Assembly: GCA_963681505.1 (NCBI GenBank)
Contig: OY811976.1
Coordinates: 6,735,822-6,799,821 of the forward strand
Source: Eunapius fragilis
Lineage: Eukaryota; Porifera; Demospongiae; Spongillida; Spongillidae
Length of the DNA stretch: 64,000 bases
Direction: 5' to 3'
Shown here: piece after piece, positions 1 to 64,000 of the stretch
How the letters are laid out: each line of letters opens with the position of its first letter
Position numbering within the stretch: the first letter of the stretch is position 1
Program-made: the position numbers and the translations under genes
The notes under the pieces: model-generated
The model's database searches: none
What the model saw: only the letters and a program-made list of their open reading frames with translations
Told to the model about the DNA's origin: nothing

Positions 1-650
1 ATCACTCCCACTATATGCCCTGTCCTGCTGCCTTATATATGCTTCGGGATCCTTGGGTAGCTCCATATTCCAGTAAGTTTGAATATGATGGTGCATGATA
101 CAAAAAAAAAATTGCAATATGTTCAAATGATGTTCAGTCTGTTTCATCCATTGTGTATAGGCATCAAGTCATATTTAGCAGGAGATACAGAAGAAAAACG
201 CAGGATCAGCCTTACCTTCTGTGTTGTGGGGTCTCATCCTGCGCAGATCTATCTTGTCAAGGATTATGAGGTAGAGCTCACTCTGTATTTGCACTTTTGC
301 ACTTTGTTCTGGATTTTTTGTATTTAATGTACAGTACACCACTGGATGCAGTACTCTGTTCAGCTTTCTGGAGTCCTTGTTGAATTTACAAAGCAAGCAG
401 ACGAGGCAACCATCAGTGGCTCTTTTCATGACATCATTGACTTAGCAGAACACTGAGATTGTTTGAATTGTACTCTGTGTTTGGTGTTGTTTTAAAAACA
501 ACTTTGTGCACTTTTTCTGGTTAAGTAATTACCGTTAATTTTGGAATGCACGCAGGCCTGACCAACGATTCTAGTGGGGTTATCACACCAAAACTCATGG
601 GTATAGTACACGGCAACTGGTGGGTGATCCCACTCCTTATAATAGGTGGG
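1..650. other. No recognisable gene
   Basis: I see no coding region with a recognisable domain, no RNA gene and no clear repeat here. The short open frames lack family motifs. The sequence leads into two short palindromes next to a truncated reverse transcriptase fragment. Confidence 0.5.
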
Positions 651-652
651 AC

Positions 653-712
653 TGGCACACCTAAATAGGTGTGCCAGGCGGGACAGCGCTAGCACACCAA
701 ATCTGGTGTGCT
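653..712. repeat. Two adjacent short palindromes
   Basis: Near 653-675 GGCACACCT is followed by AGGTGTGCC, and near 691-712 AGCACACCA is followed by TGGTGTGCT. Both share the core CACACC/GGTGTG. They lie just beyond the point where the neighbouring reverse transcriptase fragment stops matching, so they may be the end of a small foldback element. That reading is inference. Confidence 0.5.
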
Positions 713-1379
713 CAGCCCACCATGTTTTTTACAGTGCACTTTCCTGTTAGCCTTCTGAGAGTTTCCCCAACAGCAATAGGCCTGATATCAGGTGGGGAGC
801 CATCTTTAAACTTGTTCAAAGCAGTGAGGCTTCCACCCGCTAGAAATCTGGCAACTGACAATGGAGCTTTGCCTGCTGCAAGGAGGTTAACAATATCCCT
901 CAGGGATGAGCCAATGGAAATTGGAAGAGGGATTTGTGCAGCATCAATTAGATGTTGTACCCTGAGGCCTGAGGGGCCAGCAGCAGTGCCCTTTGGGAAG
1001 GAGAAAAGGAAGGGTAGGATGTTGAAATCAGGACCTAGAGAAAGTGGAGTGGAAGGAACATCTGGAGGAGTGGGTAGGGGAGAGCTAGGGTGTTTTGATT
1101 TGAGCAGCTCCCAGGTAGCATTATTGAGGGGAGCAAGCCCATCAGATAAAAGTATTCTGCAGGCTTTACCATGCAGACCGATCTTTGCTAAGGATATAAC
1201 CGAATCTAATAGGCTCTTAGAGTTCCTTTGCCTCTGCTGTGATGGGGCTTTAAGGACATTGGACCCTGCAAGGTTCCAAAGGGTACTAAACTCTTCCTTT
1301 GCCCAAAGATCACACAAGACTTTGATCGGGGTGTGCTTGAAGTGGCGGCCTTTACTTTTTAGGGAGGGAAGAACACACT
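712..1379 (-). pseudogene. Truncated non-LTR reverse transcriptase, copy A
   Basis: About 200 residues on the minus strand align without gaps to the middle of the longer reverse transcriptase at 13.97-16.49 kb. Shared blocks are LCDLW, GLRVQHLIDAA, LLAAGKAP, FLAGGSLTALNK and RPIAVGETLRRLTGKC. The fragment starts exactly where the (AAT)n tail of copy B ends (near 1380). It stops near 730, before the catalytic YxDD motif, so it cannot encode a working enzyme. It is a sister copy of B rather than part of it, because the shared segment differs at many positions. The N-terminal zinc fingers, catalytic palm and endonuclease are all missing. Confidence 0.85.
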
Positions 1380-1511
1380 TTATTATTATTATTGAAAAAA
1401 GCCAACTATTAATAGAAATTTACAAGAGAATACATGAATAGGAATACAATATTTAGGAGGAGAAATAACATGCATGAATTATTAATAACTCATGCTACAG
1501 TTCAATAAACT

Positions 1512-2661
1512 TTAAGATGGGAGCCACCTGGAAAGGATTGCTGTCGCATTTGCCCTCACCAGATGCAAGTTGAGCCTGCTATACAGGTCAGACAGCACAA
1601 CTGACTTTGCTTTGCCCGATATGATGGCAAGACGGGAGGCAAGCATCTTAAACGAGTCCATGGCTTCCTTTCCCCAAGCACCATAGGACTCCGTGACCAG
1701 AGGTACACAATACCAGCCCAAAGCATTGCATTTGGGGTCATTCTCATTATGCTTTCGCTCTTCAGTGGACAAGGCGGCTGCCCCAGCTGACAATCCCGCT
1801 ACTGAAACAATTGTAGGGTTTAGCGGTGATGTCACTGAAATATCAAAGGCAGCTGGTTTGCCAAGGGCCCAGTTGGGTAGCAAAATGTCTGCAGGGCGTG
1901 AATGGTCATGCTCAGATGTAAGATTGCTACCCATCTCCACCTTTACGCTCAAGTGGGCTCTACGGCAAGTCTCCGCCAACACATTGCGCAGCTGGTTGTG
2001 TCGGGTGACTACGTCTCCTCCTTTTTTGCACGTTGTAGCATGATGACCAAGGGGATCTAATGCACTGTTTGGGCATAGGGCACACAGAGAACCATTGGAG
2101 GTGTCCAAACCAAGCCACCACTTGACTGCTACCTGGAATACTGAGGGCTCAAGATGAAGGCCGAGACCTTCAGAAGGGACTACAGTTAGCCATGAAGCAG
2201 CATGTGGGGATGAGACAGACAACAAACGAGCCTTATCAGCAACAGAAGAAACGATCAGGATGTTATTGAACTGATGGATGTCAATCTTGCTCGAAAGTTG
2301 ATTTTGATGGACTGAAGATGAAACTAAACCATCAGACTGAATTGTATCAGAAGGAGATACAGACTCATTGAATGTCTGTATTGCATCAGAGAGATGGTGG
2401 TTGGAAGGGGAGCCATAGCCAGAAGAGCATAAAGATGCAATGAATGCTGCAGGTGAGTGTAGGGACAGAGACCTCATGCCCAACCCTCCTCTGCTTAGGC
2501 TTAGCTGGGCCTGCTGCCAGGCAACATCAGTTGTATCAACTGCAGTGCATAGTGAAAAACTTCTACGAACATCTTCATCAAAAAGCTGAAGAGAAGTCAT
2601 AGCAAGTGAAGGAGGAGTGGCACGGGCTAGATGTGCAAGCCGACAAAATCCCCCACACATA
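1512..2661 (-). CDS. C-terminal part of retrotransposon polyprotein: CCHC knuckle and restriction-like endonuclease
   Basis: This is the 3' half of copy B's ORF. It opens in mid-protein: CGGFCRLAHLAR is the thumb-like block that follows the RT palm in this family, so the methionine at 2660 is not a true start. A zinc knuckle C-x2-C-x9-H-x4-C (CALC...HATTC) lies about residue 195. It is followed by RPADILLPNWALGKPAAFDISV, which fits the P-D...D-x-x-V pattern of RLE nucleases that nick the target for target-primed reverse transcription. The final approximately 100 residues match copy C at 16.6-17.1 kb. No internal stops are present, so copy B was intact or nearly so when interrupted. Confidence 0.8.
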
Positions 2662-2724
2662 CCCGGGTGGAAAAAATCGCGATAATATCGCGATGTTTGG
2701 CGATTCTGGCGATTAATCGCCGGA
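2662..2724. repeat. Left terminal inverted repeat of the 11.3-kb element
   Basis: The outer 35 bases pair almost perfectly with the right end. Inside it are tandem GGCGATT-like motifs (ATCGCGAT, GGCGATT, GCGATTAATCGCC) that also recur, less regularly, at the right end. They could be transposase-binding subrepeats. Confidence 0.85.
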
Positions 2725-4530
2725 CAGAAATGACGTCAACGTGTCAAGTAAATTGTCATGACAACCATTCTATGACGGGATGATATCCAATTACATGTAT
2801 TTGGACGATAGAAAATTTGATATTTTATCTGTACGCCTATACTAGTAGGTCTGGATTTTAATATTCCCTTGTATTTAAGATGAATCTGGTCGGAGAGGAT
2901 CTAGCGGAACTCTAATTAACAGTTACTATTAAACGAGGGAGCGGACGTAGCCGTAGCACATATCGATGGTGACTCGGTTCGCGCTACATATGTAGACATT
3001 CTCTGTATGGAAGCGGTAAACGAGCAGGCATATTGTGTCGATCTATATGTTTATGTGATGTGTATCATGTGTCACAGCGAAGCCGCTATCTGCATATGGT
3101 GCTTCAACTATGTCTCTACTAGTAAGCAGGTGCTTGAGCTGGTGCGCTACCTGCATGAAAGCACTGTTTCAGTCTGGACAGACCGCGAAAGCAGAGGAAC
3201 AATCTGGATTTTAAAATGGGGTAAGGTAGTAATTTTGTCACGTTGGCTTTTACATACACACACGGAGTACATTTCCACATTCGCCTTACATTGGTCTGCT
3301 TACATTTACTACTTTACATTGTACGTTTTTACTTACATGTGGGACAATGGAAAGACACTGGGTTGGTGAGTTTGATCATTTACTTGTACATATATGCTGT
3401 CTACCAGGCAGTAGCCAAACCTGCTTGTCCAAAACAGCACCCTGAATGTGACTATTGGAAATCTCGAGATACATGTGTAACACTACAAAATGCATTCCCT
3501 GTCCTCATCTTCATTCTGTAAGTCACCCAAATGCCTATGCAGGGTACAGCGTTCATATATGTAGGTGGGGTGTACAATTCGGACATTATGCTGATGTGAT
3601 GTGCATTGTACGAAAGGGGATCCATTCTTATTATGATGCCTTGATACAGTTTCAATCCATGCCACCCTTCTCCCTGGTAACACTTTTGATCCATACCCAC
3701 CACCCTTTTCCACCCCTTTCCCTACACATACCAACCTTCTCCTCAACCCAACCCTTTCACACTACAAGGGAAGTGGGGGGGTATGGGCACAGATAAGTCA
3801 TTGAACATTTTCTGTACTATTCTGTTACTAATTTGTACTGCAGGAAAGTGGAGAGGTATGTGTGCTCCCTTACCATGATCCCCCTCTCAGTGGTTTGTAC
3901 TGGTCCAATGACCTCTGCTTATTTGGGGTTGCCTTTTGCTAATTAATAGATCAGCGTGTGTGTTTTTGTGGATCATAGCCCTTTGCGGGTGGACAAAAGG
4001 GTCCATAATTAGACAATACCGTAAACCAATTGCAGCTAGATGCGCCTTGTTCATTTTATACCCGTTGATCCCTCCCATTTAACTGGTGTATCATCATAGT
4101 AGAGACTATACTATTATGCGCACTCTTCATATCACACACAGCCAATTTATATATGGATATCGTAAGGGAGAGGGGTAGCTTACCAAGCACAGACAAATTC
4201 TCAAGACGGATGGTATGCCGCATCGTCAACTACGCACAATACCACAGATACAATACACAGAATTACACACAGTGCCCACCACAGAGACCAGCTCCAGAAA
4301 TGTTGCATAGTCTATGGAAGCCTTTTGGTAGCTACAGGGAAGATAAGGAGGGCAGTCTATCAATGTTCAGAGTTATCATAAGTATACACCCCCTGATGGC
4401 ACCCACTGTAGGTGCTTGTGACGTGTCTGAGCAGTACTTTGACAATGTAGTTATAAGTGTAAACAATGAGAACCAACAGACTGGCATTAGTGTAGTGCAG
4501 TAAATAGATTGAAGGGAAAGTGTAACATCA
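2725..4530. other. Interior of the 11.3-kb element, no gene recognised
   Basis: Several short open frames occur on both strands, but none shows a domain motif, a signal peptide or consistent splice sites. I see no function here. Confidence 0.4.
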
Positions 4531-4535
4531 AGGGC

Positions 4536-4815
4536 GAATGGGGGAGAAGGAGAGAGAGAGGGAGTTGTAGGAAGGAGAGGAGAGGGGGAGGAGAGTGAGG
4601 AGGAGTGGGGGAGGGAAGAAGAGGGGAGGAGAGGGAGAAAAGGGAGCAGGAGACGAAAAGGAGGAAGGGGGAGGGGTGGTGAGGGAGGGAGGAGGAGGGA
4701 GAGGGGAGGGAGAGGAGGGCAAGAGGGGAGAGAGGAGAGGGGAGGGAGGAGGGGAGGTAGGAGAGGGGAGAAAGGGGAGGGAGGAGAGGAAGACAAAAGA
4801 GGGAGGAAAGGGGAG
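4536..4815 (+). repeat. Purine-rich GGGAGGA tract
   Basis: About 280 bases of almost pure purine on the plus strand are built from irregular GGGAGG, GAGGA and GGGGAG words. Long proline/serine/leucine-only open frames on the opposite strand result from this composition and are not genes. Confidence 0.85.
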
Positions 4816-5514
4816 ATGGCTTCACATTTATACCCATTAAGTTAAAAATGTCCCTGGTCCATTTCCACTTAGAATGCTGAGAACAGGAACAGCTGGAGGG
4901 ACCAATGGATTGGGGTCACAATAGTAGTCACTTCCTTCCCATAACATATGGGTAGGCACACCTGAGAAGTGTAGGGTTGCCTAACACATGAGGCTGCTTG
5001 ATCTTATCTAAAACAATGGGCAAGGTGGATGGGTGCAGGCTTTGGTGTCCTAGGTTAACAGGGGGTAGAGTCTATCCTGACTATCCATGCCCACACAGAG
5101 AGCGTATCAATGTATCTACAAGAAGGTCCACACCCCACTCTTATTGTTCAAGAGCACAGGCTATCCATTGCACCCCGGATTGTGAAAGCAATTCCACCGC
5201 CAAACAAAGTTACAAAATCGTAGATATATACCTTTATATAAATATGACACGTCCATACCAGTACGTACATGTTAGAATATTAGTCCATGTGACATTGGCT
5301 ACTAATAGAACAAAGGTACTTCATTCCATGTATGGCCTTTAAATGGCGACAAGTTCAACTTGTTAACACGTAGTGCAAAGTTTATAATGTTGTCGGTTGT
5401 CAAGGGTGGTTGCTAAGGCATTACGCCACTTTTTCAATACTTCTATGGGTATGTCTTTTGTCCACAAAATGTATGGCCGCATAGGGCTGTGGGATGTGTG
5501 TGTATGTGTTATTT

Positions 5515-5812
5515 ATAATGTCTAATGTCCTGGGCTTGCTCCGAGGTGCATATACATGTATGTACATCGCAAGGTACGCAAAGCGAGTTTTTTTTTGGCA
5601 CTATAGTGAAGTTTGACAGCTTTACCACATTGCATAAGACCTTATCTGTTTGGGCCGAAGCTGCTCTGAAGGCCTAATACCTTTTGCTGCTCTTATGCAA
5701 TGTGATAAAGCTGTCAAACTTCACTATAATGCCAAAAAAAAACTCGCTTTGCGTACCTTGCGATGTACATACATGTATATGCACCTTGGAGCAAGCCCAG
5801 GACCTTAGACAT
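5515..5812. repeat. Long hairpin (foldback) with arms of about 125 bp
   Basis: The left arm (about 5515-5643, beginning TAATGTC then CCTGGGCTTGCTCC) is repeated in reverse complement at about 5690-5812. About 45 bases lie between them. The arms include the same A/T homopolymer and the same ACATACATGTATATGCACC word. Few mismatches separate the arms, so this is a foldback or MITE of fairly recent origin, or an inverted duplication. Confidence 0.85.
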
Positions 5813-6631
5813 TTGACATTAATGTGTACACTTCCCACACAAAGCACACCTCTCACACACAGCACCCCTCCCACACACAGCACCCTTCACACATGATGAC
5901 ACTGGATGCATTTCATATGTGTGTGTGTGTCTATGCGTGTGTGTGTGTATGTGTGTGTATGTGTGCCCATGCCATCAATTGATGCTGTATTATTGGCATA
6001 TGTGCCATTTCATTTACCCTCTCCTCACTTAATAGATCATTATCCAATATGCCCTTTTCAATGGGCACCCACACATACATGTGCAGGGTTGAGAGTTTAT
6101 GGCCCTGAGGTTGTGTTTAATGACTGATAAGGTTAACTTACATTCCCTATCAGTCTTCAGCCAGCCATTTTGAGGCAAACTTGGTAACCAGTATATCAGT
6201 TCAGATTTAGGCGGGTGTGATGATACCCACTCTCTCTCTCCACCCTTTCTTCCCACACATGTGTATGTGGTGTGTGTGACACGTGTGACACTGGATGTCT
6301 GTGTATGCCCTTTCATCTACTGCTCTATTCCTTGCTTCCCCTCAATAGGCTCCAATGTGACCTTCTTGTGGATGCTTCAGCTATGATGTGCTCATTGACA
6401 TTACAAGCTATATATAAACATTTGTGAAAATCAGTCGTTTGGTTCTTATTGCCTATTTGTGAGATATTATTTTTTATGTATCACAGTTATATTAAACAAG
6501 GTTGTATAATGTTTTAGAATCATTGTAATAAAAAGGCTCTCAATGAAGTTTCATTATGACAGAGGCACCTGTGCCACTGGTGAAACATAAGTTCTTGTAG
6601 TCTGGCTACCAGCCATATGCTGGGTTGCCTG

Positions 6632-6639
6632 TGTGTGTG

Positions 6640-6672
<33 letters not shown>

Positions 6673-6682
6673 TTGTGTGTGT

Positions 6683-6746
<64 letters not shown>

Positions 6747-6756
6747 ATGCGCATGT
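6632..6756 (+). repeat. (GT)n microsatellite
   Basis: About 125 bases of GT dinucleotide with rare TTTGT and GGGTG interruptions. Confidence 0.95.
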
Positions 6757-7379
6757 GTGTGTGCATGTGCGTACATAGTAAGCCCCTATACGTATACCCA
6801 CTGGCCATCTAAGTATGTTTGTCTGAACATACATAGGTGTAAATACATGTGACCTTGCTTGAGACTCCTATATATACCACCACAAGCCAAGCATATACCC
6901 ACTTGGCAACTATATGTATATTCATACACCAGGAAAACACATACAGTTTGGCATGGTGTATTGTAACAGTCAATGGTACTAAATAATAGTCATGCAGTTG
7001 TATAATAATATATATGTAATAGTCGTCTATAGGAATTATTGTTTTGGATGCTATCACCTGTCGATCGTGTGACGTGACCAGAGTTTTAAAATCAGTTTAC
7101 CCGTTGATACCCTACACGCTATAATGCCGGCCGGCGCTCCAATACAACCATAGGCCTAGGCCTACAACTAGCGCTTGGATCTCATTGTTAAGACGCTGTC
7201 GTTGACATGGACGCTGTCAAGCGGAAAGATGCAAACTGTTGAACTTGACGCTTTATTATTAAGTAAGTATTATTGTTAAGTAAGTACTTGGGAGTGAAAC
7301 TAAGTGTTAGGCAATCCTAGGCCTATTGTCCACGCAGATTGTGCAGAAGAGTGTTTTTGCGATACTGCCATTGCGGCAT

Positions 7380-7960
7380 TTATAATTGATAATTCTTATT
7401 AAAGCCCTCGAAGGAAGACGGCGCAGTGTGTGTGCATTGTGTACACATTATGTGTATGCATGGTGTGTGTACCTTGTGGTGTTTATGATAACTTGCTTTG
7501 TAATAAATTACTGCACACACTGCTTGTCACTCACCCATATGCACATCCCCTGCACACACCAATCCAACAGTACATACACTCCTTGTCATCTTAACACTCC
7601 TCTTGTACACACCAATGCACACCCTTGGCCTGCCACATTGCAATCCTCTCACAGCATGGCTAGCCCATGCACACACACCCTTATCACACACACATCTAAT
7701 TTACGCCCCCCTTGTACACATACATGTACTCCCTTGTCACACACCCACTGTACATTCTGTCACTATGCACACACCCTCTGCACCCTTTCTACACACACCT
7801 TCACTACACACACCCTCTTTGAACACACCCACACTCATTCACACACCCACACTCATTCACACTCTTGTACATACCCACCCTCTACACACACTCGATCCCT
7901 GGAGCTGGATGTCCATAGGGATAAGTGGGGAGGGAGAGACATGTACATGTAGAGGGCTAT
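7380..7960 (+). repeat. Degenerate CACACCC-rich tract
   Basis: From about 7500 to 7890 the plus strand is a loose repeat of CACACAC(C)CT and TTGTACACA words. Histidine/threonine/proline open frames here follow from the repeat and I do not call a gene. Confidence 0.6.
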
Positions 7961-8159
7961 AGGATGGTGAGGGAGAGTTGTGATAGGGAGTTAGGGACTC
8001 ACTAATAGCTGCATGGTATTGATGCTAAAATTGTTAACTTAATCACAAGGATGCAACAACTTTAGTTTTTACAAAAGAGGAAGCACAGTACAAAAACATG
8101 GACTTTGAGAGGTCATACTGTCCCTACAGTGCAAAATTACAGATTGATTATTTGAATTT

Positions 8160-8247
8160 TGGGTTGGTCTGTACCCTGGGTTAAATATCTCTAGCCGGTA
8201 GTCATTTATGTCATCTGGGTGTGGTCCATAACCTGGGCAGGAATGTG

Positions 8248-8301
<54 letters not shown>

Positions 8302-8470
8302 TGTATATATATATATGTGTGTGTGTGTGTGTATATTAGGAGAATCTCTCCAACGGTTGGGTTGGTCTGAGCCCTATGCAAGAAAGAGTTACATATCTCT
8401 AAACACTAGTCAGTTGTTTCATCTGGGTATGGTCTGTACCCTGGGCATGAATATGTGTGCATGTGTGTGT
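8160..8470 (+). repeat. Repeated approximately 230-bp unit with (GT)n core
   Basis: The phrase GGTTGGTCTG...CCCTGG...CATCTGGGT.TGGTC occurs near 8163-8245 and again near 8358-8445. Each time a GT tract follows (8241-8332 and 8455-8562). The duplication therefore carries a microsatellite and its unique flank together. Confidence 0.7.
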
Positions 8471-8497
8471 GTTTGTGTGTATGTGTGTGTGTGTGTA

Positions 8498-8562
<65 letters not shown>
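8455..8562 (+). repeat. (GT)n microsatellite
   Basis: GT dinucleotide repeat with TTTGT and ATGT interruptions, forming the second GT tract of the duplicated local unit. Confidence 0.95.
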
Positions 8563-8564
<2 letters not shown>

Positions 8565-8769
8565 GGATTTACCGCCAAGTTTGCAACGGGGTGGGTTTTG
8601 GAATATATAAAAATATAGGGGGGTGAAAGTCTTCCCTCTGCACTGTTACATGGTATGCCATGGAGTTTTAGCATGTAAACCAGGGGGTGGGTAGGGGGTG
8701 GAAGTGGTAAATCCCTGGTGTGTGTGTGGGCTCTTTTTCCTGGGATGTATATTAGGAGAATCTCTTTAG

Positions 8770-9030
8770 TAGAGCTGACTAAAAAGACCCCTGTGGGTGC
8801 GGTGAACTTTCTGGTTAAGGTGTGAGGGGTTAAGTAACATAGCTGACTAAAAAGACCCCTGTGGGTGCGGTGAACTTTCTGGTTAAGGTGTGAGGGGTTA
8901 TGTAACATAGCCTAATAAAAGACCCCTGTGGGTGTGGTGTATTTTCCAGGAGTGTGAGGGGTTAAGGAACATAGCCGACAATCCACACACTCACCACCAC
9001 ACCCACAGGGTTCTTTTTTGTCAGTTGCGT
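8770..9030 (+). repeat. 67-bp tandem repeat with an inverted partial copy
   Basis: GCTGACTAAAAAGACCCCTG and the following 47 bases (ending in a GTGAGGGGTTA block) repeat at about 8774 and 8841, with a worn third copy at 8909. At about 8980-9025 ACCACACCCACAGGGTTCTT reads as the reverse complement of the GACCCCTGTGGGTGTGGT part, so the array ends in an inverted copy. Confidence 0.75.
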
Positions 9031-9341
9031 TCCAATAGTGCAAAGGGTCAAGCCAGATCTAGCAAAGAGCCCTGAGTGTGAGAAGGAACTACTGTTTGTT
9101 AATATTCAAAGCCTATGTACATATGTGGTTGTGTATTTGTTTGTTCCAGCTGCCTATATGTACCTTTATCTGATTGTGGATTTGTGAGGTCTCTATTTTT
9201 TATTACATGTATAGCTTGCTAGCAAAGCTTGCTAGAGAAGCTTATTGTGACCACCCAAATATTGTACTGACACCTGCACTCTCTTCAGATGGTGGATGCC
9301 CTAAGAGGGGAGTCGGGGGATGGGACTAAGCTCTTTCTCCC

Positions 9342-9364
9342 ACCCCCCCCCCCCCCCCCACCCC
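9342..9364 (+). repeat. Poly(C) tract
   Basis: About 18 consecutive C bases flanked by CACCC. Similar tracts occur throughout the window. Confidence 0.9.
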
Positions 9365-9559
9365 GCTATAGACACGCCCATGAGTTTGTCCCCATACCAT
9401 ACCTTTAAATACATCTGATGTATAACAGTATTCCCTGTACTCTTGTAAGCCCAGGGGGGATACGGTGGCAATGCAGACATGCAGATGTGTGCATGTCCCC
9501 CATAATCACTCCAGCTTGACATTGCACATTGGTTTGTACTGGATCTACTTGGGGTTGTT

Positions 9560-9595
9560 GTGTGTGTGTGTGTATGTGTGTGTGTATGTGTGTGT

Positions 9596-9668
<73 letters not shown>
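9560..9668 (+). repeat. (GT)n microsatellite
   Basis: GT repeat with three TATGT interruptions in its first third and about 60 uninterrupted bases after them. Confidence 0.95.
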
Positions 9669-9669
<1 letters not shown>

Positions 9670-10074
9670 CATGTTGCCCTGCCACTGGGAACCAACCCAT
9701 TGACAATGTGCATGTTATATGCCGGGCCATTTCATTAACCCCTTCTTCTCATTCAATAGATTATGGCAATGAGAAAATGAGAAATCCTGTGCAGCTGTCA
9801 TTATATGAACGTTTTCATTGTGTAACTGCGGCTCCATTCTTATTGCCTTGTTAACACACTTATTTATACAGTTGTATGGTTATTAATTAAAGTTGTTATT
9901 GATATCTTAAAAAGGCACACCTACTGACAAATTACAGTGTCGTAGAGGCATGAGCTAGGTTACACAGGCAGGTCTTTTCAGTGACTCTGTTGTTGGGAGA
10001 GTTGTGATAGGGAGTTAGGGACTCACTAATAGCTGCATGGTATTGATACTAAAATTGTTGTAGTAGGTGTGTTT

Positions 10075-10905
10075 GGGGAAGGGGGAGGGGAATGCCAAAT
10101 GACTTGTGTAACTATCACCAGACTTAAACAATAGACAGTGAAGTGTTTTCCCCTACTCTGGGACATCATTAGGACACTATGTAATGTTTAGGTAGCATAG
10201 CAATATGCATGGGTCATATGTTTGGGGGAGGAGGAGGGGGGGGGGAAGTGACTTTCGAGTAACTAAAAATTTCTATCACCAGACTTAAACAATAGACAGT
10301 GAAGTGTTTTCCCCTACTCTGGGACATCATTAGGACACTATGTAATGTTTAGGTAGCATAGCAATATGCATGGGTCATATGTTTGGGGGAGGAGGGGGGG
10401 GGTAAGTGACTTTCGAGTAACTAAAAATTTCTATCACCTGACTTAAACAATAGACAGTGAAGTGTTTCCCCTACTCTGGAACATCATTAGGACACTATGT
10501 AATGTTTAGGTAGCATAGCAATATGCATGGGTCATATGTTTGGGGGAGGAGGGGGGGGGGGGGGTAAGTGACTTTCGAGTAACTAAAAATTTCTATCACC
10601 TGACTTAAACAATAGACAGTGAAGTGTTTTCCCCTACTCTGGAACATCATTAGGACACTATGTAATGTTTAGGTAGCATAGCAATATGCATGGGTCATAT
10701 GTTTGGGGGAGGAGGGGGGGTAAGTGACTTTCGAGTAACTAAAAATTTCTATCACCTGACTTAAACAATAGACAGTGAAGTGTTTCCCATACTCTGGGGC
10801 ATCATTAGGACACTATGTAATGTTTAGGTAGCATACTTGGGTCATATGTTTGGGCGGGGGGGGGGGGGGGGGGGGGGGGAAATGCCAAATGACTTCTGTG
10901 TAACT
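10075..10905 (+). repeat. Tandem repeat of about 160 bp, five to six copies
   Basis: Each unit contains TATCACC.GACTTAAACAATAG, then CATCATTAGGACACTATGTA, then GCATGGGTCATATGTTTGGG and a poly(G) run of variable length. CTTTCGAGTAACTAAAAATT marks successive copies near 10250, 10410, 10570 and 10725. The units are nearly identical except for poly(G) length. A diverged copy follows at 10880-11020. Confidence 0.9.
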
Positions 10906-11054
10906 AATCACCAGACTGCAGTGAGGTTTTCCCCCTACGTTTACTCTCAGGACAGGGTTAGAATAGTATATGCATGGGTGATATGTCGGGGAAGGGGGAG
11001 GGGGGGGGGGGGGGGCATAATGACTTAAGCGTGTTATCATGTAACTTATTGGAG

Positions 11055-11395
11055 AACACATTAATAGGAGGTGTGTGATAGTAGGTAGGGGTGTGATGGT
11101 AGAGAGGGGTGTGATGGTAGGGAGGGGTGTGGTGTAGGGAGGGGTGTTATAGTAGGGAGGGGTGTGGTGTAGGGAGGGGTGTGATAGTAGGGAGGGGTGT
11201 GGTGTAGGGAGGGGTGTGATAGTAGGGAGGGGTGTGATAGTAGGGAGGGGTGTGGTGTAGGGAGGGGTGTGATAGTAGGGAGGGGTGTGGTGTAGGGAGG
11301 GGTGTGATGTAGGGAGGGGTGTGATAGTAGGGAGGGGTGTGATGTAAGGAGGGGTGTGATGTAGGGAGGGGTGTGATAGTAGGGAGGGGTCAGGT
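11055..11395 (+). repeat. GGGAGGGGTGTGATAGTA minisatellite
   Basis: About 18 copies alternate between GTGATAGTAGGGAGGG (19-bp unit) and GTGGTGTAGGGAGGG (17-bp unit). Mixing of two length variants indicates unequal exchange or slippage. Serine/proline/threonine open frames on the other strand are artefacts of this repeat. Confidence 0.9.
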
Positions 11396-11966
11396 GTGAG
11401 GACTGGTTGTAACACACATTCCCCAACATTGTATGTAAACACAGCTGAAGACTCATTGCACAGAACATGTGCTCTCCCTCACCTGATATCTACAGCTGCA
11501 CATTCACATACACCCCTTACAATCTTTATTGATCTACATGCTTACATGTACACTGCTGCACAGCACACGACATGCAACTTACATGTAGGCTTCCTCCATA
11601 TTCATATGGGAGCTGTGTGTATGTAATGAAGAGGTGTGGAGGTGTGTTTATAATGAAGAGGTGTGTACTTAATGTGCTCTGTTCACACACATGCAGTCAC
11701 ACTTTTGGTTTTGTAGGGAGCCTCTGTTGTTCTCAGCAGCAAGCATTTCATTGGTTCTTGAAGAGTTTACGGACATTTACTGATGCTTTATTTTGTATAT
11801 CGTATAACATATTAGCTTTGTAATGATGATGATCAGTACTATAAATTGTAGGAGGATGGAGTCAGTCACAAGGTTTATTGATTTGCACATATACCAAAAA
11901 AGTATGATAGACAAGTTACAAAGCAACAGCTTATATAGATACATGTAGGAAGCATGCAGTTCTGGA

Positions 11967-12188
11967 TCATATGATTGGTGTATCTATGTTCTCTGTGTCC
12001 AGATCAGTGGCTGCTTCCTTGTTCTTGCCGGTGAGACTAAACTTCGCTCTTAGATTCCGGCACTTAGAATTAAGTTTGCCCACTATCTCTTTCCAGTTGT
12101 TTTCTTCATCTTTAATAGGAATCTGAAATCTGTCTTGTATTGTCACTGTGAATGGAACAATATCGATTACAAAGTGTACTGATTCCAA
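11967..12188 (-). CDS. Possible terminal exon, unknown protein
   Basis: A 73-residue open frame on the minus strand is unlike the surrounding satellites, with balanced, hydrophilic composition (for example NNWKEIVGKLNSKCRNLRAK). A reverse-complement AATAAA lies about 90 bases downstream at 11872-11877, as expected for a polyadenylation site. I do not recognise the family. It lies inside the 11.3-kb transposon and may be part of that element's own gene. Confidence 0.3.
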   Translation of the reverse strand: MESVHFVIDIVPFTVTIQDRFQIPIKDEENNWKEIVGKLNSKCRNLRAKFSLTGKNKEAATDLDTENIDTPII

Positions 12189-12378
12189 ATGAAATCAGTC
12201 GAACACCCAGCCCCATATGTGATTACAAAACCTGGAAAGGTAGCATGATAATGCACGATATTATGTAGCAAATGCATGAGCCTAATATTTCTCAACTCAC
12301 TCAAGGAAATCAAGTGATGGCATGGGTTCTCCACTATAGCCTTTTTGTTCAAATAACAGCAGTGATGAAAAGTACCAT

Positions 12379-12858
12379 GAAATCTGGAAAGTGGGAGTGA
12401 AGGGTGCTGAGGCAATAAATGCTTACATGGGACATAGCACTGTACAGGACACAACAATTGTTTCAGTTGTGGGAAGAGTGATCCACAAGCAAATGACAAT
12501 TGATGCAGAAGACATAAACGGAAAAACAAGGTATAATTCTGCTGTATTGTATCGCTCCAAGTCAGGAAAACTTAGAGCTGGTATTGTCACCAAGTTTATT
12601 CACCTCAATGGCTCACTAGTAGTGCTGATGAAAAAACCATTGTTGCATAATGACGGTTTGAAAAATGTGTTACATCTGGCAGATGATGTTGTCAATGCCA
12701 TCCGATCATGCTATCTATGTGCAAAAATAGTGGATAACTTTGAAGTTGTCCCACTGTCAGCTATATGTGAAAAGTGTGTGTATCTATCAAACACTGGTCA
12801 TTCAAGGAGTACCTTGTGTTTATTTTCTAGGTTTCCTAGTCATTTATTAGGAGATTGA
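12379..12858 (+). CDS. Possible transposon protein C-terminal exon
   Basis: An open frame of about 155 codons with ordinary amino-acid composition. The C-terminal part, including AVLYRSKSGKLRAGIVTKFI and later VVPLSAICEKCVYL, resembles the end region of tnp2/CACTA-associated proteins, where a short sheet-rich domain ends in a similar I-x-x-KCV motif. This is weak and from memory of the family pattern only. A poly(C) tract follows at 12866-12884. It is a candidate gene of the 11.3-kb element. Confidence 0.35.
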   Translation, partial: EIWKVGVKGAEAINAYMGHSTVQDTTIVSVVGRVIHKQMTIDAEDINGKTRYNSAVLYRSKSGKLRAGIVTKFIHLNGSLVVLMKKPLLHNDGLKNVLHLADDVVNAIRSCYLCAKIVDNFEVVPLSAICEKCVYLSNTGHSRSTLCLFSRFPSHLLGD

Positions 12859-13237
12859 AGAAGCTCCCCCCCCCCCCCCCCCCCAATATCATTTGTTCAT
12901 TGTACGTGCTATTTGATTTTAATTGCTTTGCATTTGACAGTGGTTTGACTTGAACACACTATGGAGGTGTCTTTTAATGTGCAAAGTGTTCTGGTATGCA
13001 TGTGTATGCATGACTATGAAATGATGCATACATCAACATCCACATTTGGAACACACATATATACTCATCCCCAAGTCCCATTTCTACTATTCAGGGGTGG
13101 AAGATGGGGACCGTTGTCTATTGGCAAAGTCCTAGCACGCATGTGAAACTAGTCATTGTGCACCTAGAAACCTTGTAATATACACAGCACACACATAGCA
13201 CATACACAAGCTCACACATATCACAGAGCAGGTGTAA

Positions 13238-13335
13238 GGCCACTCCGAAGTCGACTTTAGTTTTCCATCCCCACCACATGCTAAATATTTTCGAGGAAGG
13301 GTGGACAGGAAACTAAAGTGCAGTTCGGAGTGACC
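13238..13335. mobile_element. 98-bp MITE with TAA target duplication
   Basis: The ends GGCCACTCCGAA...TTCGGAGTGACC form inverted repeats that extend inward as CTTTAGTTTT / AAACTAAAG, so most of the element folds on itself. TAA at 13235-13237 and 13336-13338 flanks it. A 3-bp TWA duplication is the signature of PIF/Harbinger insertions. The element has no coding capacity. Confidence 0.75.
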
Positions 13336-13339
13336 TAAT

Positions 13340-13870
13340 GCATATAGGTCAAAAGTGCATGTTGGTGTCCACACATACACAATACACAAATTCATTCATT
13401 CCCGTATAGAATTGCAATGGACACTTACATGTATACAAGTAGATCATAGTCTTTTTTAGTTCCGTTTCATAGAAGAATGAACACCATTTGTCCTACGCAC
13501 GCACTCATTATTTATTGCCAATATTGGTATTCTGCCATTTTATATTCGGTGTTCCATTATAGCACTGGTTCGAAGAAAAGCATTTAGGCATAGAACAAGA
13601 CACGTAATCACAGACCATGCTGCGTGCACCCAGAAGCAAAGTACAACGTATTGATACCATTACAACAGTTGAGTGCATCTAGACACGCGCGCGCGCGCAC
13701 ATACACACACTGATCTAACGTACTTATCGATCGAGCTTCTGCTAGCTCAAGTTACCAACCTGAACGACTGCTCTGTACTATATGGATCTCGTGATTTAAC
13801 GATGCATGTGATACGCCCTCCTGGGGGGCGAGGCATTGATGATATACGGTATGATACGCCATCTTTACAG
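13340..13870. other. Interior of the 11.3-kb element, no gene recognised
   Basis: No domain-bearing frame was found. A short alternating CGCGCGCGCGCACA run (13685-13710) is the only simple repeat. Confidence 0.4.
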
Positions 13871-13879
13871 AACAGTGCT

Positions 13880-13966
13880 TGGGTTTAGCGCGATTAATGG
13901 GCGATTATCGCGATAATCGCCGCGATTAAAAAAATCGCGATATTATCGCGATTTTTTTCACCCGGG
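13880..13966. repeat. Right terminal inverted repeat of the 11.3-kb element
   Basis: ATCGCGATATTATCGCGATT precedes TTTTTTCACCCGGG at the boundary. Further in, GGCGATTATCGCGATAATCG is another palindromic subrepeat. It mirrors the left end at 2662. Confidence 0.85.
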
Positions 13967-16487
13967 TACGCAAAAGAGTTAAAGCAACCTGAGGGTCCAC
14001 TGCCCCAACTTCCTCAAGCCTTTCAAGCAAGGGTCTTGCCTCAGACCGCTTCCTGGAGATAAAGGCTGAGCAAAAATCTTTATCACCTATTGGAATTCCC
14101 AATATCTCAATGTTGGGATTGTGAGACTGTTTCATGTCAGTTGGGAACAAGCTCAAATCACTCTGGCTGTAGACCTCACATTTTGACATATTCACGAACA
14201 GGCCAAGTGGTGGACCAATACCTTTGATCAATGCCAGTGCCCTATGCACCGCAGATATGGGACCAGCCAGCACTCCATCATCATGATACCAGGCATGGAA
14301 TTGAAGATTCGAACAAACTTCATCTTTAGATATTTCAGAAATCACTAAGTTCAAGACCAGGTCAAAAAAAAGAGGACCAAGTGGATCTCCTTGCTGAACT
14401 CCAGACTCAGACTGCAGATGACCCATAGTGTGCCATAACAAAGGATGTAGTCCATAGCACCAACAGGCCCAAGGGAGTAACTCTGGAAAGTGATTTTTAA
14501 CTTCAACCAAGAGTGCCTGACGTGACACCACATTAAATGCGTTCTTCAGATCTACCTTAAGAACAGCAAATTCAGGATCAGACCAATGCTCCTCAGTACA
14601 CCCCCTCAGCCCATGGGCAATTTTCTCTGTGCCAAAAGGGCATGCCACGCCAAATTGATGCGGTTGAAAGAACTCTGCTGCCTTGCACTTCACTGCAGCA
14701 CAAAGACACTTTCCCGTCAGGCGACGGAGGGTTTCTCCAACAGCAATGGGCCGAACATCCAGGGGGCAATCAGGCTTAGATTTATTCAATGCAGTCAGGT
14801 TTCCGCCAGCGAGGAAGACAGACAATTGAGATGGGGCTTTTCCTGATGCAAGAAGATGAACAACTGCCTTGAGAGAAGACAGAATCGCCGTCTGAAAAGG
14901 AGTCTCTGCTGCATCAATGAGATGCTGGACACGGAGGCCAGTAGGCCCGGCAGCAGTGAGTTTAGGAAATGATCTTAAAATTGCCATTATGTTAACATTA
15001 CTGAGAATGCTAGTATCAAATTCAGGTGCTTCAGGTGTGGTGGGTTGTTCACACTTGGGGTGCTTTGAAAGTAGCAACTTCCATGTCTCTTCAGAATTTG
15101 GTGCAACACCTGTTGAAACTAATGCCTGACATGCTTTGCCATACAGACCATCTTGTGCAAGGGAGATTGCTGAGGCCACCTGTTGTTTTGAAGAGCTGTT
15201 CTTGGCATGATGCAATCGGTTGGATGGTGAAGCACGGGCCTTTGCCATCCTCCACAATTCACTGAAGCTATCCTTTAACCAAAGGTCACAAAGAGCCTCA
15301 ATGGGGACTGGTTTATTATGGCGGCCTCCTCTCTTGGCACTTGGAAGGATGCACTTTGGAAGCATTAATAGCTTCAACCAGGAACCCAAGGAGTTCTCAG
15401 AAACAACCATCTGTAAAGTTGAGGAGAGAGCTCTTGCAAAGGCATGTTTAGCTCGGTTTGGAATAAATCGAATGGTGGCACATTTGAGGCTGAAAACCTC
15501 TTCTAAGGAAGGTAATACATCTGATGGAAGAGCACTTGAATTTGAAACATTGGACTGGCTACCAGGGGAGGCCAATGGATATGAATCGGAAGATGTACAT
15601 TTTCGACTGTGAGAGGACTGATGGGACAAAGCAACTAACTCCGAACAATGGTGGCAAATATAAAGACGTTTTTCCTGCAACCAGGTGATAGGGACGTCAC
15701 CAGGAAAAATTCCTTTAGCATGACTGGACATATGGGAGTGCCACATGGATGGAGCAATATTTTCTCTACACCCTTGCACCAAACACGGTTTCCTTACAGA
15801 CGCAGAGACAGTCGATGAATGGTTTTTTGCCTCCTCCAACATATGAAACGCTGAAAGAGAGTTTGATTTTGATGTCAGCTGCGGTGAAGACTGAGATGAA
15901 AGCATTTGTGGTGGTTGTAGTAGCTGTTGTGAAGGTAATTGATGTGACGGTGGCGATATTTGTACCGACACCTTCGTTTCTGTGAAAGCCTTAACGGAAC
16001 TGTTGCAGATTACGGCCATGATTGGTGCCGCAGGTGTAGATGCCGAAACCACCTGACCGCTTGACAACGATGGTTGTGAATTAGGAGTCAGCCCGGCAGA
16101 TATTGGAAAAACAGTTTGCGGAGGCTGGTGCTCGTGTTGTAGTGGTTGCGATTGTGATGGTTGTAGTGGTTTAGGCTGTGTATTAGATACTGTACACGGA
16201 GCAGGTGGAAACTCATTAACAGTGAGATTCAAATGCTGAGAGAGTGTATTCAAAGGAGAAGATGACAAAGGTTGTGAATACGACAGAACAAATGGTTGCG
16301 AAGACGACGGCGGAATATCTGTGTTACAACAACGACTATTTCTAAGCGGCTGGCAGCTGGTGCACCGTTGACCTGAGATAGTACATTTGCATCGTTTGCA
16401 CCGCGCGTTTTTGCCATTGCAGGAACAACAACGGTTTGAACCACTAACCTGCTGTTGACTTTGCGGTAATGTGTGGTTGTCCATCAT
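13967..16487 (-). CDS. N-terminal part of retrotransposon polyprotein: zinc fingers and reverse transcriptase
   Basis: The natural ATG is at 16487. Residues 19-55 hold a cysteine cluster (CCSCNGKNARCKRCKC). A Gln/Pro/Ser-rich stretch follows. Near residues 235-300 lie C-x4-C...H-x3-H and CHHC...H-x5-C fingers, probably nucleic-acid binding. Reverse transcriptase motifs follow: VLKVDLKNAFNVV (motif A aspartate), GVQQGDPLGPLFF (motif B) and WYHDDG (YxDD catalytic box, near residue 735). The last approximately 13 codons before the stop at 13926 are read from the transposon TIR, so the native protein continues in the 1512-2661 segment. No stop interrupts the native 840 codons. Confidence 0.9.
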
Positions 16488-16540
16488 GCCCGCAAAGTTG
16501 CTTTTTGAACCGCAGCTAGAAACACCGCACCGCCATGAAT

Positions 16541-17112
16541 ATTCTAATTATTATTATCATTATTATTATTATTTTTAATTTATGATGGTTATTAATACGC
16601 ATATATACATAATACACACCAACATATTATTATTATTTAATTAAAGTCAGAAGGGATCACAGTCCTAGCCAGTATGGCCCTTGCTATGGCTCTCACCAGG
16701 GTGATATTCAACCTTCCAAACATGTCACTGATCACCCTGGCTTTACGAAATGAGGAAGAGCCAAAGGCCAAGCGTGTGGCCAGTAGAGCAAAGGTTCCTC
16801 TTGCTTCCTCACCCCAATTGCAGTACGTTTCTACTGCTAGAGGCACACACCTCCAGCCTAGTTCAGCACATTTAGGGTCATTGGCTGTGTGCTTTCTGTT
16901 TTCTGCAGCTTCAGCAGCAGCACCCACCCTCCTACTTGCCTCAGCCAAAATAGCAGGGGTAAGAGGAGATGTGACCGTGATGTCAAAGGCCGCCGGCTTG
17001 CCTTGAGCCCAGTCCCTCACTAGCACATCAGCTGGGCGAGCGCGATCCAGTCCTGGAGTGAGGCCACTTCCAGCTTCTAACCTTGCTGCAATGTGGGCTT
17101 GGTGGCAAAAGC
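16541..17112 (-). pseudogene. 5'-truncated retrotransposon, copy C: endonuclease part only
   Basis: The minus frame ends at 16637. ARPADVLVRDWAQGKPAAFD and the following approximately 120 residues match the C-terminal endonuclease of copy B (RLE P-D...D pattern, NDPKC, LGW.CVPL, ATRLAF, RLN..LVRA). The RT and zinc fingers are absent. Its 3' tail is an (AAT)n run at 16541-16577, and its truncated 5' end abuts another (AAT)n run at 17114-17137. That gives a head-to-tail series C, B, A. 5' truncation is usual after incomplete target-primed reverse transcription. Confidence 0.8.
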
Positions 17113-17500
17113 TCATTATTATTATTATTATTATTAACATTAGCCCGCAAGAATATTTGTTCCCACAGCGTCGAATCATCCAAATGAGAGAGAGAGTTGG
17201 TAAGAGATGCAGCATCATACTTCAACCTGGTGAGGTCTATCTTTAGCCACCTCACCTGCTCCTGTGCTGCATAGTCCTTTGCACAAAGGAAGAAGGGCAC
17301 ATCTAGTACATACATGTACCCCTGACAGCTTAGGCAACCTCTGGTTCTGCTCCGCTACACTACGATCAAACGGATTCCACACAAATAACGGGTTCCTCGG
17401 TAGAGGCAGCACTTGCACAGAAGCCACTTCCTCTTTTGCAGGTGGCTGCTGGTTCATCGCTCGTGCCCTCATACGTGAATTATTAATTTGCCACACCTAT
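17113..17500 (-). other. Unidentified minus-strand coding-like sequence ending in (AAT)n
   Basis: Two overlapping minus frames contain non-repetitive protein-like text: LPRNPLFVWNPFDRSVAEQN with a CTRC...PLC motif, then VRWLKIDLTRLKYDAASLTN. They run into the (AAT)n at 17114-17137. A frame change near 17290 would join them. It looks like the 3' part of another repeat-family protein, but I do not recognise it. Confidence 0.3.
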
Positions 17501-17519
17501 CACATCCATTGAGCCAATA

Positions 17520-18115
17520 AGGACGAGGGGGTTAAGCGTTAATTTCATCGATGTTTGTTTTGCAAGTATCTGGCGGTTATATATATGGGGTCTCAGTAAC
17601 ATCCTTTGGCTGAGAGAAACACATTAATGCAACTCCCATGTAAATTAGTAGCAAAACAAGAAAGATACAAAAATTTCTTAAAATGTAATGTTAGCAGGGG
17701 GTACCACCCCTACGCCCCTTTTTATGATCCCTCGTAACTTGTTTGTTTTAAGTCCGATTTTTATTTTGAAAGCAGATTTATAATTCTCTCTTTAAGCTGC
17801 ACAATACTGGACGATGGAGTCTGTACAGTTTTTCTTGCCCCCCCCCCCCCCCCTCGTATTTTGTCAATTTTTGGTTTGGCATCAGATTTACATGGGAGTA
17901 TAACGTATAGATATTGCTATAGCTACACACCTCCAGCAATGTCAGTGATCGATAAACACATTTAACCCCTGTGCAAATTCTTAATTCGGTTAGCAATGGA
18001 ATGCAAAAGGTGTGGCAAGTACTTATAAAAGTAATCAATTTGATAATGTAATTATAAGACGACACTATATTTGTGCAAAAGAAGACTGCAGCAGCCGCAT
18101 TGACAGGCAGGCAGT
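17520..18115. other. No gene recognised
   Basis: Unique sequence with one poly(C) tract (17837-17852). No domain motif and no RNA gene seen. Confidence 0.4.
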
Positions 18116-18120
18116 ACAGC

Positions 18121-18706
18121 CCCCTGATAAGTGGCAGCGGCTCCTGATAAGAGGCAGCGGCTCCTAATAAGAGGCAGCGGCTCCTGATAAGAGGCAGTGG
18201 CTCCTGATAAGAGACAGTGGATCCTGATAAGAGGCAGTGGCTCCTGATAAGAGGCAGCGGCTCCTGATAAGAGGCAGTGGCTCCTGATAAGAGGCAGTGG
18301 CTCCTGATAAGAGGCAGCGGCTCCTGATAAGAGGCAGCGGCTCCTGATAAGAGGCAGCGGCTCCTGATAAGAGGCAGTGGCTCCTGATAAGAGGCAGTGG
18401 CTCCTGATAAGAGGCAGTGGATCCTGATAAGAGGCAGTGGCTCCTGATAAGAGGCAGCGGCTCCTAATAAGAGGCAGTGGCTCCTGATAAGAGGCAGTGG
18501 CTCCTGATAAGAGGCAGCGGCTCCTGATAAGAGGCAGCGGCTCCTGATAAGAGGCAGCGGCTCCTGATAAGAGGCAGTGGCTCCTGATAAGAGGCAGTGG
18601 CTCCTGATAAGAGGCAGCAGCTCCTGATAAGAGGCAGCAGCTCCTGATAAGAGGCAGCAGCTCCTGATAAAAGGCAGAGGCTCCTGATAAGAGGCAGCAG
18701 CTCCTG
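18121..18706 (+). repeat. 20-bp minisatellite CTCCTGATAAGAGGCAGCGG
   Basis: About 29 uninterrupted 20-bp units. The main variation is CGG, TGG or CAG at the unit end, with CTCCTAATAA and ATCCTGATAA variants. Three units make 60 bases, so the other strand reads as a 20-residue repeat without stops over 221 codons. I regard that frame as a by-product of repeat phase rather than a gene. Confidence 0.95.
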
Positions 18707-18729
18707 TGCAAGAGCACTATGCTCCTCCC

Positions 18730-19012
18730 GAGGAATGCTCAGCAATGATCGCTTTGCTAGCTAGTGTAGACCATTACCAGCCAAAGCCGTTCTGTTGTGG
18801 ATATACGCTAGATGTTCCTTCTCCATTCGTTCCTTTCACTTTCGAACAATCAATATAGCATGGTGCATTACAGGTGAGAAAAGGGTTGGTTTATGTGGAC
18901 TAGGCCTTACACCATATTTCCTTCATGTTTCTATCACATTTAGCGTATATTTCTTTAGCACTTATCTATGCAACATGTGACTTGATAATAGACAATTAAA
19001 TTCATAAGAATG
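18730..19012. other. No gene recognised
   Basis: Unique sequence between the minisatellite and a hAT element; no supported feature. Confidence 0.4.
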
Positions 19013-19021
19013 GCACTGCAT

Positions 19022-19984
19022 TAGTATTGGGCGATATCAATATAATGGCATTCGATTATTGTGACCTTATTATAGCACGATTTTGATGATTATTGCCAAA
19101 ATTGATCACTTTAATAATACATGTAATAATGCAATCACTGCCAAGCACTAACAATAAGGTCAACATAACATTAACAGGTGTTTTTAAGACACACAGTCAC
19201 ATATTCTTGGACAAGAAAACTACTTTGTTGACATCTGTAGTTGTGGAGTAATAGTTAGCCTGCATCACAACAGTATCCCTAACATGTGTATATAATGCAG
19301 GGATTTCCATACTGGAGAAGTGTTTCTCAATGGGAGATCACATCTGGGATTTCACTTCTGCACTAAGTGTCTAAATCCTGGTTTGTCAACAGTGCACATT
19401 GGCACTGCATATTTTGCTAGATAGAATGTCACTGCACAGTACAATTCTTTTGCCTGAGCACTACTTGGATACTGATGCAATTACAGCTGACAAGGTAGGC
19501 TGATCACTTTCCTTTTTAAGAGGCTGTTATTAGGAGTGATCCCTGCAAAAAGTGTAGGGTGGTGCACTCGTAAATGTTGGAAAAGATTGTTGTGTTACTA
19601 GCCTTGGCCTGCACACTTTTCCCGCATGATCGAAAAATAGGGTTGTCCAGCTCCTTTTCAACAAGTACGCCTTCCTCTGTGGCTCGTAACCCAAAGTGCT
19701 GCCAAACTGAACTTTTGGTTTTCTTCTTTGGTACTACATGTAAGTATACTCCCTAAACGAGTACTGCCATCGTTAGCCCTTGTGGTTTACAGGAGCATGT
19801 GCACTACACCTTTTTAATCGCATTCACTGTTAATGTCTACATATATACATGTACACACTCACACACATACACACCCATGTTAGTTTATTCATTGTCTACA
19901 CGATAATCGTCAAGTGTACAAACTGCCGATTAGATGCTTACAATTGGCGCTGTAATCATAACACCGAATAATTGCCCAATACTA
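19022..19984 (-). mobile_element. hAT-type DNA transposon, 963 bp, 8-bp target duplication
   Basis: The ends TAGTATTGGGCGAT and ATTGCCCAATACTA are inverted repeats. CACTGCAT is present exactly at 19014-19021 and 19985-19992, an 8-bp target duplication as in hAT insertions. On the minus strand, about 19735 to 19556 encodes a BED-finger-like segment: SSVWQHFGL, then FRSCGKSV, then a region where TNL...HL would be expected. The first zinc-binding Cys of C-x2-C is Phe. The catalytic part is absent, so this is an internally deleted, non-autonomous copy. Confidence 0.88.
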
Positions 19985-20334
19985 CACTGCATGCAGCGCC
20001 TTCAGTATATAATTTCAAGGTGCTTGCTACAGTCAGAGATACGAGGCTATGCATGTTACTAACAAAAAAATTTGGAGTAGAGGTATATATTCATTGCTAA
20101 GTGGTTTCTTTGTGCAAATTTGCAGTTAGGGGGGAGGGCTTAGGGTGGTGGGCACCTTTGTATGAAATCTGGGGATGGGTGTTTACTAAAGCTTATTGCT
20201 CCCCCAATAAATCCTATTCACTACTTCACACAGAAAGCTAAAATTGTAGTCAGATATAAAATTATGACAGAACAAAGAACAAATTTAGCAATTGGAGTAG
20301 AATAAAGAAAAAAACCTCAATACCTCTGTTCTCT

Positions 20335-21545
20335 TTCTTTTGCTGCAATTGCTAAATTTGTTTTGCCGGAATCGCTAAATTTGAACTGCCACAATCGCTA
20401 AATTTGTTCTGCCGGAATCGCTAAATTTGTACTGCCACAATCGCTAAATTTGTTCTGCCGGAATCGCTAAATTTGTACTGCCACAATCGCTAAATTTGTT
20501 CTGCTGGAATCGCTAAATTTGTACTGCCACAATCGCTAAATTTGTACTGCCACAATCGCTAAATTTGTTCTGCTGGAATCGCTAAATTTGTACTGTCACA
20601 ATCGCTAAATCTGTTCTGCCACTAAACTAAATTTGTTCTGCCGGAATCGCTAAATTTCTTGTTGCAATCACTACATTTCCTTTGCCACAATCGCTAATTT
20701 TATTCTGCCGGATTCGCTAAATATGTACTGCCACTAACGCTAAATTTGTTCTGCCAGAATCGCTAGATTTGTACAGCTGGAATCGCTAAATTTGTACTGC
20801 CACAATCACTAAATTTGTTCTGCCACAAATGCTAAATTTGTTCTGCCGGAATCGCTAAATTTGCACTGCCACATTTGCTTAAATTGTTCTGCCGGAATCG
20901 CTAAATTTGTACTGCCACAATCGCTAAATTTGTTCTGCCACAAACGCTAAATTTGCTCTGCCACAAACGCTAAATTTGTTCTGCCGGAATCGCTAAATTT
21001 GTGGTTGCAATCACTACATTTCTTTAGCTGCAATTGCTAAATTTGTTCCGCCACAATCGCTAAATTTGTACTGCCGGAATGGCTAAATTTGTACTGCCAC
21101 AATCGCTAAATTTGTTCTGCCATAAACGCTAAATTTGCTCTGCCACAAACGCTAAATTTGTTCTGCTGGAATCGCTAAATTTGTGGTTGCAATCACTACA
21201 TTTCTTTAGCTGCAATTGCTAAATTTGTTCTGCCACAATCGCTAAATTTGTACTGCCGGAATGGCTAAATTTGTACTGCCACAATCGCTAAATTTGTTCT
21301 GCCACAAACGCTAAATTTGCTCTGCCACAAACGCTAAATTTGTTCTGCCGGAATCGCTAAATTTGTTGTTGCAATTACTACATTTCTTTTGCTGCAATCG
21401 CTAAATTTGTTCTGCTGGAATCGCTAAATTTGTACATGTAGTGTCAAAATTGATGTTTTGCTGCAAACACTAAATTTGTTATGCTGAAATCGCTAAACAT
21501 GTTCTGATGGAATCGCTAAATTTGTTCTGCACGAAACGCTTTATC
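20335..21545 (+). repeat. 23-bp satellite (TGCCRSAATCGCTAAATTTGT) with higher-order period
   Basis: About 50 units of TGCCGGAATCGCTAAATTTG or TGCCACAATCGCTAAATTTG fill 1.2 kb. Between about 20935 and 21360 a block of roughly eight units, including the unusual GTGGTTGCAATCACTACATT, repeats with a period of about 183 bp. That is a higher-order repeat within the satellite. No frame is conserved. Confidence 0.92.
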
Positions 21546-21559
21546 TGCACTGTTCCTAC

Positions 21560-22010
21560 CAGCGACCTACCAGGCCACCATAAATACATGTACCTGCACA
21601 TGCACTGTGACTTTTCCTACAGTTGTATAGTACAAGGACAATGATCCCAGGGTTTCATCAATGGAGGGGAGCATTTGCCCCTTTGTCATACGTGTAGATT
21701 TGCCCAAGTAGTCAATACATTACACAACGTCAAAAAACGGAGAGTGCTTAAGTTTCACCCGACCTGACTGGAGTAGATTTGTAGCCAAATGTGATCCACA
21801 TGCAATACGTACACATCATAAGACTCATTCAAAAAGCGATTCAACTGGATGCAGAATTGCTCTGGTACAAACTGAAGTTCCATAACCATGCAATGACATC
21901 ATTATTAAGAAAACACTGCTGCCATTCACCAACAACCAGAAGCATAACATACATGTACATGTAGATGGCCAGCAGACACAAGTGACAGACACACATCACA
22001 CCTATAATCT
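21560..22010. other. No exon recognised, possible intron or 3' region
   Basis: This stretch lies downstream of the last supported exon of the minus-strand ankyrin gene. I looked for acceptor-donor pairs with protein-like content and found none I would support. Confidence 0.35.
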
Positions 22011-22018
22011 GTTCTCAC

Positions 22019-25000
22019 CTTCACTAAACGAGTTGCTGTTGATGTTGGCTTTGAAAGGTTGATGATAGCCTTGAAAAAGAACCAGCATATGATGGTGTGC
22101 ATTAATAGAGATGGCCTAATTATACAAGCCTCCAATGACATGCCTTTTTGATTACCCATTTAAGGTTACATGTACTTTGAGTTTTGATACAACATGATTG
22201 CTTTAATAATTAATGCAAGTATTCAACTTCCAAAAATATTCTAATTGTTAACAAATCATTATGATATTCCCCAGTGATGAGATCAATGTCCTTGTGATGA
22301 TTACATCAGATCCTTGTACAATGTACATGTACATGTAATACATGTCAAGTTACATACATGTAAGGGTACAATGTAGGTGTTAGAAACAATGCTGTTATTT
22401 AGGTTGGCCGAACTCAATATGTCTATGATATCGCCAAATGTGGATAATGGGTCCATAACTGGTCCCCAGGCCATACATCACTCGGCTCACCTGCGTCAAT
22501 GTACTCTTTCCTGCACCAGAATGGCCACACAACACAACCTTTCCGTAAGAGTCAGCAGGAAAGTTGGTGCATGTTTTCACCATCTGGTTAAACACACCAA
22601 GAGACTTGTACCCAGCAACCATCATGGCTGTACGTCCTTCACTGTTCTTCAGATTGATGTCAATACCAGGATGGGACAGGAGTGCTCTAACACAGCTGTC
22701 ATAACCAACAGAGGCCATGACAGCTAGATGTAGTGCAGTGTTTTTATCCTGGTAGTAAGAGCAATGACCTCACTGTCAATGAATAACATTACAAGTACAC
22801 ACAGGCCATCAATAAAGCCATATAAAGTCAGCCAACACCTACATGTAGCACATATGTACATGTATAGCTGGAAGAGCACTTAACTCCATCATATTTTCAT
22901 ATCCATACATGGTACCTAATCTTGGCTGAGTGTCATAACTCCATCTAATGCCTCCCTATATACATGTACTTATACATGTACTGGCACAGACATGCACATG
23001 ACATAATTAGTAAGACAGCATAACACCACTTGTAACCTATGTAAACAAACTGAATAATGAGACAAAAAAGGGTCCTACAGTAAGGTAAAAACTTTCATTT
23101 TAGAAAAATACTGACATTAATAAATGTAATTTCTATTGTAACTACCCCCACCCTCACCACTCCACCCAGTCTGTTTAGTTACACACATTTAAAGTCAGAG
23201 GCAGCTGAGGGGGAGGGGGGAGGTATGGTCCTTAGCCTCCCCCTCCTCCCAGGCTATGGTGCCCCCTTCCCCCCACCTCCATTCCCTTCAATTACAACAA
23301 TGCAAAGAGATTACAACATGTGGCTGTAGTTGGTAGCATAATTTAGCTTCTAACGCTCGCTTGCATGCATAAACAAGGATTATTAGCAACAAAGGATAAA
23401 GTGCCACGCTCCCTTTTGGTGCCCCTCGTTTGGTTGGCCCCTCCCCTTGGTAGATCCTGGGCCACCTCTGTAAGGGCAACACCATTCTCCCTATACACTG
23501 GTGTTTGTGGCTGGACACATTCATACACCAAACTGAATACAATTAATTACAGCATCTTTGAAGCCATACAAATTAACGGGAGGGAGGGAGGGAGGGAGGG
23601 GAGGTGAAAGCTAGAGGCAGGTATAGAATAAGTTATAAATGTCCAGGCTCGATTTTGTTTACAACAAACACCCATCCTAATAGTGTAAAAACCATCCCGG
23701 GATTGAGCGTCCAGGGTGGTGGGAATAGATATGGTTCTATCCTGTTTCTGCTGAACAAAAACCATATTGGAGCAATAATAATATTCATACAGTACTTCCA
23801 TATGCGGGTATTATTTCAACAAAACCAGGGTAGAACTACATGGATTCCACCACCCTGGACGCTCAATCCCAGGATGGTTTTTTAAATTATTAGGATGGGT
23901 GTCTGTTATAAACAAAATCCAGGCTGGACGTTTATAACTTTTTCCTGTAAGAGCAAAGGTTGGTCCTTAGCCTCCCCCTCCTCCCCAGGCTATGGTGCCC
24001 CCTTCCCCCCACCTCCATTCCCTTCAATTACAACAATGCAAAGAGATTACAACATGTGGCTGTAGTTGGTAGCATAATTTAGCTTCTAGCGCTCGCTTGC
24101 ATGCATAAACAAGGATTATTAGCAACAAAGGATAAAGTGCCACACCCCCTTTGGTGCCCCTCGTATGCTTGGCCCCTCCCCTTGGTAGATCCTGGGGCCA
24201 CCTCTGTAAGGGCAACACCATTCTCCCTATACACTGGTGTTTGTGGCTGGACACATTCATACACTAAACCAAATACAATTAATTACTGCATCTTTGAAGC
24301 CATACAAATTCACACCATGGCTCACTGCCATGCTGCTACAGTCACAATACTCCACTCACAGATCACTCTCACAGTCCACATATACCACAAGTACACAAAT
24401 TAGCAACAGACATTGAACTGGCCTGGAACTACTCACCTTGTCCTGTGTGTTGGCCTGGGCACCCCTCTCTAGCAATATTTTCACACACTCCACATGTCCA
24501 TACCTTGATGCCAACATTAGTGCTGTCCATCCGTCCTGTTATAGAGAATGGCATATCAGTGTACCACGAAGGTCAGACATGACCTACCCCTCACACCCCT
24601 CTCTGCCTTCACAGTACACACTCACCACACATGACTGTCAACAACAGTACACACCCACCATAGGTAAAAAAAGTGTTGTATGGGTGGTGGGCGTGTGCCT
24701 CATCCCCAGTCCACATTACACCAAATGAAAAGTGGTGGGTGGGTCAGCCACATGGGGAGGAGGAGGGGTGGGATAAGGAGGGTAGGGTAATGACAAGGGG
24801 AAGGACTTACATGTACACAGAAGGGAGGGGAGGGGAGGATGGGAGGGGAGGAAAGGATGAGAGGAGAGGGGAGGGGAGGATGGGAGGAGAGGGGAGGATG
24901 GGAGGGGAGGGGAGGATGGGAGGGGAGGGGAGGATGGGAGGGGAGGGGAGGGGAAGTGGAGGATGGGAGGGGAGTGGATGGAGGGGAGGGGAGAGGAGTG

Positions 25001-28000
25001 GATAGAGGGGAGGGGAGGGGAGAGGAGGGGAGGGGAGGGGAGGGGAGGGAGGGCAGTAGGAGAAGGGAGGGGAGGGAGGGGAGGGTGGGAAGAGAAGGGG
25101 AGGAGGGGAGGGGACGGGAGGGGAGGGAGTGTGGAGGGGAGGGGAGGGAGTGTGGAGGGGAGGGGAGCGAGTGTGGAGGGGAGGGGAGGGAGGGGGGAGA
25201 GGATGTATGTAACTGCTACCCACCCACCTTGTTCGGTTACATACATGTACATTTATAGTCAGAGGTAGCTGGGGAAGGGAGGGGAGGCAGCTAGACACAG
25301 GAAAAAGTTAAAAACCAGCCTAAAAAATCCAGGCTGGATATTTATAACTTTTTCCTGTGTCTGCATGGAAATAGCGTAAAAACCATCCTGGGATTGAGCA
25401 TCCAGGTGGTTCTGTCGAACAAAAACAGTATTGGTATTCATACTTTAACATTCAACAAAAGCAGGGTAGAAACCACAAGGACTTTGCACTATTCCCACCA
25501 CTCTGGACGATCAATCCCAGGATGTTCTTATGCGTATTAGGATGGGTTTTTGTTAAAAACCAGCCTAAAACAAAATCCAGGCTGGACGTTTATAACTTTT
25601 TCCTGTCAGAGGGGAGGTTGGTCCTTAGCCTCCCCCTCTTCCCCAGGATATGGTGCCCCCTTCCCCCCACCTCCATTCCCTTCTATTACAACAATGCAAA
25701 GAGATTACATGTGGCTGTAGTTGGTAGCATAATTTAGCTTCTAGCGCTCGCTTGCATGCATAAACAAGGATTATTAGCAACAAAGGATAAAGTGCAACGC
25801 CCCCTTTTGGTGCCCCTCGTTTGCTTGGCCCCTCCCATTGGTAGATCGAAGGGCACCTCTGTAAGGGCACCACCATTCTCCCTATACACTGGTGTTTGTG
25901 GCTGGACACATTCATACACCAAACCAAATACAATTAATTCCTGCATCTTTGAAGCCATACACATTCACACCATGGCTCACTGCCATGCTGCTACTGTCAC
26001 AATATTCCACTCACAGATCACTCTCACAGTCCACATATACCACAAGTACACAAATTAGCAACAGACATTGGACTGGCCTGGAACTACTCACCTTGTCCTG
26101 TGTGTTGGCCTGGGCACCCCTCTCTAGCAATATTTTCACACACTCCACATGTCCATACCCTGATGCCAACATTAGTGCTGTAGATCCGTCCTGTTATAGA
26201 GAATGGCATATCAGTGTACTATGAAGGTCAGACATGACCTACATGTACCCTTCAAACCCCTCTCTGCCATCTTAGTACACACTCACCACACATGTCTAAC
26301 AACAGGACACACCCACCACAGGTAAAAAATAGTGGCTATGGGTAGTGGGCGTGTGCCTCGTCCGCAGTCCACGATACATCTATTTTCAGTGAATATGAGT
26401 GATCCCAGGGAGGGGGAGGAGTGATCCCAGGGAGGGGGAGGAGTGATCCCAGAGAGGGGGAGGAGTGATCCCCAGGAAGGGGAGGAGTGATCCCAGGGAG
26501 GGGGAGGAGTGATCCCAGGGAGGGGAAGGAGTGATCCCAGGGAGGGGGAGGAGCAATTCCAGGGAAGGGGAGGAGTGATCCCCAGGGAGGAGGAGCGATC
26601 CCAGGGAGGGGGAGGAGGGGGAGGAGTGATCCCAGGGAGGGGGAGGAGTGATCCCAGGGAGGTGGAGGAGTGATCCCAGGGAGGGGGTGGAATGATCCCA
26701 GGGAGGGGGAGGAGTGACTTAACTCAATCTCATTTTCACATCCATACAAGGTACCTAATCTTGGCTGAGTGTCATAACTCCATCTAATGCCTCCCTATAT
26801 ACATGTACTTATGTTCTGGCACAGACATGCACATGACATAATTAGTAAGACAGCATAACACCACTTGTAACCTATGTAAACAAAACTGAATTATGATGAG
26901 ACAAAAATGGGTCCTAAGGTAAAACCTTTCACTGGCATCAATACATGTACATGTAGCTCATTCACATGTGTAAAAAATAATTTCAATTCTAACTACCCCC
27001 ACCCCCACCCCTCCACCCAGCCGGTTTAGTTACACACATTTAGAGTCAGAGGCAGCTGGGGGGGAGGGGGGGGGGCCTATGGGCCTTAGCCTCCCCCTCC
27101 TCACCAGGCTTTGGTGCCCCCTTCCCCCCACCTCCATTCCCTTCAATTACAACAATGCAAAGAGATTTCAACATGTGGCTGTAGTTGGTAGCATAATTTA
27201 GCTTCTAGCGCTCGCTTGCAAGCAGAAACAAGGATTATTAGCAACAAAGGATAAAGTTCCACACCCCCTTTGGTGCCCCTGGTTTGCTAGGCCCCTCCAT
27301 TCTCCCTATACACTGGTGTTTGTGGCTGGACACATTCATACACCAAACCAAATACAATTAATTACTGCATCTTTGAAGCCATACAAATTCACACCATGGC
27401 TCACTGCCATGCTGCTACAGTCACAATATTCCACTCACAGATCACTCTCACAGTCCACATATACCTCAAGTACACAAATTAGCAACAGACATTGGACTGG
27501 CTTGGAACTACTCACCTTGGTCTGTGTGTTGGCCTGGGCACCCCTCTCTAGCAATATTTTCACACACTCCACATGTCCATTCTCTGATGCCCACATTAGT
27601 GCTGTCCATCCGTCCTGTTATAGAGAATGGCATATCAGTGTACCATGAAGATCAGACATGACCTACCCCTCAAACCCCTCTCTGCCATCTTAGTACACAC
27701 TCACCACACATGTCTAACAACAGGACACACCCACCACAGGTAAATAATGGTGGCAATGGGTAGTGGGCGTGTGCCTCGTCCCCAGTCCATGATACATCTA
27801 TTTTCAGTGAATATGAGTGATCCCAGGGAGGGGGAGGAGTGATCCAAGGGAGGGGTAGGGAGGGGGTGGAGTGATCCCAGGATGGGGAGGGAGGGGGGTG
27901 ATCCCAGGAAGGGGGAGGAGTGATTCCAGGGAGGGGGAGTGATTCCAGGGAGGGGGAGTGATCCCAGGAAGGGGGAGGAGTTTTCTCAGGGAGGGGGAGG

Positions 28001-31000
28001 AGTTATCCCAGGGAGGGGGAGTGATCCCAGGGAGGGGGAGGATTGATCCCAGAGAGGGGGAGGAGTGATCTCAGAGAGAGGGAGGAGTGATCCCAGAGAG
28101 GGGGAGGAGTGATCCCCGGGAAGGGGAGGAGTGACTTACATGTAACTCCATCTTCTTTTCACATCCATACATGGATCCCATGGAGGGGAAGGAGTGATCC
28201 CAGGGAGGGGTAGGAGTGATCCCAGGGAGGGGGAGGAGTGATCCCAGGGAGGGGGAGGAGTGATGCCAGGGAGGGGGAGGAGCAATTCCAGGGAATGGGA
28301 GGAGTGATCCCCAGGGAGGAGGAGCGATCCCAGGGAGGGGGAGGAGGGGGAGGAGTGATCCCAGGGAGGTGGAGGAGTGATCACAGGGAGTGGGTGGAAT
28401 GATCCCAGGGAGGGGGAGGAGTGACTTAACTCCATCTTATTTTCACATCCATACAAGGTACCTAATCTTGGCTGAGTGTCATAACTCCATCTAATGCTTC
28501 CCTATATACATGTACTTAAGTACTGGCACAGACATGCACATGACATAATTAGTAAGACAGCATAACACCACTTGTAACCTATGTAAACAAAAATGAATTA
28601 TGATGAGACAAAAATGGGTCCTAAGGTAAAATCTTTCACTGGCATCAATACATGTAGCTCTTTCACATGTGTAAAAAATAATTTCAATTCTAACTACCCC
28701 CACCCCCACCCCTCCACCCAGCCGGTTTAGTTACACACATTTAGAGTCAGAGGCAGCTGGGGGGGAGGGGGGGGGGGCCTATGGGCCTTAGCCTCCCCCT
28801 CCTCACCAGGCTTTGGTGCCCCCTTCCCCCCACCTCCATTCCCTTCAATTACAACAATGCAAAGAGATTACAACATGTGGCTGTAGTTGGTAGCATAATT
28901 TAGCTTCTAGCGCTCGCTTGCATGCATAAACAAGGATTATTAGCAACAAAGGATAAAGTTCCACACCCCCTTTGGTGCCCCTGGTTTGCTAGGCCCCTCT
29001 CCTTGGTAGATCCTGGGGCCACCTCTGTAAAGGCAACACCATTCTCCCTATACACTGGTGTTTGTGGCTGGACACATTCATACACCAAACCAAATACAAT
29101 TAATTACTGCATCTCTCACAGTCCACATACACCACAAGTACACAAATTACCAAGAGACATTGAACTGGCATGGTACTACTCACCTTATTCTGAGTGATGG
29201 CCTGGGCACCCCTCTCTAGCAATATTTTCACACACTCCACATGTCCATACCTTGATGCCAACATTAGTGCTGTCCATCCGTCCTATTATAGAGAATGGCA
29301 TATCAGTGTACCACGAAGGTCAGATATGACCTACCCCTCACACCCCTCTCTGCCATCACAGTACCCACTCACCACACATGACTGTCAACAACAGTACACA
29401 CCCACCATAGGTAAATAAGTGTTGTATGGGTGGTGGGCGTGTGCCTCGTCCCCAGTCCACATTACACTGAATAAAAAGTGGTGGGTGGGTGGGTCAGCCA
29501 CAAGGGGAGTAGGAGGGGTGGGATAAGGAGGGTAGGGCAATGACAAGGGGAAGGACATACACAGAGGGGAGGGGAGGGGAGAATGGGAGGGGAGGGGAGG
29601 AAAGGATGAGAGGGGAGGGGAGGGGAGGGGAGGATGGGAGGGGAGGGGAGGGGAAGTGGAGGATGGGAGGAGAGTGGATGGAGAGGAGGGGAGGGGAGAG
29701 GATAGGAGTGGAGGGGGGGCAGTAGGAGAGGGGAGGGGAGGGAGGGGAGGGTCGGAAGAGGAGGGGAGGGGAGGGGAGGGAGGGGACGGGAGGGGAGGGA
29801 GTGTGGAGGGGACGGGTGGGAGTGTGGAGGGGAGGAGAATGAAGGAAGGGAGGGGAGGGAGGGGGGGAGAGGATGTATGTAACTGCCACCCACCCACCTT
29901 GTTCGGTTACATACATGTACATTTATAGTCAGAGGTAGCTGGGGAAGGGAGGGGAGGCAGCTAGACACAGGAATAAGTTATAAACCAGCCTAAAAAATCC
30001 AGGCTGGATATTTATAACTTTTTCCTGTGTCTGCATGGAAATAGCGTAAAAACCATCCTGGGATTGAGCATCCAGGTGGTTCTGTCGAACAAAAACAGTA
30101 TTGGTATTCATACTTTAACATTCAACAAAAGCAGGGTAGAAACCACAAGACCTTTGCACTATTCCCACCACTCTGGACGTTCAATCCCAGGATGGTTCTT
30201 ATGCGTATTAGGATGGGTTTTTGTTAAAAACCAGCCGAAAACAAAATCCAGGCTGGACGTTTATAACTTTTTCCTGTGAGAGGGGAGGTTGGTCCTTAGC
30301 ATCCCCCTCTTCCCCAGGCTATGGTGCCCCCTTCCCCCCACCTCCATTCCCTTCAATTACAACAATGCAAAGAGATTACAACATGTGGCTGTAGTTGGTA
30401 GCATAATTTAGCTTCTAGCGCTCGCTTGCATGCATAGACAAGGATTATTAGCAACAAAGGATAAAGTGCCACGCCCCCTTTTGGTACATGTACCCCTCGT
30501 TTGCTAGGCCCCTCCCCTTGGTAGATCCTGGGGCACCTCTGAAAGGGCAACACCATTCTCCCTATACACTGGTGTTTGTGGCTGGACACATTCATACACC
30601 AAACCAAATACAATTAATTACTGCATCTTTGAAGCCATACAGATTCACACCATGGCTCACTGCTATGCTGCTACAGTCACAATATTCCACTCACAGATCA
30701 CTCTCACAGACCACATATACCTCAAGTACACAAATTAGCAACAGACATTGGACTGGCCTGGAACTACTCACCTTGTCCTGTGTGTTGGCCTGGGCACCCC
30801 TCTCTAGCAATATTTTCACACACTCCACATGTCCATTCCCTGATGCCCACATTAGTGCTGTCCATCCGTCCTGTTATAGAGAATGGCATATCAGTGTACC
30901 ATGAAGGTCAGACATGACCTACCCTTCAAACCCTTCTCTGTCATCACAGTACACACACAAACAACAGGACACACACACAACAGGTAAATAACTGTTGTAC

Positions 31001-34000
31001 GGTTGGTGGGCGTGTGCCTCGTCCCCAGTCCACACTGCATCTAAATAATATGAGTGATCCTATGGAGGGGGAGGGGGTGGAGTGATCCCAGGGAGGGGTG
31101 GAGTGATCCCTGGGAGTGGGAGGAGTGATCCCAGGGAGGGACCCACCATAAAACATTCTGGAGGTCTTTGTGATAATTAGATGAGAGCTTGGGAATGGGA
31201 CCAGGAGCACATAATAACAGAATGTAAGTGAATACATACACATCACAGTACACTCACCACACATGTATAACAACAGGACACACCCACCACAGGTAAATAA
31301 CGGTGGCTATGGGTAGTGGGCGCGTGCCTCATCCCCAGTCCACACTACACCTATTTTAAGTGATGAATATGAATAATCCCAGGGAGGGGTGGAGTGATCC
31401 CAGGGAGGAGGAGGAGTGATCCTAGGGAGGGGTGGACTGGGAAGGAGTGATCTCAGGGAGGGACCCACCATAAGACATACTGGAGGTCTTTGTGATAATA
31501 AGATGAGAGCTTGGGAATGGGACCAGGAGCACATAATAACAGAATGTAAGTGAATACATACAAATGGCACAACACATGTGTGCAATGGAAAAGGGGAGGG
31601 AGATGAGAGTTGTGACAATAGCTACATGTACATGTGTATGTTCAACATTCATTCAAAGGCTATATATTTAAACATTTGTGAGTGAGGGAGGTGAACATGT
31701 AAAAGGGCTGGGGAGGAGTGTCCATACTCTCCATTTTCTAATGCAGCAACATTTGACTGATTGACTTATTAACCCTTGCTGTATTTAGTAAACAATCTTC
31801 TGTGGTACAACGTACAACTTCCAGTGCTCAAGATCACATAAAGAGTCTCCAAATTACAGCTTGAAGCCCTCTAATGTAAGCTCATAAGTTGTGCTGGCTG
31901 CTTGCCTTATGGGATACATGTATCTACAGTGTACATGAAGCAAAAAGTACATGTACATCAGATGAGGCTGAGGTCCTGCCCTAGATCACTCATTGAAGAT
32001 ACTCCCATGGCTGGGGCATGCCCCCTCCCCCCTCTACTGAGGAACACATCCTGGCTAAATAACCAATTACAACCAATTATTAATACAACACAATGCTGAT
32101 AAGAAGTAAATCATGGTATTCATCAGTTTAATGTCTGCTGCCCCCCCCCCCCCCCCCCCCCCCCCCCAGTGTCCACCACACAGTGGCTAGCCCCACCAGA
32201 CCCCATCTTTAAGTTATCACAGACATGGCATTCTAAGACACACTCACTAGTTAATTAAAAATGAGTTTAAAACAAATATAAAGGATTCAGTACTACATGT
32301 ACACGTGTATATAAATTATTGTATCTTTGAAGCCATACAAATTCACACCATGGCTCACTGCCACGCTGCTACAGTCACAATATTCCACTCACAGATCACT
32401 CTCACAGTCCACATATACCACAAGTACATACATTAGCAACAGACATTGCTACTCACCTTGTTCTGTGTGTAGGCCTGGGCACCCCTCTCTAGCAATATTT
32501 TCACACACTCCACATGTCCATTCTCTGATGCCCACATTAGTGCTGTAGATCCGTCCTGTTATAGAGAATGGCATACATGTATCAGTGTACCATGAAGGTC
32601 AGACATGACCTACCCCTCAAACCCCTCTCTTCCATCATACCACACACTCACCACACATGTCTAACAACAGGACACACCCACCACAGGTAAATAATGGTTG
32701 CTATGTGTAGTGGGCGTGTGCCTCATCCCCAGTCCACACTGCATCTAAATAATATGAGTGATCCTAGGGAGGGGGTGGAGTGATCCCAGGGAGGGGGTGG
32801 AGTGATCCCGTGGAGGGGGAGGAGTGATCCCAGGGAGGGGGTGGAGTGATCCCAGGGAGGGGGAGGAGTGATCCCAGGGAGGGGGTGGAGGGATCCCAGG
32901 GAGGGGATGGAGTGATCCTAGGGAGGGTGTGGAGTGATCCCAGGGTAGGGGTGGAGTGATCCCAGGGAGGGGGAGGAGTGATCCCAGGGAAAGGGTGGAG
33001 GGATCCCAGGGAGGGGGAGATGTGATCTCAGGGAGGGGGAGGAGTGATCCCAGGGAGGGGGAGGAGTGATCCCAGGGAGGGGGAGGAGTGATCTCAGGGA
33101 GGGGGAGGAGTGATCCCATGTCCCAGGGAGGGGGAGGAGTGATCCCATGTCCCAGGGAGGGGTGGAGTGATCCCAGAGAGGGGGAGGAGTGATCCCAGGG
33201 AGGGGGAGGAGTGATCCAGGGATGGGGAGGAGTGATCCCAGGGAGGGGGTGGAGGGATCCCAGGGAGGGGGAGGAGTGATCCCAGGGAGGGGGTGGAGTG
33301 ATCCTAGGGAGGGTGTGGAGTGATCCCAGGGAGGGGGTGGAGTGATACTAGGGAGGGGGAGGACTGATCCCAGGGAGGGGGTGGAGTGATCCCAGGGAGG
33401 GACCCACCATAAAACATTCTGGAGGTTTTTGTGATAATTAGATGAGAGCTTGGGAATGGGACCAGGAGCACATAATAACAGAATGTAAGTGAACACATAC
33501 ACATCACAGTACACTCACCACACATGTCTAACAACAGGACACACCCACCACAGGTAAATAAGTGTTGTATGGGTGGTGAGCGTGTATCTCGTCCCCAGTC
33601 TACACTACACCTATTTTAAGTGATGAATACGTTTAAAAGGATATGGAGGGTGATGACAAGGGGAAGTGGAGAAGTGTGTACATGTAAACTACAAATGCTA
33701 CAAACAGTACATCCATGTCTGTTGAGTTTATAGAACTTCTTGTAAACTAAAGCACTTTGCAAGTACAAGAATTGGTGATATGATATTTAGTACTTCTATA
33801 GACGTCACATTCCCACAACAGCCACCAGCCATGACATCCTTAGACCTTATGAGCAATTGGTACATTGATACCAACATGGTTTGTTCCAGTGTGGCAATGT
33901 TGCAATCAGTGGTGTGTACATTAATGCATGCATGGCTGCCTGGTCTGTTGTACTACTGGGAGCCACTGATGATCAGCACCAGCTGGATGGAGTAACCCAA

Positions 34001-34858
34001 AACATCAACACAGTAAATGGCTTCATCCCACCATAGGCATGCAAACGTGGGAACAGTGCATGCATGCATGAAGGGTATTTCTAAAGGTGAAAAAGCTGGT
34101 GCAAAAGATCTGCTTCTCTTCATATGACATTTACATGGTGCCTTTAGATCTCCATGTCTGAAACATCACAGTCCTTTTAATCACAATCCCATGGCAGGCT
34201 ACCCTCCACTAAGAAACGCAACAGAACCAAGTCATCACAAATATGGGATTAGTTATGGAGGACCTCCCCTCCCCCCCTAGATGGTACTGTTAAGTTTATG
34301 TAGTGGATATTATGTGCTACATGAGTAGGGGGATCATGAGGTCCAACATAACTATCCACATATTTGATTTACTGTGCAATAATGTTGTACATCCATACAG
34401 GTAGGTTCACACCTCCCACTATCCCTCACATATATCACCTTATGATCCCATTACCTGTCTAGCTTCAATGTTCACCCCCTTGTCTAGCATTGCAATGACT
34501 TCTTCTGTCCTTCCCCATTTTGCTGCCCTTATGAGCTGCTCTTCTAATGCCTGCAGAGATGGAACAGTACTTAAGGTAGTGCTGTTGTCGATCAGTGGTG
34601 GCCACACCCACCAGGCCTACAACACAGGTATTACCACGCATGTAAACTTATACCACAGGCCTGGCTGGTCTGTACATAGGTGAGGCTTTCCTATGTTACT
34701 AGGTAACTCAGCCGTTTCTAGCGGCACGGGATGACGCACACGTGTGACGGCCAGTTAGAACTCGTTGATCTCTTACACACTAGATACATACGCTTTCTTA
34801 GATCCAATTTCAACACTCAACGATTTTCTACGTAAGGTACAAAACTTACGGACGCCAT
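22019..34858 (-). CDS. Ankyrin-repeat / P-loop protein gene (spliced, 3' end not found)
   Basis: Exons on the minus strand, in order: 34850-34858 (ATG GCG TCC, then donor GTAAGT); 34455-34550 (ALEEQLIRAAKWGRTEEVIA, ankyrin start); then six 99-bp exons at 32457-32555, 30772-30870, 29184-29282, 27516-27614, 26092-26190 and 24437-24535. Each of the six encodes one 33-residue ankyrin repeat, for example DGWTALMLASRYGHVECVKI. The ankyrin/P-loop exon 22491-22748 and a weaker 22019-22069 follow. Each ankyrin exon is bounded by an AG acceptor and GTGAGT-type donor and is phase 0 at both ends, so any number can be added without shifting frame. Ankyrin repeats feeding into a nucleotide-binding P-loop suggest a cytosolic signalling or sensor protein (Roc/NACHT-like). 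The family is not settled because the rest of the nucleotide-binding domain is not visible. Confidence 0.8.
22491..22748 (-). CDS. Exon joining ankyrin repeats to a P-loop nucleotide-binding domain
   Basis: The 86 codons lie between the acceptor CTACCAG and donor GTGAGCC. Residues 1-45 complete ankyrin-type repeats (TALHLAV, LLSHPGIDINLKNSEGRTAM). Residues 70-86 read KVVLCGHSGAGKSTLTQ, a Walker A motif (GxxGxGKS) on a beta strand. The gene therefore switches directly from ankyrin to an NTPase. The next candidate exon (22019-22069) reads INLSKPTSTATRLVK and is less certain. Confidence 0.82.
22760..24430. other. Intron of the ankyrin gene
   Basis: It contains a MITE at 23607-23951 and, at 23160-23560, the conserved intron block that recurs at 23.95, 25.6, 27.1, 28.8 and 30.3 kb (CCTCCCCCTCCTCCCCAGGC...GGACACATTCATACACC). 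No exon-like sequence was found besides the flanking ones. Confidence 0.6.
23607..23951. mobile_element. MITE with approximately 115-bp inverted repeats, copy 1
   Basis: The left arm (AAGTTATAAATGTCCAGGCT..., then CCATCCCGGGATTGAGCGTC and CAGGGTGGTGG) is matched in reverse at about 23845-23951, ending GGACGTTTATAACTTTTTCC. No coding capacity. Two related copies lie at 25.28 and 29.97 kb. This copy's arms are the most symmetrical of the three. Confidence 0.8.
24815..25200 (+). repeat. GGGAGGGGAGGAT purine minisatellite
   Basis: Nearly 390 bases of GGGAGGGGAGG and GGATGGGAGG words on the plus strand inside an intron of the ankyrin gene. Matches a shorter array at 29565-29875 in the duplicated block. 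Confidence 0.9.
25285..25607. mobile_element. MITE, copy 2, in ankyrin-gene intron
   Basis: Same family as 23607-23951, with terminal CAGGAAAAAGTTA / TAACTTTTTCCTG and internal CATCCTGGGATTGAGCATCC. The left side carries an extra internal repeat of the end (CCAGGCTGGATATTTATAAC). Its paralogue at 29965-30276 shares this feature, so it was copied with the genomic block rather than inserted twice. Confidence 0.75.
26396..26716 (+). repeat. TGATCCCAGGGAGGGGGAGG minisatellite
   Basis: About 14 units of roughly 22 bp in an ankyrin-gene intron. The same unit forms the arrays at 27.8-28.4, 31.05-31.14, 32.75-33.4 and 44.04-44.26 kb. Confidence 0.9.
27815..28425 (+). repeat. TGATCCCAGGGAGGGGGAGG minisatellite, two blocks
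   Basis: Two arrays are separated near 28135-28175 by TTACATGTAACTCCATCTTC and ACATCCATACATGG. That is the array's own flank (compare 26710-26750), so an array with its edge was duplicated within the unit. Confidence 0.85.
29565..29875 (+). repeat. GGGAGGGGAGG purine minisatellite
   Basis: Counterpart of the 24.8-25.2 kb array in the second three-exon block; shorter by about 75 bases. Confidence 0.9.
29965..30277. mobile_element. MITE, copy 3, in ankyrin-gene intron
   Basis: Nearly identical to copy 2 at 25.28 kb, including the extra internal end repeat, and at the same offset from the flanking exons. It marks the block duplication. Confidence 0.75.
32141..32167 (+). repeat. Poly(C) tract, 27 bases
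   Basis: Uninterrupted C run within an intron of the ankyrin gene. Confidence 0.95.
32755..33405 (+). repeat. TGATCCCAGGGAGGGGGTGG minisatellite
   Basis: The longest array of this family, about 30 units with GGAGG/GGTGG variants. It is followed by GACCCACCATAAAACATTCT, the same array-edge sequence found at 31.14, 31.46 and 44.26 kb. Confidence 0.9.
33610..34450. other. Intron between the first ankyrin exon and the exon array
   Basis: Unique sequence with no exon-like acceptor-donor pair that I can support. Confidence 0.4.
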
Positions 34859-34900
34859 TAAACGTTCTCCAAGCTGCAGTCGACAATGCAACCAAATTAG
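34850..34900 (-). promoter_or_regulatory. Start region of the ankyrin/P-loop gene
   Basis: ATGGCGTCC followed directly by the donor GTAAGTTTTG is a minimal first coding exon. It joins in phase 0 to the next exon after acceptor ATCTCTGCAG. No TATA box was evident upstream, so the transcription start is not placed. Confidence 0.5.
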
Positions 34901-35400
34901 GACTATCACATCATTTTCATGCACGCATGCGTGCATAATTACAACTTTCCTTTTAATTGCAATACATTTTTTTAAGTGTATATGGACGGATTTCGATTGA
35001 TCCCAACATAGATATTAGAGTAGATCCCAAGCCCTTCACCATCATATCATGCAGATAGGAGGAGGGGCCAACTGACTGGTTAATGGCGGCCCCGATTTTG
35101 ATGCACTCCTAGCTATAGGGTCTTTGGTCCAATGGTCCCCACACCCAACAGACGCCATCATAGACCATCAGCAGCTGTGTTTATTTGGTCTGGAGCCGAG
35201 ACTTAAGGTTCTCCCCTCCTCCGAATGCCACGCCCCTAAGCATTAATTTTAAAATTAGAAACACTATAATTATTGAAAGAGTACAAAAACAGAAGATGAG
35301 AGAGTACATAACCAGTGGTGACATCACTTCCAATTAATGCCCTCAGACCTGATGAGGACGAAAAATTGGAGGGAAAGTGTTTTAGCATAACACAATGCAC
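34870..35400. other. No gene recognised
   Basis: Unique sequence upstream of the ankyrin gene's first exon. No coding motif seen. Confidence 0.4.
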
Positions 35401-35421
35401 AAACACACACACACGCACACA

Positions 35422-35487
<66 letters not shown>

Positions 35488-35505
35488 AACACACACACAC
35501 ACACA
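35401..35505 (+). repeat. (CA)n microsatellite
   Basis: About 105 bases of CA dinucleotide with GCAC, ATAC and AAAC interruptions. Confidence 0.95.
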
Positions 35506-35984
35506 TTAACCCCTTGATCCCCTATCCCTCTCAGGTCTGGTGGGTTACCCTTCTTTGGGTTGTACCAGACCTTGGCCTGTTCATACAAATCATTTGTCCC
35601 TTTGCTGTGAGCACATGATGATGGGCAATGTGACAACCTGACCACAGGCCATGACACTTCCCTCCCCTCCCTCCTCCCCCTCCCCTCTCCACATAATACA
35701 CTAGTACCTGTATGATATAGGCCCCATGATGCGGGTGTAGGAGCGATTTGGCCCCCCCCCCCCCACTGAAATGGGCCCCCCAGGCCCCAAAATGCTAGTG
35801 ATTTGGACCCCCTCATGGGCCCCATTTCGCTAGGGTTTTGGGCCCCCAGGAGGGCCCCCTTTGCTAACATACAGTACAGCATATAGACCTTATGCACAAA
35901 ACCTTGAATCTCATTAATCATATGACGAGGGGCCATACGTTAATCGCATTCATTGTCGTACCTGATGTATTGGTGAAATTGCGA

Positions 35985-38900
35985 CCGTAACAAGCAACGA
36001 TTTTCTCGCGCAACATCTCAAGTTTGTACCAGGATCCGAGTTTTATGATCAACTAGACATAGGAGGAAAGCAAAGATATCGCCAAAAGCTCCAACTTCTT
36101 GGTATCTGTTGCGATCCGTTCGCTACGAACAGTGGCGTAGCTACGGTAGGGCCTGGTAGGGCCTAGGCCCTACCACCCGAGTACATGTACGCGCTTAACA
36201 ATAATACTCACCCGTGAAGTAATAAATAAACACCACTCGCCAATGCGCAAACTCGAGACCACTCAGGCCGGCTATGTGCGCTATAGCCGTGCGCATATTA
36301 AGCGTGCTATTCAGATGTCGTAAACCGATCACTTTGGAAAGATGGCTTCTGGGCATCAGACTCAACGTACTTTGTTTCAGTGTACGAACTTTCAGATTTC
36401 TACAAATTCCAGTAAGAAAAGAAATCAACATAAGAAGACGTCAATAGAACCAGCTGTAGTATAGCGATGGAGATTTTAGCAGTTGTGCTTTGCACCCCGA
36501 AACAAAGGAGAAATCATCACAGCGGCTCGGAGCAGTGCTGGTCGGACACAACGGACTCAGTGTTTGGAAAGTGAAACATCACCCTGCTCTGTTCTAACAA
36601 AGAATCCTCCTCAGTATGACCCAACAACCCTACTAATACACACTGAGCTCCCTATCTAGTAACCCAAGAGTCCTATCATGCAGGTTGCTCTAAAGTACCA
36701 GATGATATTGCATCAACTACTGCATTCCCTCCTGTACAGCCTGTCAACATCACGTTTCCAGTTACTGTATATTCTGGAAAATCTATATGCATGTCATTTA
36801 ACCCTGCATGGTACAGGATTTATCCACGGCTATCCAAGCAAATTTGCCTGTTACTGTTACAAAAGTCGTTTGCTTGGTTCTGGACCTGGTTCCAAATGTG
36901 GAAAAAAAAAACCTTCACACTAGTGGGATTTAAGGACTGGAAGCATGCTACAGGTAAAGGTAATACCAGCTGTGCTCACAGAAAATCAATTAGAAATCAA
37001 TTCAGCTCAAGCTAGTAGATTTCGCAATCCTATGAATTTAGAAAGAACTTAGAACTTTTACTAAGTCTTTCTATAGACAATGTAGATGACAATTTGTGCT
37101 TCCCAGGAGATAAACAGAAGAAATATGTTTGTGTAAATTCAAGCGCATGTATTATATACAGTATAAAAAATGAGATTGTATGCCCTCACTGGGCGGGAGG
37201 GGAACACCCTTCCCCGGAGCTTCTTCAACTTCATAAAACCCGCCACTGTGTGCCCTACCAGGCATATTATCCTGGCTACGCCACTGCTACGAAGTCAGAA
37301 GAATGGGAATGTAACCCCGATTTGTGGCCCAATGTTGAGTTTCCTGACATATGTGCGCGCATGCGTACCTGATCGAATCTCCGAGCCCCCACACTAAAGA
37401 ATCCTTGAAGGCCTACAAGAGCACTGATGCCTGGGCTTACTTTATTGCTGGTTATGTCACAGATGTAGGGCGATTTAAGATCAACTCAGATTCTTGCCTT
37501 CTTCGTGTTAAGGCAGGCGAATTTTTCGTTGTTGCATACATGTATATTGATGATCTTACTGCAATGTTTTAGGTTAAGCACAGTCAGGCACGAAGTGCCC
37601 CTTCTTTGTGCCCATGGGTTGGTGTGAGGTACAGTGGTACAATCATATGTGCACATTGCAACTGCATGGCAGGAGCTGGAGAAGCTTGCTCTCACATCTC
37701 TGCTCTCTTGTATGCTGTTATGGCAAAGGCTAGAATCCAGAATGAAACTACTTTGTACATCGCAGATTTGCAGCTGGCTTCAACCTTCACTAAGGACGGA
37801 GGTATTTTATATATTAAATAGTCCAGTACATTACTTATGTATCCTCTCCTTTACTACACAGTCACCTTATGCTACTGTGAGTGACATCATTTTTGCAATA
37901 CCTAGTTTTGACAAGGCTCCTAGTATGAATGACACTCCTACATCTACCAGTCATGAAACTCCTGAAAACAGCAGAAGCATTGAGCTGAGAAAGGAGGAGT
38001 TTTATTAAAAAAACTATCTGAGGCAGTGAGGCATCTCCTAAAGCTGGGATATTATCTTTGCTTCCAGGGTATTCAGTGCCATTTGATCCAAATAGACACA
38101 TCAGTGGAATCCATGCCTCAATTAATGACAAACCTTTACAGGTCTGAATACCTCAATCTGTCTTATTTGGAATTGCTTAATGAAAGCAAACAAGTATTTA
38201 ATTCACTGAAAGTGACCAATGAGCAAGCTAAAAAATTGGAAAAGGCAACAAGAGAGCAGTCAAAGGCTTCTATCTGGTATGATTATAGAGCTGGCAGGGT
38301 TATGGCATCAAAGATGAAATCTGCTGCTCACACTAATCCTGCCAAACCATCTCATTCCCTGATAAATGCTATTTGTTATCCCCATAAAATCACCTTTCGG
38401 AGTGCTGCAACAAGGTGAACTTACTGAGTATTTAAAATATTGTTTTACATACTACTGATAACTATTTTCCTTTCTACTTTAGCTGGGGAATTGCACATGA
38501 AAAGGATGCTAGAGCCAATTACCAAAGATGTTCCTCTCAGCACCATGTGAACCATCATGTACAAGACAGTGGTCTTCATAACAATCCGTCATTTCCTCAT
38601 CTGGGAGCATCTCCAGATGGCATTGTTCAGTGCAAATGTTGTGGTAATGGAGTTTTAGAAATAAAATGTCCCTGCGTATAATGCTAGAGAGCATTCTATA
38701 TCTGATGCAGTGCTGGAAGGAATAATAGATTTCCTAGACATAACACCACATGGCAATATAGCCTTAAAGCAGTCACATCAATATTACTATCAGATCCAAG
38801 CTCAGATTGCTATATGTGCAGCTAGATATGCTGGACAACACAAGATTGCCTTGTTACAAGAATCATACTTTCCCATAACTTTTTTATCGAGGTAGTACAG

Positions 38901-39212
38901 AAAGTAAACGAAATGTACTGCTCTATTATTCTTCCTGAATTGCTAGGAAAGTGGTGGAGCAAGCAAAACATAACAATTGAAGATATTCCTACATGTTCAT
39001 CCCAGCTAGGAACTCAGGACCCATCTTGTTGGTGTTACTGTGGACTTGATGATGACGAAGTTGACTCAGATTTAATTGGTTGTGATAATCAACTATGTCA
39101 CGTTAAGTGGTTCCACACTGCATGTCTGCAGTTAGACATTATACCCCGTAGAAAGTGGTACTGCCCTGATTGCAAATCACAGTTCAAATCCACCAAAAGA
39201 TCAAAAAAGTAA
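35985..39212 (+). pseudogene. SWIM finger / YqaJ-type nuclease / PHD protein of the transposon
   Basis: Read across exons, after skipping a hAT insertion (36130-37286), the order is: N-terminal region ([50 protein letters not shown]); SWIM-type finger (CAHCNCMAGAGEACSH, C-x-C...C-x-H, near 37652); and YqaJ exonuclease core (WYDYRAGRVMASK, then GASPDGIVQCKC and LEIKCP, the D...E-x-K nuclease signature, 38270-38675). A block HQYYYQIQAQIAICA follows, then a C-terminal PHD finger (CWCYCG...CHVKWFHTAC...WYCPDC, 39034-39175). Lesions include no ATG at the expected start, a frame change near 37365, another near 37750, and one after the nuclease core near 38680. Confidence 0.8.
36130..37286. mobile_element. 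Short hAT element inside the YqaJ gene
   Basis: The ends CAGTGGCGTAGCTACGGTAG and CCTGGCTACGCCACTG are inverted repeats of hAT type. GCTACGAA occurs at 36122-36129 and again at 37286-37293, an 8-bp target duplication that overlaps the last TIR base. The host reading frame continues across the insertion (ICCDPF before, SEEWECN after), proving the boundaries. The only coding-like part is a start MASGHQTQRTLFQC near 36342. The transposase core is missing, so the element is non-autonomous. Confidence 0.85.
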
Positions 39213-39442
39213 TAGTAATTGCTTGATTCTGCATGAATTGACAATTTGCACAATATACATGTACATGCATGTGATCACTGTCGCAATATATGAATGCATG
39301 TGATATTATTTATGTGGGTGTGTGGGTTAGAGAGGTACTGGTGTATGGGTAAATGGAACTACAGATGGAGATAAATTGCAGAGTGCTGCACAAACTGTCA
39401 GAATACAGTCTATATAAGTGATGTCAGTTGGAGTCTTCTCTT

Positions 39443-41180
39443 TTAACATGCTGATTGGAACAACTCCTTCAAGTATAATTTGAATTTTTTTTTCAACTGA
39501 CCGATCACACGTTCAATGTGTATCCTTACACGGGATATTTCACGTGACCAGTCCACTTCATGACGGGAAAGTTGCCTTTTTCCTTTTGTGAATTGAGGAC
39601 AACGCACTTGAGCACAGTACAGACTAACACTATCTTCTATTGTGAAGCCTCTGTCAGCAAGAATTAGGTCTCCTGGTAGAAGATTATTAAGAACATCACA
39701 ATGTTCTGTGATATATATTTGTCTGATGCTCGACCTCCCCAGGCTTTAGATAAAAATGATATAGTTCCTTGAGGTGTTATGGCAACCAATCCTTTGATTG
39801 TATTGTGGTCTTTATATTCACTCCATGTTTGAGCCCTTGCATGCAAATTCGATGGACGCTCAATGAAAATCTCTGTGCAAAAGCAGACATAATTACCAAA
39901 AAATGTTCTAAAACCCATTGGCATTGTTGCACACAAAAATTCTCTACAAGGCCAATGAATCAAAAACATTAGTTGTTCTGACATTCGATACATCCACTTT
40001 CGAAAAACCCTTGACACAGTTGACTGTGAAACTGAGAACCAATATGCTAGATCCTGTTCTTCGAGATTTAACCTCAGCTTCATTAACATGCACCAATAAT
40101 ATTTGCTGGAAATGACTCAATTTACCCTTCAAAGGCAGTCCATTTGTTACAAACTGAATAATAAGAATCAAGGTAGCATAGTTAGGAAGCCCTGTGTAAA
40201 ACTGCACTTTATCTTCATTGCATTTCATAGATTCTTGTGACAATGTTGACAATGTTGCTGTTGATTTAAGAAGCTTGCCATTTTCTTGCATGAGTTGTGT
40301 ACAGCTATGGCATTCATAAGCATGCTCTGTCTGGACTTGAGCCTGGACCTTCTCTGAAAATTTAAAATCTACTTGAACTGCAAAGTCATTAACCAAAGGC
40401 TCTGTTTGAACTGAAATGTCAAATGTAGCAGATTCTACTTGAACTGCAACATCATTTAGTAAAATGTTCACTTGCACTGCAACATCCTTTACCAATGGTT
40501 CCAGGTGATCTGCAATGCTTTCTACCAAAGACTCTGCTTGATATTGAGTTGCAATGACATCTTGGGGAACTGTTATGGTGTATACAATATATAAATACAT
40601 TTTGAAAGCTACACACAACTCACCTGGAGGTGTTTCTATTGTACTAGCCACTGTTTCTAGGCGCTTTCGTTTTGTTGCTGTGGTTTGAAAATATCTATCC
40701 AATTTCCTCTTCAGCATTTCCCTACTACCAACATCCACATGGGCGAATATGCTCGGAACGAAGTCCGGATGCAAAGGATCGTGACTTATTTGTCCTAGTA
40801 ACATATTATGTTATAAAATGAAACATAAAATCCGCTTAAAAATTCGTACCTGATATAAAATGATCGCTGCTAAGCCTATGTGTATCATCAGGAACAAAGT
40901 CTCTTGTAACGAAGCGATGAGATCCAGAGCATCCAATGACTACCGATAGAACTTCGTCGAAGAACCAGGAATCTTTCGATTCGTACAACCCGGAGCGCAG
41001 CAACTCATCACCATTCTCTTTGCCAATTCCTCCAATACATTCGCCAATGGAACGCCACGTGATGTTAATGAAATTCATATAATCATTGTATGTGACTATA
41101 ATGAAATTCATGATTTTGTGCATAAGGTCTATACATGCACTACGTTGCTGTCTGAAGCTATCATGCATGCATGACGTCAT
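39443..41180 (-). pseudogene. DDE transposase (DDE_Tnp_4/Harbinger-like) with THAP remnant
   Basis: From the N-terminus: the C-terminal half of a THAP finger (RFVTRDFVPDDTHRLSSDHF, where the usual CSDHF Cys is Ser, then HPDFVPSIF); a repetitive acidic linker with repeated DVAVQV-like motifs; an HTH block ([16 protein letters not shown]); then a DDE_Tnp_4 core ([53 protein letters not shown]). The first catalytic aspartate, expected just before C-T-E-I-F, is replaced (VCFCTE). An extra TA near 39710 shifts the frame before GDLILAD, and another frame change lies near 40085. It is transcribed divergently from the protease gene. It is clearly inactive. Confidence 0.8.
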
Positions 41181-41253
41181 TCAGTCTGCACGAACAACGT
41201 AAGTACACACGCATGCGTGCCACCTGCACACTCTCTCTAGTTATCCAGCTGCT

Positions 41254-42403
41254 ATGAGCGTTACAGGAGAGACTGTAGACTGCGACGCATCTGCTTCAAA
41301 GTACTCGTATAGCGCTATTTTTGAATATGTCACAAATGCGCTCTATCCGTCGGGTGTGAGCAAGGAATATATACAAACGGGGACTTCAAAAGCGAACTGC
41401 GTTTTTCAGTGTTTCAGGAACAATAGATTTGAAGTCACAATAAAGTGAGAGGTCATATATAGAGTGATAAGATGAAAATGCATCCTTAAACCGTATGCTT
41501 AGATATGTGCTGTAATACTGAACAAGAAAGTAAAAAGGCAAAGAGGACTGTAAAATCGAATGAAGTAAAAAAAGTTTTTTTTTAATCACGCCTTTTTCTC
41601 AGTGTTCTCCTTGGATCTTGGGAATGACTAAACATCATAAGAGAATTCTAGAACAAGGAGGCTTGTTGGATGATCTTGTAATCTATGCTGCTGTAATGCT
41701 TCTTCGAGATCAGTTTCCCACAATGTCTGGTTTTCAACCCACTGTGCTATGTCAGGTTAAAGGCTTCAAACCAATGAATACAGATGGTATGTTATTATTA
41801 CATTATAATGGCTGCTTTACCATGTGCATCTTATCACACTATGTGCATTGTCTAGGCATACTGATTCATTACACTGGCGAGGAACATTGGGTTACAACGG
41901 CTTTCAGTGATGGCAGTGTCTTCCTTTATGACAGTCTTGTGGGTAATACAGAAACATTACCATTGAGTCTAAAAGAGCAGTTTAGCACTGTGTACAAGTG
42001 TGCTGCAAATGACTCAGCCTTGATTGTCACACAATACACAGTGCAGCAACAGTCAGGATCCACAGACTGTGGCCTCTTTAGTATTGCATTTGCTTACCAT
42101 GCTGCAATAGGAGACAACTTAAGGACTCTTATTTTTGATCAAGGCAGGATGCGTTCCCATCTGCTATCCTGTTTTGAACAAAGTGAACTAACACCATTTC
42201 CTCTAGCAACTACCACAACAGATACCATCAGGAGGTGTGCACTGAGGCATCATGTCATTATCCTTCACTGTACCTGCAGAATGCCTGAATCAGGCAAAAT
42301 GATTCAGTGTGAAGTTTGCTACCAATGGTACCACTATGTTTGTACATCTATTAAAAGGGCACCAAAACGGTGGAAGTGTTTGTTGTGCTTGAAAGACAAA
42401 TAG
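41254..42403 (+). pseudogene. Ulp1-type (C48) cysteine protease with PHD finger
   Basis: Exons are about 41254-41444, 41603-41786 and 41856-42403, with GTGAGA and GTATGT donors and CAG/TAG acceptors. The protease core shows GEEHWV (catalytic His), VFLYDSL (Asp) and QQQSGSTDCGLF (Gln and Cys). These are the residues of SUMO-type peptidases. A C-terminal PHD-like finger follows: HCTC...IQCEVC..WYHYVC...WKCLLC. The catalytic set is intact, but a 1-base loss near 41617 breaks the frame at the start of exon 2. Its likely role in the element is processing of, or protection from, SUMO or another host factor; that is inference. Confidence 0.75.
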
Positions 42404-42779
42404 TTCTTTCAAAGACAAATAGTTTCTGAGTTGTGTCTTATTGCATATCAGTACGCTTGCCCTATTTCATACTTGCTATCTAAAACTTCAATGGTTAACC
42501 TCAGGTACCGTTCGAAAATTATACATGTAACTAGCATCGAGACCCATGCATCCTATTTCTAAGTGTACCTTATATGCATTGAACCAATGTGAATTAATGT
42601 GGGGGCCCTATTTGACTAAGGGGTACCAAATCGCTAGTGAAATGGGGCCTTGCGGGGGTCCCAATTCCCTAGCGTTATTAGGCCGGCCGGCCCCAAATCG
42701 CTAGTGATATGGGGCCGGGGGCACCCATTTATAGGGGGGGGGGGGGGGCCTACATCGCTACGACACAAGTGTTGATCAG

Positions 42780-43390
<611 letters not shown>

Positions 43391-43392
43391 CT

Positions 43393-43862
43393 TCATGGCA
43401 CATCTGCCCCCATATGACCACACCTCCATCACATGACACATCTGCCTCCATATGACCACATCTCCATCACATGACACATCTGCCCCCATATGACCACACC
43501 TCCATCACATGGCACATCTGCCTCCATATGACCACACCTCCTCACATGACACATCTGCCTCCATATGGCCACACCTCCATCACATGACACATCTGCCTCC
43601 ATATGACCACACCTCCATCGCATGACACATCTGCCTCCATCTGACCACACTTCCATCACATGACACATCTGCCTCCATATGACCACACCTCCATCACATG
43701 ACACATCTGCCTCCATATGACCACACCTCCATCACATGACACATCTGCCTCCATATGACCACACCTCCATCGCATGACACATCTGCCTCCATATGACCAC
43801 ATCTCCATCACATGACACATCTGCCTCCATATGACCACACCTCCATCACATGACACATCTGC
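43393..43862 (+). repeat. 38-bp tandem repeat
   Basis: About 12 units of CACATCTGCCTCCATATGAC followed by CACACCTCCATCACATGA, with CCCCCA, CTGAC and CATCGCATG variants. One unit lacks two bases (near 43540). Its met/trp/cys-rich minus frame is not considered a gene. Confidence 0.93.
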
Positions 43863-44034
43863 AACTACTGCACAGTTGATCTCCCTTATATGGTCATGGC
43901 TGCTGTTAGGTTTACATGACATGATTTTGTGGCCATGCAATATGTTCATATCATGGATTGGTTTAGATGTATGCATTGGCATACATGTACTTCTGGTAAT
44001 TGTGAGAGTAGGCAGCTGCCAGCTGGATCCATCC

Positions 44035-44530
44035 CAGGCAGGGAGAGGAGGAGTGATCCAGGGAGGGGGAGGAGTGATCCCAGGGAGGGGGAGGAGTGAT
44101 CCAGGGAGGGGGAGGAGTGATCCCAGGGAGGGGGAGGAGTGATCTCAGGAAGGGGGAGGAGTGATCTCAGGAAGGGGGAGGAGTGATCCTAGGGAGGGGG
44201 AGGAGTGATCCCAGGGAGGAGTGGAGTGATCCCAGGGAGGGGGAGGAGTGACACAGGGAGGGACCCACCATAAGACATACTGGAGGTCTTTGTGATAATT
44301 AGATGAGAGCTTGGGAATGGGACCAGGAGCACATTATAACAGAATGTAAGTGAATACATACAAATGGCACAACACATGTGTTGCAATGGAAAAGGGGAGG
44401 GAGATGCAGAGTTGTGACAATAGCTACATGTACATGTGTATGTTCAACATTCATTCAACGGCTATATATGTAAACATTTGTGAGTGAGGGAGGTGTGCAT
44501 GTAAAAGGGCTGGGGAGGAGTGCCCATACC
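44035..44530 (+). repeat. Displaced copy of the ankyrin-intron repeat unit
   Basis: TGATCCCAGGGAGGGGGAGG units (44035-44258) are followed by GACCCACCATAAGACATACT and about 260 bases nearly identical to 31460-31720. It lies over 10 kb from the array with the transposon and unique sequence between, and it carries no ankyrin exon. It is therefore a transposed or translocated fragment of an array unit. Confidence 0.85.
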
Positions 44531-44534
44531 TACT

Positions 44535-45415
44535 AAGGGGAACTGGGGCCTGATACCAGCAGGAGGTCCACTGGGGGATATGGTCCATGAGGTGACTGAA
44601 CCATTGCTGGGACCAACACAGTTTGGGCAAACACAAGCGAACGTTCAAGATGCTTTATCCTTGTCCTGGGGAGGAGGAGGGGGAGGGGGAGGAGGTGTAG
44701 TGACAAGTGGTGCAGGGGCCAGACATGTCTGCCTCGCATGTGGGGGAGGGGCACCCGGTGAAGCAGGGATCATGTGATACCATCCCATAGGGGATCACGA
44801 CTGCAGCTGGAGCCAAGTGTCCCCATAACTGAAGAGTGCATGGGACCTACATGTACATGTGTGGATGGATGGGGGGGGGGGAGGGGTGGCATATTGGTGG
44901 TGTGGATACATGTTCATTAATACAAGGAAGCATTGGAAATGTGCTGTTTTCACAACAAATGAAAAGTGATGATGTATATCATAGAGGCTTCCCTTGGGGC
45001 CATGTGTTATTGCAGGTGCCCTACACACAGGATGTAATGGCCCTCTGCAGTGGCAGTCTTAGCAAGGTGCTCATACCTCCAAGCCCTGGGGACACCATCA
45101 ACACTCTTCTGAAGTGGGCACCATGGGATGAAGCCCTCCCAGGGCCATCCTGACAGGCTATTCAGGGACCACATGGTCTCTGGTGTAAGGGATGGGTTCA
45201 GGGTAGGACTCCATGCGGACTACACATGGAGGGAGGGGCAGCATGGTATGGGGAGGAGGGCATGCTCAGGTGACTACCTGGCTGCCCAATGAGCTGAGGC
45301 CAGAGCAGTGGGCCCGCTAACATGGTGGCAAATGGAGGCTCATACCAGACTTACAGTGTGTATGGTCACCAGATGGGGCCAGTGTGGACAGTGGATAAGG
45401 AAAAGAATTGTGGTG
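44535..45415. other. Unassigned, weakly coding-like
   Basis: Two modest open frames (44520-44777 and 44836-45153, plus strand) have no repeat bias in places (for example VPYTQDVMALCSGSLSKVL). I recognise no domain and see no clear start or splice signals. It could be decayed repeat-family sequence. Confidence 0.3.
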
Positions 45416-45417
45416 GT

Positions 45418-45883
45418 TGGCCTACACCTCAGTGGATGAAGCAGCACACGCCAGGTCATGCAGCTAGGGCCTACACCTCAGTGGATGAAGCAGCACACAC
45501 CAGGTCATGCAGCTAGGGCCTACACCTCAGTGGATGAAGCAGCACACACCAGGTCATGCAGCTAGGGCCTACACCTCAGTAGATGAAGCAGCACACACCA
45601 GGTCATGCAGCTAGGGCCTACACCTCAGTGGATGAAGCAGCACACACCAGGCCATGCAGCTAGGGCCTACACCTCAGTGGATGAAGCAGCACACACCAGG
45701 TCATGCAGCTAGGGCCTACACCTCAGTGGATGAAGCAGCACACACCAGGTCATGCAGCTAGGGCCTACACCTCAGTAGATGAAGCAGCACACACCAGGTC
45801 ATGCAGCTAGGGCCTACACCTCAGTGGATGAAGCAGCACACACCAGGTCATGCAGCTAGGGCCTACACCTCAGTGGAAATAGA
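45418..45883 (+). repeat. 49-bp tandem repeat
   Basis: About nine and a half near-identical copies of GGCCTACACCTCAGTGGATG followed by AAGCAGCACACACCAGGTCATGCAGCTAG. Variants are limited to single bases (GTGGATG/GTAGATG, GGTCATG/GGCCATG), implying recent homogenisation. Confidence 0.95.
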
Positions 45884-46134
45884 ATGAAGTTTAAAACATG
45901 TATAAAATTTTGGGTAAATAGAATAAATGAAGATTATAAATCTACATGCATTGAGTGCAGGTTTCCAGTACTACAAACGATTTTTACTATATTCGCCTGT
46001 ATACAACGTCCGCGTGTGTCCCATTATTCAACGACCGAACGACATGCTTGTATTTCTCCATATTGTATGAATGCTGGTGCTTCACATCATGCGTGCATGT
46101 GGAGGTAATCCACCGCATATCTTGTGTGATGGCG

Positions 46135-46586
46135 CAGCGGCGGATCCAGGGGGGGGGCACTCGGGGCACGTGCCCCCCCCCCCCCCCCCCCCCCCCCCTT
46201 CATTAATAAATTCATAACTTTTCGGGCCGCATTTTATAATATAGCTGCACGATTGCGCTGTCTTGCCTGTCTATTGATATCCGCACGCATGAACTCTATC
46301 TACTACTGTACTATATCCCGGGCCCCCGATACGCGATCATACTCCCCCCCCCCCGCCCTTCGTATCGGGCCAGAAACCAACAGCACCCCCCCCGGTCTTC
46401 GTTTTGGGCCAGAATCCGACAGCACCCCCCCCCCCCCCCCCCCCCCCCGCTCCTCGTATCGGGCCATAAACCGACAGCACCCCCCCCCCCCCCCCGCTTT
46501 TCGTATCGGGCCAGAAGCCGACCCCACCCCCAGCCACACCCACCATCCGTGCCCCCCCCCCCCCCCAAAACCTGTATCCGCCGCTG
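46135..46586. mobile_element. hAT-like MITE present only in duplication unit 1
   Basis: The ends CAGCGGCGGATCCAGG and CCTGTATCCGCCGCTG are hAT-type inverted repeats. Units 2 (near 53433) and 3 (near 58845) lack it, so they are empty sites. The interior is mostly alternating long poly(C) runs and CGTATCGGGCCAGAA repeats. A clean 8-bp duplication is not seen; only TGGCG is shared by the flanks. Confidence 0.75.
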
Positions 46587-46613
46587 TGGCGTGACGTGGA
46601 TCTGGATCCAGTC

Positions 46614-46619
46614 TATAAA
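46614..46619 (+). promoter_or_regulatory. TATA box of the plus-strand sushi-protein relic
   Basis: TATAAA in the block GTGACGTGGATCTGGATCCA / GTCTATAAACTGATCCATCT. The same block is at 53467-53472 (unit 2) and 58871-58876 (partial unit 3). Conservation across the three units reflects shared ancestry; activity is unproven. Confidence 0.4.
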
Positions 46620-46649
46620 CTGATCCATCTATCATTGCACTGATGGCAT

Positions 46650-47260
46650 ACGTGTAACTAACGAAACGTCCATAACGATGACCACGTACCCCGTACCACT
46701 AAAGATGGCGGTGAAAGAGCCCATTACCCAGCCCGTACTTAAGACTCCAGCAATACTAAAGATGGCTGATAATCGTCACCCTCCCCCCCCCCCTCCCCCT
46801 AAAGAACAGGGCAAGCGACACAACACAAAGAATGGTGCTGGACATGGTCTATATATCATAAAAGGTGTTGAACGTGTCCTGTCTCCGCATGTTAAATACG
46901 GCGATAAGTCCCGAAGCAAGCCCGCACAGCCAGGCAGTGTTGCCGCGGTTAGCCTTGCCTGCCATCCGCCAGAGGACATTTTTCATGCAGTCCGTGACAC
47001 GTCTGATCGGTAAAAATAGGGTAACCGTCATAAATTTTACGGCCAACCGTAAAGAAACCAATCCGGTCTACTCTGGGGACCTGACTATTAACTATCTGTC
47101 TGGTCCCCAGATTACGTTCCTCTAGATCGAACTACCTAAAAAGGAATGTGCGACGACGCCGACCAGTGCATGTGTAGAACCTTCTTCTAAAAGGCCAATG
47201 CTTGAAAAGCCACCAGATAGTTATGCAAATTGCCTTCAGGATCCAAATTTCATAATTCTA
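46650..47260 (+). pseudogene. Decayed inverted copy of the sushi-domain gene, unit 1
   Basis: The plus strand matches the linker of the intact minus-strand genes (52.1 and 57.3 kb): KDGGERAHYPAR-, SSNTKDG-, GAGHGL- and GIERVLSPHGK-like segments in shifting frames. The signal peptide is lost. The sequence after KPAQ is replaced by an unrelated C-terminal part (CHPPEDIFHAVRD, VTVINFTANRKETNP), faintly like a HYR domain. A poly(C) run has grown where the intact gene has a short C run. Confidence 0.7.
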
Positions 47261-47291
47261 AATTAATATGGACAACTTGCCTTGATCACCA

Positions 47292-48962
47292 GGGGCGGAT
47301 TTAGGGGGGGGGGGGGGTCCGGACCCCCCTTTCCTATATGAACAATGGCGTAATGCATACGGCAATCTATGCAACCAAGGTAGTCTACCGTTGACCTTCA
47401 AGTACTTCAACGGTACCAGACAGCCCCGGATCCAGGATTTGGCTAAGGGGGGGGGGGCGGTTTTACTGGAGGGGCGGCACATTGACAATGAATGCATGCG
47501 AAGCCAGGGGCAGATACGAAAAGCGGGGGGGGGGGGGCTCTAAAAGCGACGATAATTAAATTCATTAATACTTTTACACTGACCCAAAATCTATTACACA
47601 GCTACATCTAAATGATGTGTACATGCGTATGCATAGTGACAGTATATGCAGAACACTTTATTTTTGGTTAGGCATAGCGCTATCCAAGGATATTTTTTTG
47701 TACTATGATATCATGAAATTTCTGCCTTTCTTGGCATCTGTTTAGGCTGATAAACCTCACTCTTATTGCTACAGCACGTAACTCGACAATCGCAAGCTGT
47801 CAAATCATTAGCAGCAAGGACGATTGGTGCAATGTCTTCTGGCTGCAGCTCCTCCGGACAGTTAGAAGTAGGCGAAGGTAATTCCGCTGAACAGTTAGCT
47901 GCTCAAATCAATGCTAGGTTGAGGTAAGTTCTCTGCAGAACAGTTAGCTGTTGGCAACGTGGGATCCAATTTTATCCCGCTTCAATGACCACGCTTCATC
48001 CAAATGAAACTGCCTTCGCTTCATTTTGTCATGCAGGTGATAGAATANNNNNNNNNNNNNNNNNNNNNNNNNNNNNNNNNNNNNNNNNNNNNNNNNNNNN
48101 NNNNNNNNNNNNNNNNNNNNNNNNNNNNNNNNNNNNNNNNNNNNNNNNNNNNNNNNNNNNNNNNNNNNNNNNNNNNNNNNNNNNNNNNNNNNNNNNNNNN
48201 NNNNNNNNNNNNNNNNNNNNNNNNNNNNNNNNNNNNNNNNNNNNNNNGCAATTGGTCCCAGAGGGCGGCATTTCGTATGAATGAGGGGGGGGGGGGGGGG
48301 GGGGGGCGGGGGGGCGGCCGCCCCCCCCGAGCCTATGCTGGATCCGGGGCTGGTGGCGGGTCCAAGAGGGGGGGGGGGGGGGGGGACCTCCAATTAGGGG
48401 GTATGAGCTGTGCTTGTGCGCATTAATTACGTCATTCACGAGAGACTAGCACGTGCGTACCCATGCGAAGCGAGCGGGAAACCATCAAACATACGCCAGA
48501 ATCATCTGGTCAGTATTCCCTAGTGATTTTCACAGACCTGCCAACTCTCACGCATTTCGCGGGAGACTCACGCAATTACAGCCACTCTCACGCTATGTTT
48601 ACAAGGCCGTGGGGGGGGGGGGGGGCTTGAGCCCTTCCCCCAAATTTTCTTCGAGAGAAAATAATTCTGCATTGTTAAGTTTTTTGCTAACAACAAATAA
48701 GGAAAATGTTAAAGCGGCAAAGACCCCAATGGGGAGCTTACAGCGCTACCCCAAACCTTCTTTCTGGGGGCAGAAGGGGGGCGCGCCCCCTCCCGCCCCA
48801 CCCAAGTCATTATAGCCCACCCCCCCCCCCCCCCCCCCCCACCTCCAAACTCTGAAAGTTGTCTACGGCCATGGTTTATCCGCATATTCAAAAGCTCCCG
48901 CCCCTCCCCTTTTGATTATTCATGTCGGACCCCCCCTTTCCAGAATTCCTGTATCCGCCCCT
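47292..48962. mobile_element. hAT-like insertion present only in unit 1, contains assembly gap
   Basis: GGGGCGGATTTAGG at the left and CCTGTATCCGCCCCT at the right form hAT-type inverted ends. GATCACCA at 47284-47291 and 48963-48970 is an 8-bp target duplication (TGATCACCAG is shared in full). Unit 2 has one copy of this target (GATCATCA near 54186) and no insert. Similar ends inside (47428 GGATCCAGGATTTGG; 48343 GGATCCGGGG) suggest further hAT pieces nested within. No intact transposase is visible, though part of the interior is unsequenced. Confidence 0.82.
48048..48247. other. Assembly gap, 200 N
   Basis: Exactly 200 unknown bases, likely a fixed-size placeholder. Poly(G) and poly(C) runs of 15-20 bases follow immediately. 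Confidence 0.99.
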
Positions 48963-49029
48963 GATCACCAGATTTCAGGGGTTGGGCTTTGTGCTCTTTG
49001 TGTGAGAAAGGGGAAAACATATTAGGATT

Positions 49030-51540
49030 CATCGTTCTGACAGCTCAACGTCGAAGATGATAAAGCACCTTAAAGACGAACACAAAATGCAATTAATGAC
49101 ATGCGCATGCAAGGTGCGTTAGTTGAAGTTAATAGCATATACATGTACATTCTCTCTGTAATCGATTTGATACAAACATGAAGTGATCTGCTAAATGAGC
49201 ACAAGCAAAAATCTACTGCTGATGATGCAGCAGGCGGTTGTGCCTCATCTCTTACTAGTACTACACACAGCTGTTTAACTACCAGGTATTTTGCTCTATC
49301 TATGTCCCATGAAGACCACAGTAAAGCATACGAGTTGTGAATTCGAGCACATGCTGCTGCTCCATGGATAAATGATGTACCGGAATACTGAGAGTCCATA
49401 GAATTTGTGTTCTGTGGTACAAATTTACTTCCCCACTGGACCAAAACAACTGAGTTACAGGATGAAGCTGCTGCAGTGCTTGAAACCAAGATACACTTAT
49501 TCACACAAAGCTGTTGATGTAGAGTAACAAAAATGCATAAACATATGTTTTATGAGCACAAATATTAAGCATTTTTGGTCATATATACAGGTTTTAGAAT
49601 CCTGGAATTTTTATTGTGCACTTATTCAAGGGCCTGGAAAATTTACCCATTGTAGGTATTTGTACGAACACATATAATGGCACATGGATAAGTTTATTCA
49701 TGCTGTCTAAATTCATGTAGGAAGAGCAATGAAGAGATCATTGAAAAATTCATACAGTATCCAATTTATTGACCCCTATATCTTTACTATCTTAAAATGT
49801 TAAAATGTTAAAGCATTAAGTATAAGATTTGAAATTAAATGTAAAAACCCTTGGGATATGTGTGCATCTGCGGTATAAACGTGGTACTATCATGCACCAG
49901 CTCACATAGTATTATAATTATTGTATTATATAACGATGTAAACACGTGAGTATTTTTGCAATCTCCTCTTACCTCCACTGTTCCCATTTTATCATGCTCA
50001 CATATGTTTATGTATCCCACTTTGGCTATAACCTTAACATGCAAACATATTGTTTTGCATGCAGATTAAAGCATCTGTGATGAGAAATTCTTCAATTTCA
50101 TTGACTGCTGATAGTGTCCTTACAGTGGAGAATCTTATGTTAGTGTCACAGGTCCTGGATTGATAGACAGATTTCCACACCATCTGGGAAAGTATCATGG
50201 AAATTAACCTCTGCTGTTCTAGCTGTTAAAGTAGACAACCAGTCCCACACTGCCGAGAACATAGCTGCATTGCTAAAAGAGTGTGCTAGTGTGAAGTATC
50301 AGATTGGGACAAAATTGGATAGCATTATGATCGGCAGAAAATGCAGTTAATTTCCGGGCTGCTGTGAATCAGCTTATTGAAGAAAGCATAATTGAAGAAG
50401 ACCCGTCTTGTGCTTGCCATACGTTGAACTTAGTAGTGAAAGAAAGGTACACTAGATCCAGATAAAGCAAAGGTTCCAGAATGCTTAACACGTGATTTAG
50501 TGCAATTGTTTGTGACATGACAAATAGCATCAGAAATAGCCTGCAAAGGTTAGAATGCAAAAGATCCCATCCGAAAAAGGGTTACTGAATCTTGATGGCA
50601 CTTCATCCGCTGTTCTCCATGATCCTGAGAGGTGTTCAGTAGCATTAAAAGTTATTAAAGACATTGGACCAGGTGGAAATCCACCTATTACATGTTGGAT
50701 CGGTGCATAGCATTAGAACCATTCATTAAAGACGTTTGCAGGGAATTCAATATGGTATGTTCACCAAGTGCTTCACAATGGATTTCTGCATTCAAACTGT
50801 GCCAGCTATTGAAATCACTTCGTGAGATGTCAGTTTTTTTTTTTTTTTGAAGGAGAAAAGTATCCAACTTTATGCAGTGTTTCCCGTTTAATAACTGTAT
50901 TGAACTCTGGCTTTGCAATTAAGTGCTGGTCCTCCTCTTTCCTGGAACCCTCAAGTTCAGAGATGGAATGAACTACCGTTAGAGGTGTTTGAATGCTACA
51001 TGTCGCTTAAATCTGGATTTCAATCACAATTTCATCCAACATTGCAACTGGTTACTGATGCAGCTCTATGACACAAATGTTTGTCATATTATCAGCTGCT
51101 CACAGGATGAAGGCAATTGATAAATTCAAAGAAGAGTTGCTTAGCATCGCTGGATAGAGTGATGTAATGTAGAAGAGTCTGATGATGCTGAAAAACAAGG
51201 CATTCCAAATCACAGCCAACAGAATTGTGCTCCGGCGATATCTTCTTGATGTCGGGACTGATGCCTCCACCAGCTACTAGTGCAACATAACAGCTAAAGA
51301 TGCCATTGAAGATGAGTTTCGTCAGACATTACCCACAAATTGGCGTGAAAATGATGGTGGAGCAACAATGGATCAAATTTTCCAAATATGGCAAAGATGG
51401 CAATGAAGTATCTTGCGATATACCAGCATCCAGCGCTCCTTCCGAACGTGTGTTTTCACAGCTGAAGCTATTAATGAACCGTAAGATGGATTCAAAAAGG
51501 CTGGACAGCTTTCTGCCGTTACGGTGCATGCAATAAACAT
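49030..51540 (+). pseudogene. Dead hAT transposase, unit 1
   Basis: Fragments in several frames: BED-finger end (STSKMIKHLKDEHKM, near 49040), middle region (SHTAENIAALLKECASVKY, near 50245) and the C-terminal dimerisation block (IPASSAPSERVFSQLKLLMN, near 51423). Numerous stops and frame changes lie between. The SAPSERVFS motif is diagnostic of hAT transposases. The unit 2 copy shares most of the same lesions, so it died before the segmental duplication. Confidence 0.8.
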
Positions 51541-52055
51541 TTCACTATACTTAATGCTTGCTATTCTATGCTGCGTTCCATCATTTACATGTATGTAGCT
51601 TTCTTGATTCAGCCAGTGATCATAAATACCTACGATTGTTCTTTTCTGCTCCATCACTGACGCTTAATAGTTACGCAAACATGGCACATGCATATCATAC
51701 ATGATTTAAAAAGAAGTCTGCGTTCAGTAGGACCGCCAGCCGTGACCGTCAACACGATTTTCACGACCTTCGACGGTCAAATATTGTCCGTTACCGTGCC
51801 CGAGGCTTGTAGCGACCTGCCCGTTACTGGATCGGGCGAGACCCTACGCGGCTTGATATTGACCGGAACAGTGATTTATAGCTGTAAAATGGCTGCATGC
51901 CCATGCCATGCCATGCGCATGCACAATCTGCGCCGTGTGCCAATGTATAAATATTAATCCAATGCGAGACCGGCAAAATTAAAGATTTAGAGTGTCATAT
52001 ATGTATAAATTTAATTCAAAATAAAGCCGGCTCAGATCTCGATTTCAGTGAGTCT

Positions 52056-52646
52056 TCAATACCCCGTCTTCCTGCAGACGGGAAGGGAATAGGCCCAAAC
52101 TGCACGCCCATCTTTGTTAACACATTTGTTCAACGATGAACCGTACAGCACGTATCCGTTCTGGCAGGAGTAGTGTATGATGCTGTTTATCTCGCAAACG
52201 TCGTAGTTTTCCTCTATTTCTCCGTACTGAGGCGGAACCGGCTTGGAGCAATAAATCGGGGGCTGCGTCGCCTGTGGGTGCTGCGTCACCTTTGCGGGCT
52301 TGCTTCGGGACTTATCGTCGTGTTTACCATGGGGAGACAGGACACGTTCAATACCTTTTATAATATGAGGGAAGAGACCATGTCCAGCACCATCCTTCGT
52401 ATTGTGTCGTGTGCCCGGTTCTTTAGTATGCGGGGGGCGATTATCATATTTATTGCCATCTTTAGTATTGCTGGAGTCTTTAGTACGGGCTGGGTAGTGG
52501 GCTCTTTCACCGCCATCTTTAGTACGGTGTACGTGGTTATCGTCATGACGATTTCCCTTCGTGCCGTGAAGGAGGTTGGACAGAAATCCAATGTTCGTAG
52601 CGGCAGCAACCACCAAGACTGCAGCGAAGACAAGAAGCAGCTTCAT
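52056..52646 (-). CDS. Secreted sushi (CCP) domain protein, unit 1
   Basis: 196 codons. The start at 52646 is preferred over an upstream in-frame ATG because it opens a signal peptide (MKLLLVFAAVLVVAAATN) and lies downstream of a TATA box. After cleavage comes a basic, hydrophilic linker of about 100 residues with KDG/KD repeats (HRTKDGGERAHYPARTKDSS). Then a short V-T-Q-H-P-Q stretch leads to one C-terminal sushi module: YCSKPVPPQYGEI...IIHYSCQNGYVLYG...KCVNKDGRAVWAYSLPVC. The module has the four framework cysteines plus one extra Cys and the Trp. A secreted adhesive or immune-type role is plausible; function is not known. The gene appears to have a single exon. Confidence 0.8.
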   Translation of the reverse strand: MKLLLVFAAVLVVAAATNIGFLSNLLHGTKGNRHDDNHVHRTKDGGERAHYPARTKDSSNTKDGNKYDNRPPHTKEPGTRHNTKDGAGHGLFPHIIKGIERVLSPHGKHDDKSRSKPAKVTQHPQATQPPIYCSKPVPPQYGEIEENYDVCEINSIIHYSCQNGYVLYGSSLNKCVNKDGRAVWAYSLPVCRKTGY

Positions 52647-52714
52647 TCCGGATGACAGTTGCACGTACCACGTTTCCTGTGAGCTCTGATGAAGTACGCT
52701 TGGCCAACGGTCGG

Positions 52715-52721
52715 TTATATA
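52715..52721 (-). promoter_or_regulatory. TATA box of sushi gene, unit 1
   Basis: TATATAA on the minus strand, about 70 bases upstream of the start codon. It is conserved in unit 2 at 58089-58095, with similar spacing. Confidence 0.6.
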
Positions 52722-53509
52722 CAGCATCTGTGCACGAATGATTCTTTGAATACCATTTCGCCGCTGCACACAAAAGTTCATTGTTTTATTCATTTGATTG
52801 TATCAGTAGCCAGTTATAATTTTCTTTGTTGCAATACTCGTACTCCCTCTGGCTATACACAGACGAATACCATCACCGAGCCCCTTCACAAAAATTCTCA
52901 TCATGCAGGTGAGATCCTGGTTCCATTGTGTTCGACAATGCCACATCAATGGCGCGGCATTTGCAGTGATTCTGCTTGTTGTTCCACACAGTAGGCGTGC
53001 TAAAGTGCAGGTCTTTCAAGTACGCGCTGCTATCAGCACTGAGAAAAGAAAAAAAAAGTTATATTCTTAATTTGGTGTTGCTGCATGCATGCATAAATCC
53101 GTTTTCAATTAAATGGCTTGGTTTTTGTTATAAGAATAAAAGGTTAAATGCTTGCATACACCATGCAACGCATTCATTCACATAGTGAGTTAATACGTAG
53201 TGCACGAAGATGACCGTTTGCCTAACTCCCTATATGAAATGTACTGATGCGTGGTACTGTACCTCAACCCAATACTACAAACGATTTTTACTATATTCGC
53301 CTGTATACAACGTCCGCGTGTGTCCCATTATTCAACGACCGAACGACATGCTTGTATTTCTGCATATTGTATGAATGCTGGTGCTTCACATCATGCGTGT
53401 GGAGGTAATCCACCGCATATCTTGTGTGATGGCTGAGATCAGCGTGACGTTGATCTGGATCCAGTCTATAAACTGATCCATCTATCATTGCACTGATGGC
53501 ATACGTGTA

Positions 53510-54150
53510 ACTAACGAAACGTCCATAACGATGACCACGTACCCCGTACCACTAAAGATGGCGGTGAAAGCTATAAAGGCCACTACCCTGCCCGTACTAA
53601 AGACTCCAGCAATACTAAAGATGGCAATAAATATGATAATCGCCCCCCCCCCCCCCCCCCCCCCCTCCCTGCATACTAAAGAACAGGGCAAGCGACACAA
53701 CACAAAGAATGGTGCTGGACAAGGTCTCTTCCCTCATATATATTATAAAAGATGTTGAACGTGTCCTGTCTCCGCATAGTAAATACGACGATAAGTCCCG
53801 AAGCAAGCCCGCACAGCCAGGCAGTGTTGCCGCGGTTTGCCTTGCCTGCCATCCGCCAGAGGACATTTTTCATGCAGTCCGTGACAGCCCCAACCCGTCT
53901 GGTCGGTAAAAATAGGGTAACCGTCATAAATTTTACGGCCAACCGTAAAGAAACCAATCCGGTCTACTCTGGGGACCAGAATTATGGTCTATTAACTATC
54001 TGTCTGGTCCCCAGACTACGTTGCTCGAGATCGAACTACCTAAAAAGGAATGTGCGACGACGCCGACCAGTGCATGTGTAGAACCTCCTTCTGAAAGGCC
54101 AATGCTTGAAAAGCCACCAGATAGTTATGCAAATTGCCTTCAGGATCCAA
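53510..54150 (+). pseudogene. Decayed inverted copy of the sushi-domain gene, unit 2
   Basis: Paralogue of 46650-47260 with the same replaced C-terminal part (ACHPPEDIFHAVRDSPNPSG, VTVINFTANRKETNPVYSGD). A 22-base poly(C) run (53643-53665) lies where the intact gene has CGCCCCCCGC. The frame is broken by this run and by stops, and the signal peptide is missing. Confidence 0.7.
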
Positions 54151-54249
54151 ATTTCATAATTCTAAATTAATATGGACAAGTTGCCTTGATCATCAGATTT
54201 CAGGGGTTGGGCTTTGTGCTCTTTGTGTGAGGAAGGGGGGAAACTTATT

Positions 54250-56780
54250 TGGATTCATCGTTCTGACAGCTCAACGTCGAAGATGATAAAGCACCTTAAA
54301 GACGAACACAAAATGTATGTATTGCAATTGATGACATGTGCATACAAGGTGCGTTAATTGAAGTTAATAGCATATACATGTGCATTCTCTCTGTAATCGA
54401 TTTGATACAAACATGAAGTGATCTGCTAAATGAGCACAAGCAAAAAGCTACTGCTGATGATGCAGGCGGTTGTGCCTCATCTCTTACTATAGTACTACAC
54501 GCAGCTGCTTAGCTACCAGGTATTTTGCTCTATCTATGTCCCATGAAGACCACAGTAAAGCATACGAGTTGATGATTCGAGCACATGCTGTTGCTCCATG
54601 GATAAATGATGTACCGGAATACTGAGAGTCCATAGAATTTGTGTTCCGTGCGGGTACAAATTTACTTCCCCACTGGACCAAAACAACTGAATTACAGGAT
54701 GAAGCTGCTGCAATGCTTGAAACCATAATACACTTATTCATACAAAGCTGTTGATGTAGAGTAACAAAAATGCATAAACATATGTTTTATGAGCACACAT
54801 ATTAAGCATTTTGGTCATATATACAGGTTTTAGAATCCTGGAATTTTTAGGGGAATTTTATTGTGTACTTATTCAAGGGCCTGCAAAATTTACCCATTGT
54901 AGGTATTTGTACGAACACATATAATGGCACATGGATAAGTTTATTCATGCTGTCTAATTTCATGGAGGAAGAGCAATGAAGAGATCATTGAAAAATTCAT
55001 ACAGTATCCAATTTATTGACCCCTATATCTTTACTATCTTAAAATGTTAAAATGTTAAAGCATTAAGTATAAGATTTGAAATTAAATGTAAAAACCCTTG
55101 GGATATGTGTGCATCTGCGGTATAAACGTGGTACTATCATGCACCAGCTCACATAGTAATATAATTATTGTATTATATAATGATGTAAACACGTGAGTAT
55201 TTTTGCAATCTCCTCTTACCTCCACTGTTTCCATTTTATCATGCTCACATATGTTTATGTATCCCACTTTGGCTATAACCTTAACATGCAAACATATTGT
55301 TATGCATGCAGATTAAAGCATCTGTGATGAGAAATTCTTCAATTTCATTGACTGCTGATAGTGCCCTTACAGTGGAGAATCTTATGTTGGTGTCACAGGA
55401 CCTGGATTGATAGACAGATTTCCACACCATCTGGGAAAGTATCATGGAAATTAACCTCTGCTGTTCTAGCTGTTAAAGTTGACAACCAGTCCCACACTGC
55501 CGAGAACACAGCTGCATTGCTAAAAGAGTGTGCTAGTGTGAAGTATTAAATTGGACAGCATTATGATCAACAGACAATGCAGTTAATTTCCGGGCTACTG
55601 TGAATCAGCTTATTGAAGAAAGCATAATTGAAGAAGACCCGTCTTGTGCTTGCCATACGTTGAACTTAGTAGTGAAACGTACACTAGATCCAGATAAAGC
55701 AAAGGTTCCAGAATGCTTAACACGTGATTTAGTGCAATTGTTTGTGACATGACAAATAGCATCAGAAATAGCCTGCAGAGGTTAGAATGCAAAAGATCCC
55801 ATCCGAAAAAGGGTTACTGAATCTTGACGGCACTTCATCCGCTGTTCTCCATGATCCTGAGAGGTGTTCAGTAGCATTAAAAGTTATTAAAGACATTGGA
55901 CCAGGTGGAAATCCACCTATTACATGTTGGATCGGTGCATAGCTTTAGAACCATTCATTAAAGACGTTTGCAGAGAATTCAATATGGTATGTTCACCAAG
56001 TGCTTCACAATGGATTTCTGCATTCAAACTGTGCCAGCTATTGAAATCACTTCGTGAGATGTCAGTTTTTTTTTTTTTTTTTTTTTAAGGAGAAAAAGTA
56101 CCCAACTTTATGCAGTGTTTCCCGTTTAATAACTGTATTGAACACTGGCTTTGCAATTAAGTGCTGGTCCTCCTCTTTCCTGGAACCCTCAAGTTCAGAG
56201 ATGGGATGAACTACCGTTAGAGGTGTTTGAATGCTACATGTCGCTTAAATCTGGATTTCAATCACGATTTCATCCAACATTGCAACTGGTTACTGATGCA
56301 GCTCCATGACACAAATGTTTATCATGTTATCAGCTGCTCACAGGATGAAGGCAATTGATAAATTCAAAGAATTAGAGTTGCTTAGCATCGCTGGATAGAG
56401 TGATGTAATGTAGAAGAGTCTGATGATGCTGAAAAACAAGGCATTCCAAATCACAGCCAACAGAATTGTGCTCCGGCGATATCTTCTTTGATTTCGGGAC
56501 TGATGCCTCCACCAGCTACTAGTGCAACATAGCAGCTAAAGATGCCATTGAAGATGAGTTTCGTCAGACATTACCCACAAATTGGCGTGAAAATGATGGT
56601 GGAGCAACAATGAATCAAATTTTCCAAATGTGGCAAAGATGACAATGAAGTATCTTGCGATATACCAGCATCCAGCGCTCCTTCCGAACGTGTGTTTTCA
56701 CAGCTGAAGCTATTAATGGACCATAAGATGGACTCAAAAAGGCTGGACAGCTTTCTGCCGTTACGGTGCATGCAATAAAC
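54250..56780 (+). pseudogene. Dead hAT transposase, unit 2
   Basis: Counterpart of 49030-51540, with the same BED-like start (near 54270), SHTAENTAALLKECASVKY (near 55490) and IPASSAPSERVFSQLKLLM (near 56665). Small differences include a 20-base poly(T) run at 56067-56086 versus about 17 in unit 1. Confidence 0.8.
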
Positions 56781-57285
56781 ATTTCACTATACTTAATGCT
56801 TGCTATTCTATGCTGCGTTCCATCATTTACATGTATGTAGCTTTCTTGATTCAGCCAGTGATCATAAATACCCACGATTGTTCTTTTCTGTTCCATCACT
56901 GACGCTTAATAGTTACGCAACCATGGCACATGCATATCATGCATGATTTTAAAAGAAGCCAGCGTGCAGTAGGACCGCCAGCCGTGGACCGACGACCTTC
57001 GACGGTCAAATATTGACCGTTACCGTGCCCGATAAGGCTTGAAGCGACCTGCCCGTTACTGGATCGGGCGAGACCCTTCGCGGCTTAATATTGACTGGAA
57101 CAGTGATTTATAGCTATACAATAGCTGCATGCCCATGCCATACCATGCGCAAGCGCAAATGTATCTGCGCCGTGTGCCAATTAATGTACAAAAATTAATC
57201 CAATGCGAGACTGACAAAATTAAAGATTTAGAGTGTCATATGCATATAAAATAAAGCCGGCTCAGATCTCAATCTCAATGAGTCT

Positions 57286-58020
57286 TCAATACCCCCCCTT
57301 CCTGCAGACGGGAAGGGAATAGGTCCAAACTGCACGCCCATCTTTGTTAACACATTCGTTCAACGATGAACCGTACAGCACGTATCCGTTCTGGCAGGAG
57401 TAGTGTATGATGCTATTTATCTCGCAAACGTCGTAGCTTTCCTTTATTTCTCCGAACTGAGGCGGAACCGGCTTGGAACAATAAATCGGGGACTGCGTCA
57501 CCTGTGGGCGCTGCGTCACCTGTGGGCGGTGCGTCACCTGTGGGCGCTGCGTCACATGTGGGCGGTGCGTCACCTGTGGGCGCTGCATCACCTGTGGGCG
57601 GTGCGTCACCTGTGGGCGCTGCGTCACCTGTGGGCGGTGCGTCACCTGTGGGCGCTGCGTCACCTGTGCGGGCTTGCTTCGGGACTTATCGTCGTGTTTA
57701 CCATGGGGAGACAGGACACGTTCAATACCTTTTATAATATGAGGGAAGAGACCATGTCCAGCACCATCCTTCGTATTGTGTCGTGTGCCCGGTTCTTTAA
57801 TATGCGGGGGGCGATTATCATATTTATTGCCATCTTTAGTATTGCTGGAGTCTTTAGTACGGGCTGGATAGTGGGCTCTTTCACCGCCATCTTTAGTACG
57901 GGGTACGTGGTCATCGTTATGACGATTTCCCTTCGTGCCGTGAAGGAGGTTGGGCAGAAATCCAATGTTCGTAGCGGCAGCAACCACCAAGACTGCAGCG
58001 AAGACAAGAAGCAGCTTCAT
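57286..58020 (-). CDS. Secreted sushi (CCP) domain protein with expanded repeat, unit 2
   Basis: 244 codons from the signal-peptide start at 58020 (MKLLLVFAAVLVVAAATNIG). It is nearly identical to the unit 1 protein through signal peptide, KDG-rich linker and C-terminal sushi module (YCSKPVPPQFGEI...YSCQNGYVLYG...AVWTYSLPVC). The difference is between linker and sushi module, where a VTQRPQVTHRPQ unit (36 bp, two 6-residue halves) is repeated to about ten hexapeptides. The unit 1 gene has only one or two. No stop interrupts it. The repeat may form an extended Pro/Gln stalk. Single exon, TATA box upstream. Confidence 0.82.
   Translation of the reverse strand: MKLLLVFAAVLVVAAATNIGFLPNLLHGTKGNRHNDDHVPRTKDGGERAHYPARTKDSSNTKDGNKYDNRPPHIKEPGTRHNTKDGAGHGLFPHIIKGIERVLSPHGKHDDKSRSKPAQVTQRPQVTHRPQVTQRPQVTHRPQVMQRPQVTHRPHVTQRPQVTHRPQVTQRPQVTQSPIYCSKPVPPQFGEIKESYDVCEINSIIHYSCQNGYVLYGSSLNECVNKDGRAVWTYSLPVCRKGGY
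57487..57668 (-). repeat. In-frame 18/36-bp coding minisatellite
   Basis: GTGACGCAGCGCCCACAG and GTGACGCACCGCCCACAG alternate on the minus strand, encoding VTQRPQ and VTHRPQ. It keeps frame because 18 is divisible by three. Single variants (ATGCAG, CACATG) mark individual units. Confidence 0.92.
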
Positions 58021-58088
58021 TCCGGATGACAGTTGCACGTACCACGTTTCCTGTGAGCTCTGATGAAGTACGCTTGACCAACGGCCGG

Positions 58089-58095
58089 TTATATA
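58089..58095 (-). promoter_or_regulatory. TATA box of sushi gene, unit 2
   Basis: TATATAA on the minus strand, about 70 bases upstream of the signal-peptide ATG; conserved with unit 1. Confidence 0.6.
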
Positions 58096-58924
58096 CAGAA
58101 AAAAGTGAGCATCTGTGCACGAATGATTCTTTAATTACCATTTCGCCGCTGCACACAAAAGTTCATTATTTTATTCATTTCATTAGTTGTAATTTTCTTT
58201 GTTGCAATACTCGTGTATTGTGTTCGAGTCCCTCTGGCTACACAGACGACTGCCATCACCGTGCTGTGTGGAACAACAAGCAGAATCACTGCAAATGTCG
58301 CGCCATTGAATCAGACGTAGCATTGTCGGATACAATTGAGCCAAGGGCTGGCATGCAGCAAAAACGTTCTTGCCGTGCTAAAGTTTAGTAATGTGCAAGT
58401 CTTTCAAGCACCATCTATCAGCACAACACGTACACTCGCAAGAGTATGAGGAAAGAAAAAAAAAGTTATATTCTTAATTTTTTGCTGTTGCTTAAATTTC
58501 CAACTGCATGGTTTGGTTTGTTATATTAATAAAAGGTTAATTTCGCGTAGTGAGTTAATTGGAGGCAAGGATCGACGTAGTGAAGATGACCGTTTGCCTA
58601 ACTCCCTCTATAAAATGCATGCATGCGTGGTACTTTTTCGTATATTAATCGGTCGTCCACTTTACCTCAACCCAATGAATGCTACACGCGATTTTTACTA
58701 TATACGCAGGCCTGTATACCGCGCCCGCGTGTGTCCCGTATTTCAAGGACCGAACGACATGCTTGCATTTCTGCATATTGTATGAATACTGGTGCTTCAT
58801 CATGCATGTGGAGGTAGTCCACCGCATATCTTGTGTGATGGCTGAGGTCAGCGTGACGTGGATCTGGATCTATAAACTGATCCATCTATCATTGCACTGG
58901 TGGCATATACGTGGAACTAACCTT

Positions 58925-59715
58925 TGCTTGTTGTTCTCAATTTGTCGCATTGTTATTTGGGCACACAAGCTTGATGATCTCTGTATATCATTATGCAAAT
59001 CATTAAGTGCACGCAACCTTTAATGCATCTATGTTTAGTTTAGGTTAGGGCAGCGTTTAAGTTAAGGTAAGACCGAACGGCCGCATAATGAAAATTAATG
59101 AACCACAATTGTTTTTACAGACTTATTCATTTGCGATTACTATCCTTGTACGGTAGCTGTTTCAGCATCTAATGCCTCGGCTATTTTATTGAACGACGGA
59201 ATTAGCAATTGTGCGAATGAGATTAGTAATCACTATAATTACTTCTAAATAATTCCGAATGAGGAGGCGTTACAATTTCCACCATATAGAGAAAGGTGCC
59301 TCAAATGTTTGCATGAACATATCCTCAGGAAAGGGATCTTGCAATCGACGTCCATAGATATGAAATTACTTCCTCCGCGACAATCGAGAATGCCTTTAGT
59401 ACACTTCGTCCACCTGGACAATTGCAATAATGATATGGTTTCCACTCCGCCGAGTTTATGTTCAAGAAAGAAAATTAAGCTCACGATCAATTCCAATGCT
59501 TATGCGCTTGTCATTGTAACATCCCCAATAGGGGCCGATGTCGGGACTTGTATGGGATTTGACATCGCTAATTGGATTGTCGTTTGAGCATTTGACTCCG
59601 GAAGAGGCGGGTGCAAAAAAGAAAATGGCTGCGTAGGCACATATATCACCTGCGTGTGAGCGTCCGGAGAGAGACACAGAGAAAGGGCGTGACAAGAGAG
59701 GGAGGCACTGTGTTA
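58925..59715. other. No supported gene
   Basis: A plus-strand open frame at 59309-59587 (92 codons) has ordinary composition but no recognisable domain or splice context. The segment 59510-59575 (CATTGTAAC, GGGGCCGATGTCGGGA) resembles parts of the foldback that follows, so this may be repeat-derived. Confidence 0.35.
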
Positions 59716-59722
59716 ATACTGC

Positions 59723-60088
59723 ATGGCAATTGAAATCCGTGCAATCTATTCTTCCCTATAGGCTACTGCCCGCGTTTAAACATGAAGCAGTTTATATAGG
59801 GCCGAATTTATATTGTAATGCGCCTGTCATTGTAATAGGGTACCCCCCCCCCCCCCCCCCCCCCCCCCCCCTTTATTAATCCCTAACCGTGCATGGGGCA
59901 TTTGATTTAATAAAGGTCAAATCCCGACATTGGCCCCAATGGGGGGGAGGGGGGGGGTACCCTATTACAATGACAGGCGCATTACAATATAAATTCGGCC
60001 CTATATAAACTGCTTCATGTTTAAACGCGGGCAGTACGTTGCCTAAGGGAAGAATAGATTGCACGGATTTCAATTGCCATGCAGTATA
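59723..60088. repeat. Large foldback with poly(C)/poly(G) inner arms
   Basis: The left arm (59723-59872) reads ATGGCAATTGAAATCCGTGC ... CATGAAGCAGTTTATATAGG ... CAATAGGG-like text and TACCC plus about 28 C. The right arm (59941-60088) is its reverse complement, starting with GGGGGGGAGGGGGGGGG. The loop is about 68 bases. A few single differences separate arms of about 150 bases. It looks like a recent inverted duplication or foldback transposon. Confidence 0.88.
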
Positions 60089-60089
60089 A

Positions 60090-61100
60090 ACATTCCTAAT
60101 AAGCCACAGTGCAATTCTCCCTGCAATTAAACTAGTAAAAAGTAGGCCCTTTTTTGGTGCCTGTGGGCAGGGGACATTTAAGTACGGGGAGCAGTAGGAC
60201 CGGATTCTATTGCCAGGAGTAGCATTACTCGCAACATAAGCCACGACTCAATTCTGCCTGCATTGAACTGAATAAATCCTTTGTTTGTTTTCTTTAGCAA
60301 GTTGGGCCTTTATTAACATAAACAGGGCGGGGGTGGTCGACCGCTATCGTTTAAGTTTAGGCAGTATGTGTAGAGTAGTATCAATTGCCATTAATTAGCA
60401 TTGCTATAGAAATATAATCCACGGCTCAATTCTGCCTGCATTGAATAAAGCCTTTGTTTGTTTTCGTTGGGCCTTAACATAAACAGGGCGGGGGTAGCCG
60501 ACCGCTACCGTTTAAGTTTAGGCAGTATGTAGAATAGTATCAATTGTCATTAACATACTAGAAATACGGCTCAATTCTGCCTGCATTGAACTGAATAAAG
60601 CCTTCGTTAATTGTGCCTTAACATGGCGGGTAGCCGACCGCTACCGTTTAAGTTTAGGCAGTATGTAGAGTAGTATCAATTGCCATAGCAATATAAGCCA
60701 CGGCTCTATTCTGCCTTCATTTTTGATATAAGGCCTTCGTTTGTTTCAATTTATAAGTTCGGCCTTAACATAAACAGGGCGGAGGTGGGGGTCGAATATA
60801 GGTTGGATTTCAATTGGATAACCATGCACTCCTAATAACAAAAGCCACAGCACAATTTTTGCCTGCATTAAAAATATATATATATTTGCAAGTATATATA
60901 CTGCATACGGATGACTAGGTTGAATTTCAATTCCGTTGATATAACAAGCAGCACTCCTAATAACAAAAACCACAGCGCAATTTTGCCTGCATTAAAATCT
61001 TTTTTGTTTGTTTTTTTTTCTTGTCTATACTGCCGTAACATAAACAGGGCGAGGTTGGCCAACCGCTACCGTTTAAGTTTAGGCATTATGTATACGTAGA
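60090..61100 (+). repeat. Degenerate tandem repeat, about 150 bp per unit
   Basis: Six to seven diverged units contain CACGGCTCAATTCTGCCTGC, ACATAAACAGGGCGGGGGT, CCGACCGCTACCGTTTAAGT and TTAGGCAGTATGTAGA. Examples of the TTTAAGTTTAGGCA part are near 60349, 60506, 60644 and 61072. The foldback on its left shares the CAATTGCCAT and GCAGTAT words, so it may derive from this repeat. Confidence 0.8.
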
Positions 61101-61104
61101 ACAG

Positions 61105-61730
61105 TAGTACGGTCATAACGAGGTCAATTAAGCTTTCACGATCGACCCGGCTGTTACGAAGCCGGTTCCCTCCATGTCAGAGTACATGTATCATGCTACT
61201 GGTGTTTTTGTATGCTTCGAGCAATCTACAAGTGTATTTCAGCTGCTTAAATATTCATGCGTGGTGCGTGTTACAAATTACATTGCGGTTTGATTAGCGC
61301 GGGTCTCTTGGGCGCGCGCATTTGCCTTAACTCATGGCTGTTTGAGGCTGGACGTAGAGTGTTACGGTATATAATGGCGGTTAGCCTCATTATCGCTATA
61401 TGCAATGTTTAACGGCATGGCTTGCTTGAAGCTTACACCTGGTTCTACTGGTGCATTAGTACCAGCAATTATTCCTCTAACACACACATCTGAACAATTT
61501 ATATTACGCGAACCAATTAAAACACTGGCCGTTTTTCATAAGCATACGCCGTTACGTCATCTCTAGCTTGTGCGGAAGCGCATTGCATCAAGCTGCCAAT
61601 TTTCTTACTGATAGGGCATAGAGGCAATGTTAACACTTTAGGTGAAAGGTTTATGCCATTAACTAAGTGCGGCCGGCTGTTTTCGGCCTAAGCAGTCTAC
61701 TTGTTTTCTATGAATATGGTGGTAATCCAT
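61105..61730. other. Upstream region of the RAG1-like gene, nothing identified
   Basis: No coding motif, and no clear terminal repeat of RAG/Transib type (a CACTATG- or CACAGTG-like heptamer in a convincing inverted pair) was found here. Confidence 0.4.
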
Positions 61731-61735
61731 TCAAC

Positions 61736-64000
61736 CTATACAACACCGCATCATCCACCAAGTTCATCTGCACTGCAGAGTGTGCGTAAAACGCATGTAT
61801 GACAGAAGTGGTAACAAAAAGAATACCACATACCAGTGTGAGGCATATACTCAGGCCTTGCAGAAGGTGTTTGATATGGCATTTCATACTGAGGAGGATG
61901 CAATGGTGTACCCATATAGTTTCTGTAGCTCCTGCAAGCGTTCCCTTCAAAAGGCAATGGGTGCAGCTGCACAGGGGGTACCATATAGGTGCTGTGTGAC
62001 TGCATTTCGGTGGCTACCCCATAGAAGTGGACCTTGCATGGTGAGCTGTTTACACCCCAGTATGATGGCATGTGTATTAATGTCTTTAAATCCACACATA
62101 AGGTGTGTAAACACTTCATGTCCACTCAGCAAGTGGGAAGGCCACCCAAAGTCATTCATCCAGCTAAAGAAGGCCGTGCTAAAAAGCTTTTAAAGTACAT
62201 TGATACTATTTCACCACTACCTCTAAATCTCTTGGCAACCTTACTAATCACTGATTTGTAGCAGATGACAATTTCAGTTCTACAGCATCTGAAGTGTCTC
62301 CTCTGTGCCTTGAGGTGGTCAACCAGCCCTTGGAGCTGCCATGCAAAGCACGTGTGTGTGCCAAATGCATCAGGCAATGGATAGTGGTATCAGCAGACAT
62401 ACAGTGTCCCTGTTGTAATGGTACAGCACCATTGCTTCTTAACCCTGCACCCACCTTGGTATTGAACATCTTGGGCGATTTATTGGTTCATTGTGCAGCC
62501 TGTTCCAGGGACATCAAAGCTAGAAGTTTTGATGATCACCAGTGTACACCATCTCCAACTGAAGAGGAGATGGTAGTTGCTGCAGGTGTCCTGAGACGCA
62601 TGTCATCAACAAGCCCTGAGAACCCTGTTTTGCAGTGTCCAACATGAGGAATGGTAAGTGCACACAGCAAATAACAGTAGGCCCAATACATGCCACATAG
62701 GCACATTCACAGTCAAAATTAATGTAATCACTAATGACTTTCTTACAGCCAGTCACATTCATGAGGGTTCCAGCCACCCACAATGTAACCAACTCAAGGA
62801 CACTTAAGCAAAGGTGTCAAGAGATTAGCCATGTGCATGACATCGTCAGTGCAGGGGAGGGCATCCACCTTATACTTGAGAATAAAATTAAGTGGCTGAG
62901 TGATGAAGAAAAGCAGCATGTGTTATTAGTGGAACCGGGAATTGCTATTCACATCAAAGTGAGTGCAGAGCAAGGCTTGGCAATCAAGGCTGGCCTAGCA
63001 ATTCCTTGGCACAAGTTGCGGCACTTCCAAAGGTCAGCATCATATATGCACATGCCACAGCATTATAAAAATAACTCTATTGTCACTTACTTATAAATTT
63101 AGATGGCTTAAGACTTCGGGAATCTCCATTGGTAGTGAAGAAAGGATGCGGCAAATCTCGAGAGAGATGATCAGGGGCAACCTCAAAGGAGCAATTGCTC
63201 CTTTTTCATTTTCACTGAAGTCTGGGGGAGAGGAGATGCAAGGAGCCGCCCTGGTCTATGTTCCAAATCTCATGCAAAAAGTATTCCAACTGCTGAATGA
63301 GAATGCCAAGTAATGAATAAATTACATAAGATGCACATAGTTATATATTAATGCATATGTGTCTACATAGAGCTGGCAGGCTCACATGGCATGGCGTAAT
63401 CCCCAGTGATGAAGTGTGGATAAAGCTGGGAGGAGAAAAGGGTGGAGGGACATTCAAGATGTGTTTTCAAATTGTTAATGTTCCCTCACCCAATTCTCCC
63501 CAAAATACTTGCATCTTCTACTGTTTTGAGGCTGATGACAATGTCACAAACCAACATGTAGCATTAGATTGCTATCAAGACCAGGTGGCAGAACTGCAAA
63601 CGATAAAATGGAGGTTGGTGTTTTGTTAAATAAATTTTTACTAACAAACAAGTGATTTTAATTAATATAGGCAATATAAAATCAAGTTGTGTCTTTGCGG
63701 TGACTATACGAATTTTTCAGCACAATGTACGGCCTTTCTGGAGCTTGTGGTGCATCAATACTAGATGTTAATAATACCCATTATGACTAAACTTTGTACA
63801 CAGGGTGCTATCCTTGCATGTGTTGCCATATCCACAAAGATAAGATGTAGATTCCCATCACCATCAGAGGATCATTTGAGGTGCGCACATTGGAGACCAT
63901 GATTCAGGATAACCTAAACTACATGGAGGGATTAGGATCCACAATTGCATCTCAAAGCCCATTTTTAGCATTCCTATATGCCAGGTTAGATATCAGTCAT
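61736..64000 (+). pseudogene. RAG1-like gene (N-terminal zinc region, RING-like, core start), partial and disabled
   Basis: Exons read as about 61736-62040, 62103-62194, 62278-62653, 62749-63032, 63103-63309, 63371-63613, 63671-63749 and 63804-63984. Phases match at all seven GT-AG introns (54-95 bp). The N-terminal zinc region resembles RAG1: CRVC, then YPYSFCSSCKRSLQK, then FRWLPHR..PC and VC across the first intron. A RING-like block follows (PLCLEVVNQPLELPC.ARVCAKC...QCPCC), then a C-x2-C...H-x-C finger after LNILGDLLVHCAAC. Later exons give RVPATHN, LAIPWHKLRHFQRW, WHGVIPSDEVWIKLGGEKGG, YGLSGACG and PCMCCHIHK. Disabling changes are TGA at 62645-62647, a 2-base frame change near 63705 and TAG at 63848-63850. 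RING departures are the first Cys as Ser and the usual His as Ala. The gene runs off the window; the last donor is at 63985. Confidence 0.75.

Follow-up and report, generated by a model that had tools for sequence, protein, structure and literature searches.

A decayed Chapaev-type transposon with a RAG1-type N-terminal half in the genome of the sponge Eunapius fragilis

Chapaev DNA transposons are recognized, in the passages of PMC4079192 that describe them, by 3-4 bp target site duplications, CAC...GTG ends and the transposase motifs C(2)C, LH and H(4)H. The DUF1280 domain has been reported to correspond to putative Chapaev transposases and was placed with RAG1 in clade II (passage in PMC3985635). 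In excerpts from PMC12730594, EnSpm, Mirage, Chapaev, Transib and RAG1 form one group that shares C(2)C and H(3-4)H. A RAG1-type head, a RING domain and a DDE core within one Chapaev protein were reported by Kapitonov and Koonin in 2015; passages of that paper put forward this order of parts as ancestral, an inherited unit with losses, and describe canonical Transib as a core with no additional domain (PMC4411706). A 2021 paper derives RAG1, in the passages on this question, from recombination or fusion of Transib with N-RAG-TP, an Aplysia element made entirely of the N-terminal-like part (PMC8355894). As presented in parts of these two sources, the origin of the non-core half of RAG1 is still argued, with fusion (PMC8355894) set against an inherited unit with losses (PMC4411706). 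The main text of PMC7204232 does not mention N-RAG, Panchin, sponge or Porifera, NTD or Chapaev.

We analyzed a window of 64,000 nucleotides (C6:6735822-6799821) of the Eunapius fragilis genome, within a 219-Mb, 24-contig assembly on which the genome searches were run. An earlier note had described a RAG1-like gene at the right end of this window, and the motifs it named are visible where it put them in the translation of positions 61601-64000. Our analysis indicates that an autonomous DNA transposon of the cut-and-paste type, belonging to the Chapaev superfamily, very probably inserted at this locus and has since decayed. The likeness to RAG1 is real, although such elements have been known since 2015. 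The linkage of head and core, which the note pointed out for this lineage, is likewise on record for Chapaev subgroups, according to passages in PMC4411706.

The left part of the element occupies positions 61333-64000 on the forward strand, with ends common to the window copy and three sister copies (L011, L012 and L013). Homology of the sister copies to the window element breaks off at one common 3′ point, and because of this shared endpoint and the shared 5′ and 3′ end sequences the full element was delimited to 4232 bp, from window position 61333 to C6:6801385 (2155-6386 of locus L009). The feature had previously been started at 61736; the transposon end, and hence the true start, is at 61333. 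The target site duplication is AACT, with its left copy at 61329-61332 and its right copy at C6:6801386-6801389. The flanks of the window copy are CCTTAACT (5′) and AACTTAAA (3′), and among lengths of 2-8 bp only 4 bp fits as a duplication. The terminal inverted repeat spans only about 16 bp and contains mismatches: its 5′ arm, CATGGCTGTTTGAGGC, lies at 61333-61348 on the forward strand and has the family form CACGGCTGTTTG[A/C]GGC, with T as third base in the window copy and C in the other copies seen, and the 3′ end of the window copy, read inwards, is CACGGCTGTTTGCGGC. Family 5′ ends follow CA[C/T]GGCTGTTTG[A/C]GGC, and the 3′ terminus of the window copy and its three sisters is GGGCCGCAAACAGC[C/T]GTG. 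The window copy thereby ends in CAT...GTG and the family in CAC...GTG. A terminal-repeat-like motif, CGGCTGTTTTCGGCC, was also observed internally at window position 61672 (L009 2494), 5′ of exon 1, and is present in the three sister copies as well; it is possibly a subterminal transposase-binding site.

Duplications were counted in eight copies with both ends read; L055 and L057, of which the 5′ end alone was read, were left out. GTG is found at the 3′ end of all eight copies and CAC at the 5′ end of seven, the window copy having CAT. The duplication is 4 bp long in seven copies (AACT in the window copy, and GGGC, TGAA, AAAG, GCTA, TGCC and TATT); only L013 has a 5-bp duplication, GGAAA, the length that had been expected for this locus. 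Since the copies were picked by their end pattern (CAC or CAT allowed, GTG required), ends and duplications are not independent of copy choice, and a 4-bp match by chance is expected once in 256 per copy. The element at L020, a relative on C2, shows a 23-bp inverted repeat, with no duplication readable at its ends.

Window exons were placed by comparison with the 11-exon relative L020 and the three sister copies, with GT and AG sites read by eye, so their borders are approximate. All lie on the forward strand. Exon 1 (61774-62040) encodes the N-terminal zinc region, of the Chapa or RAG1 zinc dimerisation type (CRVC...FCSSC...WLPH...PCM). Exon 2 (62103-62653) carries the last Cys of this region (VC...), a linker, the RING and a second zinc finger, LLVHCAAC...H.C (LNILGDLLVHCAAC...H.C). 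Exon 3 (62749-63032) is a linker region, and exon 4 (63103-63309), with WLKTSGISIG..., lies ahead of the first catalytic strand. Exon 5 (63371-63613) holds the DDE core around the first catalytic position (GGEKGGG...PNS), exon 6 (63671-63749) the second catalytic Asp (CGD, 63702-63704) within CGDY...YGLSGA, and exon 7 (63804-63984) the C(2)C zinc motif, YPCMCC. Exons 8-11 lie past position 64000, in L009, and match L020. The matched exons cover 442-3814 of the 4232-bp element, leaving 441 bp on one side and at most 418 bp on the other.

The same architecture is intact in a relative. Spliced across its 11 exons, with all 10 introns bounded by GT...AG, L020 yields an open frame of 934 amino acids, in which the D, D and E residues, C(2)C, LH and H(4)H were identified by eye. 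Head and core do belong to one spliced gene, as the earlier note had claimed. The sister copies are in varied condition: L012 has no stop in any of its 11 matched exon pieces, L011 has two, and L013 has none across its nine pieces but lacks exons 3 and 4, with exons 1 and 2 cut short. Between four close copies, dN/dS was 0.34-0.52 (281-852 codons per pair), a range measured partly on dead copies that suggests mild coding constraint.

The family is abundant in this genome. At least 150 scored matches to the core exon, some of which are adjacent fragments, were obtained from 280 candidates, and the 3′ end gave 41 matches. When 26 of these copies were compared across the last 1450 bp before the 3′ end, pairwise identity had a median of 93% and reached 99.7% in the closest pair; the three lowest pairs (40-44%) each include L033. 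No transposase match was found in any of the three copies tested for it (L026, L034 and L041), which might provisionally be called non-autonomous, as these loci include no more than about 1.5 kb on the 5′ side. Another transposase of this family has left a remnant at window 4277-5220, where the L020 protein is matched by its residues 3-36, from the N-terminal exon, and 862-930, from the last exon, and the middle is gone; ends were not found for this remnant. In L014 and L019 (C12), the core exon of relatives continues as a long minisatellite, many frames of which are open (including one of 622 aa in L014) and which was possibly amplified inside the intron.

Protein relatives were collected with scoring limited to the approximately 8000 candidates with most shared words. 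Under this limit the L020 protein retrieved 44 proteins, all with Ephydatia muelleri names or "Em" identifiers except one from JGI, and a profile search retrieved 102, of which 97 carry Ephydatia muelleri or "Em" labels. The other five are P0072 and P0096 (ENA), P0077 (lgn), P0089 (Diadema setosum) and P0097 (Patiria miniata).

Domain assignments support both the RAG1 likeness of the N-terminal half and the Chapaev identity of the core. In a Pfam scan of eight pieces, four of them from the window, the RING of exon 2 matched zf-C3HC4 (24.7 bits; cut-off 21) and the core exon matched DUF1280 (50.2 bits; cut-off 25). Because both pass their cut-offs, the motifs of the window exceed chance, and the RING-type domain proposed earlier is confirmed. 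The exon 3 piece gave no Pfam match and the exon 1 piece alone only a sub-threshold one. DUF1280 was over its cut-off in all seven relatives scanned. RAG1_imp_bd (cut-off 23.3 bits) passed in three of them (P0004, 31.6 bits; P0035, 25.5; P0077, 30.9), fell below in P0072 (21.1) and P0002 (16.2), and was unlisted for P0001 and P0036, both without the N-terminal part. A profile of the relatives matched the RAG1 N-terminal chain 21wb_A (E 2.5e-6), in agreement with the RAG1-type N-terminal half that had been proposed. It also aligned the exon 3 stretch of the relatives to the RAG1 region after GGRP (zebrafish RAG1, 3jbw), within a single local match that includes the RING and is not independent of it.

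The core is a different case. Its predicted fold is RAG1-type, resembling RAG1 and Transib; model residues 1-150, mostly with pLDDT below 60, were excluded from this reading. By sequence, a core profile of eight sequences had no match among PDB chains at E<=10, RAG1 and Transib included, and PF12940 (RAG1) was unlisted for all seven relatives at E<=10, a search in which HMMER filters drop most weak matches. Because the core-only sequence match failed, kinship of the core to RAG1 is argued from the predicted fold and motifs identified by eye. The RAG1-type core of the earlier note thus agrees with the predicted fold, but its family is DUF1280.

These data bear on the possibility that the locus is a RAG-like (RAGL/Transib) transposon proper, direct kin of the RAG1-RAG2 ancestor, in which case duplications of 5 bp and a RAG2-like gene linked to the locus would be expected; the earlier note had assigned it to this group. 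The RAG1-type head, the predicted RAG1/Transib-type core fold and the 5-bp duplication of L013 would fit. However, duplications are 4 bp in the other seven copies, the core belongs to DUF1280 with PF12940 unlisted and without a PDB match by sequence, and the 441 and at most 418 bp outside the exons leave no room for the RAG2-like gene sought nearby, which is absent between the ends of the 4232-bp element. We consider this reading very unlikely, as duplication length and family already largely refute it. A RAG-like or Transib element proper was accordingly rejected on duplication length, core family and lack of space for RAG2. From the DUF1280 core, the CAC...GTG ends and the 4-bp duplications, we therefore classify the element as Chapaev: the duplications, including that of the window copy, are within the 3- to 4-bp range of the superfamily, the termini are those of the family, and the DDE core of DUF1280 type has C(2)C, LH and H(4)H, although D1, E and part of H(4)H are gone from the window copy. 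A RAG1-type N-terminal zinc domain followed by a RING places it among the Chapaev subgroups with Chapa and RING.

RING domains are common, and TRAF6 and TRIM chains also match this one, as might be expected if an unrelated RING/zinc-finger gene adjoined an unrelated transposon fragment and resembled RAG1 by chance juxtaposition. Yet the spliced L020 is a single open frame, and head, RING and DUF1280 core are also united in P0072 (1028 aa) and in P0077 (984 aa), both of them protein predictions of other provenance. In the head profile search RAG1 scored above the other RING proteins, and among the best 60 of 174 matches the N-terminal zinc region was covered by RAG1 chains only. Chance juxtaposition is therefore highly improbable. 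Least credible is a non-mobile host gene that arose by domestication of a Chapaev transposase, to which the intron-bearing coding exons and some constraint between copies might point, but which is refuted for this locus by its lesions (stops, a frameshift and lost catalytic residues) in a copy that has both ends and a target duplication and is one among many.

The lesions of the Chapaev copy in the window are extensive. All three sister copies start with MDYHH.QVQLHCRVC, and exon 1 of the window copy has no ATG there. The first RING Cys is replaced by Ser (codon 62297-62299), and exon 2 has an internal frame break and a TGA at 62645-62647. The first catalytic Asp is changed to Glu (GGD to GGE, codon 63435-63437); GG(E)KGG, listed earlier as a conserved motif, is thus a mutated GGDKGG, with D in all three sister copies and L020. 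A frameshift lies in exon 6 between 63704 and 63710, exon 7 has a TAG at 63848-63850, and more stops occur in exons 8, 9 and 10. The remaining catalytic residues had been expected beyond 64000; in exon 11, the stretch with the catalytic Glu and the second His of H(4)H is deleted. Because of the missing start, the stops, the frameshift, the D1 change and the deleted Glu, this copy cannot encode an active transposase and, judged by its sequence, is dead.

In better-preserved relatives, one gene encodes a transposase of about 930-1030 residues with a zinc head (Chapa or RAG1 dimerisation type), a RING, a zinc finger, a linker and a DDE core of predicted RAG1 fold with C(2)C, LH and H(4)H. Dimers of this transposase may bind the CAC...GTG ends through head and linker; the zinc-braced DDE site would excise the element, probably by a RAG-like hairpin route, and would insert it at cuts staggered by 4 bp. 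Through RING-type E3 activity, the RING probably attaches ubiquitin either to the transposase itself or to a factor of the host. Dimeric end binding, DDE cutting, hairpin flanks, staggered insertion and E3 activity are features drawn from RAG1 and Transib.

The family shares with the Chapa and RING subgroups of Chapaev (DUF1280, PF06918), as portrayed in parts of the sources above, its core family, CAC...GTG ends, 4-bp duplication, C(2)C/LH/H(4)H, RAG1-type zinc head and RING; it differs in its sponge host, in one of eight copies fitting a 5-bp duplication and in the dead window copy. Unlike vertebrate RAG1, it is a transposon copy and not a host recombinase, is without RAG2 and has a core too distant for a sequence match. 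Transib, RAGL and ProtoRAG differ from it in duplication length (5 bp in one of eight copies only) and in the RAG2-like gene that the window element lacks; in addition, canonical Transib has only the core, in the passages of PMC4411706, and this family has additional domains. Compared by its description in parts of PMC8355894, N-RAG-TP of Aplysia is likewise a transposable element with RAG1 N-terminal-like sequence, but here a DDE core follows the head in the same gene.

It is conceivable, at somewhat less than even chances, that all the parts of RAG1 (zinc dimerisation head, RING, zinc finger, GGRP-type linker and DDE core) were already united in a single transposase when sponges diverged from other animals, and were inherited as a unit via Chapaev-like elements. 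In that case a late fusion of a Transib core with an N-RAG-TP head would not be the origin of RAG1, and the Aplysia N-RAG-TP, reportedly described by Panchin and Moroz in 2008, would be a truncated Chapaev. If such unit descent is true, the new parts would be the sponge member and the predicted RAG1-type core fold. With its many Chapaev copies, of which at least one is open across its spliced length, this sponge genome provides material for head and core phylogenies from the same proteins, and makes a transposase of predicted RAG1 fold with its own RING available for bench study.

Several other repeats were observed around the element. Window positions 48959-52291 and 54184-57521 form a direct duplication, 94% identical over 3.4 kb, with hAT-like coding remnants (sub-threshold Pfam match). 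Within the same duplication, a reverse-strand ORF of 248/282 aa (52258-52799 and 57632-58184) ends in a Sushi domain 0.1 bit under the Pfam cut-off, and a similar ORF lies at L009 7576-7956. A nearly perfect inverted repeat at 59711-60092 has arms of 96 and 47 nt (99% and 98% complementary) flanking a poly-C stretch. Directly upstream of the transposon, at 60222-61111, diverged repeat units with GTTTAAGTTTAGGCAGTATG and ACATAAACAGGGCGG blocks are interspersed at irregular spacing from about 125 bp up, and downstream of the element a retrotransposon RNase H fragment (PF17919) is present at L009 8000-8521.
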